A DNA stretch of 63,208 nucleotides from assembly GCA_017960525.1 (NCBI GenBank), contig JAGCZA010000001.1, forward strand, positions 1 to 63,208. Direction: 5' to 3'. A program made the translations under genes and the position numbers. Source of the stretch: Prevotella sp. (GTDB taxonomy: Bacteria; Bacteroidota; Bacteroidia; Bacteroidales; Bacteroidaceae). The notes under the pieces are model-generated. The model did not search any database, was not told where the DNA came from, and saw only the letters and a program-made list of their open reading frames with translations. Below are positions 1-63,208 of the stretch, piece after piece; the first letter of the stretch is position 1, and each line of letters begins with the position of its first letter.

Positions 1-339
1 AACATATCCAATTATCTTAGCAATGCCGATATCTATCTCTCCACCTCGCTGTTTGAAGGAACCAGCAACAGCATTATGGAAGGAATGAATGCAGACCTAC
101 CAATCATTGCCACTAATGTAGGTGACAATGCATATCTCGTAGAGGAAGGCAAGAATGGTCATCTTACGGAGAGAAAGGATGTAGATGCTCTTGCGAAAGC
201 AATCTGTAATCTTGTATCAGACAAAGTAAAACGACAACAATACGGCAGATACAGTAAATGTCTGTTAATTGAGAAATACTCAACAGGGACTTTCCGTGAC
301 AGATATCTGCAAATAATCAAAGAAATCAATTTATTATGA
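1..339 (+). CDS. Glycosyltransferase family 4, C-terminal part (5' end outside window)
   Basis: The frame is open from base 1, so only about the last 112 codons are visible. It contains FEGTSNSIMEG, an E-x7-E pair typical of the nucleotide-sugar site of GT4 (GT-B fold) enzymes, followed by PIIATNVGDN, also usual in this region. The stop overlaps the next start by four bases (ATGA), so the two glycosyltransferases are probably translationally coupled. The Wzc-like gene downstream suggests a role in building an exopolysaccharide or capsule repeat unit on the cytoplasmic side of the membrane. Donor and acceptor cannot be read from the sequence. The region looks AT-rich compared with most of the window, as is common in capsule loci. 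Confidence 0.85.
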   Translation, partial: NISNYLSNADIYLSTSLFEGTSNSIMEGMNADLPIIATNVGDNAYLVEEGKNGHLTERKDVDALAKAICNLVSDKVKRQQYGRYSKCLLIEKYSTGTFRDRYLQIIKEINLL

Positions 340-1454
340 AAGTCGTAGTAACAGGCACACGTGGCATACCTGACATAATGGGTGGGGTAGAGACACATTG
401 CGAGGAACTGCTACCCCGATTGGCTAAATTAGGGTATGACATTATTGTCATCAGAAGGAGCAACTATATTCAGGAAGAAAAACCACTAACAGAATGGAAA
501 GGCGTGAAGATCATTGATATTGATGCCCCCAAGTCAAAGAGCTTCGAAGCAATCATCCATACTTTTAGAGCTATTAACAAGGCAAAAGCACTCGGAGCAG
601 ACCTCGTTCATATCCATGCTATCGGCCCAAACCTGTTATCACCTTACGTACGACTGTTAGGGATGAAAGTGGTGATGACGCACCACGGTCCTGACTATGA
701 CCGGGATAAGTGGGGGAAGGTGGCCAAGATGATGCTGAGGCTAGGAGAAATTCTCGGTTGTAAGTTTGCCAATCAGGTGATTGCCATATCCAACACCATC
801 AAGACGCTCATTGAAGAAAGATGCGGCAGGAAAAATGATGTCACGCTTATCCCAAATGGCGTGAAACAACCCGAAACATGCTCCTATCCTGAATATTTCT
901 GTGAACTTGGTATTGAGGAGGGCAAATACATCTTAGGCATGTGCCGCTTTGTCCCGGAAAAGAACCTGCACCACCTCATTGATGCTTTCCTGTTACTCAA
1001 GAAATCGAAACGTATCCCCAATGACATGAGGCTTGTGCTGGCAGGTGATGCAGACTTTGAAGATGATTATTCAATGTCTCTCAAAAAAAAAGCAAGAGAG
1101 AATTATGTCGTCCTGACAGGATTCATCAAGGACAGGAAACTTCACTCGCTCCTGACCAATGCATCTTGTTATTGTCTGCCAAGTAGCCACGAAGGATTGC
1201 CTATTGCTTTGCTCGAAGCTATGTCATACAACATTCCCGTTGTGGCAAGCGATATACCTGCTAATATGGAAATCGGACTTGATGACAGCCACTATTTTCC
1301 TTGTGGGGACATAGAAAAACTTGCTGATAGACTAGAGGAAATGATTTCCCGTTCACATAAGATACACTATGACATGAGTCTCTATGCTTGGAACATAATA
1401 GCCAAACAAACTGCTGAGGTATATAATAAAGCCTATAATAAAGCAGCAAAATAA
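336..1454 (+). CDS. Glycosyltransferase family 4
   Basis: A 372-residue GT4-type enzyme of usual length. The N-terminus has the glycine-rich acceptor-domain loop (VTGTRGIP...GGVETH). The C-terminal Rossmann domain has SSHEGLPIALLEAM, the E-x7-E motif that binds the donor nucleotide sugar. The ATG overlaps the upstream stop (ATGA), and a Wzc-like kinase follows after 49 bases, so all three are read as one exopolysaccharide assembly unit. The predicted role is transfer of a sugar to a lipid-linked intermediate; sugar specificity is unknown. AT-rich composition resembles the preceding gene and differs from the kinase onward, consistent with a variable glycan locus. Confidence 0.9.
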   Translation: MKVVVTGTRGIPDIMGGVETHCEELLPRLAKLGYDIIVIRRSNYIQEEKPLTEWKGVKIIDIDAPKSKSFEAIIHTFRAINKAKALGADLVHIHAIGPNLLSPYVRLLGMKVVMTHHGPDYDRDKWGKVAKMMLRLGEILGCKFANQVIAISNTIKTLIEERCGRKNDVTLIPNGVKQPETCSYPEYFCELGIEEGKYILGMCRFVPEKNLHHLIDAFLLLKKSKRIPNDMRLVLAGDADFEDDYSMSLKKKARENYVVLTGFIKDRKLHSLLTNASCYCLPSSHEGLPIALLEAMSYNIPVVASDIPANMEIGLDDSHYFPCGDIEKLADRLEEMISRSHKIHYDMSLYAWNIIAKQTAEVYNKAYNKAAK

Positions 1455-1503
1455 AGGTATAATATTCTTAGGTAATTATATTAATAAATAAAAATTATAT
1501 CTT

Positions 1504-4050
1504 ATGACAGACAAAGTAGAAATTGATTTGGAAGACCTCGACGACCTGAAAGACCTTATAGGCGACGAGAGAAAAGAAGCAAGTTTTAGCTTCCAGAAAG
1601 TATTTACCCATCTGGTGCTGAACTGGCAGTGGTATCTGCTTTCTTTAGTCATCTGTATGTGCGGAGCCTACTTATATCTGCGCTATGCCCAGCCCATCTA
1701 TCAGGTGTCGGCCAGAATGTTGGTGAAGGATGAGGACAAGAAGGCGAGTAGTTCGGTCAAACAGATGCTTCCTAACATGGAAGACTTCGGCATTATGAAT
1801 AACTCCAGCGGTTTCGACAATGAGGTAGAGATACTGCAGTCGCCAGTCACGGTACATGATGCCGTGAAGCGCCTGAAACTCTATACGGACTATCAGTTCG
1901 ATGGGCACATTCGGAAACAGCTACTCTATGCCAACCAGCCAATTAGCGTAGACCTCGAGCCAATGTCGCTCGACTCGCTGGACTACCATATTCTGGAGGG
2001 CATCCGTTCCATACAGATAGCTATCTTGAAGATAGGAGAGAACTATCATGCCGACATTGGGCTGGTTTACAACGGGAAAGTTATGAAGGAGTACAGTAAA
2101 GACATGGATTCGCTTGGTGCATCACTCAAGACAGATTACGGTACAATCTCTTTTATGAGTAACCCAAAGTATAATAAAAACAAGGAAGACCGCTTCAAGA
2201 AGGGAACCAAGCTCCTTGTTACCATACGTCCGCCTATGGTGGTAGCGCTCGATTATATGCGACGCTTGAGCGTGGAACAGACATCGAAGAAAACCACGAT
2301 AGCGTCCATCACCCTTAATGACAAGAGCGTTATCCGAGGTGTCGACTTCATCAACGCGCTCGTGCTTTGCTATAACGACCAGGCCAATATAGACAAAAAC
2401 GAGATAGCACGGAAAACGGAGGAGTTCATCAACCAGCGCATAGAGAAGATTGACGCCGAACTGGGAACTACGGAGAACTCATTAGAGAACTACAAGCGGC
2501 GCAATGCGGTCACTCAATTAGAGGCTGACGCAGCACAGTCATTGCAACTCTCGGCCCAGTATGCTGCCCGTCTGGCTGATGTTAACACGCAGTTGCAACT
2601 GCTCGACTATCTGCAGCAATATGTGGATAACATTGACAACCGCTACAAACTGATACCGGCCAATATAGGTATGAACGACCAAGCATCCACCCAGTTAATA
2701 GGCGACTACAACAGAGCGGTGCAGGAGCGTAACCGACTGATGCGGAGTGCTAGTGAGCAGTCGCCACAGGTGCAGACTCTTACCGCCACGCTCGACGACC
2801 TGGAAAACTCCATCCGGCAAGCGCTGATGCAGGCCCGCCATTCTTCCGAACTACAGCGCAAATCCATTCAGACCCAGTATGACAGGTATCAGGGGCGCAT
2901 CGGCAACACGCCGGAGCAGGAGCGTGTGCTCAATCAGATAGGTCGTCAGCAGGAAGTGCGCTCCGGCCTCTACCTGCTACTGCTGCAGAAGCGCGAGGAA
3001 AACAGCATCTCACTCGCGGCAACAGCTGACAAGGGAAAACTCATTGCCCCTCCCCTAAGTGAGGGACAGGTCAGCCCGCGAAAGGGTATGATTCTTATGA
3101 CAGCCTTCGTTATAGGTCTACTCATCCCGTTTGTTATCTTATTTGTCATAGAACTGCTGCGTTACCGCATAGAGGGTCGTGAGGATGTCGTCTCGCTCAC
3201 CAAAGTGCCTATCGTGGCCGATGTGCCTGCGGCTAACGAAAAGGCGAAGACCACTGCGGGCATCGTGGTACAGGCCGACAAGAACAGCCAGATGGACGAG
3301 GTGTTCCGATCGCTGCGCACTAATGTGCAGTTTATGATGCAGGAGAACGAGAAAATCATCCTCTTTACCTCTGGCACCTCCGGCGAAGGCAAGACGTTCC
3401 TCGCTGCCAACCTCGCAATGTCGTTTGCATTGCTCGGCAAGAAGGTTGTCCTTGTAGGATGCGACATTCGCAAGCCCGCACTCGGACGACTGTTCGGAAC
3501 GTCAAACTCAAAACTTGGCCTCACCAATCTGCTCAGGGTCGAGCACGTCACGGCAGAACTCCTGCACAAAGAAACGTGCGACTCCGGACTACACCCAGAT
3601 CTTGACCTCCTGCTATCGGGGCCTGTTCCTCCGAATCCTACGGAACTGTTGAGTAGGAAGAGCCTGAAGACGGTACTTGATCTGTTAAGCGAGGAGTACG
3701 ACTACATCATTCTCGACTCTGCTCCCATAGGACTAGTCACTGACACGTTTCAATTGGCCCACTATGCCAATGTCAGCTGCTTCGTCTGCCGTGCAGACTA
3801 TACTCCAAAGGCAAACCTCGAACTGCTTGACTCCCTTGTTGAGGAAAACAAACTTCCAAATGCCTGCGTAGTGCTCAACGGAGTCGATATGTCGAAGAGG
3901 AAGTACGGTTACTATTATGGATACGGCCGTTACGGCAAATATGGACGCTACGGCCGTTATGGTAAATATGGCTATGGACACTACGGCAACTATGGTAACT
4001 ATTCTGCCTCCCATTATGGAAGCAAGGATGATAACAGTATCAAGAAATGA
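1504..4050 (+). CDS. Wzc-like chain-length determinant and BY-family tyrosine kinase
   Basis: An 848-residue inner-membrane protein controlling length and export of exopolysaccharide. Visible parts in order: an acidic N-terminus; TM1 near residues 42-60; a Wzz-type periplasmic domain with a long coiled-coil region (roughly 300-480); TM2 near 529-549, preceded by the usual SPRKG motif; then a cytoplasmic BY-kinase. The kinase shows Walker A SGTSGEGKT (about 623-631), Walker A' CDIRKP (about 653-659) and Walker B IILDSAP (about 736-741). The C-terminal tail (about 800-838) is almost wholly Gly, Tyr, Lys and Arg with many tyrosines, the cluster this family autophosphorylates. It follows two glycosyltransferases, and no outer-membrane export (Wza-type) gene is in the window. 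Confidence 0.93.
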   Translation: MTDKVEIDLEDLDDLKDLIGDERKEASFSFQKVFTHLVLNWQWYLLSLVICMCGAYLYLRYAQPIYQVSARMLVKDEDKKASSSVKQMLPNMEDFGIMNNSSGFDNEVEILQSPVTVHDAVKRLKLYTDYQFDGHIRKQLLYANQPISVDLEPMSLDSLDYHILEGIRSIQIAILKIGENYHADIGLVYNGKVMKEYSKDMDSLGASLKTDYGTISFMSNPKYNKNKEDRFKKGTKLLVTIRPPMVVALDYMRRLSVEQTSKKTTIASITLNDKSVIRGVDFINALVLCYNDQANIDKNEIARKTEEFINQRIEKIDAELGTTENSLENYKRRNAVTQLEADAAQSLQLSAQYAARLADVNTQLQLLDYLQQYVDNIDNRYKLIPANIGMNDQASTQLIGDYNRAVQERNRLMRSASEQSPQVQTLTATLDDLENSIRQALMQARHSSELQRKSIQTQYDRYQGRIGNTPEQERVLNQIGRQQEVRSGLYLLLLQKREENSISLAATADKGKLIAPPLSEGQVSPRKGMILMTAFVIGLLIPFVILFVIELLRYRIEGREDVVSLTKVPIVADVPAANEKAKTTAGIVVQADKNSQMDEVFRSLRTNVQFMMQENEKIILFTSGTSGEGKTFLAANLAMSFALLGKKVVLVGCDIRKPALGRLFGTSNSKLGLTNLLRVEHVTAELLHKETCDSGLHPDLDLLLSGPVPPNPTELLSRKSLKTVLDLLSEEYDYIILDSAPIGLVTDTFQLAHYANVSCFVCRADYTPKANLELLDSLVEENKLPNACVVLNGVDMSKRKYGYYYGYGRYGKYGRYGRYGKYGYGHYGNYGNYSASHYGSKDDNSIKK

Positions 4051-4333
4051 GGTGAGTTCATTTGTCGTTAGACTCAAAGTGCTTCCTCATTAAAAACCGG
4101 ACTCCAAAAGCTGTAAAAGACTAATATAGTTCACCACTCGGCCTCGTCAAAGAACTATAAGACATACAAGTTTCGGAAACTCCAAAATCGCCGCCTACAC
4201 AGTACAGATGACAATTCCCAAAAGCCTATTACAACGAAGGAGCCATCGTGCTGAGAAGGAGGAGAAACACCGCAACGAGGGCTCGTACCCCTCTGGCCAA
4301 GGCACGTGCTGAATTCGCAGAGAAGACAGGTAA

Positions 4334-4471
4334 TGCGACAGGGGGGCTGAGGCACCTCGAGCACAACAGCAGAACTCTTCGGCTCGTATCTATCATCTCG
4401 ACGGCACACCTGCCGATGACGCTTCATGTGGCATCCTCATTCAGAACAACCAAAAGCTCGTCAGGAAATAA
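4334..4471 (+). pseudogene. Possible relic of a secreted protein's C-terminal tail
   Basis: Between the kinase stop (4050) and the metallopeptidase start (4489) no intact gene fits. The frame 4334-4471 ends ARIYHLDGTPADD...GILIQNNQKLVRK. This resembles the short C-terminal tail of many Bacteroidetes secreted proteins (xIYxLDGxx ... GIxIxNGxKxVxK). The frame is closed by a stop just upstream at 4331, and no long matching frame continues, so it would be a 3' remnant after frameshift or deletion. Nothing recognisable was seen in 4051-4333. Chance resemblance cannot be excluded. Confidence 0.3.
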
Positions 4472-4488
4472 TATGCGAAGAAAACAAT

Positions 4489-5061
4489 ATGTCGATACAG
4501 GTGACATATAAGAGAACCAACAGGCTGACGATGCGCATCGTGAAGAATGGCGATGTGCATGTGTCGGCACCTATCGGGATGCCTAAGTCTGAGGTGGAAC
4601 AGTTTATTGAAAAGCACCGTGATTGGATTGTCGAGGCACGAAAGAGGAACTACGAAAGTGAAAAACGGAGGGCAGAGTTTTACAATCAATTGCCGCTAAA
4701 AACGAGAGAACAAGTCAATGATTCGCTTCAACGCTTGAAAGCCCTGATTGAGCCGATGGTAGAGCGTCACTCAAAGGAGATGGGCGTGAAACCTTCCATT
4801 GTCTATTACAAGCCGATGATCTCCCGATGGGGCATTTGCAATGTTGAGGACAAATCTGTTTGCTTTTCTGCATACGTGTTGCTGCTGCCGGAATGGTGCG
4901 TCGAACATATCGTAGTACATGAGTTGTGCCATCTACTTGAACCCAGCCACAATGCCCGTTTCCATACACTAATGGACAAGTATTTCCCTCGTTGGAAAGA
5001 AGCTCGTAAAGAGACGCGGCAAATCTGCAAGATGGAAGAAGGTGAAGACGGTGGTGATTGA
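4489..5061 (+). CDS. YgjP-like (DUF45) zinc metallopeptidase
   Basis: Predicted 190-residue cytoplasmic protein of the YgjP/DUF45 family. VVHELCHLLEPSHN carries HExxH (H144, E145, H148) with a further His at 154 as probable third zinc ligand. PMISRWGICN upstream is the conserved R-W-G segment of the family. The start was set at the ATG at 4489 (MSIQVTYKR); an upstream start at 4426 would add 21 unconserved residues and run through the relic before it. Members often neighbour type I restriction genes, but none is visible here. No substrate is known for most of the family. Confidence 0.85.
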   Translation: MSIQVTYKRTNRLTMRIVKNGDVHVSAPIGMPKSEVEQFIEKHRDWIVEARKRNYESEKRRAEFYNQLPLKTREQVNDSLQRLKALIEPMVERHSKEMGVKPSIVYYKPMISRWGICNVEDKSVCFSAYVLLLPEWCVEHIVVHELCHLLEPSHNARFHTLMDKYFPRWKEARKETRQICKMEEGEDGGD

Positions 5062-5070
5062 AATCTTTTG

Positions 5071-5078
5071 TATTTTTG
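5071..5078 (+). promoter_or_regulatory. Bacteroidetes -7 element before the GH97 gene
   Basis: TATTTTTG fits the TAnnTTTG -7 consensus and lies 28 bases before the chosen GH97 start. No clear TTTG was found 19-21 bases upstream, so only the -7 half is supported. Confidence 0.45.
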
Positions 5079-5106
5079 CCACAAAACACGAATATACGAA
5101 CTATCT

Positions 5107-7050
5107 ATGAAAAAGACATTCTATTGCCTTGTCCTGTTGCTGCTGGGCGGTGGGACGGCTGTGGCGAAGGACTACACGCTGTCGTCGCCTAACGGGAAGA
5201 TTGGCGTGACGGTGAGTGACAACGGCGGACTGCACATCAGCGTGGCCTGCGGCGGAAAGGACGTGGTAAGCGTCGCGGCTGGCATGAACGGGAAAACGCT
5301 CCGCATCGGCAGTGCAAAGAACAGCACGGTCACCGTCGATACAGACGCACCACTCTACCGCCAGCCACACATCAACCTGGTATATAGGCAAATGGACCTG
5401 CGCCTGAACGACGGTTGGGGCCTGCAAGTGAGGGCGTGCGACGAGGGGGCCGCCTACCGCTTCTACACCCAGAACAAGGGCGAGACCATCGTCAGCGGTG
5501 AGCAGGCCGACTTCCGTTTCCCTGAGGGGGCGAAGGGCTGGCTCGCATACACCACCAACGCGGAGAAGCCATTCGCCATGGCCTTCCAGAACACCTACCA
5601 CGAGACGCACCTGGTGGATGCGCGCCCATTGCCCGCCTTCTTGCCTGCAACCGTCGAGGTGTCTGAAGGGGTGAAGGTCACCATCCTGGAGAGCGACCTC
5701 CGCAGTTATCCAGGTATGTTCGTCACAGCCGACGGCGACGGGCTGAATGCTTGTTTTGCCCACTACCCCAAGCAGATGGACTACTACCGCTGGCGAGGGA
5801 TGTCATACGTCAGCCAGACTGAGGACTTCATTGCCCGCAGCACAGGTCGCCGCACCTATCCCTGGCGCGTGATGGCCATCACAGAAGACGACACCGAAAT
5901 GCCCGTGAACAATATGGTCTATGCGCTGGCCGAACCCAACAGGATTGGCGACACGTCGTGGATAAAGCCGGGCAAGGTGGCCTGGGACTGGTGGAACGAC
6001 TGGAACCTGCGCGGCGTGGACTTCGAGGCGGGCATCAACACCGCCACCTATCTCCACTACATCGATTTCGCCGCGAAATACGGACTCCAGTACGTTGTGC
6101 TCGACGAAGGCTGGTACGACTCAGGGCGCGGCGACCTGATGAACGCCATTCCTGCCATCGACCTGCCCCGCATCATCGGCTACGCCCGACAGAAGGGCAT
6201 CGGCATCGTGCTGTGGACGGTGTTCAACGTGCTGGACAGGCATCTGGAGGAGGCCTGCCGCAAATACGGCGACATGGGGGTGAAGGGCTTCAAGGTGGAC
6301 TTCCTCGACCGCAACGACCAGACCGCCGTCGAGATGGCCGAGCGCATCGCCGCCACGGCCGCCCGCCACCACCTGATGCTCGACTACCACGGCTTCTACA
6401 CGCCCACGGGTCTCAGCCGCACCTACCCCAATGTGGTGAACTACGAGGGGGTGTTCGGAATGGAGGAGTGCCGATGGGCCAAGAAAGAGACCGACATACC
6501 GCGCTACGACGTCACCTTCCCCTTCATCCGCATGATGGCCGGACAGGTGGACTTCACCCCCGGTGCCATGCGCAACGGCACGCGGGAGAACTGGGTGGAG
6601 TGCTACCAGAACCCCGTCTCAATGGGCACACGCTGCCATCAGGCCGCCTGCTACGTGGTGCACGACTCGCCCTTTACCATGCTCTGCGACGCGCCGTCGA
6701 ACTATGAGCGCGAACCTGACTACACTAAGTTCATCGCCGCCATTCCCGTTGTGTGGGACGAGACGCGGGTGCTGCAGGGTGAGATGGGCCGTTATATCGT
6801 CAGCGCCCGCCGCAGCGGCAGCGACTGGTACGTGGGCGGACAAGCCGGATGGGACGGGCGCGAGGTGGTGCTGCCGCTGTCGTTCCTCGGCGACGGCCAG
6901 TATGAGGTGACGCTGCTGGCCGACGGTGTCAACGCCAACCACAATGCCGAAGACTACACCATGACCACCACCACACAAAAAGCCGCCGACCGTATGACCA
7001 TCAGGATGGCTTCTGGCGGCGGCTTTGTAATGAAATGCCGTAAGCGCTAA
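5107..7050 (+). CDS. Glycoside hydrolase family 97, secreted
   Basis: A 647-residue GH97 enzyme with a signal peptide (MKKTFYCLVLLLLGGGTAVA). The start at 5107 was chosen because an in-frame start at 5068 would put 13 extra residues before the signal peptide. The N-terminal beta-sandwich (TLSSPNGKIGVTVSDNGG) and the barrel core (WDWWNDWNLRGVDF; LDEGWYD) are typical. KVDFLDRND places Asp398 where retaining GH97 members have an Asp nucleophile, and NYEGVFGMEE places Glu447 nearby. The pattern suggests a retaining alpha-galactosidase-like enzyme more than an inverting SusB alpha-glucosidase. That is inference. It likely acts in the periplasm or at the cell surface. It is convergent with lpxH, overlapping by 4 bases. 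Confidence 0.92.
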   Translation: MKKTFYCLVLLLLGGGTAVAKDYTLSSPNGKIGVTVSDNGGLHISVACGGKDVVSVAAGMNGKTLRIGSAKNSTVTVDTDAPLYRQPHINLVYRQMDLRLNDGWGLQVRACDEGAAYRFYTQNKGETIVSGEQADFRFPEGAKGWLAYTTNAEKPFAMAFQNTYHETHLVDARPLPAFLPATVEVSEGVKVTILESDLRSYPGMFVTADGDGLNACFAHYPKQMDYYRWRGMSYVSQTEDFIARSTGRRTYPWRVMAITEDDTEMPVNNMVYALAEPNRIGDTSWIKPGKVAWDWWNDWNLRGVDFEAGINTATYLHYIDFAAKYGLQYVVLDEGWYDSGRGDLMNAIPAIDLPRIIGYARQKGIGIVLWTVFNVLDRHLEEACRKYGDMGVKGFKVDFLDRNDQTAVEMAERIAATAARHHLMLDYHGFYTPTGLSRTYPNVVNYEGVFGMEECRWAKKETDIPRYDVTFPFIRMMAGQVDFTPGAMRNGTRENWVECYQNPVSMGTRCHQAACYVVHDSPFTMLCDAPSNYEREPDYTKFIAAIPVVWDETRVLQGEMGRYIVSARRSGSDWYVGGQAGWDGREVVLPLSFLGDGQYEVTLLADGVNANHNAEDYTMTTTTQKAADRMTIRMASGGGFVMKCRKR

Positions 7051-7811
7051 AGAATGCTCTCGCCCTCGATGTACTGCGAAGTGAAGAGGTGCTCACCATC
7101 GTAGACCACGTAACTGAACTGGCTGATCCAGTCGCCAAGGATGATGACACGGGCCTTCTTCGTCAACTGAAGGTCTACGTCTATGTGGCGATGCCCGTAG
7201 ATGAAATAGTCCACGTTGGAGTGATACTGGATATACTTCTTGGTGTAGAGCAACAGGTGCTCACGGTCCTCGCCCATATAAGGAGGCTCCTCACCGTTGG
7301 GACGCTTCATCCGAGAGTGCTTGGCCCACGTCTGGCCGAACCACATTCCCCAGCGGGGGTGCAGGGCGGAGAAAGCCACCTGGCAGAGGCGGTTGTGGAA
7401 TATCCATTTGATGAACTTGAACCGTGGGTTAGGGTCTCCAAGGCCATCGCCGTGGGCAAGGAAGAATATCTTGCCGTAGAGTTCGGTGGTGAGCGGCTTC
7501 TTGTGGAGAATGACGCCGCACTCCCGCTCCAAGTAGTCGTAGGCCCAGATGTCGTGGTTGCCGGTGAAGTAGTGCACCTCGACCCCCATATCGGTCAGCT
7601 CGGAGAGTTTCCCCAGGAAGCGGGTATAGCCCTTTGGCACCACATAGCGGTATTCGTACCAGAAGTCGAACATATCGCCCAGCAGATAGACCGCAGCCGC
7701 CTTTTCCTTGATGTTGTCAAGGAAGCGCACGAGCCGCCGCTCCTGCATCCGTCCGTGCTCGACGGCCCAGGAACCCAGATGGGCATCGCTTAAAAAGTAA
7801 ATCTTTTTCAA
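7047..7811 (-). CDS. lpxH: UDP-2,3-diacylglucosamine diphosphatase (LpxH-type)
   Basis: A 254-residue calcineurin-like phosphoesterase, probably releasing lipid X (2,3-diacylglucosamine 1-phosphate) in lipid A synthesis at the inner membrane. Metal ligands are visible in order: SDAHLG (D9, H11), GDMFDFW (D46), GNHD (N85, H86), AHGDG (H120) and YGHRH (H207, H209). The start is odd: the codon at 7809-7811 is TTG on the minus strand and lies exactly at the edge of the inverted repeat at 7811. The next in-frame Met is residue 22, beyond the catalytic DAHLG, so an upstream start is required. It is probably transcribed with the genes at 8290-10087. Confidence 0.88.
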   Translation of the reverse strand: MKKIYFLSDAHLGSWAVEHGRMQERRLVRFLDNIKEKAAAVYLLGDMFDFWYEYRYVVPKGYTRFLGKLSELTDMGVEVHYFTGNHDIWAYDYLERECGVILHKKPLTTELYGKIFFLAHGDGLGDPNPRFKFIKWIFHNRLCQVAFSALHPRWGMWFGQTWAKHSRMKRPNGEEPPYMGEDREHLLLYTKKYIQYHSNVDYFIYGHRHIDVDLQLTKKARVIILGDWISQFSYVVYDGEHLFTSQYIEGESIL

Positions 7812-8279
7812 AATGAGAAATGATAAATGAAAAATATGATTACATTTGTACGCTAAAACGCTATGGTCTTCCGATCTTTGCTTTTAGGGTTTTTACGGAA
7901 CTGACCAACATTCTGATAAGTTCTTCACAATCGTTGTGTATTGAATTAAATTCTTTTTCATTCAAGTAATCTCCTTCATAAAGTTTCTTCAGCCAATAAG
8001 ACGTTTCGTCGGCCTCTTTCAGAGCAATGTTCTGTTTACTGAGATAATCCAATGTACTTTGTGCATTACGACTTTCGGTTAAATTGGCTCCGATGCTGGT
8101 GCCGCTCCTCAGCACTTGCTTAGAAATGATAAATTCTTTTTTTTCCGAGACGAGATACTTATGCATTTTGACAATCCTTTCGCCAAATTCATCAGCCTTT
8201 TCCAATAAGATGTTCCGTCTCCTCTCCATACAGATAGTTTTCAAAACTAATCATATTTCTCATTTATCATTTCTCATTT
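7811..8279. repeat. Stem-loop element: inverted heptamer arms enclosing a four-helix gene
   Basis: The left arm (7811-7841) and right arm (8249-8279) are each 31 nt. As reverse complements they match at 30 of 31 positions. The arms are built of 7-nt units of the type AAATGAN. The left arm extended to 32 nt (7811-7842) matches the 5' arm inside the GH43 gene (44181-44212) at 29 of 32 positions, and the right arm matches that gene's 3' arm (44243-44274) at 27 of 30. The loop holds the four-helix gene. The element fills almost the whole gap between the MIP18 gene (stop codon from 8290) and lpxH (start at 7811). Confidence 0.8.
7861..8229 (-). CDS. Four-helix bundle protein (23S rRNA IVS / S23 family)
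   Basis: A 122-residue, all-helical protein. The start at 8229 gives MERRRNILLEKADEFG, close to the usual family opening; an upstream TTG at 8244 adds five residues. Conserved features are RSGTSIGANLTES and the region around LSKQNIALKEADETSYWLKKL. This family (TIGR02436/PF05635) was first seen in intervening sequences that interrupt 23S rRNA as stem-loops in Leptospira and Coxiella; its function is unknown. Here the gene likewise sits in the loop of a 31-bp inverted repeat, but between protein genes. It looks distinctly AT-rich beside its neighbours, which suggests acquisition. Confidence 0.9.
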   Translation of the reverse strand: MERRRNILLEKADEFGERIVKMHKYLVSEKKEFIISKQVLRSGTSIGANLTESRNAQSTLDYLSKQNIALKEADETSYWLKKLYEGDYLNEKEFNSIHNDCEELIRMLVSSVKTLKAKIGRP

Positions 8280-8289
8280 ATCGTTTACC

Positions 8290-8649
8290 TCAGTCGAATC
8301 CTAACTCCACGCGGGCTTCCTCGCTCATCATAGACTGGTCCCAGGCAGGCTCGAAGACCAGGTTCACGTTGGCCGACTTCACACCCTCCACGCTTTCCAC
8401 CTTTGTCCGCACATCCTCCAAGATGAAGTCGGCGGCGGGGCAGTTGGGGGCAGTGAACGTCATATCGATGTCGACAATGGCCTGAACGCCATTGTCAGCG
8501 TCTCTGTGCGACACCGCCGCATCGTCCTGCACGTCAATCTTGTAAATCATTCCCAGACTATAGATGTCGACGGGAATCTCCGGATCGTAGACGGTTTTTA
8601 GCACGTCAACGATACGGCCTTCTATCAATGTTTTTTCCTCTTGTGTCAT
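8290..8649 (-). CDS. MIP18/DUF59-family Fe-S assembly protein (SufT-like)
   Basis: A 119-residue single-domain protein. VYDPEIPVDIYSLGMIYKI and FTAPNCPAADFI, with its conserved Cys, identify the MIP18/PaaD family that helps assemble or transfer iron-sulfur clusters. A segment near residues 43-54 (SHRDADNGVQAI) is longer than I expect for this loop. It coincides with a perfect 9-bp inverted repeat at 8473-8496, so it may be a small palindromic insertion. The gene starts 13 bases after the isomerase stop and is probably cotranscribed with it. Confidence 0.87.
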   Translation of the reverse strand: MTQEEKTLIEGRIVDVLKTVYDPEIPVDIYSLGMIYKIDVQDDAAVSHRDADNGVQAIVDIDMTFTAPNCPAADFILEDVRTKVESVEGVKSANVNLVFEPAWDQSMMSEEARVELGFD

Positions 8650-8662
8650 TCTCTGCCAAGTG

Positions 8663-10087
8663 TTATTCGTGCACGTAGAGTTGCCAGCCGAGATAGGTCT
8701 CGATGGCCTCGTTGAGAATGTCGACTACATCGGTGCGGCACATAGCCACGTGGTGCTCGAAGCCGTTCTTGCAGACATACTTCATTAGTTTCTGCAAGTT
8801 GTCGACTTTGGTCACGGCGATGCAACCGTCCATACCGTAGGGGTCGTTGGTGATTTCGCCCTTGCCCAGGTAGGCCTTGATGCAGCCCTTCGGGTCGTCG
8901 GTGCTGATGCGGAAGAAGGTGAAGGGGCCTTCGCTCACCTTGGCATAGACGGCGCCAAAAGTGTTCACCTTGCCCAAGGTGCGGCCAAGCACGCCGAGCG
9001 GGCCAAGTTTCAGGTCGTCGTTGCCCACGAACTGACGGGGGAAGTTGCCGCAATGGGTGCACACGCACTTGTTGCGCTCCTCGGCAAAGTTGTTGTTCCA
9101 GTCGAGCAGCGCGGGAGCGTTCTCCGAGGCGAGAGCGAGGGCATACATCGACACGGCGCCAGCCAGGTCGGTCTCGCAGGCGGCGGGGATGAGTTTGTCC
9201 GACAGCATCGACATCGTCACACAGGCGGCACAGCCGAAGTTCTGCTCCAGCGAGTCCCAGCACTGGATGGCCACGGCCTGCACGTCGTTGGCCTCTATCC
9301 ATTGCTCCACAGCCACACCGAACTTGGCCTGTAGCGTCAGTTTCTCACGATAAGCCTCCGGCACCTTCGCATAGTTGTGGATGCGGCTGCACATCTCCTT
9401 CAACTTCGGGTCGTCGTCGCTGATTTTCTGGGCGGCAAAGAGAATCTCCGAGAGGTCGGCAGGCACCACGGTGATGCCGCTACGCTGCAAGAGTTTCTCC
9501 GAGGCGCGGCAAGTGTTGAAGCCCAACGGGCGTGTGCCTATCTGACCGATGCGGCAGTGGCGCAATCCGTTCACAACGCGGCAGATGGCGGCGAAGCGCT
9601 GCAAGTCTTGTGCCAGCAGCGGACTGTAGATGCTGTAGGTGTGGAGCGTGGTGTCGGTAAAAGGAATACCGTACTGGTAGAGATTGTTGCAAACCGAGAT
9701 TTTGCCGCAGAAGGCATCACGGCGCGAGTCAAGATCCACCTTGTCGTTCTCGTCGTCGCAGGCCTGCACCATCACGGGCACATTGAGGTCGGCGTCGCTG
9801 ATGGCGTTGATAATGCCAATCTCAAAGCCGAAGTTGGGCAGCGAGACAATGATGCCGTCAATCTCGTCGCGGTGCTCGCGGAACTGCCGGCTGACTTTCA
9901 GGCCGTCTTCGCGGGTCTCAATGCTTGACGAGCCGGTGGGCGTGGCGTCTTCAGGCAGAATGATATACTCGTAGCCCAGGTCGCTGATTGTCTTCAGCAG
10001 TTGCTTGCGTACATCCTTGGCCAGTTCAGAGTTAAAATAGGCGCGTGTTCCGATAATCACGCCAAAACAGTTTTTTCCGTTTTTCAT
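8663..10087 (-). CDS. L-fucose/L-arabinose isomerase-like protein
   Basis: A 474-residue protein of the L-fucose isomerase-like family (COG2407 type), shorter than the about 590-residue E. coli FucI. Recognisable segments include GVIIGTRAYFN at the N-terminus, IDGIIVSLPNFGFE, RIGQIGTRPLGF and AIQCWDSLEQNFGCAACVTMSML. The last, with Glu and Asp near the metal site, is typical of the fold. The predicted reaction is aldose-ketose isomerisation of a deoxysugar or pentose such as L-fucose, L-rhamnose or L-arabinose. Proximity to the GH127 and PL9-like genes fits use of sugars freed from pectin or arabinan. It lies 30 bases after the lyase gene on the same strand. Confidence 0.8.
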   Translation of the reverse strand: MKNGKNCFGVIIGTRAYFNSELAKDVRKQLLKTISDLGYEYIILPEDATPTGSSSIETREDGLKVSRQFREHRDEIDGIIVSLPNFGFEIGIINAISDADLNVPVMVQACDDENDKVDLDSRRDAFCGKISVCNNLYQYGIPFTDTTLHTYSIYSPLLAQDLQRFAAICRVVNGLRHCRIGQIGTRPLGFNTCRASEKLLQRSGITVVPADLSEILFAAQKISDDDPKLKEMCSRIHNYAKVPEAYREKLTLQAKFGVAVEQWIEANDVQAVAIQCWDSLEQNFGCAACVTMSMLSDKLIPAACETDLAGAVSMYALALASENAPALLDWNNNFAEERNKCVCTHCGNFPRQFVGNDDLKLGPLGVLGRTLGKVNTFGAVYAKVSEGPFTFFRISTDDPKGCIKAYLGKGEITNDPYGMDGCIAVTKVDNLQKLMKYVCKNGFEHHVAMCRTDVVDILNEAIETYLGWQLYVHE

Positions 10088-10117
10088 TTGGTCTATAATG
10101 ATTTGAATTTGTTTTGT

Positions 10118-13100
10118 CTATTTGCGGGCGTTCAGTTTCTTTGCTTGTCTGAAGTTGTTGCCCTCCACACTGAACAAGACCGTGCCGCTGGCACTTGGCA
10201 GGCTGACAACGGTGGCTGCACGGAACGTGTGGGTGCCCAACAGTTGGCCTTCGACCGTATAGGCGCGTAGGGTAAATGTGTCGTTAGCCTTGGCGCCCTG
10301 GACAGCCACGATAAAGAGGCCGTCGCGAGTCTGGCGGACAGAGAGCGACTGGCCGTTGGCCATTGCTGACTGAATACCGGTCGTCACATCGGGCAGGGCT
10401 GTGGCTTCCTTCGGCGTGGTGGCGTCGGCCAAAGCGAAATCGGTCTCGTAGGCCCCCAGGTCAGGAGCCTGTCCGGCATACTCAATGGAGGGGATGGTGA
10501 TATTGGCGGCGGCATACTTGTCGGCGTCAGCCTCCACCAGCACACCGGCATCGATATACTGTGCGCCCTTCGTCAGGTCGATGTGGGCGTAATCCACTTC
10601 GGGCAGCGTGCCGTCCTCCTGGCGCGGGCCAATGAGCTGGGCTGGCTGATCCATAGCAGTGAAGCACTCGGGAGCAGCCTTCCAATCGTTGGCAGCCTCC
10701 TTCGAGGCGACAGTCACCTCAAAGCGGCCCCACGTGCCGCGCTTGCCGCCCTCGCTCTCAGTCTTGTCAGTCACGAGGCGGTCGTTGATGGCGATGCTGT
10801 TCTGAATCTCGCAGACCGAACCGCTGGCCAGGTCTTCGTAGATGCGGTAACTGTACGACTTGCCGCCCACGTCGGTCTGTCCGATGCCCGTGCAGTTGTT
10901 CATGATGATGTCGCCGCTGTTGTGGTTCTGGTCGAAGCCCTTGTTCAGGTTGCGCACAGCCAGACAACGGTTCAGGATAACGTTCATACGTCCCTGGTCG
11001 GAACCCATCTTGAAGCCATTGCCGTTGCCGCTGGTGGCGGCGCCGTCCATAATGCCGTTCTCGTATGCCAGGCAGTACTCCATAATGATGGTCTTGTTGT
11101 CCTCGAAGCCGCCGTCCTTCTTGAAGAACACGTCGTAGCCATCGTCAGAGTTGCTCCAGGCACGGCAGCCAAAGAAATAGTTGCCGTCGCCCACAGAAAT
11201 CTTCGGAGCGAAGCCGTCGGCGTCGCCGTCGTCCTCGTCCTTGTTCTCGTAGGCATCGCAATTGATGACGTAGTTATAGGCACCCAAGTTCTTCATTTGC
11301 AGGCCGGTATCGCCGTTGCGGTAGAAGTTGCACTGCTCGATGATGTTGTCGTGGGCGTCCTGGGTACGGGCAAGGATGTCGCTGGCCGAACCGCCTGTGG
11401 GCTTGTTGCGCTCGATGAGCATGCCATTGTCCGAGGCGTTGGTGATGTCTATCTTGTAGAAGTGCCAGTAACTGGAGGTCAGGCGCACGCCCTGATAGGG
11501 GTTGTCGCTATGCTTGTGGTAGGGCATACCGCTGAAGTCGAGCACGGCGCGGCCACCGTAGGCAAACACCTGAATGGGAGCGTCGAGCGTGCCGTTGCGG
11601 TCGTTGATGTTGATGCGCTTGTCGTAGACGTATATGCCGGCCTTCATCCAGATGCGGTCGCCCGGCTCGGCAATATCGATGGCTTTCTGCAGGTCGAAGA
11701 AAGGCTTTGCCTCCGTACCGTCGGCCACGGTGTCGTCACCATCGGGCGAACACCAAATCTCGTCGCCCACAATCTCGTCGGGTTTCTCCTCCACTTTGTC
11801 AGTCTCTACGGTGACGGTCTCGCCGTAGGCTGTTCCTTTGGCGGTGGTGGCGTAGGCGCGGATGTAGTAAGTGGAGTTGTCTTTCAGGCTAAGTGTGGCC
11901 GTGAACTTGGTCTTCGGCTCCAGGGAAACTCTCTGTATATCCCCACCATTCTCCGAATACTCAATACCCACCTCCTGCAAGTCCAGTCCGCCGTCGTCGG
12001 TGACGATGCCGCCAGCCTTATAGCGTGAACCGCTCTTTGTCACCTCTGTAGTCTGGACAACGGGCATAGTGGCCTCGGCGGTCTGGAAGGAGCGCACATC
12101 GCCGTAGGCATAGCCGGCGTTGGAAAGGGCGTATGCACGGTAATAGACCGTCTGGCTGGCCTTCAGGCCTGTCACCATCACCGAGAGCAGGAGGTCCTGC
12201 GGGTCTTCGGTCTCCACGATATTGTCGGCCAACGTGGGCACGCTGTTTACGGTGCTCCACAGGAATCCGCTCTCCTGGATGGGCTGGTCGCCGGCATCGA
12301 CGATGGTGCCCGTGAGCAGAGCCGTGTTCTTGGTGATGTCAGTGGCCGTGCCTGTCTCCACGATGGCAGGCGTACCGTAGGCCTGGGCCGTCACAATGAG
12401 GTTGTCGATATCGGCATCGCCGCTGGCCTCGTTTGCAATCTTGATGCGGTTCACCTCCAGGTCGTTCAGGCTGATGGTGAAGTTATTGTTGCCGTCGCTG
12501 GCGGCCGTTGTTGCCGTCCAGGTAGTGCCGCCGTCTTTGGAGTAGTAGCAGGAGAGCCTGTCGCCCTTGCGGGGGCCGAAGAATGTGACACTCTTCACAC
12601 CGTAGTTCAGCACGGGGGTGATGACATACGAGCCGTTCTTGGGCAGGCGCAGGTTCTTTGTCGAGCCGTTCACGTTGTAGTTGGTATTGGTCGAGACGTA
12701 TGAGTTGTAGTAAATCCATTCGCCGCCCAGAGCGTTGAAAGTCAATTCCACATTAGCGTTCTTTCCCGATTCATCGGGGAAAGTTGTCTGGTCCTCGAAG
12801 TCCTGCACGAAGTAAGTGCCGTCCGCGGCTACGGTTTGCTCCGTCTCGCCCACCAGCGTCTTGAACGACTTGACTTCGCCATAAGTCTGGGTGTCGCCGT
12901 ACTTGGCGTAGGCACGATAGTAGATAGTGGCACCCTCGCGCAACTCGGTCAGGTCGGCGGTGAAGTTAATGGTAATGGAAGCACAACGAACCACATTGTC
13001 GCTGAGCGTCGGTTCCTTATTGGAGAGGCTCCACACGAAGCCCACCTCAGTGATGTTTTCTTCCTCTTTGGTAATGCGACCGCTCACCGTGGCCGTGGTT

Positions 13101-13660
13101 TCGGTAATTCCTGTGGCATCGCCTGTAGCCACCACCACGGGAGTGTTGTAGGTCTGGGCATAGACAGCAATGTTGTCGATGTCGGCGTCCTTCGAGGCAT
13201 CGTTGGCCAGCTTAATGCGGTTCACCTCAACGCTGTTCACGTTGATGGTGCAGGTTTTGCCAACTGTGCTGACTGAAGTTTCCGTCCAAGTCTGGCCACC
13301 GTCGGCTGAAGTGTATGCCTTCACCGAGGCGCGGCCAATGTAGAAGGTCACCTTGCTGACACCATTTGTCAAGACAGGCGTAATGACATAGCTGCCGCTT
13401 TTGGGCATGCGCAGGTTCATCGTCGAACCGTTCTCGTTGTAACTCGTATTGGTCGACTGGAACGAGTTGTAGTATATCCACTCGCCCTGGCCTTCAACGG
13501 TGAAGGTCTGTTCCTCGGCCAGTTTCGTTTCGGGATACTGCGAGACATCCTCAAAGTCCTGTACGAAGTAGAGGCCGTCGCCACCGATGGCCCATGTCTG
13601 CAAGGGCAGACAGATGAATGCTGCAAACAGCACGCGGAAGAAAAAATGTGTCATTTTCAT
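10118..13660 (-). CDS. Secreted multidomain pectate lyase, PL9-like
   Basis: An 1180-residue exported protein with a signal peptide (about 1-24). A module beginning DGLYFVQDFED (about 28) is duplicated near 286 (DGTYFVQDFED). Each copy has a jelly-roll-like part ending in DADIDN, followed by a fibronectin-like repeat (VVATGDATGITETTATVSG; IVETGTATDITKNTALLTG), and further Fn3-like repeats follow. From about 630 comes a right-handed beta-helix of PL9 type (WCSPDGDD...TEAKPFFDLQKAI; DGFAPKISVGDGNYFFGCR; SNSDDGYDVF), expected to cleave polygalacturonate by Ca-dependent beta-elimination. The C-terminus is a short beta-rich tail (RAYTVEGQLLGTHTF). It lies downstream of GH127. Confidence 0.88.
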   Translation of the reverse strand: MKMTHFFFRVLFAAFICLPLQTWAIGGDGLYFVQDFEDVSQYPETKLAEEQTFTVEGQGEWIYYNSFQSTNTSYNENGSTMNLRMPKSGSYVITPVLTNGVSKVTFYIGRASVKAYTSADGGQTWTETSVSTVGKTCTINVNSVEVNRIKLANDASKDADIDNIAVYAQTYNTPVVVATGDATGITETTATVSGRITKEEENITEVGFVWSLSNKEPTLSDNVVRCASITINFTADLTELREGATIYYRAYAKYGDTQTYGEVKSFKTLVGETEQTVAADGTYFVQDFEDQTTFPDESGKNANVELTFNALGGEWIYYNSYVSTNTNYNVNGSTKNLRLPKNGSYVITPVLNYGVKSVTFFGPRKGDRLSCYYSKDGGTTWTATTAASDGNNNFTISLNDLEVNRIKIANEASGDADIDNLIVTAQAYGTPAIVETGTATDITKNTALLTGTIVDAGDQPIQESGFLWSTVNSVPTLADNIVETEDPQDLLLSVMVTGLKASQTVYYRAYALSNAGYAYGDVRSFQTAEATMPVVQTTEVTKSGSRYKAGGIVTDDGGLDLQEVGIEYSENGGDIQRVSLEPKTKFTATLSLKDNSTYYIRAYATTAKGTAYGETVTVETDKVEEKPDEIVGDEIWCSPDGDDTVADGTEAKPFFDLQKAIDIAEPGDRIWMKAGIYVYDKRININDRNGTLDAPIQVFAYGGRAVLDFSGMPYHKHSDNPYQGVRLTSSYWHFYKIDITNASDNGMLIERNKPTGGSASDILARTQDAHDNIIEQCNFYRNGDTGLQMKNLGAYNYVINCDAYENKDEDDGDADGFAPKISVGDGNYFFGCRAWSNSDDGYDVFFKKDGGFEDNKTIIMEYCLAYENGIMDGAATSGNGNGFKMGSDQGRMNVILNRCLAVRNLNKGFDQNHNSGDIIMNNCTGIGQTDVGGKSYSYRIYEDLASGSVCEIQNSIAINDRLVTDKTESEGGKRGTWGRFEVTVASKEAANDWKAAPECFTAMDQPAQLIGPRQEDGTLPEVDYAHIDLTKGAQYIDAGVLVEADADKYAAANITIPSIEYAGQAPDLGAYETDFALADATTPKEATALPDVTTGIQSAMANGQSLSVRQTRDGLFIVAVQGAKANDTFTLRAYTVEGQLLGTHTFRAATVVSLPSASGTVLFSVEGNNFRQAKKLNARK

Positions 13661-13680
13661 CTCAATATTTTAGTTGTTTA

Positions 13681-13768
13681 GTTTGGTTCGTCCTTTCTAT
13701 GAGTTTGGTTCGTCCAAAGTGGTAGTTTGGTTCGTCCAAACTCCAGGTTTGGTTCGTCCTTTTTTGAG
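13681..13768 (+). repeat. 22-bp-period array, core GTTTGGTTCGTCC (4 units)
   Basis: Four copies of the 13-bp core start at 13681, 13703, 13725 and 13747, exactly 22 bp apart, separated by 9-bp variable spacers. With the first spacer bases the core is an imperfect dyad (TTTGG-TTCGT-CCAAA) in the inner units. The array fills the 110-bp gap between GH127 and the PL9-like gene. The same core and period recur at 22840 and, inverted, at 50613. Confidence 0.9.
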
Positions 13769-13770
13769 GG

Positions 13771-16203
13771 CTATTTTACAATCCACTCAAAGAGTCCGGC
13801 AGAGTTGTCGTCGGGCAATGTCACCTCCAGGCGAATAGCACGTGTCTTCACGGGAGTGAAATTGACGGTGCAGGGTGTGCCCTTCAGCGAAGGATAGCCG
13901 TCGGCACCACTCACGGGCTGCCAATTGCCTTGACCGTCCTGATAGAGCAACCGCCACGACTTTGGCACACGACATCCGCCCCAAGGGCCGTCGTCGTACC
14001 AATACACGGTGCTGCTCTGAACGGTAGCCTCTGAAGCAAACTCGTAGGCAATCCACTCCGTCGAGGCGTTCTTGGGCCACCAATGGGTATAGGGCACGGA
14101 ACGGTCGTTCTCGTCGCGTGGGACGAGGCGGTCGTTAATGCTCGAAAGCGCAGGAATCCTCATCGAACTGGTCACACGGCTCTCCGAAGCCAGCGTGGCC
14201 GGTTGCGCGGGTGTGGTGGCCGAAAGGTCCTGGGGCAGCCACACGCGCATCTTGCCCGAACCGCGATGGCACCACGCATAGTAGGGTATGAGTTTCAACC
14301 GACAGTCCTTCACGGTGAGACGCCCTTGCTTGTCGAAGTCAAGCGTCTGGGCGTCGGTGCTCAAGGTGACGAGCGAAGTGCCTGCCACCTCTCCCCTCCC
14401 CTCCTGGAAGCGGGGTTCCTGGTTGATGAGGGCACTCATAATGTCGAACTGGTTGTCGGGATGCTCGGCACAATAGACCAGGGGGCCGCGCTCCACGCAC
14501 ACCATCCCGCGGTCGGCCTCCACCCTGCGGATGGCACGCACCACACGGGGCTCCATATCGAAGTGGAGCAGCACCTCGTCGCCCTTCTTCCAGCGGCGCT
14601 CAATGTTGATGTAGCCGTCAGGCGAAATGAGCAGGGGCACAGTGATGTTGTTGATGGTCACCGACCATCCCAAGCGCTGGTTGTCCGTGTACTGGTAAAG
14701 GTTGCTTGGCACCACTTGGTTGCGCAGCCAGCCAGGTATGCGCACTTTCAGGTTGAAGTTGCCGATGCTGGTCTTGTCGATGGTAATGATGGTCTCGCCG
14801 TCCCAGGGATAGTCGGTCTTCTGCGTCAATGACACCTTCTTGCCACCCACGTTGAGCGTGGAGGAGTTGGCCACGAACAGATTGACATAAATGGAAGGTG
14901 TCGCGCCCTTGTCTGCCTTGACGGCATAGATATAGCCGGGCAACGAAGGGATGAAGCGGCAGATGTTCGAGGGGCAGCAGGCACAGCCGAACCAAGCCTG
15001 ACGCTGGTGCTGGCCCATCGACTCCAACGGGTTGGGATAGAAGAAACCACCGCCGTCGAGGCTGACGCCGCTAATGAGGCCGTTGTAAAGCGACCGCTCC
15101 AGCACGTCGTAGTATTTGGCTTCGCCGTGAAGCAGGAACAGGCGGTAGTTCACATAGACATTGCCGATGGCGGCACAGGTTTCGCAATAGGCGCTCATAT
15201 TGGGCAATTCATAGTTCTTGCCGAAAGCCTCGCCATTGCTGGTGGCGCCGATGCCACCGGTGATGTAGAGTTTCTTCTCCACGATGTTCTGCCAGATGCG
15301 GTCGATGGCGTTGACGTAGGAAGTGTCGCCTGTCAATGCGGCCACGTCGGCCATACCGGCATACATATAGGCGGCTCGCACGGCGTGACCGACGGCCTCG
15401 CTCTGCGCGACCACAGGCAGATGGCTCTGGCTGTAGGTGTTCTTGATTTCGGTCTTGCCACGATAGTCAAGCAGGAACTTGGCCTCGTCCAAGTATTTCT
15501 TCTCGCCTGTGGCCAAGTAGAGGCGGGCCAGGCCCATCTCGGCTATCTGATGGCCAGGCACCACGCAGGCCTGTCCAGGATTGGGTCCCACCTCGCGCAC
15601 GACGCAATCGGCGTAGCGGCAGGCAATGTCGAGGAACTTGCGGCTGCCCGTAGCCTGCCAATGGGCTACGGCGGCCTCGGCCATGTGGCCCAGGTTGTAC
15701 AGTTCGTGACTCAAGTCCTCCTCCTTCACCCAACGGCGGTCGCCGGCCCAGTGGTGGGGATTGGCGGGATTCTGCGTGCGGGCAGTATAGAGGTAGCCGT
15801 CAGGCTCTTGCGCCGTAGCAATGATGTCGATGACCGAGTCGACGTAGGCCCGCAACTTCTTGTCAGGGTAGGTCTGCAGGATGTAACTGGCACCCTCGAT
15901 GGTCTTGTAGGGGTCGGTATCGTCAAAGGAGTAGCCCACGCCGTTCACCTTGAACACCTTCGAGGGGTCGGCCAGATGGGCGGCGGCGTTCTCGAAGTTC
16001 TTGTAGCGGCCCTCGCTCTCGCACTTTGAGAAGGCCAAAGGAATGGTGACGTTACGCGAGGCTTCCAGCCTCTGCCCCCAGAACGTGCCGGGAGCCACCT
16101 TCACAGCCGTGAAAGGCACAGGGGTGATGGGATAACCTTGCTGCGCCAAGCCCGACGACAGCACAAAGGCGATAAACGACAAGCAGAGTAGAATACGTCT
16201 CAT
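13771..16203 (-). CDS. GH127 beta-L-arabinofuranosidase-like protein
   Basis: An 810-residue secreted protein with a signal peptide (MRRILLCLSFIAFVLSSGLA). The N-terminal (alpha/alpha)6 domain matches GH127/DUF1680 (PFTAVKVAPGTFWGQRLEAS). YCETCAAIGN (around 338) and GCACCPSNICR (around 405) carry the Glu and the Cys residues that bind zinc and perform catalysis in characterised GH127 enzymes. A beta domain follows. The C-terminus (WWPKNASTEWIAYEF...WYDDGPWGGCRVPKSW) looks like a discoidin-type carbohydrate-binding module. It probably removes beta-L-arabinofuranose from plant glycoproteins or pectic side chains. Its own promoter lies at 16266-16297. Confidence 0.92.
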   Translation of the reverse strand: MRRILLCLSFIAFVLSSGLAQQGYPITPVPFTAVKVAPGTFWGQRLEASRNVTIPLAFSKCESEGRYKNFENAAAHLADPSKVFKVNGVGYSFDDTDPYKTIEGASYILQTYPDKKLRAYVDSVIDIIATAQEPDGYLYTARTQNPANPHHWAGDRRWVKEEDLSHELYNLGHMAEAAVAHWQATGSRKFLDIACRYADCVVREVGPNPGQACVVPGHQIAEMGLARLYLATGEKKYLDEAKFLLDYRGKTEIKNTYSQSHLPVVAQSEAVGHAVRAAYMYAGMADVAALTGDTSYVNAIDRIWQNIVEKKLYITGGIGATSNGEAFGKNYELPNMSAYCETCAAIGNVYVNYRLFLLHGEAKYYDVLERSLYNGLISGVSLDGGGFFYPNPLESMGQHQRQAWFGCACCPSNICRFIPSLPGYIYAVKADKGATPSIYVNLFVANSSTLNVGGKKVSLTQKTDYPWDGETIITIDKTSIGNFNLKVRIPGWLRNQVVPSNLYQYTDNQRLGWSVTINNITVPLLISPDGYINIERRWKKGDEVLLHFDMEPRVVRAIRRVEADRGMVCVERGPLVYCAEHPDNQFDIMSALINQEPRFQEGRGEVAGTSLVTLSTDAQTLDFDKQGRLTVKDCRLKLIPYYAWCHRGSGKMRVWLPQDLSATTPAQPATLASESRVTSSMRIPALSSINDRLVPRDENDRSVPYTHWWPKNASTEWIAYEFASEATVQSSTVYWYDDGPWGGCRVPKSWRLLYQDGQGNWQPVSGADGYPSLKGTPCTVNFTPVKTRAIRLEVTLPDDNSAGLFEWIVK

Positions 16204-16265
16204 AATAATTCTTCCAATGATGGTTTGGTTAGTTATAGGATAGTCTTTTTCTCATTAGGACGGTG

Positions 16266-16297
16266 CAAAATTAATCATTAAATGTGAACTTACCAAA
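16266..16297 (-). promoter_or_regulatory. Promoter for GH127
   Basis: On the minus strand, -33 TTTG (16294-16297) and -7 TAATTTTG (16266-16273) are separated by 20 bp and lie 63-94 bases before the start. Confidence 0.65.
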
Positions 16298-16324
16298 ATT
16301 ATGAGACTATTTTTTTCCAAACAT

Positions 16325-16355
16325 TTTGCCCTTTCTTCCATTTTGTGTACTTTTG
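16325..16355 (+). promoter_or_regulatory. Promoter for the coiled-coil protein
   Basis: TTTG (16325-16328) and TACTTTTG (16348-16355), 19 bp apart, match the Bacteroidetes consensus 29 bases before the ATG at 16385. This promoter also supports that start over the in-frame start at 16301. Confidence 0.7.
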
Positions 16356-16384
16356 CACCATCAAACAGAAAACCGAAAGAAAAG

Positions 16385-17263
16385 ATGAAGAAAGTATTGA
16401 TAGTAGTGGCTGTGGCCATCATTGCAGCAATGGGCTACTGGATAGCACAGTTGATGACGGAGAACAAGAACCTGGAACAGGAACGACAGGAGATGCAGGA
16501 ACTGGCCGAACTGGACAAACAGGAAATGGAGAACGACTACGAGCGGCTCTCCCTCCAGTACAGCGAAATGATGACGCAGATAAACAACGACTCCATCATT
16601 GCACAACTCACGCAAGAACAGTTGCGCACCCAGCAGTTGCTGGAAGAGTTGAAGCAGGTGAAGGCCACCGATGCCCGTGAGATTGCCCGTCTGAAGAAAG
16701 AACTGGCCACCGTGCGAGAGGTGCTGCGCGACTACATCCGCCAGGTGGACTCGCTCAACCAGGTGAACGAGAAACTGGTGGCCGAGAACGACCTCGTCAA
16801 GAACCAGTTGCAACGCACCAACCTCGAGAAGGAAGGTCTGCAACACGAGAAGCAGGAACTAACCGAGAAGGTGGCCATTGCCGCCCAACTTGACGCCACG
16901 GGCATACAGATGATGCCGCTGGACAAGAACGGCAAAGTCTACAAAAAGATTAGCAGCAGCAAGACGAAGAAGTTACAAGTGAACTTCACCATCGCCCGCA
17001 ACGTCACCGCACAGAACGGCAACCGCACGCTCTACGTCCGCATACAGACGCCGGCAGGCAGCGTGCTCTCGGCAGGCACCTTCGCCTACGAGAACCGGCA
17101 ACTGGAGTACTCAATGAAGAAAGTGGTGGAGTACACAGGCGAGGAACAGGCTGTGCAGACCTTCTGGACAGTGGAAAACACGCTGATAGCCGGAGACTAC
17201 CGCGTCAGCATCTTTGCCGACGGCAATATGATTGGCTCGCGCACGTTCAGTTTCGACAAGTAG
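16385..17263 (+). CDS. Membrane-anchored coiled-coil protein, function unknown
   Basis: A 292-residue protein. MKKVLIVVAVAIIAAMGYWI is a single N-terminal anchor or uncleaved signal. Residues about 24-180 form a long Glu/Gln/Leu-rich coiled coil. The C-terminal part (about 195-292; KLQVNFTIARNV...GNRTLYVRIQTP...GDYRVSIFADGNMIGSRTFSF) looks like a compact beta domain. No enzyme motif is visible. The topology resembles envelope-spanning scaffold proteins, but I do not recognise a named family. The 3' end overlaps the convergent ATP-grasp-like gene by 17 bases. Confidence 0.8.
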   Translation: MKKVLIVVAVAIIAAMGYWIAQLMTENKNLEQERQEMQELAELDKQEMENDYERLSLQYSEMMTQINNDSIIAQLTQEQLRTQQLLEELKQVKATDAREIARLKKELATVREVLRDYIRQVDSLNQVNEKLVAENDLVKNQLQRTNLEKEGLQHEKQELTEKVAIAAQLDATGIQMMPLDKNGKVYKKISSSKTKKLQVNFTIARNVTAQNGNRTLYVRIQTPAGSVLSAGTFAYENRQLEYSMKKVVEYTGEEQAVQTFWTVENTLIAGDYRVSIFADGNMIGSRTFSFDK

Positions 17264-18359
17264 CGTTCCTTGTGATATCCATCTGGTAGCGGCCGCCTGT
17301 GCAGGCAATGCGCATCACCCCGACCACCTCGTCGTCGGCAGGCGAAAGCGTCAGAGCCACGTGGCCCATTGTGCGACGCAGATTGATTTCCACACAGGGG
17401 TGAAGCAGGAACTTTTCTGACGAAATCGGGCCGGCGCACACCATCATATCGACACCCAGCGGCCCCTGGTAATGGCCTTGGAGCAACGGGGGCAGACAGC
17501 GGCAAATGCTCTCCTTCACCTTATCCAACAAATCGGGCGAGACGTAGCGGCTCATCATTTCCCGCTTGGCCGCCTCTGTAGCCAGAATATTGCCCGTGTA
17601 GGCACCGTTCTGCGTATGGAAAAGCGACAGGCCGCCATAGGCCAAAGTGCCGTCTGCCAGAGTGGTGAACTCCATCCCGAAGTCTTTCACTTTATTATAA
17701 TATGGTTCCACCATCACGCTGCCCTGCTGGGCCAGCACGTTGCGCAGCCAGCCACCGAAGACCTGGGGACTATGGTCGGGGCCGACGAAACGGATGCCCC
17801 GTCCGCTACTGCTCCAGGGTGCCTTGACCACGGCCCTGCCGTAGCGTTGCAGCGTTTCAGCCACTTCTTCTTGTGTGTGGCACTCGGTGGGGGCTGTTCT
17901 CACAATAGTATCGCCACATTCGCCCAACAGGGGCAACAGACGCGCCGCCGTGCGACGGTGTGACAATTCGCGTATCTGCGCCAACCTCCCGTCGTCGGGC
18001 AACGTAGCATCGGCCACTCCTAGTCGGCGCAAACGGGCCACCAAGGCGGCATCCCAACCCCAAGGCGACAAAGCATCGGCACGGCGCAGAACGTCCGTCG
18101 GCCGGTCTGTAGGCACCCATTCAGGGGCATCGCCCAGGCGCAGGCCAAGATGCTTCCGTGCGGCAGTCGCCACTTTTCGGAACATCCTTTCCGCCTGTTC
18201 CTGATTGTCGGTCAGCACCACGTCGCCCTCCGCCGCCCACAAAGCAGGCAGGAAGCCCAAGTCGTAGCGCAACTGCCGCCCGGCGTGTGGCGCGGTGAAA
18301 TTGGCCAGATTGGCCGCCAGTGCCAGGTCGTGCTCAGGATTGAATATATGTACTGTCAT
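17247..18359 (-). CDS. Conserved Bacteroidales protein with ATP-grasp-like features
   Basis: A 370-residue cytoplasmic protein. MTVHIFNPEHDLALAANL is a characteristic opening that I associate with a conserved but unnamed Bacteroidales protein. RAVVKAPWSSSGRGIRFV resembles the ATP-grasp lysine and glycine-rich loop, and GVDMMVC...HPCVEINLRRTMG resembles the C-terminal metal-binding E-x-N of the same fold. The likely chemistry is ATP-dependent ligation or phosphorylation; the substrate is unknown. It is divergent from the gene at 18442, with a -7 element on each strand in the gap. Confidence 0.75.
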   Translation of the reverse strand: MTVHIFNPEHDLALAANLANFTAPHAGRQLRYDLGFLPALWAAEGDVVLTDNQEQAERMFRKVATAARKHLGLRLGDAPEWVPTDRPTDVLRRADALSPWGWDAALVARLRRLGVADATLPDDGRLAQIRELSHRRTAARLLPLLGECGDTIVRTAPTECHTQEEVAETLQRYGRAVVKAPWSSSGRGIRFVGPDHSPQVFGGWLRNVLAQQGSVMVEPYYNKVKDFGMEFTTLADGTLAYGGLSLFHTQNGAYTGNILATEAAKREMMSRYVSPDLLDKVKESICRCLPPLLQGHYQGPLGVDMMVCAGPISSEKFLLHPCVEINLRRTMGHVALTLSPADDEVVGVMRIACTGGRYQMDITRNATCRN

Positions 18360-18373
18360 CTTGTTTTTGGGTG

Positions 18374-18381
18374 CAAAGTTA
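18374..18381 (-). promoter_or_regulatory. -7 element for the ATP-grasp-like gene
   Basis: TAACTTTG on the minus strand, 15 bases before the start. No convincing -33 element is present. Confidence 0.45.
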
Positions 18382-18412
18382 CAATTTTTTTCGATAATCG
18401 AAAAACTTTCAT

Positions 18413-18420
18413 TACCTTTG
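18413..18420 (+). promoter_or_regulatory. -7 element for the gene at 18442
   Basis: TACCTTTG followed by CAGC, 21 bases before the ATG at 18442. It supports that start rather than the longer frame from 18295. Confidence 0.55.
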
Positions 18421-18441
18421 CAGCGAAAAAAAAGGAATACA

Positions 18442-19041
18442 ATGGCTGAAAAGACTTACAAACTATCGTTGGAGCAACTGAACGACATCGTGAGCGATGC
18501 CGTGACCAACGCGCTCAAAAAACTCGACAACATCGAGATAGTAGAACAACAACCCGAGGAGCAGACCTCCGTCAAGGTGGGTAATTTTTCCGAAGAGCAA
18601 TACCGTGAGGCCATCGCTACAATGAAGCGCAACCGTGGTGCTGGCGAGGAACCCAAGGTGGGCATTTTCTGGTGGAACGCCACGCTCCACGAACTTTTCG
18701 GTGTGGTCACCCATAAGCGCACGGACTATCTGCGGCCAAATGCGGGCGGCGGGCTTATCACCTGTAGCGAGATGCACGAGGATGTGTGGAAGAAAGAATT
18801 TCGCCGCCAAAAGTATCACGGCGGGGGCATCGGCCCATACAAGGGTGAGTACCAGATGAAGCCACGCGGTCGCGTCTTTTACAACCCCACCGACGACCAG
18901 TATATCATCGCCGTCGGCTCCTGGATTGACGACAACAAGGACGCCATTGCGCAGATTATTGAAGAATTCGACCTCCCCGACGCAAAGACCGTCGTGCAGA
19001 AGGCCACCCACTGGGACATCGGTCAGACCTGGAACGACTGA
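18442..19041 (+). CDS. Conserved hypothetical protein, 199 aa
   Basis: A soluble protein with no signal peptide or membrane segment. Residues 1-45 are helical and charged (MAEKTYKLSLEQLNDIVSDA). The rest is an aromatic-rich domain with KVGIFWWNATLHELFGVV, KKEFRRQKYHGGGIGPYKG, GRVFYNPTDDQYIIAVGSW and THWDIGQTWND. These look like conserved blocks of a compact alpha/beta domain, but I do not recognise a named function. It has its own -7 element and ends at a bidirectional terminator shared with the convergent large secreted protein. Confidence 0.75.
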   Translation: MAEKTYKLSLEQLNDIVSDAVTNALKKLDNIEIVEQQPEEQTSVKVGNFSEEQYREAIATMKRNRGAGEEPKVGIFWWNATLHELFGVVTHKRTDYLRPNAGGGLITCSEMHEDVWKKEFRRQKYHGGGIGPYKGEYQMKPRGRVFYNPTDDQYIIAVGSWIDDNKDAIAQIIEEFDLPDAKTVVQKATHWDIGQTWND

Positions 19042-19053
19042 GGCCTTTGTTAT

Positions 19054-19100
19054 CAACAAAAAGCGGGCGAACCACCAAAGGATTCACCCGCTTTTTGTTG
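19054..19100. terminator. Bidirectional intrinsic terminator
   Basis: A 14-bp perfect stem (CAACAAAAAGCGGG at 19054-19067, complement at 19087-19100) includes A and T runs on its flanks. It therefore reads as a terminator in both directions, between the convergent genes ending at 19041 and 19113. Confidence 0.85.
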
Positions 19101-19112
19101 TAATCAGGGGTG

Positions 19113-22100
19113 TTATTTCTTTCCAGTAATGATGTCGATGACGGCCTGCACGTCGGCCATATCCACCTTGCCGTCAGCCTTCTGGTCAGCAACCTTGTCG
19201 TAGGTGCTGTTAGCAATGACGTTCAAGATGGCGAACACATCGGCCACATCGACCTTGTTGTCGTTGTTTACATCACCAATGAGATGCCAGGTGGCGGTGT
19301 ACGAGCGATTGCCGATGCTGCCCTTTGCGATAGTCACAGCAGTCACAGCCCCCTCAAGTTCGGTACCTGTCCAGCCAGTGAAGACATAGCCTTCGCGAGT
19401 GGGATTCGTCAGGGTGAAGGATTCGCTTTCTATGGTGTACTCTACGGGGTTCTCCGTAGCCAATGTACCACCGGCCAGGTCATAACTGATGGTGTAAACG
19501 ATGACCTTCCACTGAGCATAGAGTTTCACTTCGGCATCGCGTATAGCAGTCAGATTCTTCACCTCCTGCTTGTCAGCGTATGCGGTACCGCTACCATCGG
19601 CCTTGGTGTTCCATCCATCGAAGGTGTAGCCCTTTCGGGTGTACGTATTAGCAATCAGAGCCTGCGCCGTATCGTAGACGAAAGACTGGTTGGCCATCTC
19701 GCCCTCGCCGCCATTGGCAACAAAGTTTACCTTATAGGGGTTAGCCTCCCAATTGGCAGTATAACTACGCTTGCCATAGTGGCCTTTGGTCACAGTCACG
19801 GTGACGGTCTTCTCCGTGAGGTCAGTACCCGTCCACCCTGCGAAGGTGTAACCTGTACGGACGGGATTCACAAGCGTGAAGTCGGGGGTCTCAATGGTAT
19901 AGGTGGCGGGATTCTCCTTGCCCTCTGGAAGTTGACCTGAAGCGAGTTGGTATGTGATGTCGTAGACGGTTGGATTCCACTTGGCAAAGATTGTCACTTT
20001 GGCACCCTGCGTACTGGCCAGATTCACCACTTCGGCCTTGTCGGCATATTTCACCGTATCGTTGGCAGCAACGGCCCAACCGGCAAAGTCGTAGGCTGTA
20101 CGGCTGAAACTGTTGGCGGGCAGATTCTTCGGTTCATCGTAGGTCAAAGTTATGTCCCCCATCGTGCCCGTAGCAGAGGCGTTGTTCTTGTCGAAGGAAA
20201 GGGTATAGGTGACAGGGATGAGTTTGGCAAGAAGGTCGAGTCCCTTACGCTGCTGGCTACCATCTGAATGGAAAAAGATTGTCAGGCTTCGGCCCTCGGT
20301 AGCAATGGTTCCGATGTCAACAGGGTCGTTACCTGTGGGGTTGTTGTCCCTACCGAACTTAATGTGTTCCTCATCTACATTTGAGCCTTCATAGATATAG
20401 AAGAAGTCACAACCAGACTCAGTAGTGAGAGAACCAGTCAGCTGCAACATATAGCCAACGGGGGCGGTCAGTACAAGTGTAGCGTCGCAGTAGTCGCTGT
20501 AAGTGCCTTCCGGGCCGCCATCGCTATAGATCTTAAACGATTTGATACCGTTGGTTATGTTGGTGACAAGCGTTTCATTGCCCTTGGGCATAGTAAGATA
20601 GATTCCATCCTCTGCGCTCTTGGCGGTGGTGAACTTCGGTGTCACTGTAGCCGGCGAGATTGGCATAGCGAAACTTGCGACATCATTGTACCACGTGCCT
20701 CCGCTGACCGCGATGTTCTTTCCGTAGCCATCCAACACACTGGTACTCTCTAACACATAGTCCTTCTCGTGGCTTGAAGTCAGGGTGACGGTTTCGGCAA
20801 ACTTGGCCGTCTTCTTGTCGGCAGTCATTGCTCCGCCCTGGGCTGTATTGACAGTAATGGCCTGCGAATCTTCGGGGTTGAAGACATAGACGTTGAGGTC
20901 GAGTCCTCTGCGTTCCTGGCTTCCGTCGGAATGGAAGAAGACCGTCATGCTTTGGCCACTGCTGGTGATGAATCCCAAGTCGGTGCCTTCGCCATTGGTT
21001 TTGTCAAACATCTGAGGGAGCAATTGTTCGCCCTCTGTGGTTGTGCCGTCGTAGATGACGATATAGTCGCAGCCATCTTCCGCAGCCATACTACCCGTCA
21101 ACTGAATCCTAAAGCCTTGAGGGGCAGTAAGCATGAGATAGCCGTCGCAGTAGCTGGTGTAGTCACCTTCGGCTCCACCATTGTCATAGACCTTGAACGA
21201 CTTCACACCCGTAGAAATATTAGCAATAAGCGTTCCCTCCTTTGGCATATTGATAAAAAGACCGTCGGCAATGGTTGATGCCTGTATGAATGTAGGAGTG
21301 ACAGTGACCGACGAAGCGGGCATAGTGAAAGAGCCAATGACATTGCTCCACGAACCGCCTGTAACCTCAACAGATCTGCCATTGACATCTGTCACCTTTA
21401 CATCCTTCAGTATATATCCATTCTGGTGTGTCTCAGTCAGAGTAATAGTCTCACCAAACTTGGCCGAAGCCTTGTCACTTTTCAGGGTACCACCCTCAGC
21501 GGTTGTGACGCTGATAGCATTGGGTACGTTGGGGTCGAACAGGGTTATTTCGAGGTCAAGGCCTGCATCGACATTACTTCCGTCGGAATGGAAGAAAAGC
21601 ATTATGCTTTGGCCAGAACTGGTGAAGAGGCCAATGTCTTCAGGTTCATAATTGACACTGCTAGTCTTCTCAGAGAGAAGCATTTCTGCTTCAGTGGTTG
21701 TGCCGTCGAAGACCGTCAAGTAGTCACAGCCATTTTCCGTTTCCAAAGTACCAGTCAGTTGCAGTCTGTAGCCTGCGGGGGCAGTCACTACAAGGTAGCC
21801 GTCGCAACCATCGCTATAGTCACCTTCGGCTCCGCCATTGTCATAAACCTTGAACGAGGTAACGCCAGTGGCAATGTCGCAAATCCTGGTACCCACCCTG
21901 GGCATATCCACGGACAGACCGTCAAGGCTGGTTGTAGCCTTGACAAACTTAGGCGTAACGGTGGCATCCGAAACGGGCATATTGAAATGAGTGGCAGCAT
22001 TATACCATGAACCACCAACGACGCTAATGGAACGACCATATATGTCGGTAACGCTAATGCTTTCCAGCACATAACCTGTTTCATGTGTCCAGGTCAGGGT

Positions 22101-22676
22101 GACTGTCTCACCATACTTGGCCGTAGTCTTGTCACTATAGAGCACGCCGCCCGTGGCTGTTTTGACCGTGATGGTATTAGACTTGTCGGGCTGGCACACT
22201 ATCACGTCGAGGTCAAGGCCTGAGAAGAAGCCGCTGCCATCTGAGCAGAAATAGAGCAGCAAACTTTGCCCAGTGCTGAAAAATTCGCCAATAGAGATGC
22301 CATTATTACTGGCCATTTCCGAGACGAGAGGAGTAGCATCAGTAGTCTCACCATCATAGATGGTCAGTTTGTCATAGCCTTCCTCCGAATGAATCGTTCC
22401 GGAAATCTGCAGTTTGTACCCTGCGGGAGCCTTCAGGAGAAGGTAGCCGCTACAGCCGCCACTATAGTTTTCTTCAGCCCCGCCGTCGTCATAGACCTTG
22501 AAGAAGCCGACACTGGCATCATTGAGTGTCAGCGTGTTAGTGCCTGTAGTAGGCATGGTCACGTACTTCGTGCCGCCAGCGTCTTGCAGCGTCACATTGT
22601 CTGCCCACGTCAGTTGCGGACTGGCCAAGGCCAGTAACAGCAATAAGGTCATTCGTGTAATTGTTTTCATAGTCAT
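19113..22676 (-). CDS. Large secreted CUB / InlB-repeat / dockerin-like protein
   Basis: An 1187-residue exported protein with a signal peptide (MKTITRMTLLLLLALASPQLTWA within the first 26 residues). About four units of roughly 220 residues follow. Each has a CUB-like domain (VYDNGGAEGDYSDGCDGYL; LTVFDGTTTE; LFFHSDGS) and an InlB/Listeria-Bacteroides-type domain (GETVTLTWTHETGYVLESI). From about 860 there are further InlB-type repeats (YTLSFDKNNASATG; DFAGWAV; TFDGWNTKADGSG). The last 55 residues are dockerin-like, with two Ca-loop repeats (GDVNNDNKVDVADVFAIL; ADGKVDMADVQAVIDII). No catalytic motif is visible; it is probably an adhesin or binding protein. Confidence 0.88.
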   Translation of the reverse strand: MTMKTITRMTLLLLLALASPQLTWADNVTLQDAGGTKYVTMPTTGTNTLTLNDASVGFFKVYDDGGAEENYSGGCSGYLLLKAPAGYKLQISGTIHSEEGYDKLTIYDGETTDATPLVSEMASNNGISIGEFFSTGQSLLLYFCSDGSGFFSGLDLDVIVCQPDKSNTITVKTATGGVLYSDKTTAKYGETVTLTWTHETGYVLESISVTDIYGRSISVVGGSWYNAATHFNMPVSDATVTPKFVKATTSLDGLSVDMPRVGTRICDIATGVTSFKVYDNGGAEGDYSDGCDGYLVVTAPAGYRLQLTGTLETENGCDYLTVFDGTTTEAEMLLSEKTSSVNYEPEDIGLFTSSGQSIMLFFHSDGSNVDAGLDLEITLFDPNVPNAISVTTAEGGTLKSDKASAKFGETITLTETHQNGYILKDVKVTDVNGRSVEVTGGSWSNVIGSFTMPASSVTVTPTFIQASTIADGLFINMPKEGTLIANISTGVKSFKVYDNGGAEGDYTSYCDGYLMLTAPQGFRIQLTGSMAAEDGCDYIVIYDGTTTEGEQLLPQMFDKTNGEGTDLGFITSSGQSMTVFFHSDGSQERRGLDLNVYVFNPEDSQAITVNTAQGGAMTADKKTAKFAETVTLTSSHEKDYVLESTSVLDGYGKNIAVSGGTWYNDVASFAMPISPATVTPKFTTAKSAEDGIYLTMPKGNETLVTNITNGIKSFKIYSDGGPEGTYSDYCDATLVLTAPVGYMLQLTGSLTTESGCDFFYIYEGSNVDEEHIKFGRDNNPTGNDPVDIGTIATEGRSLTIFFHSDGSQQRKGLDLLAKLIPVTYTLSFDKNNASATGTMGDITLTYDEPKNLPANSFSRTAYDFAGWAVAANDTVKYADKAEVVNLASTQGAKVTIFAKWNPTVYDITYQLASGQLPEGKENPATYTIETPDFTLVNPVRTGYTFAGWTGTDLTEKTVTVTVTKGHYGKRSYTANWEANPYKVNFVANGGEGEMANQSFVYDTAQALIANTYTRKGYTFDGWNTKADGSGTAYADKQEVKNLTAIRDAEVKLYAQWKVIVYTISYDLAGGTLATENPVEYTIESESFTLTNPTREGYVFTGWTGTELEGAVTAVTIAKGSIGNRSYTATWHLIGDVNNDNKVDVADVFAILNVIANSTYDKVADQKADGKVDMADVQAVIDIITGKK

Positions 22677-22734
22677 AGGTATTTTTAGTGAATAATTAAC
22701 ATTCCGATTTGTTCGTTTTTACTGGTTCGCGCTG

Positions 22735-22742
22735 CAAATATA
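22735..22742 (-). promoter_or_regulatory. -7 element for the CUB/InlB protein
   Basis: TATATTTG on the minus strand followed by CAGCG, 59 bases before the start. No -33 TTTG at the expected distance. Confidence 0.5.
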
Positions 22743-22839
22743 CGAAATATTTCCGAAACAGCGTTCTTTTTTGGAAAAAAAAACGCGGTATGCTATCTTT
22801 TTTATCGTGGTGGCCTCTGCCGGTTTTACCCTGCGAAAA

Positions 22840-22918
22840 ATTTGGTTCGTCCAAACTGGCAGTTTGCTCCGTCCAAACTCACAGTTTGGTTCGTCCAAAG
22901 TGGGAGTTTGGTTCGTCC
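22840..22918 (+). repeat. 22-bp-period array, core GTTTGGTTCGTCC (4 units)
   Basis: Cores start at 22840, 22862, 22884 and 22906, exactly 22 bp apart. The first has one and the second two substitutions; the last two are exact. Spacers are 9 bp (AAACTGGCA, AAACTCACA, AAAGTGGGA). It lies between the divergent CUB/InlB gene and rseC, 83 bp before the rseC -7 element. The spacer AAAGTGGGA also occurs in the 50613 array. Confidence 0.9.
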
Positions 22919-23000
22919 TGATTTTGGGCCTGTTTTTTCAAAATATATGGGCAGGATGTTTTTTTCACAGAAAAAGTGCGGCTGTTTCACATTTTTGTCG

Positions 23001-23008
23001 TACCTTTG
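23001..23008 (+). promoter_or_regulatory. -7 element for rseC-rnf operon
   Basis: TACCTTTG, nine bases before the rseC ATG. No clear -33 TTTG. The short leader supports the start at 23017. Confidence 0.5.
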
Positions 23009-23016
23009 CAGGCGCA

Positions 23017-23448
23017 ATGGATAACACGATACGCCACGAGGGCGTCGTAGAACGGATAGAAGGAACGCACATCCAAGTGCGGATTCTCCAGACGTCGGCT
23101 TGCGCCGGATGCAAGATAGCGAGCCACTGCTCGGCATCGGAGTCGAAGGAGAAGATTATCGACGTGCACCAGGCTCCGCCCGCCGGTCTCGGTGTGGGCG
23201 ACAGCGTGATGGTGAGCACGTCGGGGGCGGCTGCAGGCAAGGCTCTGCTGCTGGGGTTCGGGTTTCCTCTGCTGTTGCTGCTCGTCGTAGTGGCATTGAT
23301 GCTGTGGCTGGGTCAGGGCGAGGGTGCGGCGGCACTTGGCGGACTGGCGGTTCTCGTACCCTATTACATCGTTCTGTGGCTCTGCCGCGACCGCATCGCC
23401 CAGTCCGTTTCGTTCAAGATAGACAAACTATTAACTTACAAATACTAA
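23017..23448 (+). CDS. rseC: RseC/MucC-family membrane protein
   Basis: A 143-residue protein with an N-terminal Cys-containing domain (C29, C32, C38 in TSACAGCKIASHC) and two membrane helices (about 72-95 and 103-120). This is the layout of RseC/MucC proteins, which are associated with Rnf and SoxR-reducing systems. The start at 23017 (MDNTIRHEGVV) follows the -7 element; the longer upstream frame runs through the 22-bp array and was rejected. It heads the rnf operon, 10 bases before rnfB, as is usual in Bacteroidales. Confidence 0.9.
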   Translation: MDNTIRHEGVVERIEGTHIQVRILQTSACAGCKIASHCSASESKEKIIDVHQAPPAGLGVGDSVMVSTSGAAAGKALLLGFGFPLLLLLVVVALMLWLGQGEGAAALGGLAVLVPYYIVLWLCRDRIAQSVSFKIDKLLTYKY

Positions 23449-23458
23449 CAAAAAAATT

Positions 23459-24325
23459 ATGAATCCAATCTTGATTGCAGTGATTGTTCTTGGAGGCATC
23501 GCTCTCATAGCGGCCGTTGTGCTGTTTGCGGCCTCGAAGAAGTTTGCTGTGTTTGAAGATCCGCGCATCGCAAAGGTCAACGGGCTGCTGCCTGGTGCCA
23601 ACTGCGGCGGCTGCGGCTTCGCCGGATGTGGCGGTATGGCCGACGCGCTGGTGAAAGGAGCCGACGCCGGCTCGCTGGAGGGGCTGAACTGCCCTGTGGG
23701 CGGTGCCGACGTGATGGGCCAGGTGGCCGATCTGCTGGGTATGGCCATTGCCAACGGCGAACCGAAGGTGGCCGTCGTCAGGTGCAACGGCTCGTGTGAG
23801 CACCGGCCCCGCATCAACGAGTATGCCGGACTGCGCACGTGTGCCGCAATGCACGCCTGCGGTGCCGGCGAAACACTCTGCGGATTCGGCTGTCTGGGCT
23901 GTGGCGACTGCGTGAAGGCTTGCCAGTTCGACGCCATCCGAATGAATCCGGAGACGGGACTGCCCGAGGCCGACGAAGAGAAATGTACGGCCTGCGGCGC
24001 CTGTGCAAAGGCCTGTCCGCGCCAAATCATCGAACTGCGGAAGAAGGGGCCGAAGGGCCGCCGCGTGTTCGTCTCGTGCGTGAACAAGGACAAGGGTGCC
24101 GTTTCGATGAAGGCCTGCAAGGTCTCCTGCATCGGCTGCGGCAAGTGCGCCAAGGAGTGCCAGTTCGAGGCCATTACCATCGCTGGCAATGTCTCCTACA
24201 TCGACCCGGAGAAATGCCGGCTGTGCCGCAAGTGCGTGAAGGTCTGCCCCACGCACGCCATCGTAGAGGTGAACTTCCCGAAACCAATTAGTAATGGAAG
24301 TGAGAGTGAAGTGAAAGAGGAGTGA
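23459..24325 (+). CDS. rnfB: Rnf complex subunit B (ferredoxin-like, multi Fe-S)
   Basis: A 288-residue electron-input subunit. An N-terminal membrane helix (about 4-24) is followed by the Cys cluster NCGGCGFAGC (C49, C52, C57, C78), then 4Fe-4S motifs around C141-155, C176-186, C220-234 and C253-263. It passes electrons from reduced ferredoxin toward the membrane Rnf complex. The last ten residues (NGSESEVKEE) are encoded by the repeat arm starting at 24297, so a repeat element has apparently formed the native C-terminus. Next gene in the operon is rnfC. Confidence 0.95.
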   Translation: MNPILIAVIVLGGIALIAAVVLFAASKKFAVFEDPRIAKVNGLLPGANCGGCGFAGCGGMADALVKGADAGSLEGLNCPVGGADVMGQVADLLGMAIANGEPKVAVVRCNGSCEHRPRINEYAGLRTCAAMHACGAGETLCGFGCLGCGDCVKACQFDAIRMNPETGLPEADEEKCTACGACAKACPRQIIELRKKGPKGRRVFVSCVNKDKGAVSMKACKVSCIGCGKCAKECQFEAITIAGNVSYIDPEKCRLCRKCVKVCPTHAIVEVNFPKPISNGSESEVKEE

Positions 24326-24429
24326 AAGTGAAGTGAAAGCGACGTTACTCCTATATCAGCAAAACTATCTTCACTTTCACTCCCCCTTCACTCCCCCTTC
24401 ACTCCCTTTTCACTCCCTTTTCACTCCCC
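24297..24429. repeat. Inverted repeat element between rnfB and rnfC
   Basis: The 5' arm (24297-24340) is made of GTGAAGTGAAAG-type units. The 3' arm (24369-24429) is five tandem units of TCACTCCC plus C or T bases with an 11-bp period. The arms are largely complementary, with a 28-base loop. The 5' arm encodes the RnfB tail, and the 3' arm ends 13 bases before the rnfC start. Confidence 0.8.
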
Positions 24430-24442
24430 TAAATAAGAAACA

Positions 24443-25813
24443 ATGACTGCAAAAACATTCCGTATAGGTGGTATCCACCCCGAAGAGAACAAACTCACCC
24501 ACGAGGTGGCCACGCAGATAGCCCCGCTGCCCAAGCAGGCCATCTTCCCGCTGAGCCAGCACATCGGTGCGCCCACGAAACCCGTGGTGCAGAAGGGCGA
24601 CAAGGTGAAGGTGGGCACGCTCATCGCCGAAGCCGGCGGTTTCGTCTCCGCCCCCATCTTCTCAAGCGTCAGCGGCACGGTCGTCAAGATTGACACAGCC
24701 ATCGACGCCACCGGCTACCGCAAGCCCGCTATTATTATTAATGTGGAGGGCGACGAATGGGAAGAGTCCATCGACCGCTCGGACACGTTGGAGTTGGTGA
24801 AGGACCACCCCGAACTGACGCCCGAAGAAATCGTGACGCGCATCAAAGACGCCGGTGTCGTCGGTATGGGCGGCGCCTGCTTCCCCACATTCATCAAACT
24901 CACCCCGCCGCCCACAGCCAAGGCCGAGTGCGTCATCATCAACGCTGTGGAGTGCGAACCCTACATCACCGCCGATTACCGCCTGATGATGGAGCACGCC
25001 GACGAAATACTGGTGGGCCTGGAGTTGCTGATGAAGGGCGCAAAGGTCACCAAAGGCTACATCGGCATTGAGACAAACAAGCCCAAGGCCATCGCCCTGC
25101 TCGAGGAGAAGGTAGAGTCACTCAACTCTCAACTCTCAACTCTCAACATTGAAGTCGTCCCTCTGAAACAGCGCTACCCACAGGGCGGCGAAAAGCAGTT
25201 GGTCGACGCCGTCATACGCCGCCAAGTGCCCGCCCCGCCCGCCATTCCCGTGAACGTGGGCGCCATCGTCCAGAACGTCGGCACAGCCTTTGCCGTCTAT
25301 CAGGCCGTGATGAAGCACAAGCCGCTGTTCGAGCGCTACACCACCGTCACCGGCAAGCGCCTGCAGAATCCCGGCAACTATCTCGTGCGTATGGGCACGC
25401 CGATGCAAGACCTTATCGACCTCTGCGGCGGTATGCCTGAGGGCGACAACAAGTTGCTGGCCGGCGGCCCGATGATGGGCAAGGCGCTCACATCGACCGA
25501 AGTTCCCATCTGCAAGGGCACAAACTCGGTGACCATCCTCAGTAGCGACGATGCCCGCCGCAAGGAGCCTGACGCCTGCATCCGCTGCGCCAAGTGCGTG
25601 GGCGTCTGCCCGATGGGCCTGGAGCCTTATCTGCTGGCAAAACTCTCAGAAGTGAAGAACTGGGAGCGTGCCGAGCGTGAGGACATCGTCTCGTGCATAG
25701 AGTGCGGCTCCTGCCAGTTTACCTGCCCTGCCCATCGGCCCCTGCTCGACAACATCCGTCAGGGCAAGGCCACTGTTATGGGAATCATTAGGAGCAGAGC
25801 AGCGAAGCATTAG
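24443..25813 (+). CDS. rnfC: Rnf complex subunit C (NADH-oxidoreducing, Fe-S)
   Basis: A 456-residue peripheral subunit that binds FMN and NADH. The N-terminal barrel-sandwich (FRIGGIHPEENK; PAKKGD-like QKGDKVKVGTLIAEAGGF) precedes the Rossmann part with VGMGGACFPTFIKL. Two 4Fe-4S motifs are near the end, CIRCAKCVGVCP (about 379-390) and CIECGSCQFTC (about 418-428). Residues 225-235 (ESLNSQLSTLN) come from a heptamer repeat at 25115-25147 and resemble peptides in PurL, the acyltransferase and the pectate lyase. The insertion lies between EEKV and IEVVPLKQRYPQGG, a surface region before a conserved block. Confidence 0.95.
   Translation: MTAKTFRIGGIHPEENKLTHEVATQIAPLPKQAIFPLSQHIGAPTKPVVQKGDKVKVGTLIAEAGGFVSAPIFSSVSGTVVKIDTAIDATGYRKPAIIINVEGDEWEESIDRSDTLELVKDHPELTPEEIVTRIKDAGVVGMGGACFPTFIKLTPPPTAKAECVIINAVECEPYITADYRLMMEHADEILVGLELLMKGAKVTKGYIGIETNKPKAIALLEEKVESLNSQLSTLNIEVVPLKQRYPQGGEKQLVDAVIRRQVPAPPAIPVNVGAIVQNVGTAFAVYQAVMKHKPLFERYTTVTGKRLQNPGNYLVRMGTPMQDLIDLCGGMPEGDNKLLAGGPMMGKALTSTEVPICKGTNSVTILSSDDARRKEPDACIRCAKCVGVCPMGLEPYLLAKLSEVKNWERAEREDIVSCIECGSCQFTCPAHRPLLDNIRQGKATVMGIIRSRAAKH
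25115..25147 (+). repeat. In-frame heptamer array in rnfC
   Basis: About four tandem CTCAACT units (period 7) from 25121, preceded by GAGTCA. Translated in frame it gives ESLNSQLSTLN. This is the 3'-arm type of the KSLN family; no 5' arm is evident. Confidence 0.85.
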
Positions 25814-25933
25814 CCCCCTAAGTTATAGGGGGTGGGGGTCTGAACAGGCGCAGACCTCCACTAACAATAATAAACAAAAAATGGTCTTGATAAACGCTTG
25901 TTCAGACCCCCACCCCCCTAACTTAGGGGGCTA
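25811..25933. repeat. Near-perfect inverted repeat between rnfC and rnfD
   Basis: The arms at 25811-25846 and 25899-25933 are about 35 nt and complementary except for a one- to two-base difference. They contain GCCCCCTAAGTTA and GGGGGTCTGAACA. Each arm also holds a small internal palindrome (CCCCCTAA...TTAGGGGG type). The loop is 52 nt and AT-rich. It fills the whole rnfC-rnfD gap and ends four bases before the rnfD ATG. Confidence 0.9.
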
Positions 25934-25937
25934 AGAA

Positions 25938-26939
25938 ATGAGTAAATTAGTAGTATCCCTTTCCCCCCACGCCCACGGCAGCGACTCTGTGGAGCGCAAC
26001 ATGTACGGCGTCATCATCGCCCTCCTGCCCGCGCTGCTGGTGTCGTTCTTCTACTTCGGCATCGGCTCCGCCATCGTGTGCCTGTCGAGCGTGGTTGCCT
26101 GCGTCTTCTTCGAGTGGGCCATCAACAAGTTCATCCTGCGCAACGAGCGCAACACCATCCTCGACGGGTCGGCAGCCCTCACGGGTTTGCTGCTCGGTAT
26201 GAACCTCCCGTCGAATCTCCCCATCTGGATTATCATCATCGGTGCCCTCTTCGCCATCGGCGTGGGCAAGATGACATTTGGCGGACTGGGGCAGAACATC
26301 TTCAACCCCGCACTGGTGGGCCGCTGCGCCCTGCTCGTGGCCTTCCCCGCGCAGATGACCAGTTGGCCGCAGCCCGGACAGTGGCTCAACTACACCGACG
26401 CCGTCACAGGCGCAACCCCGCTGGCCGTGATGAAGGAGGCCATCAAGACGGGCGACGCACAAGTGCTGAATCAGTTGCCCGATGCTTTCAGCCTGCTGCT
26501 TGGCGACTATGCCATTGGCGGCGGTGCCGGCACCATCGGCGAAATCTGCGGTCTGGCCCTGCTCGCCGGCCTCGGCTTTATGCTCTGGCGCAAAATCATC
26601 ACGTGGCACATCCCCGTGAGCATCATCGTCACGGTCTTCGTCTTCAGCGCCATTATGCACCTCGCCAACCCGATTTATGCCGACCCGACAACGGTCATCC
26701 TCTCTGGCGGACTGCTGCTGGGCGCCATCTTTATGGCCACCGACTACGTTACCTCGCCGATGACACCGAAGGGACAACTCATCTACGGCGTGTGCATCGG
26801 TCTGCTGACCATCATCATCCGCAACTGGGGCGCCTATCCTGAGGGTATGTCATTCGCCATCCTCATTATGAACGCCTTTACGCCGCTGATTAACAACTAT
26901 GTGAAGCCCACGCGCTTCGGAGAGGAGGTACAGAAATGA
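25938..26939 (+). CDS. rnfD: Rnf complex subunit D (membrane, FMN-bearing)
   Basis: A 333-residue polytopic membrane protein with about eight to ten helices. SPHAHGSDSVERNMYGVI is the typical N-terminus. TDAVTGATPLAVMK contains the GAT-type motif on which FMN is covalently bound through Thr. DGSAALTGLLLGMNLPSNLP and VGRCALLVAFPAQMTSW are also family blocks. Together with RnfA and RnfE it forms the ion-translocating membrane core. Its stop overlaps the rnfG start by four bases (ATGA), and this is the only junction among these operon genes without an inserted repeat. Confidence 0.95.
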   Translation: MSKLVVSLSPHAHGSDSVERNMYGVIIALLPALLVSFFYFGIGSAIVCLSSVVACVFFEWAINKFILRNERNTILDGSAALTGLLLGMNLPSNLPIWIIIIGALFAIGVGKMTFGGLGQNIFNPALVGRCALLVAFPAQMTSWPQPGQWLNYTDAVTGATPLAVMKEAIKTGDAQVLNQLPDAFSLLLGDYAIGGGAGTIGEICGLALLAGLGFMLWRKIITWHIPVSIIVTVFVFSAIMHLANPIYADPTTVILSGGLLLGAIFMATDYVTSPMTPKGQLIYGVCIGLLTIIIRNWGAYPEGMSFAILIMNAFTPLINNYVKPTRFGEEVQK

Positions 26940-27556
26940 AAAAACTCGAATCATCTTTATTGAATATGGTGCTGGTGCTCACTGGCGTGGCCCTCGTTAT
27001 GGGTGCCGTGCTGGCCTGGGTAAACAGTGTGACTGCCGCCCCCATCGCCCAGCAGAAGGAGAAAGCGCTGGCCGACGGCATCAAGGCTGTTATGGTATGC
27101 GACGACATCGTCGTTGCAAAGCCCGACACCGTCCGACAAAACGACGCAAAGGGCAAGGAACTCACCTATATCATATATAATGTACGCGACGCGCAAAACC
27201 AAGACCTCGGCGCAGCCGTAGAAAGCACCACTATGGGCTTCGGCGGCAACCTGAAGGTGCTGGTGGGCTTCAACCCCAACGGCGACGTACTGGGCTACAC
27301 GCTTCTGGAGCACGCCGAAACGCCGGGCCTCGGCGCCAAGGCTGACCAATGGTTCCAAGAGGGCCAAAAGGGCAACATCATCGGGCGGAACCCCGCCGAG
27401 CCTCTCACCGTCTCGAAAGACGGCGGACAGGTGGATGCCATCACCGCCTCGACCATCACCAGCCGCGCCTTCCTCCTCGCCGTGAACAACGCCTATAAGG
27501 CCTATAAGGCCACGCCCGTAGACGCCCAGAGCGGTGCAAGCAAACTAACAAAATAA
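26936..27556 (+). CDS. rnfG: Rnf complex subunit G (FMN-binding)
   Basis: A 206-residue protein with one N-terminal membrane helix (about 9-30) and an extracytoplasmic FMN-binding domain. ETPGLGAKADQWFQEGQKG and DAITASTITSRAF are the family motifs. The flavinylation site reads T-A-S-T in place of the textbook [S/T]-G-A-T, with the acceptor Thr retained. It relays electrons at the outer face of the membrane complex. It overlaps rnfD by four bases and is followed by an ATAACG-type repeat before rnfE. Confidence 0.93.
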   Translation: MKKLESSLLNMVLVLTGVALVMGAVLAWVNSVTAAPIAQQKEKALADGIKAVMVCDDIVVAKPDTVRQNDAKGKELTYIIYNVRDAQNQDLGAAVESTTMGFGGNLKVLVGFNPNGDVLGYTLLEHAETPGLGAKADQWFQEGQKGNIIGRNPAEPLTVSKDGGQVDAITASTITSRAFLLAVNNAYKAYKATPVDAQSGASKLTK

Positions 27557-27618
27557 CGTGATAACGATATCCCGTTATAATGAAATAACGTGATAACGTA
27601 ATAACGAAATAACGAAAA
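27551..27618 (+). repeat. TAACG tandem repeat between rnfG and rnfE
   Basis: Tandem units with about an 8-bp period (TAACGTGA, TAACGTAA, TAACGAAA) and a small palindrome, ATAACG-ATATCC-CGTTAT (27561-27578). It fills the rnfG-rnfE gap up to the ATG. A related repeat lies on the other side of rnfE at 28206. Confidence 0.8.
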
Positions 27619-27619
27619 A

Positions 27620-28207
27620 ATGAACTACATCAATATCATCAAGAACGGCATCATCAAGGACAACCCGACGTTTGTCCTGATGCTCGGTATGTGCCCAACG
27701 CTGGCCACCACCACGTCGGCACTGAACGGCCTGTCGATGGGATTGGCCACGATGGCGGTGCTCATCTGTACCAATGTCGTCATCTCGTGTATGAAAAGCA
27801 TCACGCCCGATAAGGTGCGCATACCCGTGTTCATCGTTGTCATTGCCGCCTTCGTCACCATTCTCCAGTTGGTCATCAAGGCCTTTCTGCCTGACGTCGA
27901 CAAGTCGCTGGGCTTGTTCATCCCCCTTATCGTGGTGAACTGCATCATCCTGGGCCGCGCAGAGGCTTTCGCAGCCAAGCAGAGTCCCGTGGCCAGCCTC
28001 TTCGACGGCATCGGCATCGGACTGGGCTTCACACTCGCACTCACCCTCCTCGGCATCGTCCGCGAAGTGCTGGGTGCCGGCAGCGTCTTCGGCTTCACCC
28101 TGCTGCCCGAGACCTACAACATTCTGCTCTTCATCCTGCCCCCGGGTGCCTTCATCACTTTAGGCTTCCTCATCGCCATCGTAAACCGGCTTCGCGGCGA
28201 GTCATAA
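27620..28207 (+). CDS. rnfE: Rnf complex subunit E (membrane)
   Basis: A 195-residue polytopic protein with about six helices. NYINIIKNGIIKDNPTFVLMLGMCPTLA is the typical N-terminus with the conserved membrane Cys of the RnfA/RnfE pair, and GRAEAFAAKQSPVASLFDGIG is the conserved cytoplasmic loop. RnfA and RnfE are inverted-topology homologues that bind an Fe-S cluster in the membrane. It is bracketed by TAACG-type repeats. Confidence 0.95.
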   Translation: MNYINIIKNGIIKDNPTFVLMLGMCPTLATTTSALNGLSMGLATMAVLICTNVVISCMKSITPDKVRIPVFIVVIAAFVTILQLVIKAFLPDVDKSLGLFIPLIVVNCIILGRAEAFAAKQSPVASLFDGIGIGLGFTLALTLLGIVREVLGAGSVFGFTLLPETYNILLFILPPGAFITLGFLIAIVNRLRGES

Positions 28208-28238
28208 TACCGTCATCACGTTATAACGTCATAACGAA
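28206..28238 (+). repeat. TAACG-type repeat between rnfE and rnfA
   Basis: It contains the palindrome CGTTATAACG (28218-28227) and CATAACG units like those upstream of rnfE. It fills the 37-base gap before the rnfA ATG at 28245. Confidence 0.7.
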
Positions 28239-28244
28239 AAAAAT

Positions 28245-28847
28245 ATGGAATACATTCTGATTTTCATTTCCGCCATCTTCGTCAACAATATCGTGCTGGC
28301 GCAGTTCCTGGGTATCTGCCCGTTCCTCGGCGTGTCGAAGAAGATTGACACGTCGCTGGGTATGTCGGCCGCCGTGGCCTTTGTCATGGTGCTGGCCACG
28401 CTCGTTACCTGGCTCATCCAGATGTATGTGCTCAACCCCTTCGGGCTGGAGTATCTGCAGACCATTGCCTTCATCCTCGTCATCGCCTCACTGGTGCAGA
28501 TGGTCGAGATTATCCTGAAGAAGGTCTCTCCCCCACTCTACCAGGCACTGGGCATCTTCCTGCCGCTCATCACGACGAACTGCGCCGTCCTCGGCGTGGC
28601 CATCCTCGTCATACAAAAGGACTACAACCTGGCGCAGAGCATTGTCTACGCCCTCTCTACGGCCATCGGCTTCGGCCTGGCCCTGACGGTTTTTGCCGGT
28701 ATGCGGGAGCAGTTGGAACTGTCAAACATCCCCAAGGGCATGCGCGGCATGGCCATCGTGCTTGTCTCTGCCGGACTCCTCTCGCTTGCCTTTATGGGCT
28801 TCTCTGGCGTGGACGGCGGTCTCCGCACCCTCTTCGGACTGGACTAA
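28245..28847 (+). CDS. rnfA: Rnf complex subunit A (membrane)
   Basis: A 200-residue polytopic protein. EYILIFISAIFVNNIVLAQF and GICPFLGVSKKIDTSLGMSAA are diagnostic, with the conserved Cys in GICPF, and ITTNCAVLGVAIL carries the second conserved Cys. It pairs with RnfE to form the membrane Fe-S and ion path. It is the last rnf gene; an aspartyl protease follows three bases later. Confidence 0.95.
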   Translation: MEYILIFISAIFVNNIVLAQFLGICPFLGVSKKIDTSLGMSAAVAFVMVLATLVTWLIQMYVLNPFGLEYLQTIAFILVIASLVQMVEIILKKVSPPLYQALGIFLPLITTNCAVLGVAILVIQKDYNLAQSIVYALSTAIGFGLALTVFAGMREQLELSNIPKGMRGMAIVLVSAGLLSLAFMGFSGVDGGLRTLFGLD

Positions 28848-28850
28848 CCG

Positions 28851-30056
28851 ATGTTGAGCCTTCAAGTCATCAGGCTTTGGCGAACTATTGCCGTCGGGCT
28901 GTTTGCCACCGTCGCAACGACGATGGCAAGCAGCCCGACGAATCGTTACAGCCTGGACTTCTCGCTTTCAAAGCACAACTTTGCCGACACCATCGCCATT
29001 GAGTGGGAGATGGGACAGGTCTATGTACCCGTGGAAATGGGCGGACAGCAGATGCGGTTCCTGCTCGACACGGGAGCAGGCCAGTCCGTGGTCTTCGACG
29101 ATGTGCCCATCGAGGGCTTGAAAAGGGCTGGCCACATCATCTCCTACGACGCCAACAACCGACGCGACACGGTGTCCACCGTCGTCCTGCCGCCTCTGCG
29201 CCTGGGTTCGCTCACGTTGACGGGCTGCCACGCCCTGTTGCAACGACGCATGGTGAAGCGGGAGCGGTTAGACGGCATCCTGGGCTTCGACCTTGTGAAC
29301 AGAGGCCTGAACATAAAGATAGACGTGGCCGCCAACAGGCTGATTGTCTCCGACCGCAAGAATTTCTTTGATGGTGAAAAGGGCTGTAAAATGCGCTACA
29401 AACTGAACTACCACGTGCCATACATTAAAGTCTGCCCCTTTGGGAAATACAAAGAGTCGGCACTCTTCGACACGGGCAGCCGCCGACTCTATGCCATCAA
29501 TAACCAAAGTTTCAACAAAGGAGCCAAAAAAGAAGGCTATCTGGCTGAACGACAGGTGGAAGGACGCGCCTATGGGCGCCACTCCATAGGTCATGGCGGC
29601 GTGGAACCACGTGGCGAAGTGGTGTTTTTGGGTTTGGAAAGGCTCCGGCTGGGTACCTTCTCTTTCGACAGCGTGCACACCATCACCACGCAAGGCGGCT
29701 CTCACATCGGGGCAGCCCTATTGCGCTATGGCGCGGTGGTGTTCAATCCCCGCCGGCTCCAACTATGCTTCCAGCCTTACGATGACGAACAACACGTGAT
29801 GGTGGGCAACCGCCAGACGGATATCGCCATCATTCCCGAAAGGGGGATGCCCGTCGTCGGACTGGTGTGGGAGCAGGGAACGCCATACGAACTGGGATTC
29901 CGCGAAGGTGACGTCATCGTCAGAATTGACGACAAGGAAGTACGCAACTTCAACCAGTTTGTACGCTGGGGATTCGAGACCGGGCGCGAATATCGCTTCA
30001 CCGTGCGCGACCGCAGGGGCTTCCAACGGGAAGTGAATTGGGTGAGAAGACCCTGA
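28851..30056 (+). CDS. Retropepsin-like aspartyl protease with PDZ domain
   Basis: A 401-residue protein, probably exported (a hydrophobic N-terminus, LWRTIAVGLFATVATTMA). Two aspartyl-protease half-sites are visible: FLLDTGAGQSVVF (near 70) and ALFDTGSRRLYAI (near 205). This is an A2-type duplicated layout. The C-terminus is a PDZ domain (GTPYELGFREGDVIVRIDD, about 340-400). Such proteins are common in Bacteroidales; their substrates are unknown. It begins three bases after rnfA, so it is likely the last gene of that operon, though no link to Rnf function is known. Confidence 0.88.
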   Translation: MLSLQVIRLWRTIAVGLFATVATTMASSPTNRYSLDFSLSKHNFADTIAIEWEMGQVYVPVEMGGQQMRFLLDTGAGQSVVFDDVPIEGLKRAGHIISYDANNRRDTVSTVVLPPLRLGSLTLTGCHALLQRRMVKRERLDGILGFDLVNRGLNIKIDVAANRLIVSDRKNFFDGEKGCKMRYKLNYHVPYIKVCPFGKYKESALFDTGSRRLYAINNQSFNKGAKKEGYLAERQVEGRAYGRHSIGHGGVEPRGEVVFLGLERLRLGTFSFDSVHTITTQGGSHIGAALLRYGAVVFNPRRLQLCFQPYDDEQHVMVGNRQTDIAIIPERGMPVVGLVWEQGTPYELGFREGDVIVRIDDKEVRNFNQFVRWGFETGREYRFTVRDRRGFQREVNWVRRP

Positions 30057-30123
30057 AACAGGCCCGTACTTTCAAAGAAGTTGGACAAAAAAGCGGAAAG
30101 AATGACTTTTTCCGTCTTTTTAC

Positions 30124-30154
30124 TTGCATATAATGAAAATAATGGTTATCTTTG
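30124..30154 (+). promoter_or_regulatory. Promoter for galE
   Basis: CTTG (TTG at 30124-30126) and TATCTTTG (30147-30154), 20 bp apart, 40 bases before the ATG. Confidence 0.7.
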
Positions 30155-30194
30155 CACCGATTAAAGCAGAAAACTAAAAACGACTATAAGAATC

Positions 30195-31235
30195 ATGAAA
30201 CAAACCATCCTTGTTACTGGTGGCACCGGATTCATCGGCAGCCACACCACCGTAGAACTGCAAGAGGCAGGCTACGAAGTAGTCATTATCGACAATCTCT
30301 CGAACTCTAATGCCAACGTCGTGGATGGCATCGAGAAGATTACAGGCGTGCGTCCGGCCTTTGAAAAGGTGGATTGTTGCGACATGGAGGCCCTGGAGGG
30401 TGTGTTCAAGAAATACCCGAAGATTGAGGGCATCATCCACTTCGCCGCCTCAAAGGCTGTCGGCGAAAGCGTGGAGAAACCGCTGCTCTACTACCGCAAC
30501 AACCTCACCTCGCTCATCAACCTGCTGGAGCTGATGCCCAAATACGATGTGAAAGGCATTATCTTCTCTTCAAGCTGTACTGTCTACGGCCAGCCCACGC
30601 AAGAGAATCTGCCCGTAACGGAAAATGCACCGATACAGAAGGCCATGAGCCCCTACGGCAACACCAAGCAGATTAACGAGGAGATTATCCAGGACTACAT
30701 CCATAGCGGCGCACCCATCAAGAGCATCATCCTGCGCTACTTCCACCCCATCGGCGCCCACCCCACTGCCCTCATCGGCGAACTGCCCAACGGCGTTCCT
30801 ATGAACCTTATCCCCTTTGTCACACAGACGGCAATGGGCATTCGCAAACAGCTGAAGATTTTCGGTCACGACTATAACACGCCCGACCATACTTGCATCC
30901 GCGACTACATCTACGTGGTAGACTTGGCCAAGGCTCACGTGAAGGCTATGGAGCGCGTACTCGACCAGCCTGACACCGATGCCGTCGAGGTGTTCAACAT
31001 CGGTACTGGCCGCGGACTCTCCACTCTCGAGGTCGTCGAAGGCTTTGAGAAGGCTACTGGTGTTAAGGTGAACTGGGAATATGCACCCCGCCGCGAGGGC
31101 GACATCGAACAGGTGTGGGGCAATGTGGATAAAGCCAACAAGGTGCTGGGCTGGAAGGCCGACACGCCTACTGAAGAGGTGCTGAAGAGCGCCTGGAAGT
31201 GGCAGGAGAAACTCCGCGCTGACGGCGTACAGTAA
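30195..31235 (+). CDS. galE: UDP-glucose 4-epimerase
   Basis: A 346-residue short-chain dehydrogenase/reductase of usual GalE length. The NAD-binding loop GGTGFIGSH is at residues 9-17, the catalytic Ser/Thr region SSSCTVYG at 125-132, and the Y-x3-K pair at Y154 and K158. It interconverts UDP-glucose and UDP-galactose in the cytoplasm, serving galactose use and glycan precursor supply. It is transcribed alone from a well-formed promoter and followed by a hairpin. Confidence 0.95.
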   Translation: MKQTILVTGGTGFIGSHTTVELQEAGYEVVIIDNLSNSNANVVDGIEKITGVRPAFEKVDCCDMEALEGVFKKYPKIEGIIHFAASKAVGESVEKPLLYYRNNLTSLINLLELMPKYDVKGIIFSSSCTVYGQPTQENLPVTENAPIQKAMSPYGNTKQINEEIIQDYIHSGAPIKSIILRYFHPIGAHPTALIGELPNGVPMNLIPFVTQTAMGIRKQLKIFGHDYNTPDHTCIRDYIYVVDLAKAHVKAMERVLDQPDTDAVEVFNIGTGRGLSTLEVVEGFEKATGVKVNWEYAPRREGDIEQVWGNVDKANKVLGWKADTPTEEVLKSAWKWQEKLRADGVQ

Positions 31236-31283
31236 TAAATGAAAAAACAGTCAAATAATTGACTGAATTTGTGTTTGTGTTGT

Positions 31284-31312
31284 GATGGGTTCCGATGTGA
31301 CATCGGGACCCA
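31284..31312. terminator. Hairpin between convergent galE and lipoprotein gene
   Basis: ATGGGTTCCGATGT pairs with ACATCGGGACCCAT around a very short loop. A second small palindrome (CAGTCAA...TTGACTG) lies at 31248-31265. It probably terminates transcription from both sides, though the U-tract is short. Confidence 0.6.
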
Positions 31313-31316
31313 TTTA

Positions 31317-31982
31317 TCAGCGTTCCACCTCAAATGCGCGTTCTATCAGGCCGTCATAGGTGTTGATAACAAGATAAATGGTGTCGGCCAAAAGGTTCTT
31401 GATGGAAATGCTAAAGAAGGCTCGCTGGGTATAGTATTGAGGAACTTTCCCTTGGTCGTGGTAAAGCAACAGGCGCACGGCATGCGTACTGTCGGGATAT
31501 GCCATCAACGAGTCAATGTGGCATCCTAATGTCTGAATGGCATCCTCATCTGTAGTAGAGCCGGTCTTCACATTAAGCCCCAAATTGAGGAAAACACCGC
31601 TCTTACTAATCCACGCACTCTCGAAGCCCAAAGGATCGGTCTTCATATCGTCGATGAACTTGGGTGTCATCACGCCAACACGTCCCATTCTGTTGATGGT
31701 TGTGCCGCTTCCGTCGCTGGCCTTGGTGTAGTAAAGGGCAGCCCTGTAGACGGAGTCGGGCGTAGACATCCATCCGCCATTCATCGGTGTCTTCAGCCTA
31801 TGCGTCTCCCCACCGTCGGTCACGAAGTGGTCAACCATCCCTTCGCTGTTGGTATAGGCAAGGCACAAATCGGCCTGCATCAGCGAATAGGCACCTTCGC
31901 CCTTGTCGTAAGCGTCCTGCGTACAGGCATTGGCGACAAGAAGGAAAAACAAGGTTGTCAGGACTTGGGGCAGTATTTTCAT
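31317..31982 (-). CDS. Putative NigD-like lipoprotein
   Basis: A 221-residue lipoprotein. The signal peptide ends in a lipobox (LLVANAC, Cys near 20). The N-terminal part (ADLCLAYTNSEGMVDHFVTDGG) and overall two-domain beta-rich layout resemble NigD-like Bacteroidales lipoproteins of unknown function. I am not sure of the family. The last segment (INTYDGLIERAFEVER) is beta-rich. It is the last gene of a minus-strand run starting at the PASTA gene, 19 bases after the acyltransferase. Confidence 0.65.
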   Translation of the reverse strand: MKILPQVLTTLFFLLVANACTQDAYDKGEGAYSLMQADLCLAYTNSEGMVDHFVTDGGETHRLKTPMNGGWMSTPDSVYRAALYYTKASDGSGTTINRMGRVGVMTPKFIDDMKTDPLGFESAWISKSGVFLNLGLNVKTGSTTDEDAIQTLGCHIDSLMAYPDSTHAVRLLLYHDQGKVPQYYTQRAFFSISIKNLLADTIYLVINTYDGLIERAFEVER

Positions 31983-32001
31983 AAGCTTTGGTGATTATGC
32001 T

Positions 32002-33165
32002 TTAGCCGGCGTTGCTCACTTTCATTTTGTTGCGCAATGGATTGGCATACATCGTGAGGATGCACTGGCGCAGGAAAGGCTCGTCTTTTTGCGGCAGACT
32101 TATCTTGGAGATTTGGCCCTGCAAATATTGCTCGAATCGGCTCTTGTCAGCGTCGGTATAGTTTTCCGCCTGCTTGTTGCCGCCATCCAAAAGGTCGGCA
32201 GCGATGTAATTGCAAGGATACAGACGGTAACCCTTGAATATCTCTACGTTCATGCGCTGAGCCAATTCTGCAAAGAACTCATGGCGGGGCAGACTCTCCA
32301 GTTCGGCCAGCCACTGGTTGACAGGCGTGCCGCAATGGTAATGGACTCGCCCCTTGTAGCCCAGAATACCCGTCCGCATATTGTCCAAGTCGTCCTGCTT
32401 GCTCTTCTTGAAGGCTGGATTGTCACGTTTCTGCTGCATCTCCTGCGCCTTCAGATAGTCGCAAGGGTCATATTCATAACTGATGGTGAGGGGCACAATG
32501 TCGAGTTCTTTCAGTTCACCTCCCATAGCCAGCATCTTCAGCACGGCATCGTGGGTGCGGTCGTCACTGTCTTTCGCCCTGCCCTCACGCTGGGCAATCC
32601 AGATGTTCTCCCGTTTCTGTGTGACGGCATAGTGGATGTAGCGGCTCATCAGTTGGCTTGAAGCAAGCATCTCCCTCGGCGAGAGGCCGCGCCTGACGGT
32701 GAAGGCCTTGTTCATTCTCACCAACCGTTTAATCCAAGGATAGATGAGGAGGTTGTCGCCGATACCTATCTCAACCGTAGTCGGATAACCGCTTTCGACC
32801 AGCATCACATCGAGAAAGGCTGAGTCGAGGACGATGTCACGATGGTTGGAGATAAAGGTGTACCGCTGGTTGAGCGTTGAGGGTTCAGCGTTGAGAGACT
32901 TCACCTCTGTATCATCGAAAGTGCAGCCGTCAGTATGCTTCCTGATGATGTACTTCACGACAGGCTTCATGAAACGTATTTGGAAGTCGAGCGGCGTCTT
33001 CACGCCAGTAAAAGCCAGACGCAACAAGCCATTGCGCAGCCACTTGGGCAGCCAAGGCGCAAAGCCTTTCATCACTGCATTGAAATGGCGGTCGTTGAGC
33101 AGGCCCTCAAAGGCCTCCTTCATTTCCTCCGGCTCGTATGGCCTGATGTCGTCAAACTCGTTCAT
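32002..33165 (-). CDS. Lysophospholipid acyltransferase (PlsC-like)
   Basis: A 387-residue enzyme taken from the ATG at 33165 (MNEFDDIRPYEPEEM), 13 bases after ddl; a longer frame begins inside ddl. FISNHRDIVLDSAFLDV contains the NHRD catalytic block of this Bacteroidetes branch (spacing differs slightly from the classic H-x4-D), and AQREGRAKDSDDRTHDAVLKM is the acyl-acceptor/phosphate motif. It likely acylates lysophosphatidate or a related lipid at the membrane. Residues 89-99 (KSLNAEPSTLN) are encoded by a repeat at 32869-32901, just upstream of the catalytic motif, giving an in-frame insert between DTEV and QRYTFISNH. Confidence 0.88.
   Translation of the reverse strand: MNEFDDIRPYEPEEMKEAFEGLLNDRHFNAVMKGFAPWLPKWLRNGLLRLAFTGVKTPLDFQIRFMKPVVKYIIRKHTDGCTFDDTEVKSLNAEPSTLNQRYTFISNHRDIVLDSAFLDVMLVESGYPTTVEIGIGDNLLIYPWIKRLVRMNKAFTVRRGLSPREMLASSQLMSRYIHYAVTQKRENIWIAQREGRAKDSDDRTHDAVLKMLAMGGELKELDIVPLTISYEYDPCDYLKAQEMQQKRDNPAFKKSKQDDLDNMRTGILGYKGRVHYHCGTPVNQWLAELESLPRHEFFAELAQRMNVEIFKGYRLYPCNYIAADLLDGGNKQAENYTDADKSRFEQYLQGQISKISLPQKDEPFLRQCILTMYANPLRNKMKVSNAG
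32869..32901 (-). repeat. In-frame KSLN repeat in acyltransferase gene
   Basis: On the minus strand this reads AAGTCTCTCAAC followed by CTCAAC units at 7-bp intervals, translated KSLNAEPSTLN. It is the same junction and frame as the copies in purL, rnfC and the pectate lyase gene. Confidence 0.85.
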
Positions 33166-33178
33166 GGCTGTGTTGAGA

Positions 33179-34171
33179 CTAGAACTGGTTCTCCACGATG
33201 TCGGTGAGCACATCGCTCATCGAAAGGCCGGCGGCCTTCACTTGCTGCGGTATGAAACTGGTCTGGGTCATGCCCGGCGTCGTATTGATTTCGAGCATAG
33301 TGATGTCTCCCTGCGGCGAGATAATGTAGTCGATGCGGATGATGCCGTTACAGTGCAGGATGTCGTAGATGGCTGAAGTGAGTTGCTGCGCCCGCTCTGC
33401 CTGCTCCTGTGGAATGCGTGCCGGTGTGATTTCCTCCACCTGTCCGTTGTACTTGGCGTCATAGTCGAAGAATTCGTTCTTCGGCAACACCTCGGTGACT
33501 GGGAACACCACCGACTTGTCCTTCGTCTTATAGCAGCCAACGGTAATCTCTTTTCCCTCAAGGAACGACTCAATCATCACCTCGTCGCTTTCCATAATGG
33601 CTTTTCGCATAGCCGGGGCGAGTTGGTCAATGTTCTTCACTTTCGACACGCCGAATGAAGAACCGTCGTTTGCTGGCTTGACAAAGCAAGGCATGCCTAT
33701 GGTATCAACGATTTTCTGCTCGTCGAGTTGCTGCTCCTGCCCTCTTCTTACAAGCAAACTCTCGGCTACGCGCACGCCATATCCACGAAGATATTGGTTG
33801 AGCACGAACTTGTTGAAAGTCATAGCCTCCACCAGCACGCCGCTGGTGCTGTAGGGAATGCCAAGCAACTCGAAATAGCCCTGCAGGATGCCGTTCTCGC
33901 CAGGTGTGCCGTGAATGGTGATGTAGGCATAGTCGAAATGGCGGGTACGCGTACCTTCGCGGAAAGAGAAGTCGTGCATCTTCACCCGCGAAGTGGTGCC
34001 GTCAGGCAAATCGACGCGCCAGTCAGTGCCTTTGAGTTGCACCACATACACGTTATAGCGCTCCTTGTCGAAGAAAGAATAGAGGCCCTGGGCCGAGCGC
34101 AGCGACACGTCGTGCTCGCTGCTGTCGCCACCGCAGACGATGGCTATGGTTCGTTTCTGTTGTTTCATCAT
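33179..34171 (-). CDS. ddl: D-alanine--D-alanine ligase
   Basis: A 330-residue ATP-grasp ligase that joins two D-Ala for peptidoglycan precursors. Visible motifs: AIVCGGDSSEHDVSLRSAQG at the N-terminus, the HGTPGENGILQGYFELLGIPY block, PCFVKPANDGSSFGVSKV (ATP-binding Lys), and RIDYIISPQGDITMLEINTTPG with the metal-binding Glu and Asn. Length and motif order are normal, and no inserted repeat was found in it. It lies between rluD and the acyltransferase in a same-strand run. Confidence 0.95.
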   Translation of the reverse strand: MMKQQKRTIAIVCGGDSSEHDVSLRSAQGLYSFFDKERYNVYVVQLKGTDWRVDLPDGTTSRVKMHDFSFREGTRTRHFDYAYITIHGTPGENGILQGYFELLGIPYSTSGVLVEAMTFNKFVLNQYLRGYGVRVAESLLVRRGQEQQLDEQKIVDTIGMPCFVKPANDGSSFGVSKVKNIDQLAPAMRKAIMESDEVMIESFLEGKEITVGCYKTKDKSVVFPVTEVLPKNEFFDYDAKYNGQVEEITPARIPQEQAERAQQLTSAIYDILHCNGIIRIDYIISPQGDITMLEINTTPGMTQTSFIPQQVKAAGLSMSDVLTDIVENQF

Positions 34172-34198
34172 ATCTGGTTCTTTTTGTATAATTGCTTT

Positions 34199-35278
34199 TT
34201 ATTGGTTGGACAGTCGTCGCTGCCACTTCTCTATGACAGCGAGCATATCCGGCGGCAGGGGCGAACTGAAGTTCATCTGCTCGCCCGTGCGGGGATGGCG
34301 GAAGCCCAGCGTCTGAGCATGCAGCACCTGACGCGGACAGAGTTTGATGCAGTTCTGGATGAAGGCCTTGTAACTGGCCGTGCGCTCCCCCCGCAGAATT
34401 TCCAAGCCGCCATAGCGCTCGTCGGCGAAAAGGGGATGACCGATGTGGCGCATGTGAGCGCGTATCTGATGGGTACGCCCCGTCTCCAGACGGCACTCCA
34501 CGAGGGTCGTGTAGCCGTAACGTTCCAGCACACGCCAATGCGTGACGGCTGGTTTGCCTGTGTCGCTGTCGGGCGGGAAGACGGCCATGCGCAGACGGTC
34601 TTTCGGGTCTCTCCCGATGTTACCCTCGATGCGGCCCTCGTCTTCTACGAAGTTGCCCCACACCAGAGCCACATACGAGCGATTGGTCTCATGGTGGAAG
34701 AACTGCTTGCCCAAGTCTGACTTGGCCTCAGGCGTCTTTGCCACGACCAACAGTCCGCTGGTGTCCTTGTCGATGCGGTGCACCAACCCTACTTGCGGGT
34801 CGTTGGGGTCGTAGGTGGGCAGCAGGCGCAAGTGCCAGGCGATAGCGTGCACCAGCGTGCCGTGGAAATTGCCGCAACCGGGGTGCACCACCTGTCCGGC
34901 GGGCTTGTAGACCACCATCAGGTCATCGTCCTCGTAGCGCACGTCGAGTGGCAGTTCCTCCGGCACGATGGTCGTATCGTAATGGGGGCGGTCGAGCATC
35001 AAGGTGATGACATCGCCGCCACGCACCTTGTAGTTGCTCTTCACCGGACGGTCGTTCACGTGCAGGAAGCCCGCTTCGGCTGCCTGCTGGATGCGGTTGC
35101 GCGAGGCGTGCGGCGTATGCTCCGTCAGGTACTTGTCGATGCGCAACGGCACCTGGCCGCGGTCCACCTCCATGCGCAGATGCTCAAACAGCTCCTGCCC
35201 ATCGGCCTTGCTGCCACCGTCCTGCCCTTCCAGTTCTAACTCGTCGAGCAACTCGTCGTCAATCATCCCGCTCTCCAT
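34199..35278 (-). CDS. rluD: Ribosomal large-subunit pseudouridine synthase, RluD family
   Basis: A 359-residue protein with an acidic N-terminal extension (about 1-38), an S4 RNA-binding domain (about 45-95, RIDKYLTEH...SRNRIQQAAEAGFLHVND) and the catalytic domain. VHRIDKDTSGLLVVAK carries the catalytic Asp (D170), and GRTHQIRAHMRHIGHPL is the second family block. It most likely modifies helix 69 of 23S rRNA, though RluA/C-type specificity cannot be excluded. It lies nine bases after the PASTA gene. Confidence 0.92.
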   Translation of the reverse strand: MESGMIDDELLDELELEGQDGGSKADGQELFEHLRMEVDRGQVPLRIDKYLTEHTPHASRNRIQQAAEAGFLHVNDRPVKSNYKVRGGDVITLMLDRPHYDTTIVPEELPLDVRYEDDDLMVVYKPAGQVVHPGCGNFHGTLVHAIAWHLRLLPTYDPNDPQVGLVHRIDKDTSGLLVVAKTPEAKSDLGKQFFHHETNRSYVALVWGNFVEDEGRIEGNIGRDPKDRLRMAVFPPDSDTGKPAVTHWRVLERYGYTTLVECRLETGRTHQIRAHMRHIGHPLFADERYGGLEILRGERTASYKAFIQNCIKLCPRQVLHAQTLGFRHPRTGEQMNFSSPLPPDMLAVIEKWQRRLSNQ

Positions 35279-35287
35279 TCCGTCTGT

Positions 35288-35971
35288 CTATTGTTCAAAC
35301 ACTTCGAGGAAAGTGTCGATATCGTCCTCATCGACCGTTTCCAGGCCCTCTTCGGGGGTTGCTGGGTCGGTCAATAGCGAGTCGGCCATCAGGTCGTCCA
35401 GCTCCAGTTCGTCGCCCAAATAGCCATTGCCTATGACGAGCGTCAGCGTCGATTCCTTGGCCACCATATCGCCCGCCGAGAGGTTGCGCCCTTCGCAACG
35501 AATGCCATAGACCCAGTCTTTCTCGCCGTCGATGAGCACGGGCGGGTTCACTTTGAACTCCAGCGCCTGCAGTTTGGCCTGCGCCTCACGGTAGCTGCTG
35601 TTGTCTATCAGGTCTGGCAGGGCCACGCGGGGCATCGTCAGCGAGTTGATGGTGACGTAGATGATACGTCCCTCCTTCACTTTCATCCCGGCCACCGGTT
35701 TCTGAATGACGACACAGCCAGCGGGCAACGCCTTGTTGTAGGTAGAGTCGTTGGCCACCACAATGAGACCCTTTGAATCGGCCACTTCAATGGCACGTGT
35801 GTAGGCCATGCCGTACATGTCGGGCACTTCAATGCCTTCCCCATGATGGGTATAGACCCCAAGCCACCACAGCATACCGACAAACAATGCCGCAACAACT
35901 ACAGCCATTGCCAGCAGATTGCCCCACACCATGGGAGCCAACAGCTTCTTGAATAATTTTTTTATACTCAT
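35288..35971 (-). CDS. PASTA-domain membrane protein
   Basis: A 227-residue protein from the ATG at 35971 (MSIKKLFKKLLAPMVWGNL); an upstream in-frame extension to 36133 crosses the promoter and was rejected. One membrane helix (about 14-37) is followed by extracytoplasmic PASTA-like repeats (IEVPDMYGMAYTRAIEVADSKGLIV; MPRVALPDLIDNSSYREAQAKLQAL) and an acidic tail. PASTA domains bind peptidoglycan-like ligands; there is no kinase here. The neighbouring ddl fits a cell-envelope theme. It is first in a five-gene minus-strand run. Confidence 0.87.
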   Translation of the reverse strand: MSIKKLFKKLLAPMVWGNLLAMAVVVAALFVGMLWWLGVYTHHGEGIEVPDMYGMAYTRAIEVADSKGLIVVANDSTYNKALPAGCVVIQKPVAGMKVKEGRIIYVTINSLTMPRVALPDLIDNSSYREAQAKLQALEFKVNPPVLIDGEKDWVYGIRCEGRNLSAGDMVAKESTLTLVIGNGYLGDELELDDLMADSLLTDPATPEEGLETVDEDDIDTFLEVFEQ

Positions 35972-36020
35972 GCCATCCTTTTTCAGACAGTTCCAAACTG
36001 TCTCCTTGAAATTCACGCTG

Positions 36021-36028
36021 CAAAGATA
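36021..36028 (-). promoter_or_regulatory. -7 element for the PASTA-rluD-ddl run
   Basis: TATCTTTG followed by CAGCG on the minus strand, 50 bases before the start. No convincing -33 element. Confidence 0.55.
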
Positions 36029-36176
36029 CAATAAAAAGTGGTAACGAAAAAGGGAAATCAGAAAAATTTGACCTTCACGGCAAAAAAAGGAGACAGCACT
36101 GTCCCACCACAAGCCTCTTTTTGCTAAATACACTTAAAACTGAAACGCGAACAGGCGGTAATTGCAAAAATATGGC

Positions 36177-36184
36177 TAACTTTG
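36177..36184 (+). promoter_or_regulatory. -7 element for GH43
   Basis: TAACTTTG, 28 bases before the ATG at 36212. It overlaps the alternative TTG start at 36182, which argues against that start. Confidence 0.5.
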
Positions 36185-36211
36185 CGAGGTGTTTTTCTTT
36201 TTTTACATACA

Positions 36212-37876
36212 ATGAGCCACAAATTACTATCCAGAAAATGGCTGTCGATAGCAGCCGCCCTGCCGCTTATGGCCGCAGCCCAGTACAAATCACAGGTGTG
36301 GAGCCCTGACCTGGGCGACGGCACCTACAAGAATCCCGTCATCAATGCCGATTACAGCGACCCCGACGTCTGCGCAGGCCCCTCGGGCGAGGACTATTAT
36401 ATGACGGCATCATCGTTCCAGTGCACGCCCGGCCTGCCCATCCTCCACTCACGCGACCTGGTGAACTGGGAGATTGTGGGCTACGCCTTGAAGGAACTCT
36501 ACACGGGCCATCCTGACCTGGTCAAGCACTTCAGCACCCCACAGCACGGCAATGGCGTGTGGGCGCCCAGCATACGCTATCACGACGGCGAGTATTACAT
36601 CTACTGGGGCGACCCCGACTTTGGCGTCTTTATGGTGAAGACCCGTGGCGGCGACCCTGCTGGAGAGTGGGAGGCACCCGTCTGCGTGATTGAGGGAACC
36701 GGCTACATAGACACCACGCCGCTTTGGGACGATGACGGGCGCTGCTATATGGTGAACGGCTGGGCCAACAGCCGTGCGAAGTACGCCAGCGTGCTGACCG
36801 TCAGGGAATTGTCGAAGGACGGCACGCGAGCCATCGGCCAGCCCGTCATCGTGTTCGACGGCAACGGCACGGAGAATCGCACTTGCGAAGGGCCGAAGTT
36901 CTACAAGCGCGACGGCTGGTACTGGATTCTCTGCCCTGCCGGAGGCGTGCCAACGGGTTTCCAACTGGCTATGCGCAGCAAGTCGCCCTACGGTCCCTAC
37001 GAGCACAAGATAGTGCTGGCACAAGGAAAGACCAACATCAACGGCCCGCACCAAGGCGGCTGGGTGCACACGAAATACGGCGAAGACTGGTTCCTGCACT
37101 TCCAGGACAAGGAGGCCTACGGTCGCGTCGTCCACCTGAACCCCGTCGACTGGTCGTCGGGCTGGCCTATGATGGGCAAGAAGGGTGAGCCTGTGTCTGT
37201 TTACCAAAAGCCGAAAGCCTCTGGCACTCAGGTGGTAAACCCCGTGGAGAGCGACGAGTTCAATGCGCCCACGATAGGCAAACAATGGCAGTGGCAGGCC
37301 AACTACGACGAGAAATTCGGTGTGCCGACAGCCTTCGGCACCTTCCGCATCTACACCCACAAACTGGCCGAGGGGTGGAAGAACCTTTGGCTCGTGCCCA
37401 ATATGCTGTTGCAGAAGACGCCTGCCGACAAGTTTACCGTCACCACCAAGATGCGCTTTACGTCGAAAGCCGACGGGCAGTTTGGCGGCCTCATTATGAT
37501 GGGTCTCGACTATTCGGCCCTCGTGGTGCGCCGTGTGGGCAAAGAGTTCCAACTGGTGCAGATGACGTGCAAGGCCGCCGACAAGGGCAAGCCTCAGACG
37601 GAGAACGTGCTGGCCACACTAAAGCCAACGGCAGAAGACAAGATTGACTACAAGCCAGGCATACACGAAGACATCTATCTGCGCCTAAGCGTGGACGACT
37701 CGAAACTGCACTTCGCCTGGAGCCGCGACGGCAAGAAATTCCAAGCCTGCGGCGACGAGTTCCAGATGAAGGAAGGCAAGTGGATTGGAGCCAAATTTGG
37801 CTTTGTCTCCGCCGAGACCGACCCCAAGTGCGACCGTGGCTGGGTGGAGGCCGACTGGATACGAGTCACGCCCTGA
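36212..37876 (+). CDS. GH43 family glycosidase, secreted
   Basis: A 554-residue exported enzyme with signal peptide (SRKWLSIAAALPLMAAAQ). The five-bladed propeller shows the three acidic residues: YSDPDVC (Asp base), IDTTPLWDDDG (Asp) and CEGPKFYKRDG (Glu acid). ASSFQCTPGLPILHSRDLVNW is typical of beta-xylosidase/alpha-L-arabinofuranosidase members. The C-terminal half (about 355-554) is a beta-sandwich accessory domain (FNAPTIGKQWQWQANYDEKFG; FGGLIMMGLDYSALVV). It probably trims arabinose or xylose from hemicellulose or pectic oligosaccharides. Confidence 0.92.
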   Translation: MSHKLLSRKWLSIAAALPLMAAAQYKSQVWSPDLGDGTYKNPVINADYSDPDVCAGPSGEDYYMTASSFQCTPGLPILHSRDLVNWEIVGYALKELYTGHPDLVKHFSTPQHGNGVWAPSIRYHDGEYYIYWGDPDFGVFMVKTRGGDPAGEWEAPVCVIEGTGYIDTTPLWDDDGRCYMVNGWANSRAKYASVLTVRELSKDGTRAIGQPVIVFDGNGTENRTCEGPKFYKRDGWYWILCPAGGVPTGFQLAMRSKSPYGPYEHKIVLAQGKTNINGPHQGGWVHTKYGEDWFLHFQDKEAYGRVVHLNPVDWSSGWPMMGKKGEPVSVYQKPKASGTQVVNPVESDEFNAPTIGKQWQWQANYDEKFGVPTAFGTFRIYTHKLAEGWKNLWLVPNMLLQKTPADKFTVTTKMRFTSKADGQFGGLIMMGLDYSALVVRRVGKEFQLVQMTCKAADKGKPQTENVLATLKPTAEDKIDYKPGIHEDIYLRLSVDDSKLHFAWSRDGKKFQACGDEFQMKEGKWIGAKFGFVSAETDPKCDRGWVEADWIRVTP

Positions 37877-37902
37877 CACCACCGTCGGCCGGTCCTCTCT
37901 GA

Positions 37903-37965
37903 GAGTTAGAAGGTATATAACTGGGAGTTAGAAGGTATATAACTAGGAGTTAGAAGGTATATAAC
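37903..37965 (+). repeat. Three 22-bp direct repeats upstream of purL
   Basis: The unit GAGTTAGAAGGTATATAACT plus two bases starts at 37903, 37925 and 37947, exactly 22 bp apart. Each unit contains a weak dyad (AGTTA...TAACT). The array ends 35 bases before the purL -33 element. Confidence 0.9.
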
Positions 37966-37999
37966 CCCTACTCTTCCGTTTTTTAAAAGACATTAATTG

Positions 38000-38031
38000 T
38001 TTGGTTATTCGCGTATGTTTTCGTACCTTTG
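38000..38031 (+). promoter_or_regulatory. Promoter for purL
   Basis: TTTG (38000-38003) and TACCTTTG (38024-38031), 20 bp apart, a textbook Bacteroidetes promoter 55 bases before the ATG. Confidence 0.8.
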
Positions 38032-38086
38032 CACCGTCAAAAGTACGAGGGTAGGCAATTCAGCCCCTTCATTATATAATTAAGGT

Positions 38087-41000
38087 ATGATTTTCTTTTT
38101 CAAGACCCCACAACAGAGCGTGATTGCCACACAGGTGGACCATCACCTCGATGCAGAAGAAGTGAACAAACTGTGCTGGCTCTACGGCGGTGCCACCCTC
38201 TTGGAGGGCGATAGCGTAAAGGGCGGATTCATAGGCCCGCGCCGCGAAATGGTGACTCCCTGGAGCACCAACGCCGTGGAAATCACCCAGAATATGGCTA
38301 TGCAGGGCATTGTGCGCATAGAGGAATACTTCCCGTTTAGTGTTCAGAGTTCAGAGTTGAGCGACGTTACATCTGACAGTGATGTAAAGTCTCTAAACTC
38401 TCAACACTCAACACTCAACTACGACCCTATGCTCCAGCGCAAGTATGAGGGACTGGACCAAGGCATCTTTACCATCAATATCAATCCGGAGCCTATCAAG
38501 CACGTGGAAGACCTGGAGGCATACAACGAGCAGGAAGGTCTGGCTCTCTCGCCCGAGGAGATAGACTATCTGCACGGGCTGGAGAAGCAGAACGGGCGTC
38601 CGCTCACCGACAGCGAAATCTTCGGCTTCGCCCAGATTAACAGCGAGCACTGCCGCCATAAGATTTTCGGTGGCACCTTCATCATCGACGGCAAGGAAAT
38701 GGAGTCGTCGCTCTTCGCCCTTATCAAGAAGACCACGCAGGAGAACCCCAACCAGATTCTCTCGGCCTACAAAGACAATGTGGCTTTCGCTCAGGGGCCG
38801 AAAGTGGAGCAGTTCGCCCCTGCCGACCAGAGTACGGCTGACTGGTTCCGCGTGAAGGAGATAGACAGCGTGATTTCGCTGAAGGCCGAGACCCACAACT
38901 TCCCCACCACCGTAGAGCCTTTTAACGGCGCGGCCACCGGCACAGGCGGCGAGATACGCGACCGTATGGGCGGCGGCACAGGCAGTTGGCCCATCGCCGG
39001 CACAGCCGTCTATATGACGGCCTATCCGAGGCTGGAAGACCGCGACTGGGAGAACATCCTCCCCGTCCGCGAGTGGCTCTACCAGACGCCGGAGCAAATT
39101 CTCATCAAGGCCAGCAACGGTGCCAGCGACTTCGGCAACAAGTTCGGCCAGCCCCTCATCTGCGGCAGCGTCCTCACCTTCGAGCACCAGGAGCAAGGTC
39201 CCGTATGTTGCGATACCATCGCAACAAACCAGACCAAGTACGCCTACGACAAAGTGATTATGCTGGCCGGAGGCGTAGGCTACGGCACCCGCCGCGACTG
39301 CCTGAAGAAGGAGCCGCAAAAAGGCAACAAGGTTGTTGTCGTGGGCGGCGACAACTACCGCATCGGTCTGGGCGGCGGCAGCGTCTCCAGCGTAGATACT
39401 GGCCGCTACGCCAGCGGCATCGAACTGAACGCCGTACAGCGTGCCAACCCAGAAATGCAGAAGCGTGCCTACAATCTGGTGCGCGCCCTCTGCGAAGAGG
39501 ATGTAAACCCCGTGGTCTCCATCCACGACCACGGCAGCGCCGGCCACCTGAACTGCCTCTCCGAACTGGTGGAGGAATGTGGCGGCAGCATCGATATGAC
39601 AAAACTGCCCATCGGCGACCAAACTCTCTCATCGAAGGAAATCATTGCCAACGAGAGCCAGGAGCGTATGGGACTGCTCATCGACGAGCACCATCTGGAA
39701 CACGTGCAGCGCATTGCCGAGCGCGAGCGCGCCCCAATGTATGTGGTTGGCGAGACCACTGGCGACGCCCACTTCTCCTTCGTACAAGGCGACGGCGTGA
39801 AGCCCTTCGACCTCGACGTCAGCCAGATGTTCGGACACTCGCCCAAAACCATTATGCGCGACAATACCGTGGAGCGCCACTACGCCCCGGTGGAATATGA
39901 GAAATTAGAAATGAGAAATGAGAATCAAGCGCAGCCATCTGCTCCTGAAACTAACCATATTTCCCATTTCTCACTTCTCACTTCTTACTTAGAGCGCGTG
40001 CTCCAGTTAGAAGCCGTAGCCTGCAAAGACTGGCTGACGAATAAGGTGGACCGCTCTGTGACGGGCAAGATAGCCCGCCAGCAGTGCCAGGGCGAACTGC
40101 AACTGCCGCTCTCCGACTGTGGTGTGGTGGCCCTCGACTATCAGGGCCGCGCTGGCATCGCCACCGCTATCGGCCACGCCCCACAGGCAGGACTGGCCTC
40201 GCCCGAATCCGGCAGCGTGCTCTCCGTAGCCGAAGCCCTTACCAATCTGGTTTGGGCACCGTTGGGAAGAGGTGGCAGGAAAGACGAGCCGCTCGACTTC
40301 GTAAGTCTCTCAGCCAACTGGATGTGGCCCTGCCGCTCGCAGGAGGGCGAGGACGCACGCCTCTACCGCGCCGTAAAGGCCCTCTCCGACTTCTGCTGTG
40401 CGCTCCACATCAACGTGCCCACGGGCAAGGACTCGCTCTCGCTCTCGCAACAATATCCTAATGGTGAGAAGATTATCTCGCCAGGGACGGTCATCGTCTC
40501 TGCTGGAGGCGAGGTTTACGACATCAAGAAAGTGGTCAGCCCCGTGCTGGTGAACGACCACCGCGCCTCGCTCTACCACATCGACTTCTCCTTCTGCCCG
40601 CAACGGCTGGGTGGTTCGGCCTTCGCGCAGAGTCTGGGCCGTGTGGGCGACGACGTACCCACGGTGGAGAACCCCGAATACTTTGCCGATGCCTTCAACA
40701 CCATACAGGAACTGATTAAGAAGGGCTGGATTCTGGCCGGACACGACATTTCCGCCGGTGGTCTCATCACCTGTCTGCTGGAGATGACGTTTGCCAACAC
40801 TCGCGGCGGACTGCACATCAACCTGCACGACCTCTGTATGGACGGCGACATCGTGAAGACGCTCTTCGCCGAGAACCCAGGCGTGGTCATCGAAGTGAGC
40901 GACGAGCACAAACTGGAGTTCCGCGAGTTTATGGAAGAACGCGGCATCGGCTTCGGCAAGATAGGCTACCCGGTGGAGGACAGCCGCTCACTTGAAATCG

Positions 41001-42055
41001 TCTGTCCCGTATGCTGCGATAACATCACAGCAGACAAGACAGAGACCATCACCCTCGACATCGACCATCTGCGCGACGTGTGGTACAAGACCAGTTATCT
41101 GCTGGACCGCCGCCAGTCGATGAACGGCAAGGCCCGCGAGCGCTACGAGAACTACAAGCTGCAGCCGCTGCAGATGAAGCTGCCGCGTGGCTTCAAGGGC
41201 ACGCTGGCCGGACTGGGCCTGCCCGTGAGCGGTCCCAGAAAAGCCAAGGCTGCCATCATCCGCGAGAAAGGCACCAACGGCGAGAGGGAAATGGCCTGGA
41301 GCCTCTATCTGGCCGGCTTCGACGTGAAGGACGTGATGATGACCGACCTCATTACAGGCCGCGAAACCCTCGACGAGGTGCAGATGATTGTCTTCTGCGG
41401 CGGCTTCTCCAACAGCGACGTGCTCGGTTCGGCCAAGGGCTGGGCTGGCGCTTTCCTCTACAACCCGAAGGCCAAGGAGGCTCTCGACCGCTTCTACGCC
41501 CGTCCCGACACTCTCTCGCTGGGCATCTGCAACGGTTGCCAACTGATGGTGGAACTGGGATTGTTGAGTGATAAGAGTTTAGAGTTGATCAGTTCTGCTG
41601 AAAAAGAAAAGTCTCTCAACACGCCAAAGATGCTCCATAATGATTCGCATAAGTTTGAGAGTGGCTTCATTTCGTTGAACATCCCAAAGAACAATAGTGT
41701 GATGTTCGGCTCGCTGAGTGGCAGCAAACTCGGCATTTGGGTGGCCCACGGTGAAGGCAAGTTCCATCTGCCAGGCCAGGAGAGCGACTACAACGTCATT
41801 GCGAAGTACAACTACCACGGCTATCCCGCCAACCCCAACGGCTCGGACTTCGACGTGGCCGGCATTTGCTCCGCCGACGGGCGCCACCTGGCTATGATGC
41901 CCCATCTGGAAAGGGCCATCTACCCCTGGCAGTGCGGCTGGTATCTGCGTGGCCGCCGCCGCGACGAGATAACCCCCTGGCTGGAGGCTTTCGTCAACGC
42001 AAGAAAGTGGATTGAGCATAATGGACAATGGTCAATGGACAATGGTCAATTATGA
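38087..42055 (+). CDS. purL: Phosphoribosylformylglycinamidine synthase (large, with repeat-derived inserts)
   Basis: A 1322-residue FGAM synthase of purine synthesis; related single-chain enzymes are nearer 1230-1300. Blocks include the N-terminal domain, NSEHCRHKIFGG, AETHNFPTTVEPFNGAATG and a C-terminal glutaminase with GICNGCQLM (Cys1148) and PHLERAIYP (H1273, E1275). Four repeat-derived segments are visible: near 84-111 (ends KSLNSQHSTLN), 606-635 (KLEMRNE...HISH), about 1160-1180 (ends EKSLN), and the last residues (NGQWSMDNGQL). All keep the frame and lie between conserved blocks (for example before YDPML and before LQLEAVACKDW). The stop overlaps the next start (ATGA). Confidence 0.96.
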   Translation: MIFFFKTPQQSVIATQVDHHLDAEEVNKLCWLYGGATLLEGDSVKGGFIGPRREMVTPWSTNAVEITQNMAMQGIVRIEEYFPFSVQSSELSDVTSDSDVKSLNSQHSTLNYDPMLQRKYEGLDQGIFTININPEPIKHVEDLEAYNEQEGLALSPEEIDYLHGLEKQNGRPLTDSEIFGFAQINSEHCRHKIFGGTFIIDGKEMESSLFALIKKTTQENPNQILSAYKDNVAFAQGPKVEQFAPADQSTADWFRVKEIDSVISLKAETHNFPTTVEPFNGAATGTGGEIRDRMGGGTGSWPIAGTAVYMTAYPRLEDRDWENILPVREWLYQTPEQILIKASNGASDFGNKFGQPLICGSVLTFEHQEQGPVCCDTIATNQTKYAYDKVIMLAGGVGYGTRRDCLKKEPQKGNKVVVVGGDNYRIGLGGGSVSSVDTGRYASGIELNAVQRANPEMQKRAYNLVRALCEEDVNPVVSIHDHGSAGHLNCLSELVEECGGSIDMTKLPIGDQTLSSKEIIANESQERMGLLIDEHHLEHVQRIAERERAPMYVVGETTGDAHFSFVQGDGVKPFDLDVSQMFGHSPKTIMRDNTVERHYAPVEYEKLEMRNENQAQPSAPETNHISHFSLLTSYLERVLQLEAVACKDWLTNKVDRSVTGKIARQQCQGELQLPLSDCGVVALDYQGRAGIATAIGHAPQAGLASPESGSVLSVAEALTNLVWAPLGRGGRKDEPLDFVSLSANWMWPCRSQEGEDARLYRAVKALSDFCCALHINVPTGKDSLSLSQQYPNGEKIISPGTVIVSAGGEVYDIKKVVSPVLVNDHRASLYHIDFSFCPQRLGGSAFAQSLGRVGDDVPTVENPEYFADAFNTIQELIKKGWILAGHDISAGGLITCLLEMTFANTRGGLHINLHDLCMDGDIVKTLFAENPGVVIEVSDEHKLEFREFMEERGIGFGKIGYPVEDSRSLEIVCPVCCDNITADKTETITLDIDHLRDVWYKTSYLLDRRQSMNGKARERYENYKLQPLQMKLPRGFKGTLAGLGLPVSGPRKAKAAIIREKGTNGEREMAWSLYLAGFDVKDVMMTDLITGRETLDEVQMIVFCGGFSNSDVLGSAKGWAGAFLYNPKAKEALDRFYARPDTLSLGICNGCQLMVELGLLSDKSLELISSAEKEKSLNTPKMLHNDSHKFESGFISLNIPKNNSVMFGSLSGSKLGIWVAHGEGKFHLPGQESDYNVIAKYNYHGYPANPNGSDFDVAGICSADGRHLAMMPHLERAIYPWQCGWYLRGRRRDEITPWLEAFVNARKWIEHNGQWSMDNGQL
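38335..38419 (+). repeat. In-frame KSLN-family stem-loop in purL
   Basis: The 5' arm (38335-38362) is four 7-nt units of GTTCAGA type. The 3' arm begins AAGTCTCTAAAC (38387) and continues as CTCAACA-type heptamers to 38419. The loop holds its own palindrome, TTACATC...GATGTAA (38368-38388). Translated: SVQSSELSDV then KSLNSQHSTLN. Confidence 0.88.
39901..39990 (+). repeat. In-frame KLEM/HISH-family stem-loop in purL
   Basis: The 5' arm (39901-39924) is heptamers GAAATTA, GAAATGA, GAAATGA. The 3' arm (about 39956-39990) is CATTTCT/CACTTCT units. Over a 24-nt stretch the arms are complementary at 19 positions. Translated as KLEMRNENQ...NHISHFSLL. It shares peptide, frame and orientation with the GH43 copy at 44181. 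Confidence 0.85.
41563..41620 (+). repeat. Eroded KSLN-family element near the purL 3' end
   Basis: The 5' arm of four heptamers (GTTGAGT, GATAAGA, GTTTAGA, GTTGATC; 41563-41590), then a loop, then the conserved junction AAGTCTCTCAAC at 41609-41620. Translated LSDKSLEL ... EKSLN. Only a short 3' arm remains. Confidence 0.7.
42021..42048 (+). repeat. Heptamer array encoding the PurL C-terminus
   Basis: Four units alternating ATGGACA and ATGGTCA, followed at once by the purL stop and the next gene's ATG. It encodes NGQWSMDNGQL with the adjoining bases. Confidence 0.85.
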
Positions 42056-42597
42056 ACAGCATCTACTGGCAGTCTTTCGCCACATTTTTCCGCATCGGTC
42101 TCTTCACCCTGGGTGGTGGCTACGCTATGATTCCCCTCATTGAGGCCGAAGTGGTGGACAAACGGCAATGGGTGTCGAAGGAGCAGTTCCTCGACCTCAT
42201 CGCCATTGCCCAGAGTTGCCCGGGAGTGTTTGCCATCAACATCAGCACCTTTATCGGCTACAAACTGCGCAAGACGCCGGGGGCTGTCAGTTGTGCCCTG
42301 GGCACCGCCCTACCCTCGTTCCTCATCATTCTGGCCATCGCCATCTTCTTCCATCAGTTTGAAGACAACCCCGTTGTGGCCGCTATGTTCCGAGGCATCC
42401 GCCCGGCTGTGGTGGCCCTTATCGCCGTGCCGACATTCAATCTGGCACGCCAGGCGAAAATCTCGTGGGCCAACTGCTGGATTCCCATTGGCGGAGCGCT
42501 GCTCATCTGGCTGTTGGGTGTCTCGCCCATCTACATCATCCTTGCCGCTGCCATCGGCGGCTACATTTACGGAAAGTACATCCAGCCCACAGAATAG
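42052..42597 (+). CDS. Chromate transporter family protein, first half
   Basis: A 181-residue membrane protein of the CHR family. FFRIGLFTLGGGYAMIPLIEAEVV and AIAQSCPGVFAINISTFIGYKLR are the family motifs (FxxGxxxxGGG and the conserved A-x-x-x-PG block). About five to six helices are predicted. With the next gene it forms a split, two-protein transporter. The start at 42052 overlaps the purL stop by ATGA; the frame's earlier start at 42028 falls inside the heptamer array. Annotated chromate transport may not be its natural role. Confidence 0.9.
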   Translation: MNSIYWQSFATFFRIGLFTLGGGYAMIPLIEAEVVDKRQWVSKEQFLDLIAIAQSCPGVFAINISTFIGYKLRKTPGAVSCALGTALPSFLIILAIAIFFHQFEDNPVVAAMFRGIRPAVVALIAVPTFNLARQAKISWANCWIPIGGALLIWLLGVSPIYIILAAAIGGYIYGKYIQPTE

Positions 42598-42601
42598 ATA
42601 T

Positions 42602-43171
42602 ATGTTGTACGTTGATTTGTTTTGTACGTTCTTCATCATCGGCCTGTTCGGGTTCGGCGGCGGTTACGGTATGCTGTCGCTCATTCAGACCAAGGTGGTG
42701 CCCGTTTGGATGACGACGGCACAGTTCACCGACATTGTGGCCATCAGCCAGATGACACCCGGCCCCATCGGCATCAACTCGGCCACCTACTGCGGCTATA
42801 TGGCTTGCCACAACGCCGGTATGGGCCAGGCCGCCTCGGTAATGGGTTCCGCCGTGGCCACCTTTGCGCTGGTGCTCCCGTCACTCATACTGATGATTGT
42901 CATCAGCCGCCTTTTTATGAAATATATGAAAACGCAGACCGTCCAGTCGGTGTTCACCGGCCTGCGCCCAGCCGTGGTGGGTCTGCTTGCCGCCGCCACG
43001 CTGCTGCTCTGCAACCGCGAGAACTTTTCCACGCCCAGTGAGAACCCCTGGCAGTTCTGGGTGAGCGTCGGCCTCTTCCTGACCACCTACGTAGGCACCA
43101 AGGTTTACAAAGTTAGCCCCATCAAGATGATTCTGATGGCGGCCTTCGCCGGCCTGCTGTTGCTTTATTAG
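42602..43171 (+). CDS. Chromate transporter family protein, second half
   Basis: A 189-residue membrane protein starting at the ATG 42602, four bases after the first half's stop. FFIIGLFGFGGGYGMLSLIQ and AISQMTPGPIGINSATYCGY repeat the CHR motifs, showing the two halves are homologous. About five to six helices are predicted. A longer frame from 42140 overlaps the first half and was rejected. It probably forms a heterodimer with the preceding protein. Confidence 0.9.
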   Translation: MLYVDLFCTFFIIGLFGFGGGYGMLSLIQTKVVPVWMTTAQFTDIVAISQMTPGPIGINSATYCGYMACHNAGMGQAASVMGSAVATFALVLPSLILMIVISRLFMKYMKTQTVQSVFTGLRPAVVGLLAAATLLLCNRENFSTPSENPWQFWVSVGLFLTTYVGTKVYKVSPIKMILMAAFAGLLLLY

Positions 43172-43269
43172 CGTAAGGACTGTTTCTATAGGTAATCGAA
43201 ATGGCCTGTGAGTTTCTTCAATCGATGTACCACTGACAGCTAGATGTTCCTTATGTTGCCATAGCGAAG

Positions 43270-43521
43270 ATTTCAGCCTCCCCGTCACAAAGGAGGTTGG
43301 AGGGAACCAAGCCGAAAGGAAGCCTCGCTGGACGATGGACCTGGCCTACAACGGCATCGGCAGCCTCAGCGCAGGACTGCAATACGAGTTCCCCCCATAT
43401 CAGTTTCTTCGTTGAGCCAGACTTGCAACACTATTTCCCAAACGGCAGCAATGTCAGCACTTGGACTACCGCGCATCCCTTGGCCCCATCACTTCCCTTC
43501 GGAGTGAGATTCTCGTTCTGA
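43270..43521 (+). pseudogene. Possible outer-membrane protein relic
   Basis: The 450-base gap 43172-43622 has no intact gene. One frame reads RWTMDLAYNGIGSLSAGLQY and stops; another frame then continues to 43521 ending LPFGVRFSF. Alternating hydrophobic residues and a terminal Phe are typical of the last strands of a beta-barrel. This suggests a frameshifted 3' fragment of an outer-membrane protein gene. Nothing is recognised in 43172-43269. Confidence 0.3.
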
Positions 43522-43589
43522 TGGGCGGCCAATTCGTTAATTATTACTATAATATGAGGGCAGAATGGCCATAAACAGGTTTTTCTGAT

Positions 43590-43597
43590 TATCTTTG
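43590..43597 (+). promoter_or_regulatory. -7 element for the second GH43 gene
   Basis: TATCTTTG followed by CAGGG, 26 bases before the ATG. A heptamer stretch (AACTCTC AACACTC, from 43608) fills the leader immediately before the start. Confidence 0.55.
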
Positions 43598-43622
43598 CAG
43601 GGAAAACAACTCTCAACACTCA

Positions 43623-44714
43623 ATGAACAAAATTACTAGACTTTTTCTGTGTGGCTTCATAGCCATGATGGCCTTTGCTTCTGCAACGGCTCAGTCCAAC
43701 CACCGCCCACGTCCTCGCCGAATGGCCTACCAGACCGACACCGTGATGGTGCACGACCCCGTTTTGGCCTGGGAAAACGGCACCTACTATCTGCTCTCAA
43801 CCGGCAACGGCCTGCAGTGGGCCACATCGAAAGACCGCCAGTCGTGGATAGTGCAGCCCACGCCCTTCATAGAGAATCTGCCACAATGGACACGCGATTC
43901 CGTGCCCGGCTTCACCTCCCACGTGTGGGCGCCCGACATCATCCGCTGGCACGACCGCTGGCTGCTGGCCTACAGTTGTTCCACTTTCGGCAAGAACACC
44001 AGCGCCATCGGCCTGATGAGCGCCGACCACCTAAATGGACAGTGGCGTGACGAGGGCTGCATAGTGGCCTCAAAAGAGAAGCGTGACCAGTGGAACGCCA
44101 TCGACCCGGCTTTCGTCGTCGACGACAACGACCAACTTTGGATGACCTGGGGCTCGTTCTGGGACGGCATACAGATGGCTAAATTAGAAATGAAGAATGA
44201 AAAATATGATTACCCCCTTGTGCAGAGCACTACGCCAGACAGTCATCATATTTCTCATTCCTCATTTATCATTTCCCCACAGAAGACCATTGCCCGCCGC
44301 TACAGGCCTGGCGACAAAAATGCAGCCGAAAACCCCACGTCGAAATTTGCGGGTCGCAACGCCATCGAGGCGCCGTTCATTCTGAAGCACGGCGGATGGT
44401 ACTATCTCTTCGTGAGTTGGGACTACTGCTGCCGAGGGGCACAGAGCAACTACCGCGTGGCCGTGGGACGGTCGAAGACGGTAGACGGCCCTTACACCGA
44501 CCGCGACGGCAAACCGATGACCGAGGGCGGCGGTACCATTTTCATAGAGGGCGACAAGCAGGAGTTTGAGGCCGCCGGTCATTGCGCCGCCTACGACCTC
44601 CCCACAGGCGAGACCATCTTCATCTGCCACGGCTATTCCACAAAACTCAACGGTGCCAGCATCCTCATCCAAAGAAAAATAGTGTGGACCAACGACGGCT
44701 GGCCCACACTATGA
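43623..44714 (+). CDS. GH43 arabinanase-like glycosidase, secreted
   Basis: A 363-residue exported enzyme with a signal peptide (about 1-24). The GH43 acidic triad is visible in VHDPVLAWENGTYYLLS (Asp), WNAIDPAFVVDDNDQLWMTWGSFWDGI (Asp) and RNAIEAPFILKHGGWYYLF (Glu). The pattern fits endo-1,5-alpha-L-arabinanase or exo-arabinanase members. Residues about 187-217 (KLEMKNE...HHISHSS) come from a repeat element and split the usual run between QMAKL and TIARRY, in a loop on the propeller. The three catalytic acids are intact. Confidence 0.9.
   Translation: MNKITRLFLCGFIAMMAFASATAQSNHRPRPRRMAYQTDTVMVHDPVLAWENGTYYLLSTGNGLQWATSKDRQSWIVQPTPFIENLPQWTRDSVPGFTSHVWAPDIIRWHDRWLLAYSCSTFGKNTSAIGLMSADHLNGQWRDEGCIVASKEKRDQWNAIDPAFVVDDNDQLWMTWGSFWDGIQMAKLEMKNEKYDYPLVQSTTPDSHHISHSSFIISPQKTIARRYRPGDKNAAENPTSKFAGRNAIEAPFILKHGGWYYLFVSWDYCCRGAQSNYRVAVGRSKTVDGPYTDRDGKPMTEGGGTIFIEGDKQEFEAAGHCAAYDLPTGETIFICHGYSTKLNGASILIQRKIVWTNDGWPTL
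44181..44274 (+). repeat. In-frame KLEM/HISH-family stem-loop in GH43
   Basis: The arms at 44181-44212 and 44243-44274 are 32 nt each and complementary at 27 of 32 positions, with a 30-nt loop. The 5' arm is 29/32 identical to the arm beside lpxH (7811-7842). It encodes KLEMKNEKYDY and HHISHSSFI in the same frame and orientation as the purL copy. Confidence 0.88.
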
Positions 44715-44737
44715 GTTTGCTTTTGTCCTAACTCTGA

Positions 44738-45112
44738 CTAAGGTTCCGATAGTTCCGCCTGCTTCACGCGGATGTATTTTATCTTGGCGCCAAGCAAATC
44801 CCACTGCACTTGCAGGGAGTCGCGGCGAAGGCGCAGGAGCGTCAGGGCGGTCAGTTCCTCCTCGGTGGCACGCAGTTCGGCCTTATGCTGCTCCACCACA
44901 GCCTTCATCTGCTCATATTCTGCCTTGACAGCCTCAAGCGTGCTGTCGACGATGGCCAGTTCCTGCTGTGATGCTACGAGGGCGGAGTCCTGCTTGTGAC
45001 GCAGGGCCTCGCGCCGCTGCTCTATCTCTGCACGTCGGGAGTTGTCACCGCCACAGGCAGCCAAGAGCAACAGGGCTGTCAACGCGGTGGCTGCAAGCCA
45101 AATGTGCCTCAT
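44738..45112 (-). CDS. Small coiled-coil lipoprotein
   Basis: A 124-residue lipoprotein: signal peptide ending LLLAACGG (lipobox Cys near 20), followed by a continuous charged helix (about 28-118) rich in Glu, Gln and Lys, with no enzyme motif. It follows the zinc metallopeptidase gene by seven bases on the same strand, so the two are probably cotranscribed. Function not recognised. Confidence 0.75.
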   Translation of the reverse strand: MRHIWLAATALTALLLLAACGGDNSRRAEIEQRREALRHKQDSALVASQQELAIVDSTLEAVKAEYEQMKAVVEQHKAELRATEEELTALTLLRLRRDSLQVQWDLLGAKIKYIRVKQAELSEP

Positions 45113-45119
45113 CTGTTAT

Positions 45120-45992
45120 TTACAGGTCGTTGTAGTTGCTCACGTTGAACGTGGTGGTACGCATATCACCGGTGTCGAAGCCCTTCTTCAGCCAACGCTT
45201 GCGCTGCTCCGAAGTACCGTGGGTGAACGACTCAGGCTGTGCGTAGCCCTGGGCGTTCTTCTGCAGCCAGTCGTCGCCGATGGCCTTTGCCAGTTCCAGG
45301 CCCTTCTCCATATCGCCATACTCCAGCGAGTGGTTCATTGCATCCTCGTAGTGTGCCCAGACGCCAGCATAGTAGTCGGCCAACAACTCCAGGCGCACGC
45401 TGATTTGGTTGGCCTGCGTCTTGTTCACCTGGTTCATCTGCTGATGGGCCTTGCCCAGAATGCCGAGCGAGTACTCCACGTGGTGGCCTATCTCGTGGGC
45501 AATGACGTAGGCGTATGCGAAAGTATTACCCTGCACGCCCAACTGCCGCTTCATCTCAGTAAAGAACGACAGGTCGATGTACAGTTTCTGGTCGCCGGAG
45601 CAGTAGAACGGGCCAACTGATGCTGTGGCCGAGCCGCAAGCCGACTGCACGCTGTTGGTGAAAAGCACCAGCGTAGGAGCCTTGTACTCGCCAAGGCCGT
45701 TCTCGCGGAACACTTTCGTCCACACATCCTCGGTACTGGCCAGAATCTGTGTGCACTCTGTGGCCAACTGCTGTTCTTCCTCGGTAAACTCGCGCTGACC
45801 GGCAGGCGTCTCCGTTTGGAAACCCTGCTGAACGACGTTACTCACCACATCGCCAAGATTGCCGCCCGACATAAACGTCATCAGCGCGATGATAATGATT
45901 CCGCCGATGCCGCCGATACCGGCTTTTGCACCTGTACTCATTCCCCTGCGGTCCTCCACATTGGAACTCTGTCTTCTTCCATCAAGTTTCAT
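45120..45992 (-). CDS. Neutral zinc metallopeptidase (YpfJ family)
   Basis: A 290-residue membrane-anchored protein of the PF04228 family. It opens with MKLDGRRQSSNVEDRRG, the usual N-terminus, and has one membrane helix (about 26-42). The catalytic motif AHEIGHHVE gives H166, E167 and H170, and SACGSATASVGPFYCSGDQKLYIDL is the conserved block before it. NQISVRLELLADYYAGVWAH supplies the downstream Glu. Physiological substrate unknown. It has a well-formed promoter. Confidence 0.93.
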   Translation of the reverse strand: MKLDGRRQSSNVEDRRGMSTGAKAGIGGIGGIIIIALMTFMSGGNLGDVVSNVVQQGFQTETPAGQREFTEEEQQLATECTQILASTEDVWTKVFRENGLGEYKAPTLVLFTNSVQSACGSATASVGPFYCSGDQKLYIDLSFFTEMKRQLGVQGNTFAYAYVIAHEIGHHVEYSLGILGKAHQQMNQVNKTQANQISVRLELLADYYAGVWAHYEDAMNHSLEYGDMEKGLELAKAIGDDWLQKNAQGYAQPESFTHGTSEQRKRWLKKGFDTGDMRTTTFNVSNYNDL

Positions 45993-46039
45993 AGTTGTAA
46001 GTCTTTTTGTTGTTTATGTTATAAATGCCTAATTGTGTG

Positions 46040-46071
46040 CAAAGGTAGTTATTTATTTTCGTTTCACCAAA
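46040..46071 (-). promoter_or_regulatory. Promoter for the zinc metallopeptidase gene
   Basis: On the minus strand, TTTG (46068-46071) and TACCTTTG (46040-46047) are 20 bp apart, 48 bases before the start. Confidence 0.75.
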
Positions 46072-46184
46072 GTTTTTTGCACACAAATTGATGATTTACG
46101 TACCTTTTTTATTGAAACGCAATAGCAAATAGTCAGCAAACAGACAAGAAAAACTACTTTTTGAAAAGATTTTTCCGCTTTTTG

Positions 46185-46215
46185 TTTGCACATTAACAGA
46201 ATATTGCTACCTTTG
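46185..46215 (+). promoter_or_regulatory. Promoter for asnA
   Basis: TTTG (46185-46188) and TACCTTTG (46208-46215), 19 bp apart, 28 bases before the ATG. Confidence 0.78.
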
Positions 46216-46243
46216 CAGCCGATTTTAGAAAACGCACAGAACA

Positions 46244-47281
46244 ATGAGCAAACTGATCAAACCGATAGGCTATGAACGCCTGCTCGACACCAAGCAGACC
46301 GAGCAGGGCATCAAACTCATCAAAGACTTCTTCCAGGCCAACCTCTCCACAGAACTGCGTCTGCGCCGCGTGACGGCCCCGCTGTTCGTATTGCAGGGTC
46401 TGGGCATCAACGACGACCTGAACGGTGTGGAGCGGGCGGTCACCTTCCCCATCAAGGACCTGGCCGACGCCCGTGCCGAAGTGGTGCACTCGCTGGCCAA
46501 GTGGAAACGACTGACGCTGGCCGAATATGGCACAGAGCGCGGCTACGGCATCTACACCGATATGAACGCCATACGTGCCGACGAGGAACTGGACAATACC
46601 CACTCGCTCTACGTGGACCAGTGGGACTGGGAGGCCGTCATCGGCTCCGAAAACCGCACTGTGGCCTTCCTCAAGGACGTGGTGCGACGCATCTATGCCG
46701 CCATCCGCCGCACGGAATACCTGGTGTGCGAGACCTACCCGCAGATAAAGCCGTTCCTGCCGGAGAACATCTATTTCATTCATTCCGAGGAACTGCTGAG
46801 TATGTACCCCAATATGACCCCCAAAGAGCGCGAGGATGCCATCTGCAAGGCATACGGAGCCGTGTTCATCATCGGCATCGGCGGTGTGCTTTCCAACGGT
46901 GAGAAGCACGACGGCCGCGCCCCTGACTACGACGACTGGAGCACCGTGGCCGAAGACGGGCGCAAGGGCCTCAATGGCGACATCCTCATCTGGAACCCCG
47001 TATTAGGATGTTCCCTGGAACTGTCTTCTATGGGTATCCGCGTGGACAAGGAGAGCCTGCTGCGCCAATTGAAACTGGAGAACCAGGAGCAGCGCGAACA
47101 ACTCTACTTCCACCAGCAACTGCTGAACGGCAAACTGCCGCTGAGCATTGGCGGCGGCATAGGGCAGAGCCGTCTCTGTCTGGCTCTGCTGCACAAGGCT
47201 CACGTGGGCGAGATTCAGGCCAGCATCTGGCCCGACGATATGCGTCAGGAATGCCGCCAACTGGGTTTCCCGCTCATCTGA
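46244..47281 (+). CDS. asnA: Aspartate--ammonia ligase
   Basis: A 345-residue AsnA-type asparagine synthetase, related to class II aminoacyl-tRNA synthetases, making Asn from Asp, ammonia and ATP. Recognisable blocks are NLSTELRLRRVTAPLFV, GVERAVTFPIKDL, VHSLAKWKRLTLAEYG, YVDQWDWEAVI and SIGGGIGQSRLCLALL near the C-terminus. Length is normal. It is transcribed alone and converges on the GH5 gene, leaving only 12 bases between them. Confidence 0.96.
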   Translation: MSKLIKPIGYERLLDTKQTEQGIKLIKDFFQANLSTELRLRRVTAPLFVLQGLGINDDLNGVERAVTFPIKDLADARAEVVHSLAKWKRLTLAEYGTERGYGIYTDMNAIRADEELDNTHSLYVDQWDWEAVIGSENRTVAFLKDVVRRIYAAIRRTEYLVCETYPQIKPFLPENIYFIHSEELLSMYPNMTPKEREDAICKAYGAVFIIGIGGVLSNGEKHDGRAPDYDDWSTVAEDGRKGLNGDILIWNPVLGCSLELSSMGIRVDKESLLRQLKLENQEQREQLYFHQQLLNGKLPLSIGGGIGQSRLCLALLHKAHVGEIQASIWPDDMRQECRQLGFPLI

Positions 47282-47293
47282 CGAACAGAAAAG

Positions 47294-48685
47294 TTAAGGA
47301 ATGGCCACCAGACGGCTTTGGCCGTCGCGTAAGACATAAATGCCGCTGGGCAGGCTTTTAAGAACTTCGGGGCCGGATGTGCCGGATTGGCATATCCGGC
47401 CTTGCATATCGTAGACGGTCACCGTCTGTGGGTAACTGACAGGTGTCTCTGTCATACCGCTCTGATAGCCCTGCTCGCCGTAGTAGCCCTTCACCAGGGC
47501 CTCCACCAAGTCGGGCTGATTGAACTCAGGCACACTGCGGTGCGCACCGTCTGAGAGTCCCATCCAGAGGAACGTGCCCATACCGTTCTGCTTCGCCTGT
47601 TCCACGAAGTAGCGGGAGAAGGCCAACAGGTTGGCACGGTTTTCATCGTATGCCTTGCCCGTTGACTCGCCCCACTCACCGAAGATGACCGGTGCGCCCT
47701 TTTTCTCAAGATATTCCTTCAAGTTGCGTATGGTGGTAAGCAACTCGCTCTTGGCCGAGACGAGATTGGCAACATCAGGATAGGAGTGCACCTCGAAGAT
47801 GAGGTGACCCTTGCCGGCAGGGTCGTCGGGCAGTTTCATCTTCTTCAGCGGGTCTTGCAGATGGGAGTTCCACGTGCCGCGACCATCACAGGCCCCGTAG
47901 GTGGTGACGATGAGGTTGCGCTGCGCGTTGTTGCCGCCCGTGGCACGCACGGCATCGACAAAACTCTGCGCGTAGGCGTTGATGGCATTGTAGGCTGACG
48001 TGGCGATGGCGGCATTGTAATTGCCGTCGGCAGCAAAAGAGGCGAAGCACCAGGAGCGCTTCACGTCGAGCATCTCGTTGTAGCCTTCAAAAAGCAGGTG
48101 CTCGTCATAGTCGCGGAACTCCTCGGCAATCTGCGTCCACAGGGCTTCGAAGCGGGTCTTCTCCTTCGCATATTCCGCCTCGTCGGCGATGAGCCAGGCC
48201 GTGTTGGCGGCTCCCGTATCGTGGTGGACATTGAGGATGCAGTACATACCCTGCCCGATGACGTAGTCGACCACCTCGTGCACACGCTTCATCCACTCCG
48301 CCTGCACTTGCGTTCCGATGTCATCGTTGGAAGCATCCCAAATACTGTTTTCCCAAGTGGAAAAATTGAACTTGGCCTGCATGTGCGGGTACCACGTCAC
48401 CGGCACGCGGACGGCATTGAAGCCCGCCTCCTTGAACATCTTCATCAACTCCGGCTTGGTGACGGACTGCCCCCACGCCGTCTCGTAGTCGGAGGGAGTG
48501 CGGTTGGTCCAATGCTCTATCCACATATTCTGCGTGTCGCCCGAATTGCTTTCGAGCGTATTGCCCAGGTTCCACCCCAACCGCATATTATTGACAGCCT
48601 CGGTGGCAGTCTCGAAAGAGTCGTTCTGGCACGAGGCACCGAACACCAGCCCCAGCAGAAACGCCAAGAAAAACAGCCTTTTCAT
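47294..48685 (-). CDS. GH5 endoglucanase-like enzyme, secreted
   Basis: A 463-residue exported enzyme. The signal peptide ends in a lipobox-like Cys (LVFGASCQN), so it may be a lipoprotein. The (beta/alpha)8 barrel has MRLGWNLGNTLES, FNAVRVPVTWYPH, the acid/base Glu in LFEGYNEML and the nucleophile Glu in VIFGEWGES. The C-terminal segment (about 420-463; VTVYDMQGRICQSG...LPSGIYVLRDGQSR) is the short beta tail seen on many Bacteroidetes secreted proteins. It probably cleaves cellulose, xyloglucan or mannan. It follows the PL1 gene by eight bases. Confidence 0.92.
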   Translation of the reverse strand: MKRLFFLAFLLGLVFGASCQNDSFETATEAVNNMRLGWNLGNTLESNSGDTQNMWIEHWTNRTPSDYETAWGQSVTKPELMKMFKEAGFNAVRVPVTWYPHMQAKFNFSTWENSIWDASNDDIGTQVQAEWMKRVHEVVDYVIGQGMYCILNVHHDTGAANTAWLIADEAEYAKEKTRFEALWTQIAEEFRDYDEHLLFEGYNEMLDVKRSWCFASFAADGNYNAAIATSAYNAINAYAQSFVDAVRATGGNNAQRNLIVTTYGACDGRGTWNSHLQDPLKKMKLPDDPAGKGHLIFEVHSYPDVANLVSAKSELLTTIRNLKEYLEKKGAPVIFGEWGESTGKAYDENRANLLAFSRYFVEQAKQNGMGTFLWMGLSDGAHRSVPEFNQPDLVEALVKGYYGEQGYQSGMTETPVSYPQTVTVYDMQGRICQSGTSGPEVLKSLPSGIYVLRDGQSRLVAIP

Positions 48686-48693
48686 CTTTCCGT

Positions 48694-50505
48694 CTACATC
48701 AGCCGTCCACGCTCAGCCAGCGTGTCGTAGTTGTTGTTCAGGTTGCGCCAGTCCACGCGGCCCTGCGTGGGTATGGCGTTGATGTATTTCTCGATGTTCG
48801 TGTAGCCGTCGCCGTTCAGGTCGCCGTTGGCATCGTTGGGGTCGTTGGGGTTCAGGCCGTTGGCGCGCTCCCACTCGTCGGGCATACCGTCCAGGTCGCT
48901 GTCCTTGTAGGGCTGCCAGTCCTTGTAGACGGGATAGCCGCCCATCTGGCGCGGGTCGGTGATGATGCCCTGCTTGTACGAGTCGTTGCCCAGTCGGCGG
49001 TACTTGAACGTGCCCTCATCGTTCTGGCTCTTCGGGTGCAGCCCCCACATATCGCCGTAGGGCGTGAGGGTTGAGTTGAGAGTTGAGGGTTGAGAGTTGA
49101 GAGACTTTGCCTTCTTTGACCCTGAACCCTTAACTTTGAACTGCTTCTCGTAGTCAGGCACATAGTAGGCCACGCCCGTGCGCACTTCCTCGCAGATGCG
49201 CTGGTCCACGATGTCGCGGCAGGGCACGGTGGCTCCGGCATTGCTGAGCACCCAGTCGAAGGCCCGCTCTGCACCCATAATGGTGACGGGAGGCATCTGG
49301 AAAGGCTCGTCAGAACGCATCAACGCCAGTTCCGTGGCGTCCATGTCGCCGTCCTTGTCGGCAGTCTGAATGCCGCCGTTCCAGTTGTCCTTCGTAATCT
49401 CAGGGAAGCCCTCCATCACGTTGCCCACGGCATAGATGCGGCCAAACTGCTTGAAGGGGAACAGTCCCTGCGAGCGGCTTTCGCTCTTGATGATGCGATG
49501 GCCCACGGGCGAGTCTTTCGGCGTCAGCGGCCCGGGCTTGTAGTAGTTGTTGATGAAGTTCGACATAGTGGTGTACTCGCCGCCGTCGGCAGTACGGTGC
49601 ACCCAGTTATAGACGATGTTGTTGATGAAGTTGAACACGCCGCCCCACCCTATCGACGGGTTGCGGCCCGTATTGTCGGCCCACAGGTTGCGCATAAACG
49701 TGGTGTTCTCGCCGCCGATGGTCGAGCCAAACGAGTGGTTCCACGTGTCGAGGGCCTTGGCCGAAATGGTGTTCTGTATGGTGACGTTCACCGTCGGCTC
49801 CTTGCGCTTGTCCTTCCCGTCCTTCAGGTCGAACATGTGGCGGTAGAACGAGATATTCTCGTCCAGACCCCACTCGCACGAGCAGTGGTCTATCATGATG
49901 TTGCCCACAGGGTTGCCGCCAAACGAGTCCTCGCGGTGCCACACCAGCGTCTCGCCGCGACGGAAGCGCATGTGGCGCACAATGACGTCGTGCGTATCCA
50001 CCTGGAACGACTCGCCGGCGATAATCACGCCGTCGCCCGGAGCCGTCTGACCGGCAATGGTGATATACGGTGCACGCACGTAGATGGGCGACTTCAGGCG
50101 GATAATGCCCGAGACATTGAACACCACGATGCGGGCGCCACCCTGTTCACAAGCCCAGCGGAACGAGCCAGGGCCGCTGTCGTTCAGGTTCGTCACCGTG
50201 AGCACCTTGCCGCCGCGTCCGCCGAAGGTGTACATACCGCCGCCCTCAGCACCCGGGAAAGCGGGAATCTTGGCCTGCCGCAGGTCGTATGGGCGCGAGG
50301 CCCAGGGCACGAAGGGTCGGCCCTGCTTCGCCTCCTCCACCACGATGGGGAAGGCTTTCTCCCAGGCAGAGCCGCTGTGGGCGGCCCACTGCTTCTGCAG
50401 CGAGTCGATGAGGTGTTTGGCCTCGTCGGTCAGTTGCGGGTACTGGGCGAGAACAGCCGTTACAGAAAACAGCAGCGTGGCAGCAAAGGTGAGTAGTCTT
50501 TTCAT
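48694..50505 (-). CDS. PL1-like pectate lyase, secreted
   Basis: A 603-residue exported protein with signal peptide (MKRLLTFAATLLFSVTAVLA). The beta-helix starts at FPGAEGGGMYTFGGRGGKVL (about 79) and includes NDSGPGSFRWACEQGGARIV, ITIAGQTAPGDGVIIAGE and IMIDHCSCEWGLDENIS, as in Bacteroidetes PL1 enzymes acting on pectate. Residues about 456-477 are repeat-derived and end KSLNSQPSTLN, just before LTPYGDMWG. The C-terminus has Ca-loop repeats (DSDLDGMPDEWERANGL; DANGDLNGDGYTNIEKYI). It is the first gene of a two-gene operon with GH5. Confidence 0.9.
   Translation of the reverse strand: MKRLLTFAATLLFSVTAVLAQYPQLTDEAKHLIDSLQKQWAAHSGSAWEKAFPIVVEEAKQGRPFVPWASRPYDLRQAKIPAFPGAEGGGMYTFGGRGGKVLTVTNLNDSGPGSFRWACEQGGARIVVFNVSGIIRLKSPIYVRAPYITIAGQTAPGDGVIIAGESFQVDTHDVIVRHMRFRRGETLVWHREDSFGGNPVGNIMIDHCSCEWGLDENISFYRHMFDLKDGKDKRKEPTVNVTIQNTISAKALDTWNHSFGSTIGGENTTFMRNLWADNTGRNPSIGWGGVFNFINNIVYNWVHRTADGGEYTTMSNFINNYYKPGPLTPKDSPVGHRIIKSESRSQGLFPFKQFGRIYAVGNVMEGFPEITKDNWNGGIQTADKDGDMDATELALMRSDEPFQMPPVTIMGAERAFDWVLSNAGATVPCRDIVDQRICEEVRTGVAYYVPDYEKQFKVKGSGSKKAKSLNSQPSTLNSTLTPYGDMWGLHPKSQNDEGTFKYRRLGNDSYKQGIITDPRQMGGYPVYKDWQPYKDSDLDGMPDEWERANGLNPNDPNDANGDLNGDGYTNIEKYINAIPTQGRVDWRNLNNNYDTLAERGRLM
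49071..49141 (-). repeat. In-frame KSLN-family stem-loop in pectate lyase gene
   Basis: Read on the minus strand: 5' arm of four heptamers of GTTCAGG type (49141-49114), loop, conserved junction AAGTCTCTCAAC, then CTCAACT-type heptamers. A 24-nt comparison of the arms gives 19 complementary positions. Residues 467-477 are KSLNSQPSTLN. Confidence 0.88.
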
Positions 50506-50537
50506 GTCTTTTTAGTTGTTGGTTATCAGTTCGCCTG

Positions 50538-50569
50538 CAAAGTTACGATTTTTGCCCGAACTGGCCAAA
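50538..50569 (-). promoter_or_regulatory. Promoter for PL1-GH5 operon
   Basis: On the minus strand, TTTG (50566-50569) and TAACTTTG (50538-50545) are 20 bp apart, 33 bases before the start. Confidence 0.75.
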
Positions 50570-50612
50570 TGTGCAAACCATTTTTTTGGTTTTTACAGAC
50601 AAAAAAGCGCCA

Positions 50613-50678
50613 AATCATTTTGGACGAACCAAACCCACACTTTGGACGAACCAAACTCCCACTTTGGACGAACCAAAC
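50613..50678 (-). repeat. 22-bp-period array, core GTTTGGTTCGTCC (3 units)
   Basis: On the minus strand three exact cores (50666-50678, 50644-50656, 50622-50634) are spaced 22 bp apart with spacers AAAGTGGGA, AAAGTGTGG and AAAATGATT. It is oriented with the PL1 gene and lies 44 bp upstream of its -33 element. Confidence 0.9.
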
Positions 50679-50697
50679 TCCGAACACCATTGCGAAC

Positions 50698-50819
50698 GAA
50701 CAGTTGAACAGTTTTTTGTGCGTGCGCAAATTTTGGTTATAATTATAGATATAAATATATAATTATATAGTCTAATTCCAGACGCGCACACAAAACTGTT
50801 CAACTGTTCAACTGTTCGC
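50698..50819. repeat. Long inverted repeat with 8-bp units
   Basis: The 5' arm (50698-50727) has GAACAGTT twice and GTGCG. The 3' arm (50784-50819) has GCGCACACAAAA and CTGTTCAA units with an 8-bp period. The arms are complementary over about 25 bases. The 56-nt loop is extremely AT-rich. No gene is visible in 50506-51101. Confidence 0.75.
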
Positions 50820-50865
50820 TGTTCGGGTTTGGAGTATGCCATTTTGTTGTCTTTTCCTGAAAAAG

Positions 50866-51031
50866 GTTGACTCGTTTTAGCCTTTGATTCTTAACATTTG
50901 GCTATCCGTACGGAAAAGGTTGACTCGCCCGCCTGGGGAAAGTTGACGTTTTTCACTGAAGCGGTTGACTCTGTTCCTAAGAACGTGGACTTCGTACGGA
51001 TATTGTTTACTTTTCATCTCTTTTTGTTGAC
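50866..51031 (+). repeat. Degenerate GTTGAC repeat region
   Basis: GTTGAC or GTTGACTC occurs at 50866, 50919, 50942, 50964 and 51026, with GTGGAC at 50985. Several spacings are 21-23 bp. The units are poorly conserved outside the hexamer, so this may be an old version of the 22-bp arrays. Confidence 0.4.
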
Positions 51032-51101
51032 TCCCTCGATTCCTCCGTCCCCAACCGCTTACGGCTATCTCGCTCCGCCACTAAGGCTGCCTGCACCGTA
51101 A

Positions 51102-51727
51102 TTATGATGAAAACAAGGAACAGCGGAATGGTATGAGTGTCGAGCCGTTTACAGTAAATTCTACTATTAATGTGGATGAGAGAGGATGGGCAGACCATAT
51201 ATTAGACATCACATCTGTTGTATTACCCTGGAAAAGACAATCTATGTGATGCCGAGTAAGTTCGACGTTGAATTTGAAGTGCCAACCACCAGCATGTCAT
51301 TCCGTCACGAAGGTGGCCAGGAAAAAGAGTTCACCTTCACAAGTAATATTTGACCCATACCATCAACGTGGAGAAAGGTAGTGCACCCACTGACTATTAC
51401 CTTGACGTAACGCCCAACGCACTGGCAGAAATACCTTCTGAAGGCACTACCAGCACGTTTACGGTAAACAGTAATACCACGTGGCAGGTCTTTGGCGAGA
51501 CCGACTGGTGCCATCTGACTGGCAGCACGTCAACGACAGGCAATGGCAGCGTGACCCTCACCGTCGATGCCAACACGAATACGGAGCCGCGCTTTACCAC
51601 CATTTCCTTCTACTCAAAAGACGCAGAGCCAGTCTACATCAATGTGACACAGAAGGGCTATGAAGGCTCCGAGCCAGACCAGGGCGACAATGGTACACCC
51701 ACGTTGGCCAGGCGGAAGAAAGATTGA
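51102..51727 (+). pseudogene. Broken BACON-like domain protein
   Basis: Three consecutive fragments lie in different frames: SVEPFTVNSTINVDERGWAD (about 51135-51240), MPSKFDVEFEVP...MSFRHEGGQEKEFTFTSNI (51250-51352) and a BACON-like domain (51350-51727; FTVNSNTTWQVFGETDWCHL, TISFYSKDAEPVYINVTQKG). BACON domains are about 80-90 residues and occur in Bacteroidetes surface and secreted proteins. The fragments read as a single gene broken by frameshifts and lacking a signal peptide. The ORF from 51350 has only a TTG start, so expression is doubtful. Confidence 0.5.
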
Positions 51728-51798
51728 TTTTTGTCAAGGAAATTTCAATAAAAGAAAGAAAACGCTCTGAATCAAGCAATTGTAAACACTAAAAGCAG

Positions 51799-51806
51799 TA
51801 CCTTTG
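51799..51806 (+). promoter_or_regulatory. -7 element for the winged-helix protein
   Basis: TACCTTTG followed by CAGCG, 48 bases before the ATG. A TTG 16 bp upstream (51780-51782) is closer than usual for -33. Confidence 0.55.
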
Positions 51807-51854
51807 CAGCGCAATTGATTAATTGAACTTCAATAGTATTAATTTTTAGTAATC

Positions 51855-52166
51855 ATGGCAAAGAAAGAAGCTACAACGAAGAAGGCTGCCGAGGTCGAGG
51901 TAAAAGAGACCGCAGCCAAGAAGTCAACCACAACAAAGAAGGCTGCACCCAAGGCTAAGGCCGCAGCAGCCATCAACGCCGAGAACGTAGGCTTCAAGGC
52001 AGGAGATGTTTATCAGGCACTGGCAGCAGCCGAGAAGGCCCTCTCTGTGAAAGAGATTGCAGACGCTGCAAAGATTTCTGAGGTGGAGACACTTCTTGGT
52101 ATCGGCTGGCTTTTCAAGGAGGGCAAGCTGAACGCAACAGAAGACAACAAGGTTGCACTGGCATAA
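51855..52166 (+). CDS. Winged-helix DNA-binding protein with Lys/Ala-rich tail (DUF2582-type)
   Basis: A 103-residue protein in two parts. Residues 1-40 are Lys/Ala/Thr-rich (TTKKAAPKAKAAAA), a histone H1-like disordered tail expected to bind DNA. Residues about 45-103 (NVGFKAGDVYQALAAAEKAL; SVKEIADAAKISEVETLLGI; GWLFKEGKLNATEDNKVALA) form a small winged helix of the DUF2582 type found in Bacteroidetes. Probable nucleoid-associated role. An intrinsic terminator follows. Confidence 0.85.
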   Translation: MAKKEATTKKAAEVEVKETAAKKSTTTKKAAPKAKAAAAINAENVGFKAGDVYQALAAAEKALSVKEIADAAKISEVETLLGIGWLFKEGKLNATEDNKVALA

Positions 52167-52200
52167 CAAGCCAAGAGCAGACTGACAATTTCTAAGACTG

Positions 52201-52257
52201 AACGATTTACGATTTGGCTGCGCGTTCTGCTACGACCAATCGTAAATCGTTTTCTTT
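52201..52257 (+). terminator. Intrinsic terminator with heptamer arms
   Basis: AACGATTTACGATTTGG (52201-52217) pairs with CCAATCGTAAATCGTT (52236-52251), with one unpaired base, and is followed by a T-rich run. Each arm is two 7-nt repeats (ACGATTT twice; ATCGTAA/ATCGTTT), the same building style as the coding-region elements. Confidence 0.8.
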
Positions 52258-52269
52258 TGTATTCAGAAA

Positions 52270-52599
52270 GTGTACGAACAGCATATACTGCAAATTCTGT
52301 CCGACGTAGGCAAGAAGGGCATCAGCGTGTCGCTTCTGGCCAGGCACGTCTACAATATGAGCATCACGCTGTTCTCAAAGCCCGACTTCGACGATGTGTT
52401 CCGAGAGGTGCGCAACTTTGTGCTGCGCAACACACGCTCGAAGAAAGGACTGCTGGAGCACGCCAGCCGCTGGGGCTACTACTGCCTGAACGCCAAGGGT
52501 ATGGCCATGATGCGCCAATCGTTTGCAAGCGAAGAAGCAGCTGCAGACAGCGAAAAGACTGAGGACTCGCTGCAGCTCTCACTTGATTTCACCTCCTGA
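52270..52599 (+). CDS. Conserved Bacteroidales hypothetical protein, 109 aa
   Basis: A soluble protein beginning with GTG at 52270 (MYEQHILQILSDVGKKGISV); no ATG fits until residue 35. ISVSLLARHVYNMSITLF and LLEHASRWGYYCLNAKG are blocks I associate with a conserved unnamed Bacteroidales family, helical and possibly winged-helix-like. The C-terminus is acidic (EEAAADSEKTEDSLQLSLDF). It follows the terminator directly and converges on the M61 gene, leaving 13 bases. Confidence 0.7.
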   Translation: MYEQHILQILSDVGKKGISVSLLARHVYNMSITLFSKPDFDDVFREVRNFVLRNTRSKKGLLEHASRWGYYCLNAKGMAMMRQSFASEEAAADSEKTEDSLQLSLDFTS

Positions 52600-52612
52600 G
52601 CATAGCGGCTCT

Positions 52613-54139
52613 CTATTCATACAGGTTCATTGCCTTGAGGAAAGCCTGCTGTTGAAGGTTGGGATGAGCCACCCGGCGAATAGCATTATTCTCAGAGTCA
52701 ATATAGAGTCCGGCCTCTCGCAGATAGCTGTCATAGTCTATATCGGCCGTGGTATCCACCAAGCGGCGGAGTTCCGTCATCGGCTGCCCTGCCACCTCCT
52801 CGGCCACTTTCCAAAACTCTTCTTCAGTAAAACCGCGCTGCAACTCCTTATAGTAGCGGTTATAGAGCAGCCGCATCACATCGTCGAGCGAATGGCGCTG
52901 CCCTGTCTTACGGCGGATATCAATATCGAAGAGCAGTCCAATTATCGGTCCTTTAAAGTAGTAACTGATACGCACGTCGCGGGAGTTCTCGTCATCGTTC
53001 ATAAAGTTCAGCCAGATGTCATAGCTGCTTTGCCGGAGGCTCATGTGCCGCTGCCCCTCATAAGGTGCATACAGTTGGAAATAGGTGGAGAGGAGTTCCA
53101 ACGCCTCTTCGGGGGTAGCGATGCCGGCATTTCGCAACAGCCGGAACTCATAGTAGCACGTCAATCCCTCGCTCACCCAAAGCAATGGCGTAATGGCCTC
53201 ACGGTTGTAGTCGATAGGCCACAACTCAGCCGGACGGAAGCACTTGACATTATAAAGGTGGAAATACTCGTGAGCCACGAAAGCGAGGAATTTCACATGC
53301 GCCCGCCGCGACTTGAAGTGATAGGTGCCATCGGTATAGCAGGCCTGCGAGTTCAGGTGCTCCAGTCCGCCACTTCCTGCCCCCATGTGTATCAGGCAAT
53401 AATTGTCGTAGGGCACATCACCCATCATTTGCGTTGCAGCACTGACAATTCTGCGGAAATCCCTTTCCAGTCCTATCTCCTCCGCTCCTTCTGGTGTCTC
53501 CAAGGCGAACTCGTAGGCGTGCCCCTCGTGGTCAAACCGGCTGACATAGAAAATGCCCAATAACAGCGGGGAGTCGTAGAGCACGTCAAAGTCGGGGGCT
53601 GTAAATGTCTTTTCATCGCCTGCATGCGGCTTCATGCCTGTTGCTATATGCTGCCAGTTTGACGGCATATCGAAAGAGACTGTGACGGGATGGAATGTCT
53701 CGCCGTCAACATGCATGAACACCCCGGCAGGTGCGACGAAAGCGATATTGTGCTCCACCCTACTGGACGCCACGTCACGGTGATTGGCATAGACACGATA
53801 GTCCACCTGCACCTGCCGCTGCCCGTCGAGGGAGATACGCCAGCGGTTCATACCTTCCTTCCGCCAAGCGACAGGCTGTCCCTGGGCATCCTTTGCAACA
53901 AAATCGCACAAGTGCTTGGGAAAGTTCAGTATTTCATAGTACCCAGGCGTCCACACAGGCATGTTCAGAACCAGTTCCTGACCGTCGCTCTCGCCGTGCA
54001 CCGTATAGTCAAGCCTGACGTTCAGATAGTGGTTCACGGTGTCAAGGCCGACTGTGTAACGCATCTCATAGTTTGTCTTTGCCCCAGCGCTCAACATGAG
54101 CAGTTGTACGAGGAGCAGCAATCCTATTTTTACTCTCAT
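52613..54139 (-). CDS. M61 family peptidase (glycyl aminopeptidase-like)
   Basis: A 508-residue exported protein with signal peptide (MRVKIGLLLLVQLLMLSAGA). The N-terminal beta domain (about 25-215) is followed by the thermolysin-like domain. AHEYFHLYNVKCFRP gives HExxH (H290, E291, H294), and LLWVSEGLTCYYE supplies the third zinc ligand (E324). GAGSGGLEHLNSQ is the conserved block before it. The C-terminal PDZ domain of longer M61 members (about 600 residues) appears to be missing. It is transcribed from its own promoter, divergent from thrC. Confidence 0.9.
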   Translation of the reverse strand: MRVKIGLLLLVQLLMLSAGAKTNYEMRYTVGLDTVNHYLNVRLDYTVHGESDGQELVLNMPVWTPGYYEILNFPKHLCDFVAKDAQGQPVAWRKEGMNRWRISLDGQRQVQVDYRVYANHRDVASSRVEHNIAFVAPAGVFMHVDGETFHPVTVSFDMPSNWQHIATGMKPHAGDEKTFTAPDFDVLYDSPLLLGIFYVSRFDHEGHAYEFALETPEGAEEIGLERDFRRIVSAATQMMGDVPYDNYCLIHMGAGSGGLEHLNSQACYTDGTYHFKSRRAHVKFLAFVAHEYFHLYNVKCFRPAELWPIDYNREAITPLLWVSEGLTCYYEFRLLRNAGIATPEEALELLSTYFQLYAPYEGQRHMSLRQSSYDIWLNFMNDDENSRDVRISYYFKGPIIGLLFDIDIRRKTGQRHSLDDVMRLLYNRYYKELQRGFTEEEFWKVAEEVAGQPMTELRRLVDTTADIDYDSYLREAGLYIDSENNAIRRVAHPNLQQQAFLKAMNLYE

Positions 54140-54181
54140 TTGATTGTCCGTTTATTTCGTTAGTCCTTATTTAGAGTGATG

Positions 54182-54212
54182 CAAAGATATATCTTTTTTT
54201 CATTTCTCCCAA
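54182..54212 (-). promoter_or_regulatory. Promoter for the M61 peptidase gene
   Basis: On the minus strand TTG (54210-54212) and TATCTTTG (54182-54189) are 20 bp apart, 43 bases before the start. Confidence 0.65.
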
Positions 54213-54230
54213 GGAAACTTTTCAAAAGTA

Positions 54231-54260
54231 TTGTTAAATTAGTTTTTTTTCGTAACTTTG
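54231..54260 (+). promoter_or_regulatory. Promoter for thrC
   Basis: TTG (54231-54233) and TAACTTTG (54253-54260), 19 bp apart, 41 bases before the ATG. Confidence 0.68.
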
Positions 54261-54300
54261 CAGCCAGAAATGAATTAGCAACAAAAAAACATATAAGAGT

Positions 54301-55620
54301 ATGCAGTACTACAGCACCAACCATCAGGCTCCCCTGGCCAGCCTGCGCAAGGCCGTTGTGAAGGGACTGGCCGAAGACCGGGGGCTTTATATGCCCGAAA
54401 CGATTCACCGTCTGCCAAAGGCGTTCCTCGACGACCTGCCCGGCATGGGCTTCCGCGACATCGCGTTCAATGTGGCTGCCAATTTCTTTGGCGATGACGT
54501 AGACCTCGACAGTCTGCAGGACTTGGTCTACGACACCCTCTCATTTGACTGCCCCGTGGTGCATGTCGACGACAACATCTACTCGCTGGAACTCTTCCAC
54601 GGTCCCACGCTGGCCTTCAAGGATGTTGGCGCACGCTTTATGGCCCGTCTGCTACAGTACTTCATCAGAGAGGAGCGCCGCGAGAAGACGGTAAACGTGC
54701 TCGTGGCCACCAGCGGCGACACGGGTTCGGCCGTGGCCAACGGCTTCCTGGGCGTCGAGGGCATCCACGTCTACGTGCTCTACCCCAAGGGGAAGGTCAG
54801 CCCCATACAGGAGTGCCAGTTCACCACCCTGGGGAAGAACATCACGGCCATCGAGGTCGACGGTGTGTTCGACGACTGCCAGCGGCTGGTGAAGAGCGCC
54901 TTTATGGACGATGAGCTGAACCGCCACATGCAGCTCACCTCGGCCAACAGCATCAACGTGGCCCGCTTCCTGCCCCAAGCTTTCTACTACTTTAATGCGG
55001 TGGCACAAATCGAAAATCGGAAATCAATTGTGATGTGCGTGCCCAGCGGCAATTTCGGCAACATCTGCGCAGCCCTCTTCGGCCACGCTATGGGCATGCC
55101 CGTCAAGCGTTTTATCGCCGCCAACAATGCCAACGACGTCTTCTACAACTACCTACAGACTGGGCGTTACGAGCCGAAGGCCTCCATCCAGACGCTGGCA
55201 AACGCGATGGACGTGGGCGACCCGTCGAACTTCGCACGTATCATCGACCTCTACAGCGAAGGCGGCAAACTCTCAGCAGAGGAGACCCACCAGCGCATCA
55301 CTGCCCTCATCAGCGGTGCCACCTACTCAGACGAGCAAATCAAGGAAACCATGCGCCAGTGCTACAAGGAGACGGGCTACATCCTCGACCCGCACGGCGC
55401 TTGCGGCTACCGCGCCCTGAAGGAGCAGCTGCAGCCGGGCGAAGTGGGCGTGTTCTGCGAGACGGCACATCCCGCCAAGTTCAAAGAGAAGGTGGACGAC
55501 ATCCTGGGCATCGACGTAGAGATTCCCGAGCGGCTGGCCGCCTTTATGAGGGGCGAGAAGCAGAGCGTGCCCATGAGCAAGGACTTCGCCGACTTCAAGG
55601 CATACCTGATGAAACAATGA
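54301..55620 (+). CDS. thrC: Threonine synthase
   Basis: A 439-residue PLP enzyme converting O-phosphohomoserine to threonine. The Lys that binds PLP is K107 in GPTLAFKDVGARF. ATSGDTGSAVANGFLG and CVPSGNFGNICAALFGHAMG are the phosphate-binding and glycine-loop motifs. Length is normal. Just before CVPSGNFG the DNA has three 7-nt units (AAATCGA, AAATCGG, AAATCAA; 55008-55028) encoding part of QIENRKSI. The stop overlaps the next gene by ATGA, although that gene is a secreted enzyme. Confidence 0.95.
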   Translation: MQYYSTNHQAPLASLRKAVVKGLAEDRGLYMPETIHRLPKAFLDDLPGMGFRDIAFNVAANFFGDDVDLDSLQDLVYDTLSFDCPVVHVDDNIYSLELFHGPTLAFKDVGARFMARLLQYFIREERREKTVNVLVATSGDTGSAVANGFLGVEGIHVYVLYPKGKVSPIQECQFTTLGKNITAIEVDGVFDDCQRLVKSAFMDDELNRHMQLTSANSINVARFLPQAFYYFNAVAQIENRKSIVMCVPSGNFGNICAALFGHAMGMPVKRFIAANNANDVFYNYLQTGRYEPKASIQTLANAMDVGDPSNFARIIDLYSEGGKLSAEETHQRITALISGATYSDEQIKETMRQCYKETGYILDPHGACGYRALKEQLQPGEVGVFCETAHPAKFKEKVDDILGIDVEIPERLAAFMRGEKQSVPMSKDFADFKAYLMKQ

Positions 55621-57866
55621 ACCGCACCTGTTGCTACAGCAGATGGCTTGCCACGGCCCTGACGGTCGTGGCAGCTGTCTTTTCGGCCTATGCCGCCTAC
55701 GTGCCCCGCGACGTGGTGTGGACCACGCAGAGCCGCAACAGCAGCGAGTCGATGCCCTGCGGCGGCTGCGACATCGGTCTCAACGTGTGGGTGGAAGGGG
55801 GCGACTTGCTCTTCTACGCCCAGCAGAGCGGTTGGTTCGACGAGAACAATACGCTCCTGAAGGCAGGCCGCTGGCGCCTCCGAGTGGACGGCCAGCCCTT
55901 CAACGGCAGCGACTTCGAGCAACGGCTGTGCCTCGACGAGGGCTGTATATATATAAGAGGTGGAGGTATCGAGGTGCGGCTGTGGGTCGACGTGGAGCAG
56001 CCCGTGGTGTTTGTTGCGTTGGTAACGCGACATACGAGACGGGCGGTGCTGAGTTACGAGAGTTGGCGCTACCGCGACCGGCCCGTCACCAAGGCCGAGT
56101 GCCAGCAGTGCTCCTACAAATGGCTTATCCCCAAGGACTGCACCACCTTTGCCGACAGCATCGAGGCAAACGGCAACTCCCTGGCCTTCACCCATAAGAA
56201 CCGCACGGAGACGGTCTTCGACTTCACTGTCAGCCGTGAGCACCTCGATGCCATTAAGGACAGCCTCTACAACCCCATCGGCGGGTTGCTTATGAAAGGG
56301 ATGATGCACGCGCCTGGCTTCCAGTTTGCAGGCACGAGTAAGGGAGAATATGCGGGCACCGACTATCAAGCGTGGAACTTTTCGTGCGACAACCTGCGCT
56401 CCTCCGCCATCATCATCGACCTGCGCTATCTGCGCCACCATCTCTACGAAGACACGATGGTCGACGGATGCGGCACCGTAGCCCCATACGCTTTCCCAAC
56501 CATAAAAAGCAGCGTCTCACGTAAGCGCAGCGCCAAATGGTGGCACCAGTACTGGCAGCGCAGTTGGATAGTGACCGACAACAAGGAGGCCGCCACGATG
56601 GTGCGCAACTACGAACTGATGCGCTATATGCTGGGCTGCAACGCTCGTGGCGAGTGGCCCACGAAGTTCAACGGCGGACTGTTCACCTTCGACCCCGTCT
56701 ATGTCGACTCCACGACGGCCTTCACTCCCGACTACCGCAAGTGGGGCGGCGGCACGATGACGGCACAGAACCAGCGGCTGGTCTACTGGCCGCTGCTGAA
56801 GAACGGCGACTACGACGTGCTGCAACCACAGATAGACACCTACCGTCGTATGCTGCCCAACGCCATCGCCCGCACACGCCACTACTGGGGTCACGACGGC
56901 GCGTCGTTTACTGAGCAGATAGAGAACTTCGGCCTGCCAAACCCTGCCGAATACGGCAAGCACAAGGAGGGCGACGACCTGGGCGTGGAGCGCAACGCCT
57001 GGTTGGAGTATGAGTGGGACACGGCCCTGGAGTTCGCATTGATGGAGAGTTTAGGGTTGAGAGATGAGAGTTTAGAGTTGAGAGACGAGGGGTCGGGGCT
57101 TGCTGCTGAGATTTTGCGCTTCTTCGATGAGCACTACCGATGGCAGGCGAAGAAGTTGGGGGCGAAAGACTTGGACGAGAACGGACACCTCATCATCTAC
57201 CCGGGGTCGGCTTGCGAGACCTATAAGATGGCCTACAACCCGTCGAGCACTATCGCCGCCCTGCGTACCGTGGCGGCTGCCGTCGGCGACACGGCATTGC
57301 TGAGTCGTCTGCCAGAACTGCCACTTACAACAACCGCCCAAGGCGACACCTGCATCGCCCCCGCCGTAGCCTGGGCAAGGGTGCAGAACACAGAGACGCC
57401 GCAACTCTACCCCGTATGGCCCTGGCGCATCTACAGCGTGGGCCGGCCAGGCATTGACATCGCACGCAACACCTACTGGAAAGACCCGCACGCACTCGCC
57501 ATGCGCAGCACAAAGGGCTGGAAGCAGGACAACATCTGGGCCGCTTGCCTCGGACTGACCGACGAAGCGCAGCGGCTGAACCTGGAGAAACTCTCCGACG
57601 GCCCCTACCGCTTCACGGCCTTCTACGACCCTGGCTTCGACTGGGCGCCCGACCACAACCGTGGCGGAGCCGGCATGGTGGGCCTGCAGGAAATGCTGTT
57701 GCAGGAGACCCCCGACGGCCAACCCATCCTCTTCCCCGCCTGGCCCCGCCAGTGGAACTGCCGTTTCCGCCTCCACACCCTCAGTGGCCGCACCATAGAA
57801 GCCGCCATCACCAATGGCGTCATTACCACAACAGAAAACCAAGCCACAAAAACCTTGCACAGATGA
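55617..57866 (+). CDS. DUF5703-domain protein, probable secreted glycosidase
   Basis: A 749-residue exported protein from the ATG at 55617 (MNRTCCYSRWLATALTVVAA). The N-terminal domain (YVPRDVVWTTQSRNSSESMPCGG; GDLLFYAQQSGWFDENN) is the DUF5703 type. The middle and C-terminal parts (WWHQYWQRSW; RYMLGCNARGEWPTKFNGGLF; NRGGAGMVGLQEMLLQE) resemble the (alpha/alpha)6 barrel of GH95-like enzymes. It is likely a glycosidase of unknown substrate. Residues 477-491 are a heptapeptide repeat (ESLGLRD ESLELRD E) encoded by 7-nt DNA units. It overlaps thrC by four bases. Confidence 0.85.
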   Translation: MNRTCCYSRWLATALTVVAAVFSAYAAYVPRDVVWTTQSRNSSESMPCGGCDIGLNVWVEGGDLLFYAQQSGWFDENNTLLKAGRWRLRVDGQPFNGSDFEQRLCLDEGCIYIRGGGIEVRLWVDVEQPVVFVALVTRHTRRAVLSYESWRYRDRPVTKAECQQCSYKWLIPKDCTTFADSIEANGNSLAFTHKNRTETVFDFTVSREHLDAIKDSLYNPIGGLLMKGMMHAPGFQFAGTSKGEYAGTDYQAWNFSCDNLRSSAIIIDLRYLRHHLYEDTMVDGCGTVAPYAFPTIKSSVSRKRSAKWWHQYWQRSWIVTDNKEAATMVRNYELMRYMLGCNARGEWPTKFNGGLFTFDPVYVDSTTAFTPDYRKWGGGTMTAQNQRLVYWPLLKNGDYDVLQPQIDTYRRMLPNAIARTRHYWGHDGASFTEQIENFGLPNPAEYGKHKEGDDLGVERNAWLEYEWDTALEFALMESLGLRDESLELRDEGSGLAAEILRFFDEHYRWQAKKLGAKDLDENGHLIIYPGSACETYKMAYNPSSTIAALRTVAAAVGDTALLSRLPELPLTTTAQGDTCIAPAVAWARVQNTETPQLYPVWPWRIYSVGRPGIDIARNTYWKDPHALAMRSTKGWKQDNIWAACLGLTDEAQRLNLEKLSDGPYRFTAFYDPGFDWAPDHNRGGAGMVGLQEMLLQETPDGQPILFPAWPRQWNCRFRLHTLSGRTIEAAITNGVITTTENQATKTLHR
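57045..57089 (+). repeat. In-frame heptamer array in DUF5703 gene
   Basis: Six 7-nt units (GAGAGTT, TAGGGTT, GAGAGAT, GAGAGTT, TAGAGTT, GAGAGAC), so a 21-nt super-period. Translated ESLGLRD ESLELRD. It is the 5'-arm type of the KSLN family; no complementary 3' arm was found. Confidence 0.8.
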
Positions 57867-58054
57867 TTGCCGCCTCACAACCAGACGGGTTTGCCTCTAC
57901 GCTGTCAAATGGTGAAGGAGAGAGCGGAAACGGTAACAATGCCCTTGGCCGCAAGCCAAGCAGCATTTGGAACGACGAAAAGACTTTGAGGATTAACCTC
58001 AAATGATAAGCAAAAACTGGTGGCGGAGTGTTGTGATGACGCGCCGCCACTCAT
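57867..58054. other. Gap between convergent DUF5703 and mutY genes
   Basis: No gene recognised in these 188 bases. Two small hairpins are visible: TGAGG-ATTAA-CCTCA (57988-58002) and GTGGCGG...CCGCCAC (58020-58050). Either could help terminate transcription, but neither has a clear U-tract. Confidence 0.4.
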
Positions 58055-59146
58055 CTAACTCGGCCGACAATCGGATTCAGGCAGCAACTGCAGGAGCCGC
58101 TCTATGAGGCGGGGGAGGGCGTAGTGGACGAGGTCTGCTTCGCGTACCCATAGGTAGTCGGCGGGGAGAGGGGGGCGGCTGTCGGTTTCCAGAAGATAGA
58201 AGTTGGCCAAGAGCACTTGGTGGGTCAGCACGTGGCGCACGGGCGAATGGGGTGTAAGCAAGGTCAAATGGCCCTTGTCGCCTGTCACTCCCAACTTGTC
58301 ACTTATCACTTCTCCCTTGTCACTTAACACGGGTTCCCACAGCCCTTGCCAAATGTCGCCAGGGCCACGGCGATGGATAGCAGTAAAGCCCTGGCAGCGG
58401 ATATATACATAGTCCAGACGGCGTTCCTTGACCTTCAGTTTCTTCAGTTTGACGGGCAACTCCCCCACCCTGCCCTCGCGAAAGGCCACACACGTCTCCT
58501 GTAAGGGACAATCGGTGCAGCGTGGTGACTGGGGCACACATTGCGTTGCGCCAAAGTCCATAATGGCTTGGTTGTAAAGGGAAGTCCCCTCCGACCTCCC
58601 CCCTGAGGGGAGGCCTTTATTTGTGGTGTCGGCAAAGGGCAGCAGGTCTTGGGCCAGCAGGGCGAACTCCTTTTTCCCTTCTGTGGTGTTGATGGGCGTG
58701 GCGATGCCGAAATAGCGGGCAAGCACGCGATAGACATTGCCGTCGACCACAGCGGCGGGCAGTCCGAAGGCAAACGAGGCAATGGCCGCCGCCGTATAGT
58801 CGCCCACGCCCTTCAGCGAGCGCAAGCCATCCAGCGTGCGGGGGAATCCGCCCATCTGAACCACCTGACGGGCAGCAAAGAGCAGATTGCGGGCACGGCT
58901 GTAGTAGCCCAGTCCCTGCCACTCGCGGAGCACTTCGTCCTCGGTGGCCTGCGCCAACTGCTCGACGGTGGGCCACCGCTGCATAAAGCGCTGCCAGTAG
59001 TCCCACCCCTGCTTCACCTGGGTCTGCTGGAGGATGACCTCGGAAAGCCAGATGGCATAAGGGTCGCTGGTTTCGCGCCACGGCATCTGTCGGCCGTTGT
59101 CGCGAAACCAGCGTAAGAGTTCCTGCGCGAAACCACTAATTGCCAT
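58055..59146 (-). CDS. mutY: A/G-specific adenine glycosylase (with two repeat-derived inserts)
   Basis: A 363-residue MutY that removes A mispaired with 8-oxoG. Visible parts: E36 in WLSEVILQQTQV, helix-hairpin-helix LKGVGDYTAAAIASFAF (D116 at the turn), catalytic D135 in VVDGNVYRVLARYFG, and the Fe-S cysteines C203, C210, C213 and C219. The C-terminal NUDIX-like domain recognises 8-oxoG. Residues about 177-191 (KGLPSGGRSEGTSLY) are encoded by a 45-nt palindrome, between LPFADTTN and NQAIMDFGA. Residues about 273-296 (SDKGEVI SDKLGVT GDKGHLT) come from 7-nt repeats before RHVLTHQ. The start overlaps the upstream gene's 3' end by 11 bases. Confidence 0.94.
   Translation of the reverse strand: MAISGFAQELLRWFRDNGRQMPWRETSDPYAIWLSEVILQQTQVKQGWDYWQRFMQRWPTVEQLAQATEDEVLREWQGLGYYSRARNLLFAARQVVQMGGFPRTLDGLRSLKGVGDYTAAAIASFAFGLPAAVVDGNVYRVLARYFGIATPINTTEGKKEFALLAQDLLPFADTTNKGLPSGGRSEGTSLYNQAIMDFGATQCVPQSPRCTDCPLQETCVAFREGRVGELPVKLKKLKVKERRLDYVYIRCQGFTAIHRRGPGDIWQGLWEPVLSDKGEVISDKLGVTGDKGHLTLLTPHSPVRHVLTHQVLLANFYLLETDSRPPLPADYLWVREADLVHYALPRLIERLLQLLPESDCRPS
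58263..58332 (-). repeat. Ten-unit heptamer array in mutY
   Basis: On the plus strand the bases read as ten consecutive 7-nt units of NTCACTT type (for example GTCACTT at 58298 and 58319, ATCACTT at 58305), more degenerate toward 58263. On the coding strand this yields 7-residue repeats SDKGEVI, SDKLGVT, GDKGHLT. No inverted arm. Confidence 0.85.
58575..58619 (-). repeat. 45-nt palindromic insert in mutY
   Basis: Its ends are TAAAGG and CCTTTA. Inside are GAAGTCCCCTC and GAGGGGAGGCC, largely complementary. At 45 nt it is exactly 15 codons and lies between two conserved MutY blocks. Confidence 0.8.
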
Positions 59147-60782
59147 CGGAAGCCATCACTGTTAGTACAGTGGAGATGTCGGCCACGTCCACCTTACCGT
59201 CCTCGTTGACATCGGCAAGCACATCGTTGGTACTATTGGCCATCACGGTGAGAATAGACGAAATATCGGCCACGTCTACGTTACCATCCAGGTTGACATC
59301 ACCCTTCTTCCCTCCCCTATTGTAGCGAAGAGGGAATGGGGTGCCAGGCTTGCCCCTGACGAGGCCAGAGGAGAAGATGTAATCAGTATTCGATGTTAGC
59401 AAGTAAGTATGTTTCTCGTCGTAGTCGTAGAGCCTGAAGGTAATGGGCTGCTGGCTGTTCTCGTTGCTGCGGATGCGCACGCAACCATAGTCGGCAGTCT
59501 CAAACTCGCCGTAGCCCACGCACTCGTTGTCAATAAAGGCACCTACCGCCACACGGTCGTAGGAAGTGAGTTGGGTGCCGTCGGCATAGACAACGACATA
59601 GACAGTCATATCGTACTGATAGTCACGGGCGTTCATCATCCAGGGGAGCCACTTGGTCTGGAACTGTGCAGCCACCACCTGCTCTGTTCCGTTCACGTTG
59701 CAGGGCACGGTCTCCTGGCCCATTGCCACAACATTGACGTTGCCGCCGGTATGCTGCAAGTTGGCGTCGGCACTAATGCCTATGCACTTGGTGGTGTCGC
59801 CCTCGACGATGATGCTGCCGCCCTGTGCCTCGATGTTCAGCGTGCCGCCGCTGATATTCAGCGAACCGCCGCCCAGCACGGTGGAGCCCGTGTCGTAGCC
59901 CTTGGCCTTGATGCCCTTCGAACCGTCGCCAATGACGAGGATGTCGGTCTCGCCGCCGCTGATGTCTACGGCATAGTTGGCCTTCACGCCCTTGCTATCG
60001 ATGCCACGGACAGAGATATTCAGCCGTCCGCCACTGATGCTGACGGTGCTGTCGGCCTTCAGGGCGGTGGCGTCGTCGGTCACGTTCAGGCTGAGCGTGC
60101 CGTCCTCAATGCGCACCACGCCATAGTCGTCGCTGTCGATACAGTCGCCGCCCACGTTCTGGATATTGAGCGTGCCGCCCTTCATCTGGAAATAGTTGTG
60201 CTCGTTATTCACCTTGCCCTTGCCGCAATGGATGCCGTCGCTGACGGCTCCGAGCACGTTGATGGTTCCTGTCGAGGCCTTCAGTTCCAGATATTCCTTG
60301 GAGCAGATGGCGTGCTTCAGGCGGCCGGTGACGTTGAGCGTGCCGCCGCCCTTGAACTCAGGATGTCCGCTGAAGTAGAGCGCGGCCTTCTGCGCCCCCT
60401 GCTCAGAGTCGCAGAGGGTGTTCACCGTGCCGTCGACCAGTTCCACGGCAACACGCTTGCCGCACTCAACATCGATGGCAGGGCCTCCGCTGGAGTTGGT
60501 CAGGGTGACGCCAGCCAACTGGAGGGTGAGTTTGTAGTTGCCGCTGATGACCAACTGCCCATTGTCCGATGAGCCGCTGACGCGGTAGGTGTATTCGTCG
60601 GCAGTGGTGGTTGAGAGGATGGTGACATTGGCCCCACTGACGCTTGATGTGACACCAGTGACAGAGGATGGGATGGTCACCTTTGCCGTCGTGCCATTGA
60701 AAACGATATTGACAGTTCCCTGTGCCCAGACAGGCGACGCCAGACACGCGAGGAGTGCTACTGCTGCTATTATTCTCTTCAT
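59136..60782 (-). CDS. DUF4353-type carbohydrate-binding protein with dockerin-like C-terminus
   Basis: A 548-residue exported protein with signal peptide (MKRIIAAVALLACLASPVWA). The body is a repetitive beta-helix (LTLQLAGVTLTNSSGGPAID; KADSTVSISGGRLNISVRGI; GSKGIKAKGYDTGS) of the DUF4353 carbohydrate-binding type. A beta domain follows (MTVYVVVYADGTQLTSYDRVAVGAF). The last about 55 residues hold two dockerin-like Ca-loops (GDVNLDGNVDVADISSIL; VNEDGKVDVADISTVL), similar to the end of the protein at 19113-22676. Its stop overlaps the mutY start. Confidence 0.85.
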   Translation of the reverse strand: MKRIIAAVALLACLASPVWAQGTVNIVFNGTTAKVTIPSSVTGVTSSVSGANVTILSTTTADEYTYRVSGSSDNGQLVISGNYKLTLQLAGVTLTNSSGGPAIDVECGKRVAVELVDGTVNTLCDSEQGAQKAALYFSGHPEFKGGGTLNVTGRLKHAICSKEYLELKASTGTINVLGAVSDGIHCGKGKVNNEHNYFQMKGGTLNIQNVGGDCIDSDDYGVVRIEDGTLSLNVTDDATALKADSTVSISGGRLNISVRGIDSKGVKANYAVDISGGETDILVIGDGSKGIKAKGYDTGSTVLGGGSLNISGGTLNIEAQGGSIIVEGDTTKCIGISADANLQHTGGNVNVVAMGQETVPCNVNGTEQVVAAQFQTKWLPWMMNARDYQYDMTVYVVVYADGTQLTSYDRVAVGAFIDNECVGYGEFETADYGCVRIRSNENSQQPITFRLYDYDEKHTYLLTSNTDYIFSSGLVRGKPGTPFPLRYNRGGKKGDVNLDGNVDVADISSILTVMANSTNDVLADVNEDGKVDVADISTVLTVMASDGN

Positions 60783-60808
60783 AACGATAACTTCTTGTGG
60801 GTTTGGTC

Positions 60809-63208
60809 TTACTTGATGCTGACTTTGCGGAACGAGCCGTCCTTATACCTGACTATATAGATGCCCTGTGGCAGACTGGCGGCCCTGCTGGCCACACGGA
60901 TGCCGCTGAGACTGTAGTAGGCGTCGATGGCCGAAGCCTTGCGCCCGGTGGCTGCGATGGTGGTCTGGTCGATGGCCGAAGCCTCATCCAGCACGTCGCC
61001 CAGCGTGAACTGCAGCGGAGCGGTGAACGTTCCCGCAACATCGGCGGCAAACGGACGGCTCTCGCGCACGGCGTAAACGGTACCGTCGTTGCGGTCGATG
61101 GCACGGAAGTTGACGGTTTCGCCGCCGTCGCCGTAGACGTTCATCCACAGGCGTCCGTCCTTCCACTGGCCTAAGCCACGGCATTCGCCATCGCTGTAGG
61201 CCACCAGCGTGAAGCGGTCGGAAGCGGTTTCGGTGTCAGCGCCAAGAGCCAGTTGTGCGATGACGCCCATCACATTGGGATAGGCACGCTTGGCAACGGC
61301 CACCTGGTTTGTAACGCCCAGCACATCGATTTCCGGCATACGGCGTGCTGCTGCAGAGAGGCGCACACCGACAGCAGGCGAGCAGAAGCGGAGCGTCTTG
61401 GCGCTCTTCGACTTGTACATATAGCCCTTGCCGGTCTCCAGCGTGTTCTGGCTACCCGTCCAAGCGCCGTTGGCGAAGGTGGCAAATCCCTCCTGGCCCA
61501 GGAGCATATCGCCCTCCTCGGCAGGCAGGTCGGCCAGTGCGTGGGCAATGTCCTGCGCACCGTTCACGGGATAACCAATCCAGTTCCAGCCTGGCTTCAG
61601 GGCGATGGGCATAGCGGCATCGACCATCTGCTCCTTCTTGCTGAAGGTGTCGTCCTGGCTCATTTCCACCTTGTACATCTGCCCGGCCTCCAGCGTCTTC
61701 AGCGTGCCGGTGAGTCCCAGTTTGCTGTCGCGATAAGCCTCGTCAGTACGGCTCAAGATGCGGGATGAGTAGTTGGAGAGTTCACCACGCCCCAGCGGTG
61801 TCGAGAGGTTGTGAGAAACCCAGTTCCATCCCTTGGCCAGGTCGATGGCAAACATAGCGTCGGCCTTCTCCATCCAACTCTTGTCCTCGCCCACCTTCTT
61901 GTCGCTGGAGCGCAGGATATTGGTGCGCTCGATGGTGGGTCTGTCCATCTTGTAGAACAGACGGCCACCGTCGGGCCAGCGGCCCACACTCTGCTCACCC
62001 TTGTGGGTCGTGTAGGTTAGGCCGTCGACAAAGGCTTTCTGTTCGGGATGGGCATTGAAGAAGTCGGGGTTATTGTCGACAAACTCGTCGCTGCTGCTCA
62101 CGAGCACCACTTGCCCGTTCTCGTTGGCAAGTTTGAAGTTGGTGTGCAACTGCGTGAGGCTGGTCAGTTTGTCGGCCCAGACGGTGAGATAGCCCTTGGC
62201 GGGAATAATAGTATTAACGGTGCCGTTGCTGGCCGGAATCTGGTACTTCAGCAGATTGTTGGCATCGTCGGAGAGGTAGAGGCCAGCAGCGTCGAGGTCG
62301 GTGTCGGTGGTGTTGTAGAGTTCCAGCCAGTCGCCCTGCGTGAAGTGCTCGCTCACGTAGATGGTATTGCCGGCGCTCACCTCGTTCACCTTGACGGGTG
62401 TGGCCAGGTCGGCAAGCAGTTCCTGGTCGGTAGCCAGCGGAGTGTAGGTGGCGGTAAGGCGCTGCGTGCCCTTGTTAGAAATGTCGTAACTGGCACTGGT
62501 GCTCACCACGTTGCCGTTCTCATCACTCCATCCATTGAAGGTGTAACCCTCTGGGGCCGTAGCCGTAAGGACGATGGGCGGGAAGAGCGTGCCGTTGAAA
62601 CTGCCCGTGGGCACCTCAATCCCGTTGACCTGGATGCGAGCGTTTGCCACATTCGAAGAGAGTTTCACCGACTGGGATGTGACGCCCGAAAGTTGCATCG
62701 CGCTACAGTTGCGCAGGGCATTGATGGCAATGCTCAGGTGGCTGTTCAGTCTAGACTTTACGTCGCTGTAAGTCGAAGAGGCCGAACCACCGTTCAACCT
62801 CATAGCCGGCTGCACATTATTATAGAGGCTGTCGAGGATGGCAGCAGAGCGCGACGGCTCGAATACGCTGCCGCCCACGAGGCAGTAGGTGTCGATGAAG
62901 CACTTGCGGAAACTGTCGTTCTTCAGCAAGTTCTTGAAGAGGGTGACGAACCGGATTTGCTCGTTGTAGAGACGGCCTAACGAGGCAGGACGCAACTGGT
63001 CAAAGGTATAGTATTCCTTGTTGAAGAAGGTGCCAAAAGCATCAGAGGTGTTGAAAGCAAAGTCGATGTCAAACAGCACAAAGCGGAACTTGCCACCGTC
63101 GCGCAGGCGGAAGCCCTTCACGTTGTTCTGGGGCCAGTCGGTGCTGCCCAAGTACATCTCAACAGCCATATAGTTGGTGTACTCGTCTATGTCGAGCAGA
63201 TTCTCAAT
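60809..63208 (-). CDS. CotH-family secreted protein (5' end outside window)
   Basis: The frame is open through the right edge; the Met at 63169 is internal (upstream residues IDEYTNYMAVEMY are also CotH-like). About 799 residues are visible. The N-terminal part matches the CotH atypical kinase core (MYLGSTDWPQNNVKGFR; FRFVLFDIDFAFN with the metal-binding Asp). Then come an InlB-type segment (GYTFNGWSDENGNVV), a lamin-tail-like domain (KVNEVSAGNTIYVSEHF; WLELYNTTD) and a C-terminal tail (YYSLSGIRVASRAASLPQGI). CotH proteins phosphorylate secreted proteins in spore formers; the role in Bacteroidetes is unknown. Confidence 0.85.
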   Translation of the reverse strand: MENLLDIDEYTNYMAVEMYLGSTDWPQNNVKGFRLRDGGKFRFVLFDIDFAFNTSDAFGTFFNKEYYTFDQLRPASLGRLYNEQIRFVTLFKNLLKNDSFRKCFIDTYCLVGGSVFEPSRSAAILDSLYNNVQPAMRLNGGSASSTYSDVKSRLNSHLSIAINALRNCSAMQLSGVTSQSVKLSSNVANARIQVNGIEVPTGSFNGTLFPPIVLTATAPEGYTFNGWSDENGNVVSTSASYDISNKGTQRLTATYTPLATDQELLADLATPVKVNEVSAGNTIYVSEHFTQGDWLELYNTTDTDLDAAGLYLSDDANNLLKYQIPASNGTVNTIIPAKGYLTVWADKLTSLTQLHTNFKLANENGQVVLVSSSDEFVDNNPDFFNAHPEQKAFVDGLTYTTHKGEQSVGRWPDGGRLFYKMDRPTIERTNILRSSDKKVGEDKSWMEKADAMFAIDLAKGWNWVSHNLSTPLGRGELSNYSSRILSRTDEAYRDSKLGLTGTLKTLEAGQMYKVEMSQDDTFSKKEQMVDAAMPIALKPGWNWIGYPVNGAQDIAHALADLPAEEGDMLLGQEGFATFANGAWTGSQNTLETGKGYMYKSKSAKTLRFCSPAVGVRLSAAARRMPEIDVLGVTNQVAVAKRAYPNVMGVIAQLALGADTETASDRFTLVAYSDGECRGLGQWKDGRLWMNVYGDGGETVNFRAIDRNDGTVYAVRESRPFAADVAGTFTAPLQFTLGDVLDEASAIDQTTIAATGRKASAIDAYYSLSGIRVASRAASLPQGIYIVRYKDGSFRKVSIK

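What the first reader, a model, noticed from the sequence alone, without database searches (positions are those of the whole stretch)
44181..44274. One palindromic element family is both protein-coding (GH43, PurL) and flanks a four-helix gene
The GH43 insert has 32-nt arms complementary at 27/32. Its 5' arm is 29/32 identical to the arm at 7811-7842, and its 3' arm is 27/30 identical to the one at 8250-8279. In between those two arms lies a four-helix (S23/IVS) gene instead of a 30-nt loop. A third copy is in purL (39901-39990). GH43 and PurL share peptide, frame and orientation (KLEM[R/K]NE ... HISH[S/F]S). Rickettsia palindromic elements also insert in frame in unrelated proteins; a Bacteroidetes equivalent linked to an S23-type gene would be new to me. 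Inference: the gene-bearing copy may be the parent and the short copies miniature derivatives.
Basis: partly seen in the sequence, partly recalled or inferred. Interest (0 to 1): 0.92.

Follow-up and report, generated by a model that had tools for sequence, protein, structure and literature searches.

The report
Four-helix genes inside repeat-built mobile palindromes
Small bacterial four-helix genes of unknown role sit between mirror-image arrays of short repeats, typically 7 letters, and the same arrays without the gene lie scattered through the genome, even in frame inside core enzymes, so they look like a family of mobile DNA.

Summary
Own genome: all 10 detected four-helix (S23, PF05635) genes lie between inverted arms built of tandem repeats, mostly a different repeat for each gene. 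Over 148 S23 loci, 124 exceed the 99th percentile of 888 control placements; the unit is usually 7 nt. All 14 plasmid loci fetched, mostly cyanobacterial, exceed all 112 of their controls. Gene-less palindromes with the same arms are scattered in the genome; of 21 examined of the window's family, 12 lie in frame in proteins such as PurL, GH43 and IspG. Orthologues lack the inserts. Three plasmid comparisons show the gene-bearing unit present or absent, once inside a methyltransferase gene, with no target duplication and about 33-315 bp of host lost. Arms co-vary with their protein. Best reading: an S23 mobile element related to rRNA intervening sequences and cyanobacterial heptamer hairpins. 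What moves it is unknown: reverse transcriptase shows no association, Y1 transposase is an exploratory lead.

The parts
7811..8286 (.). Gene-bearing element: arm, S23 gene, inverted arm, between a SufT-like gene (8290-8649) and a metallophosphoesterase gene (7047-7811)
   Evidence: Inverted arms 39/45 complementary; of the 30 genus loci examined 6 have S23 here and 24 do not
7811..7855 (+). Left arm: AAATGAG-type heptamers plus inner motif TATGATTA
   Evidence: (pair I6)
8235..8286 (-). Right arm, inverted copy of the left arm
7861..8229 (-). S23 / four-helix bundle gene (122 aa)
   Evidence: PF05635 E=1.5e-24; TIGR02436 E=9.7e-29; homologue of PDB 2rld, E=2.5e-34
44181..44275 (+). Gene-less palindrome of the same family, in frame in the GH43 gene (43623-44714)
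   Evidence: Arms 27/32 complementary; absent from 30 other GH43 loci, three of which carry other inserts in the same loop
39895..39990 (+). Gene-less palindrome of the same family, in frame in purL (38087-42055)
   Evidence: Absent from the 29 other genus orthologues aligned
38335..38420 (+). Second-family palindrome (GTTGAGA heptamers, inner GACGTTA/GACTTTA), in frame in purL; arms match S23 locus L003 of this genome
41563..41620 (+). Second-family palindrome in frame in purL
49075..49142 (.). Second-family palindrome in frame in ORF 48694-50505 (minus strand; no Pfam match)
24293..24416 (.). Palindrome whose arms match S23 locus L002 of this genome, at the 3' end of ORF 23459-24325
   Evidence: (pair I9)
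25107..25147 (+). Apparent single arm of the second family, in frame in an RnfC-like gene (24443-25813)
32869..32906 (.). Apparent single arm of the second family, in frame in an acyltransferase-like gene (32002-33213, minus strand)
57042..57093 (+). Single arm or degenerate copy of the second family in ORF 55035-57866

Best explanation
It is a mobile palindromic element. The full unit is about 470 bp: an array of 7-nt (in some clades 8-12 nt) repeats, a short inner motif, an S23 four-helix gene of about 120 codons, and the same array inverted. Element lineages differ in their repeat, and the two arms of one element stay alike while the repeat drifts. The same arms without the gene, about 60-135 bp, are non-autonomous derivatives dispersed through the genome; those that keep a reading frame open survive inside proteins. 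SHOWN: architecture; element-specific arms in several phyla; protein-arm co-variation; presence/absence polymorphism; absence of target duplication with host bases lost (three sites); in-frame inserts missing from orthologues. INFERRED: (1) movement uses a DNA hairpin (single-stranded or cruciform) annealing at short matches to the repeat, which would explain why the arm is a tandem array and why host DNA is lost; arm mismatches show no sign of selection for an RNA hairpin; (2) the S23 protein binds and delivers or protects that hairpin, by analogy with its homologue Avd; (3) catalysis comes from elsewhere, host replication/repair or possibly a Y1 (HUH) transposase in trans. The confidence below is for the mobile gene-plus-arms unit with derivatives; steps (1)-(3) together I would put near 0.3.
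For: All 10 detected own S23 genes bracketed; 124 of 148 loci above control 99%; 14 of 14 plasmid loci (12.5-39) above all 112 of their own controls (max 11.0), including 39/39 perfect arms on a Nostoc plasmid; protein-arm Mantel r=0.384, 0 of 999 permutations, and period 7 in 87 of 88 loci of the GTSIGAN clade against 6-12 in the other main clade; own arms find matching gene-less palindromes, foreign arms rarely; S23 count against heptamer arrays rho 0.41-0.48, forward and reverse arrays r=0.97 over 60 genomes; element inside a DNA cytosine methyltransferase gene that is annotated whole on two homologous plasmids; empty sites for two more elements; host loss about 315, 198-209 and 33 bp, longest direct repeat at junctions 4 nt, which is background; elements at one site keep arm complementarity while repeats diverge, mean 30.6 against 17.4; G.U 119 against A.C 142 arm mismatches, p=0.17; 12 of 21 palindromes of the window family in frame, in Pfam-supported proteins.
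Against: No transposition was observed and no catalytic partner identified. 24 of 148 S23 loci, among them half of the phylum set, lack clear arms; only 65 of 148 true arm pairs exceed the 99th percentile of mismatched pairs (119 the 95th). The S23 locus between cas2 and cas1 scores only 12.5. In one of five elements at one site (L344) the upstream arm fits the downstream arm of another genome slightly better than its own, 30 against 29. Three of 8 S23-negative genomes still carry 32-217 array hits, and all three have a Y1 transposase match. The de novo palindrome count is small and its mirror control is not clean. Co-variation of protein and arm may be only shared descent. The arm-mismatch test cannot exclude an RNA role. 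S23 proteins are only mildly basic (median pI 8.0).
Confidence: 0.75

Rival explanations
1. Retro-mobility: the element RNA hairpin plus S23 (an Avd relative) is reverse-transcribed by an RT acting in trans.
For: PF05635 resembles the Avd protein of diversity-generating retroelements (PMC10053308, passages).
Against: This assembly (94% complete) has no RVT_1 match; 34 of 38 RT-negative genus genomes have S23 (RT-positive 18 of 22, Fisher p=0.45) and array counts do not differ (p=0.82). Arm mismatches show no excess of G.U over A.C.
Confidence: 0.1
2. HUH (Y1) transposase in trans, a REP/RAYT-like system: Y1_Tnp moves the single-stranded hairpins and S23 is an accessory or a passenger.
For: Array counts correlate with Y1_Tnp matches independently of S23 (partial rho 0.38; S23 against Y1 rho 0.02), and the three array-bearing S23-negative genomes are Y1-positive. 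HUH enzymes act on ssDNA hairpins (recalled).
Against: 11 of 25 Y1-negative genomes still have more than 50 array hits; this genome has one weak match. Exploratory test, no correction for phylogeny or multiple tests; no guide tetranucleotide was looked for.
Confidence: 0.2
3. Not mobile: S23 is an RNA-binding regulator of its own hairpin mRNA, and the scattered heptamer palindromes are regulatory stem-loops.
For: RNase III excises the S23-bearing intervening sequence from Coxiella 23S rRNA (PMC4990558, passages); cyanobacterial STRR hairpins have been suggested to raise transcript stability or couple translation (PMC2670836, passage).
Against: Presence/absence with host deletion; inserts inside unrelated proteins; no RNA-strand bias of arm mismatches.
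Confidence: 0.12
4. S23 genes insert into pre-existing heptamer palindromes; the palindromes come from slipped-strand replication or template switching and S23 is a passenger.
For: Solo arrays without S23 exist, and arms co-diverge as copying errors would make them.
Against: Related S23 proteins keep related arms and period, and the whole gene-plus-arms unit is what is missing at three empty sites.
Confidence: 0.12

Closest known systems
23S rRNA intervening sequences (IVS) carrying an S23 ORF
   Same: S23 ORF in the loop of a stem; the Coxiella IVS has tandem heptamers before the ORF (PMC4990558, passages)
   Different: Here outside rRNA genes, several per genome, element-specific arms, gene-less derivatives in frame in proteins
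Cyanobacterial STRR heptamer hairpins
   Same: Usually 7-bp repeats able to form hairpins, function not known (PMC2670836, passage); arms on Nostoc plasmids are such arrays
   Different: Here the arrays bracket S23 genes; no such link appeared in the paper listings and passages I saw
Rickettsia palindromic elements (RPE)
   Same: Short palindromes in frame in unrelated proteins (PMC10969869, passages)
   Different: Arms are tandem heptamers and a gene-bearing form is found; sequences of the two were not compared
TAACTGA and GGGAATC heptamer repeats (Beggiatoaceae; Xanthomonas and Nostoc)
   Same: Dispersed 7-nt tandem repeats, in Xanthomonas often as inverted pairs (PMC4679880 outline and passages; PMC4692102 passages)
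   Different: No S23 partner named in the passages seen; whether S23 genes there carry these heptamers is an untested prediction
MITEs / IS elements
   Same: Inverted ends, gene-bearing and gene-less forms
   Different: No transposase gene in the unit, no target duplication, host bases lost
DGR accessory protein Avd
   Same: Related four-helix family (PMC10053308, passages)
   Different: No RT in this assembly; a template/variable repeat pair was not looked for

Membership tests
S23-type IVS element | S23 (PF05635) ORF | tested here: met
S23-type IVS element | Complementary ends flanking the ORF | tested here: met
S23-type IVS element | Located in a 23S rRNA gene | tested here: not met
   The window copy lies between SufT-like and metallophosphoesterase genes; no Rfam match in six S23 or insert loci
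S23-type IVS element | Excised from RNA by RNase III | not testable with these tools
   Reported for Coxiella in PMC4990558 (passages)
MITE/IS | Inverted terminal repeats | tested here: met
MITE/IS | Target site duplication | tested here: not met
   Three sites, longest direct repeat 4 nt, background
MITE/IS | Transposase in the autonomous copy | tested here: not met
   The only gene between the arms is S23 (window; plasmids)
Rickettsia palindromic element | Palindrome inserted in frame in unrelated proteins | tested here: met
   12 of 21 examined of one family
Rickettsia palindromic element | Sequence homology to RPE families | not tested
   No RPE sequence was compared
Cyanobacterial STRR | Tandem 7-bp repeats able to form hairpins | tested here: met
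Diversity-generating retroelement | Reverse transcriptase present | tested here: not met
   No RVT_1 in this genome assembly
REP/RAYT | Y1 transposase partner | tested here: inconclusive
   Correlated with array counts but absent from 11 array-rich genomes

The most novel reading that the evidence does not exclude
A hitherto unnamed class of mobile DNA, found in many phyla, that carries no catalytic enzyme of its own. A pentameric four-helix protein recognises an array of its own short repeat, and the hairpin is pasted by annealing at short matches to that repeat while host DNA is lost. rRNA intervening sequences, cyanobacterial heptamer hairpins, Xanthomonas GGGAATC pairs and the coding palindromes of the window's genus would all be its footprints, and it is still adding peptides to core enzymes.
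Probability: 0.4. Interest if true: 0.95.

Novelty: new variant of a known kind. Interest (0 to 1): 0.88.

Why it matters
If true it gives one explanation for three old puzzles: why S23 four-helix proteins exist, where rRNA intervening sequences come from, and what spreads heptamer hairpins in cyanobacteria and other bacteria. It supplies a testable gene partner for repeats described without one. It also shows a source of new peptide segments in core enzymes (PurL, IspG, Mfd), and suggests why S23 genes turn up beside cas and other defence genes: as inserted passengers.

Tried and rejected
Reverse transcriptase as mobiliser: no association. RNA-hairpin selection: no G.U excess in 136 elements (119 against 142), nor in 9 coding palindromes (8 against 22) or 7 non-coding ones (5 against 5). 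Classical transposition with target duplication: not seen. Defence-system membership: no PADLOC match for three S23 proteins. Known RNA family: no Rfam match in six loci. De novo census of tandem palindromes: 7 in 567 kb (own, window left out), 1 in 400 kb (four S23-negative genomes), 7 in 400 kb (four S23-rich), but the mirror control gave 3, 1 and 5, so I lean on it little. The first palindrome finder missed the GH43 and purL copies and was replaced. mis-measured loci cut by contig ends (L055, L060, L061, L069 wrongly low), corrected. One search picked wrong reading frames for three GH43 loci and left 11 later-fetched loci out; redone with all 31. One search used too narrow a motif (73 proteins) and was redone as (160 proteins). 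A note says 13 in-frame copies; the right count is 11 plus GH43 = 12.

Ten paper searches, of which I saw listings, showed no paper that links S23 genes to heptamer arms outside rRNA; the library holds no bioRxiv collection and few subscription papers, so this is not proof of absence. Papers opened, as passages only: PMC4679880 (also outline), PMC4990558, PMC2670836, PMC10969869, PMC10053308, PMC10910872, PMC4692102.

Full report
Observation. The three palindromes are present at the stated places and the stated identities are exact. The gene between the outer pair of arms is an S23 / four-helix bundle gene, homologous to PDB 2rld; a profile of eight S23 proteins also finds 2gsc. Both entries have five chains and are named 'uncharacterized'.

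S23 genes of this genome. There are 11 PF05635 matches; two overlapping ones (L009, L011) are parts of one broken gene, and L007 has one internal stop, so 10 genes. Each lies between inverted arms scoring 18-35; 274 random placements in the window reach at most 13.5. The arms are tandem arrays and most genes have a different unit (AAATGAG, GTTGAGA, AGAGGTG, ATTGACC, AGTGAAG, AGGAGTTC and others); L006 is the weakest, with little periodicity.

Generality. Of 150 loci chosen by the S23 match alone, two were dropped for short flanks. Of the other 148, 124 exceed the 99th percentile (13.6) of 888 control placements in the same loci: own 11 of 11 (two are the same broken gene), genus 27 of 29, phylum 15 of 30, named contigs 71 of 78 (titles include Clostridia and Verrucomicrobia). 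The highest control was 31. The best period is 7 or 14 in 94 of the 124 and 8 in 19. True arm pairs beat the 95th percentile of mismatched pairs in 119 of 148 and the 99th in 65. On plasmids, 25 records have an S23 match; I fetched 14, from cyanobacteria, Treponema, Bernardetia and Chlorohelix. They score 12.5-39 against at most 11.0 in 112 placements in the same loci. 13 of 14 also exceed 13.6; the cas2-S23-cas1 locus does not. One Nostoc element has 39/39 perfect arms.

Gene and arms travel together. Across 136 loci, protein similarity and arm similarity correlate (Mantel r=0.384, 0 of 999 permutations): mean arm similarity 0.84 above protein similarity 0.85 (9 pairs), 0.58 at 0.70-0.85 (135 pairs), 0.18-0.20 below 0.40. 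The GTSIGAN clade has period 7 in 87 of 88 loci; 34 loci of the other main clade range from 6 to 12. This may be shared descent and is no proof of binding. Between SufT and metallophosphoesterase, the 30 best-matching genus loci (of 57 genomes with a match) have S23 in 6 and none in 24. Five of the six share the inner motif TATGATTA. There, upstream arms fit their own downstream arm (mean 30.6) better than those of the other genomes (17.4); in four of five the own partner is best, in L344 another genome's is one point better (30 against 29). One S23-less locus there carries a palindrome of another family (L356).

Gene-less derivatives. The AAATGAR pattern has 154 hits against 34 for the reversed pattern; the GTTGAGA pattern has 49 against 8. 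In 631 kb of this genome (window plus 40 stretches), arms of 10 own S23 elements find 16 palindromes; one is the S23 locus itself and two repeat places already counted, leaving 13. Three of the 10 arms find none. Arms of 113 foreign elements find 0.25 on average, median 0, maximum 4, and the highest foreign counts come from the same heptamer type. The window is part of that census and was chosen for the finding, a bias in favour.

In-frame copies. One search examined 51 loci (some overlapping) and listed 21 arm pairs within 500 nt; one is the S23-bearing copy, and two (L329, L330) are poor or different palindromes, kept in the count. Eleven of the other 20 lie in a reading frame open on both sides, and GH43 makes 12 of 21. 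One search listed only part of its hits, so the family total is larger. By inspection all 12 use one frame (KLEMRNEKYDY...NHISHFSSFISHL, with variation). The ten ORFs newly scanned all have Pfam matches, which I read as MFS transporter, GT2, GH2/LacZ, MGH1-like GH, GH67, Mfd, BT_1020/BT_3657-like, PIF1 helicase, fucose pyrophosphorylase and IspG; some inserts lie inside a Pfam match, others between matches. Protein structure was not examined. In purL the inserts at residues 91-111 and 607-629 have no counterpart of the same sequence in 29 other orthologues; the third loop (1164-1176) also has extra residues in two others. Other genomes have other palindromes in the same loops, up to two heptamer-type inserts per gene (38 sequences). 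In GH43, none of 30 other loci has this insert and three have others. By eye, filled loops lack some 5-10 host residues, but at this divergence junctions cannot be placed exactly.

Empty sites. (a) Nostoc N6 and ATCC 53789 plasmids carry the element inside a DNA cytosine methyltransferase gene that is annotated whole on two other plasmids; about 315 host bases are lost and the left junction falls on host CAATTCG, identical to the arm unit. (b) A Nostoc C052 element is absent from the six homologous plasmids examined; 198 bases lost against five, 209 against Halotia. (c) Aulosira laxa: absent from another plasmid of the same strain; 33 bases lost. The longest direct repeat at the three junctions is 4 nt, as in random pairs. 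Three other comparisons (L294, L298, L300) were too diverged to place junctions.

Array load. Over 60 genus genomes, forward and reverse hits of a TGANAAN array pattern correlate at r=0.97. S23 count correlates with array hits: rho 0.48 for the pattern itself, 0.41 with its reversed form, which is also a heptamer and so no clean null. S23-negative genomes have median 2 hits (8 genomes), S23-positive 128 (p=0.007). Against the reading: three of the 8 S23-negative genomes have 32-217 hits. RT shows no association. Y1_Tnp does (partial rho 0.38 given S23), but 11 Y1-negative genomes have more than 50 hits. None of these tests corrects for phylogeny, incomplete assemblies or testing several partners.

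DNA or RNA. If an RNA hairpin were selected, G.U mismatches should exceed A.C on the gene strand; observed 119 and 142 (p=0.17). This favours pairing kept at DNA level, by structure or by copying.

Local arrays. On a 69-kb Dolichospermum plasmid every AATTCGT array found (20-mer, up to 2 mismatches) lies within about 4.2 kb of the S23 element; eight of the 11 array pieces are inside the flanking helicase and methyltransferase genes or a fragment of the latter. Of two compared with a homologous plasmid, one is absent there and one stands where the homologue has similar sequence.

Literature (passages). The Coxiella 23S intervening sequence is an S23 ORF preceded by tandem heptamers, of unclear origin, with mobility once proposed (PMC4990558). 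Cyanobacterial 7-bp STRR hairpins have unknown function (PMC2670836). Xanthomonas heptamers often occur as inverted pairs and were generally not found with mobile elements (PMC4692102). Rickettsia palindromes enter proteins in frame (PMC10969869). I file this as an extension of the S23 intervening-sequence kind, because that kind shares the gene and the paired ends; if S23 is confirmed as a mobility factor without a catalyst, it would deserve a class of its own.

Noticed in passing
L232, L233, L234 (purL of other genus genomes); compare window 25810-25934: A second, non-heptamer kind of palindrome (CCCCCTCGGGGG-type) is also inserted in frame in purL loops; G+C-rich palindromes lie in the window too.
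   Followed up: no
window 13660-13777, 22819-22958, 50616-50681: 22-nt tandem units (TTTGGTTCGTCC...) recur at three places, one of them inverted relative to the other two.
   Followed up: no
window 27544-27636 and 28206-28250: 8-nt tandem repeats (ATAACGAA-like) just upstream of two ORFs.
   Followed up: no
window 37899-37964: Three nearly identical 22-nt tandem repeats upstream of purL.
   Followed up: no
L300, L304, L301 (plasmids): S23 genes sit between cas2 and cas1, between csx2 and cas1, and between drmD and pglX; on another plasmid cas2 and cas1 are adjacent (L319). Insertion may explain the mention of this protein family in a figure legend on CRISPR-linked proteins (PMC10910872, passage).
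   Followed up: partly
L441 (Dolichospermum plasmid pAfl69): Solo AATTCGT arrays cluster only around the S23 element, most of them inside the flanking genes.
   Followed up: partly
60 genus genomes: Heptamer-array load correlates with Y1_Tnp matches independently of S23.
   Followed up: partly
L274, L280: Runs of N at both ends of these short contigs of the window's genome.
   Followed up: no
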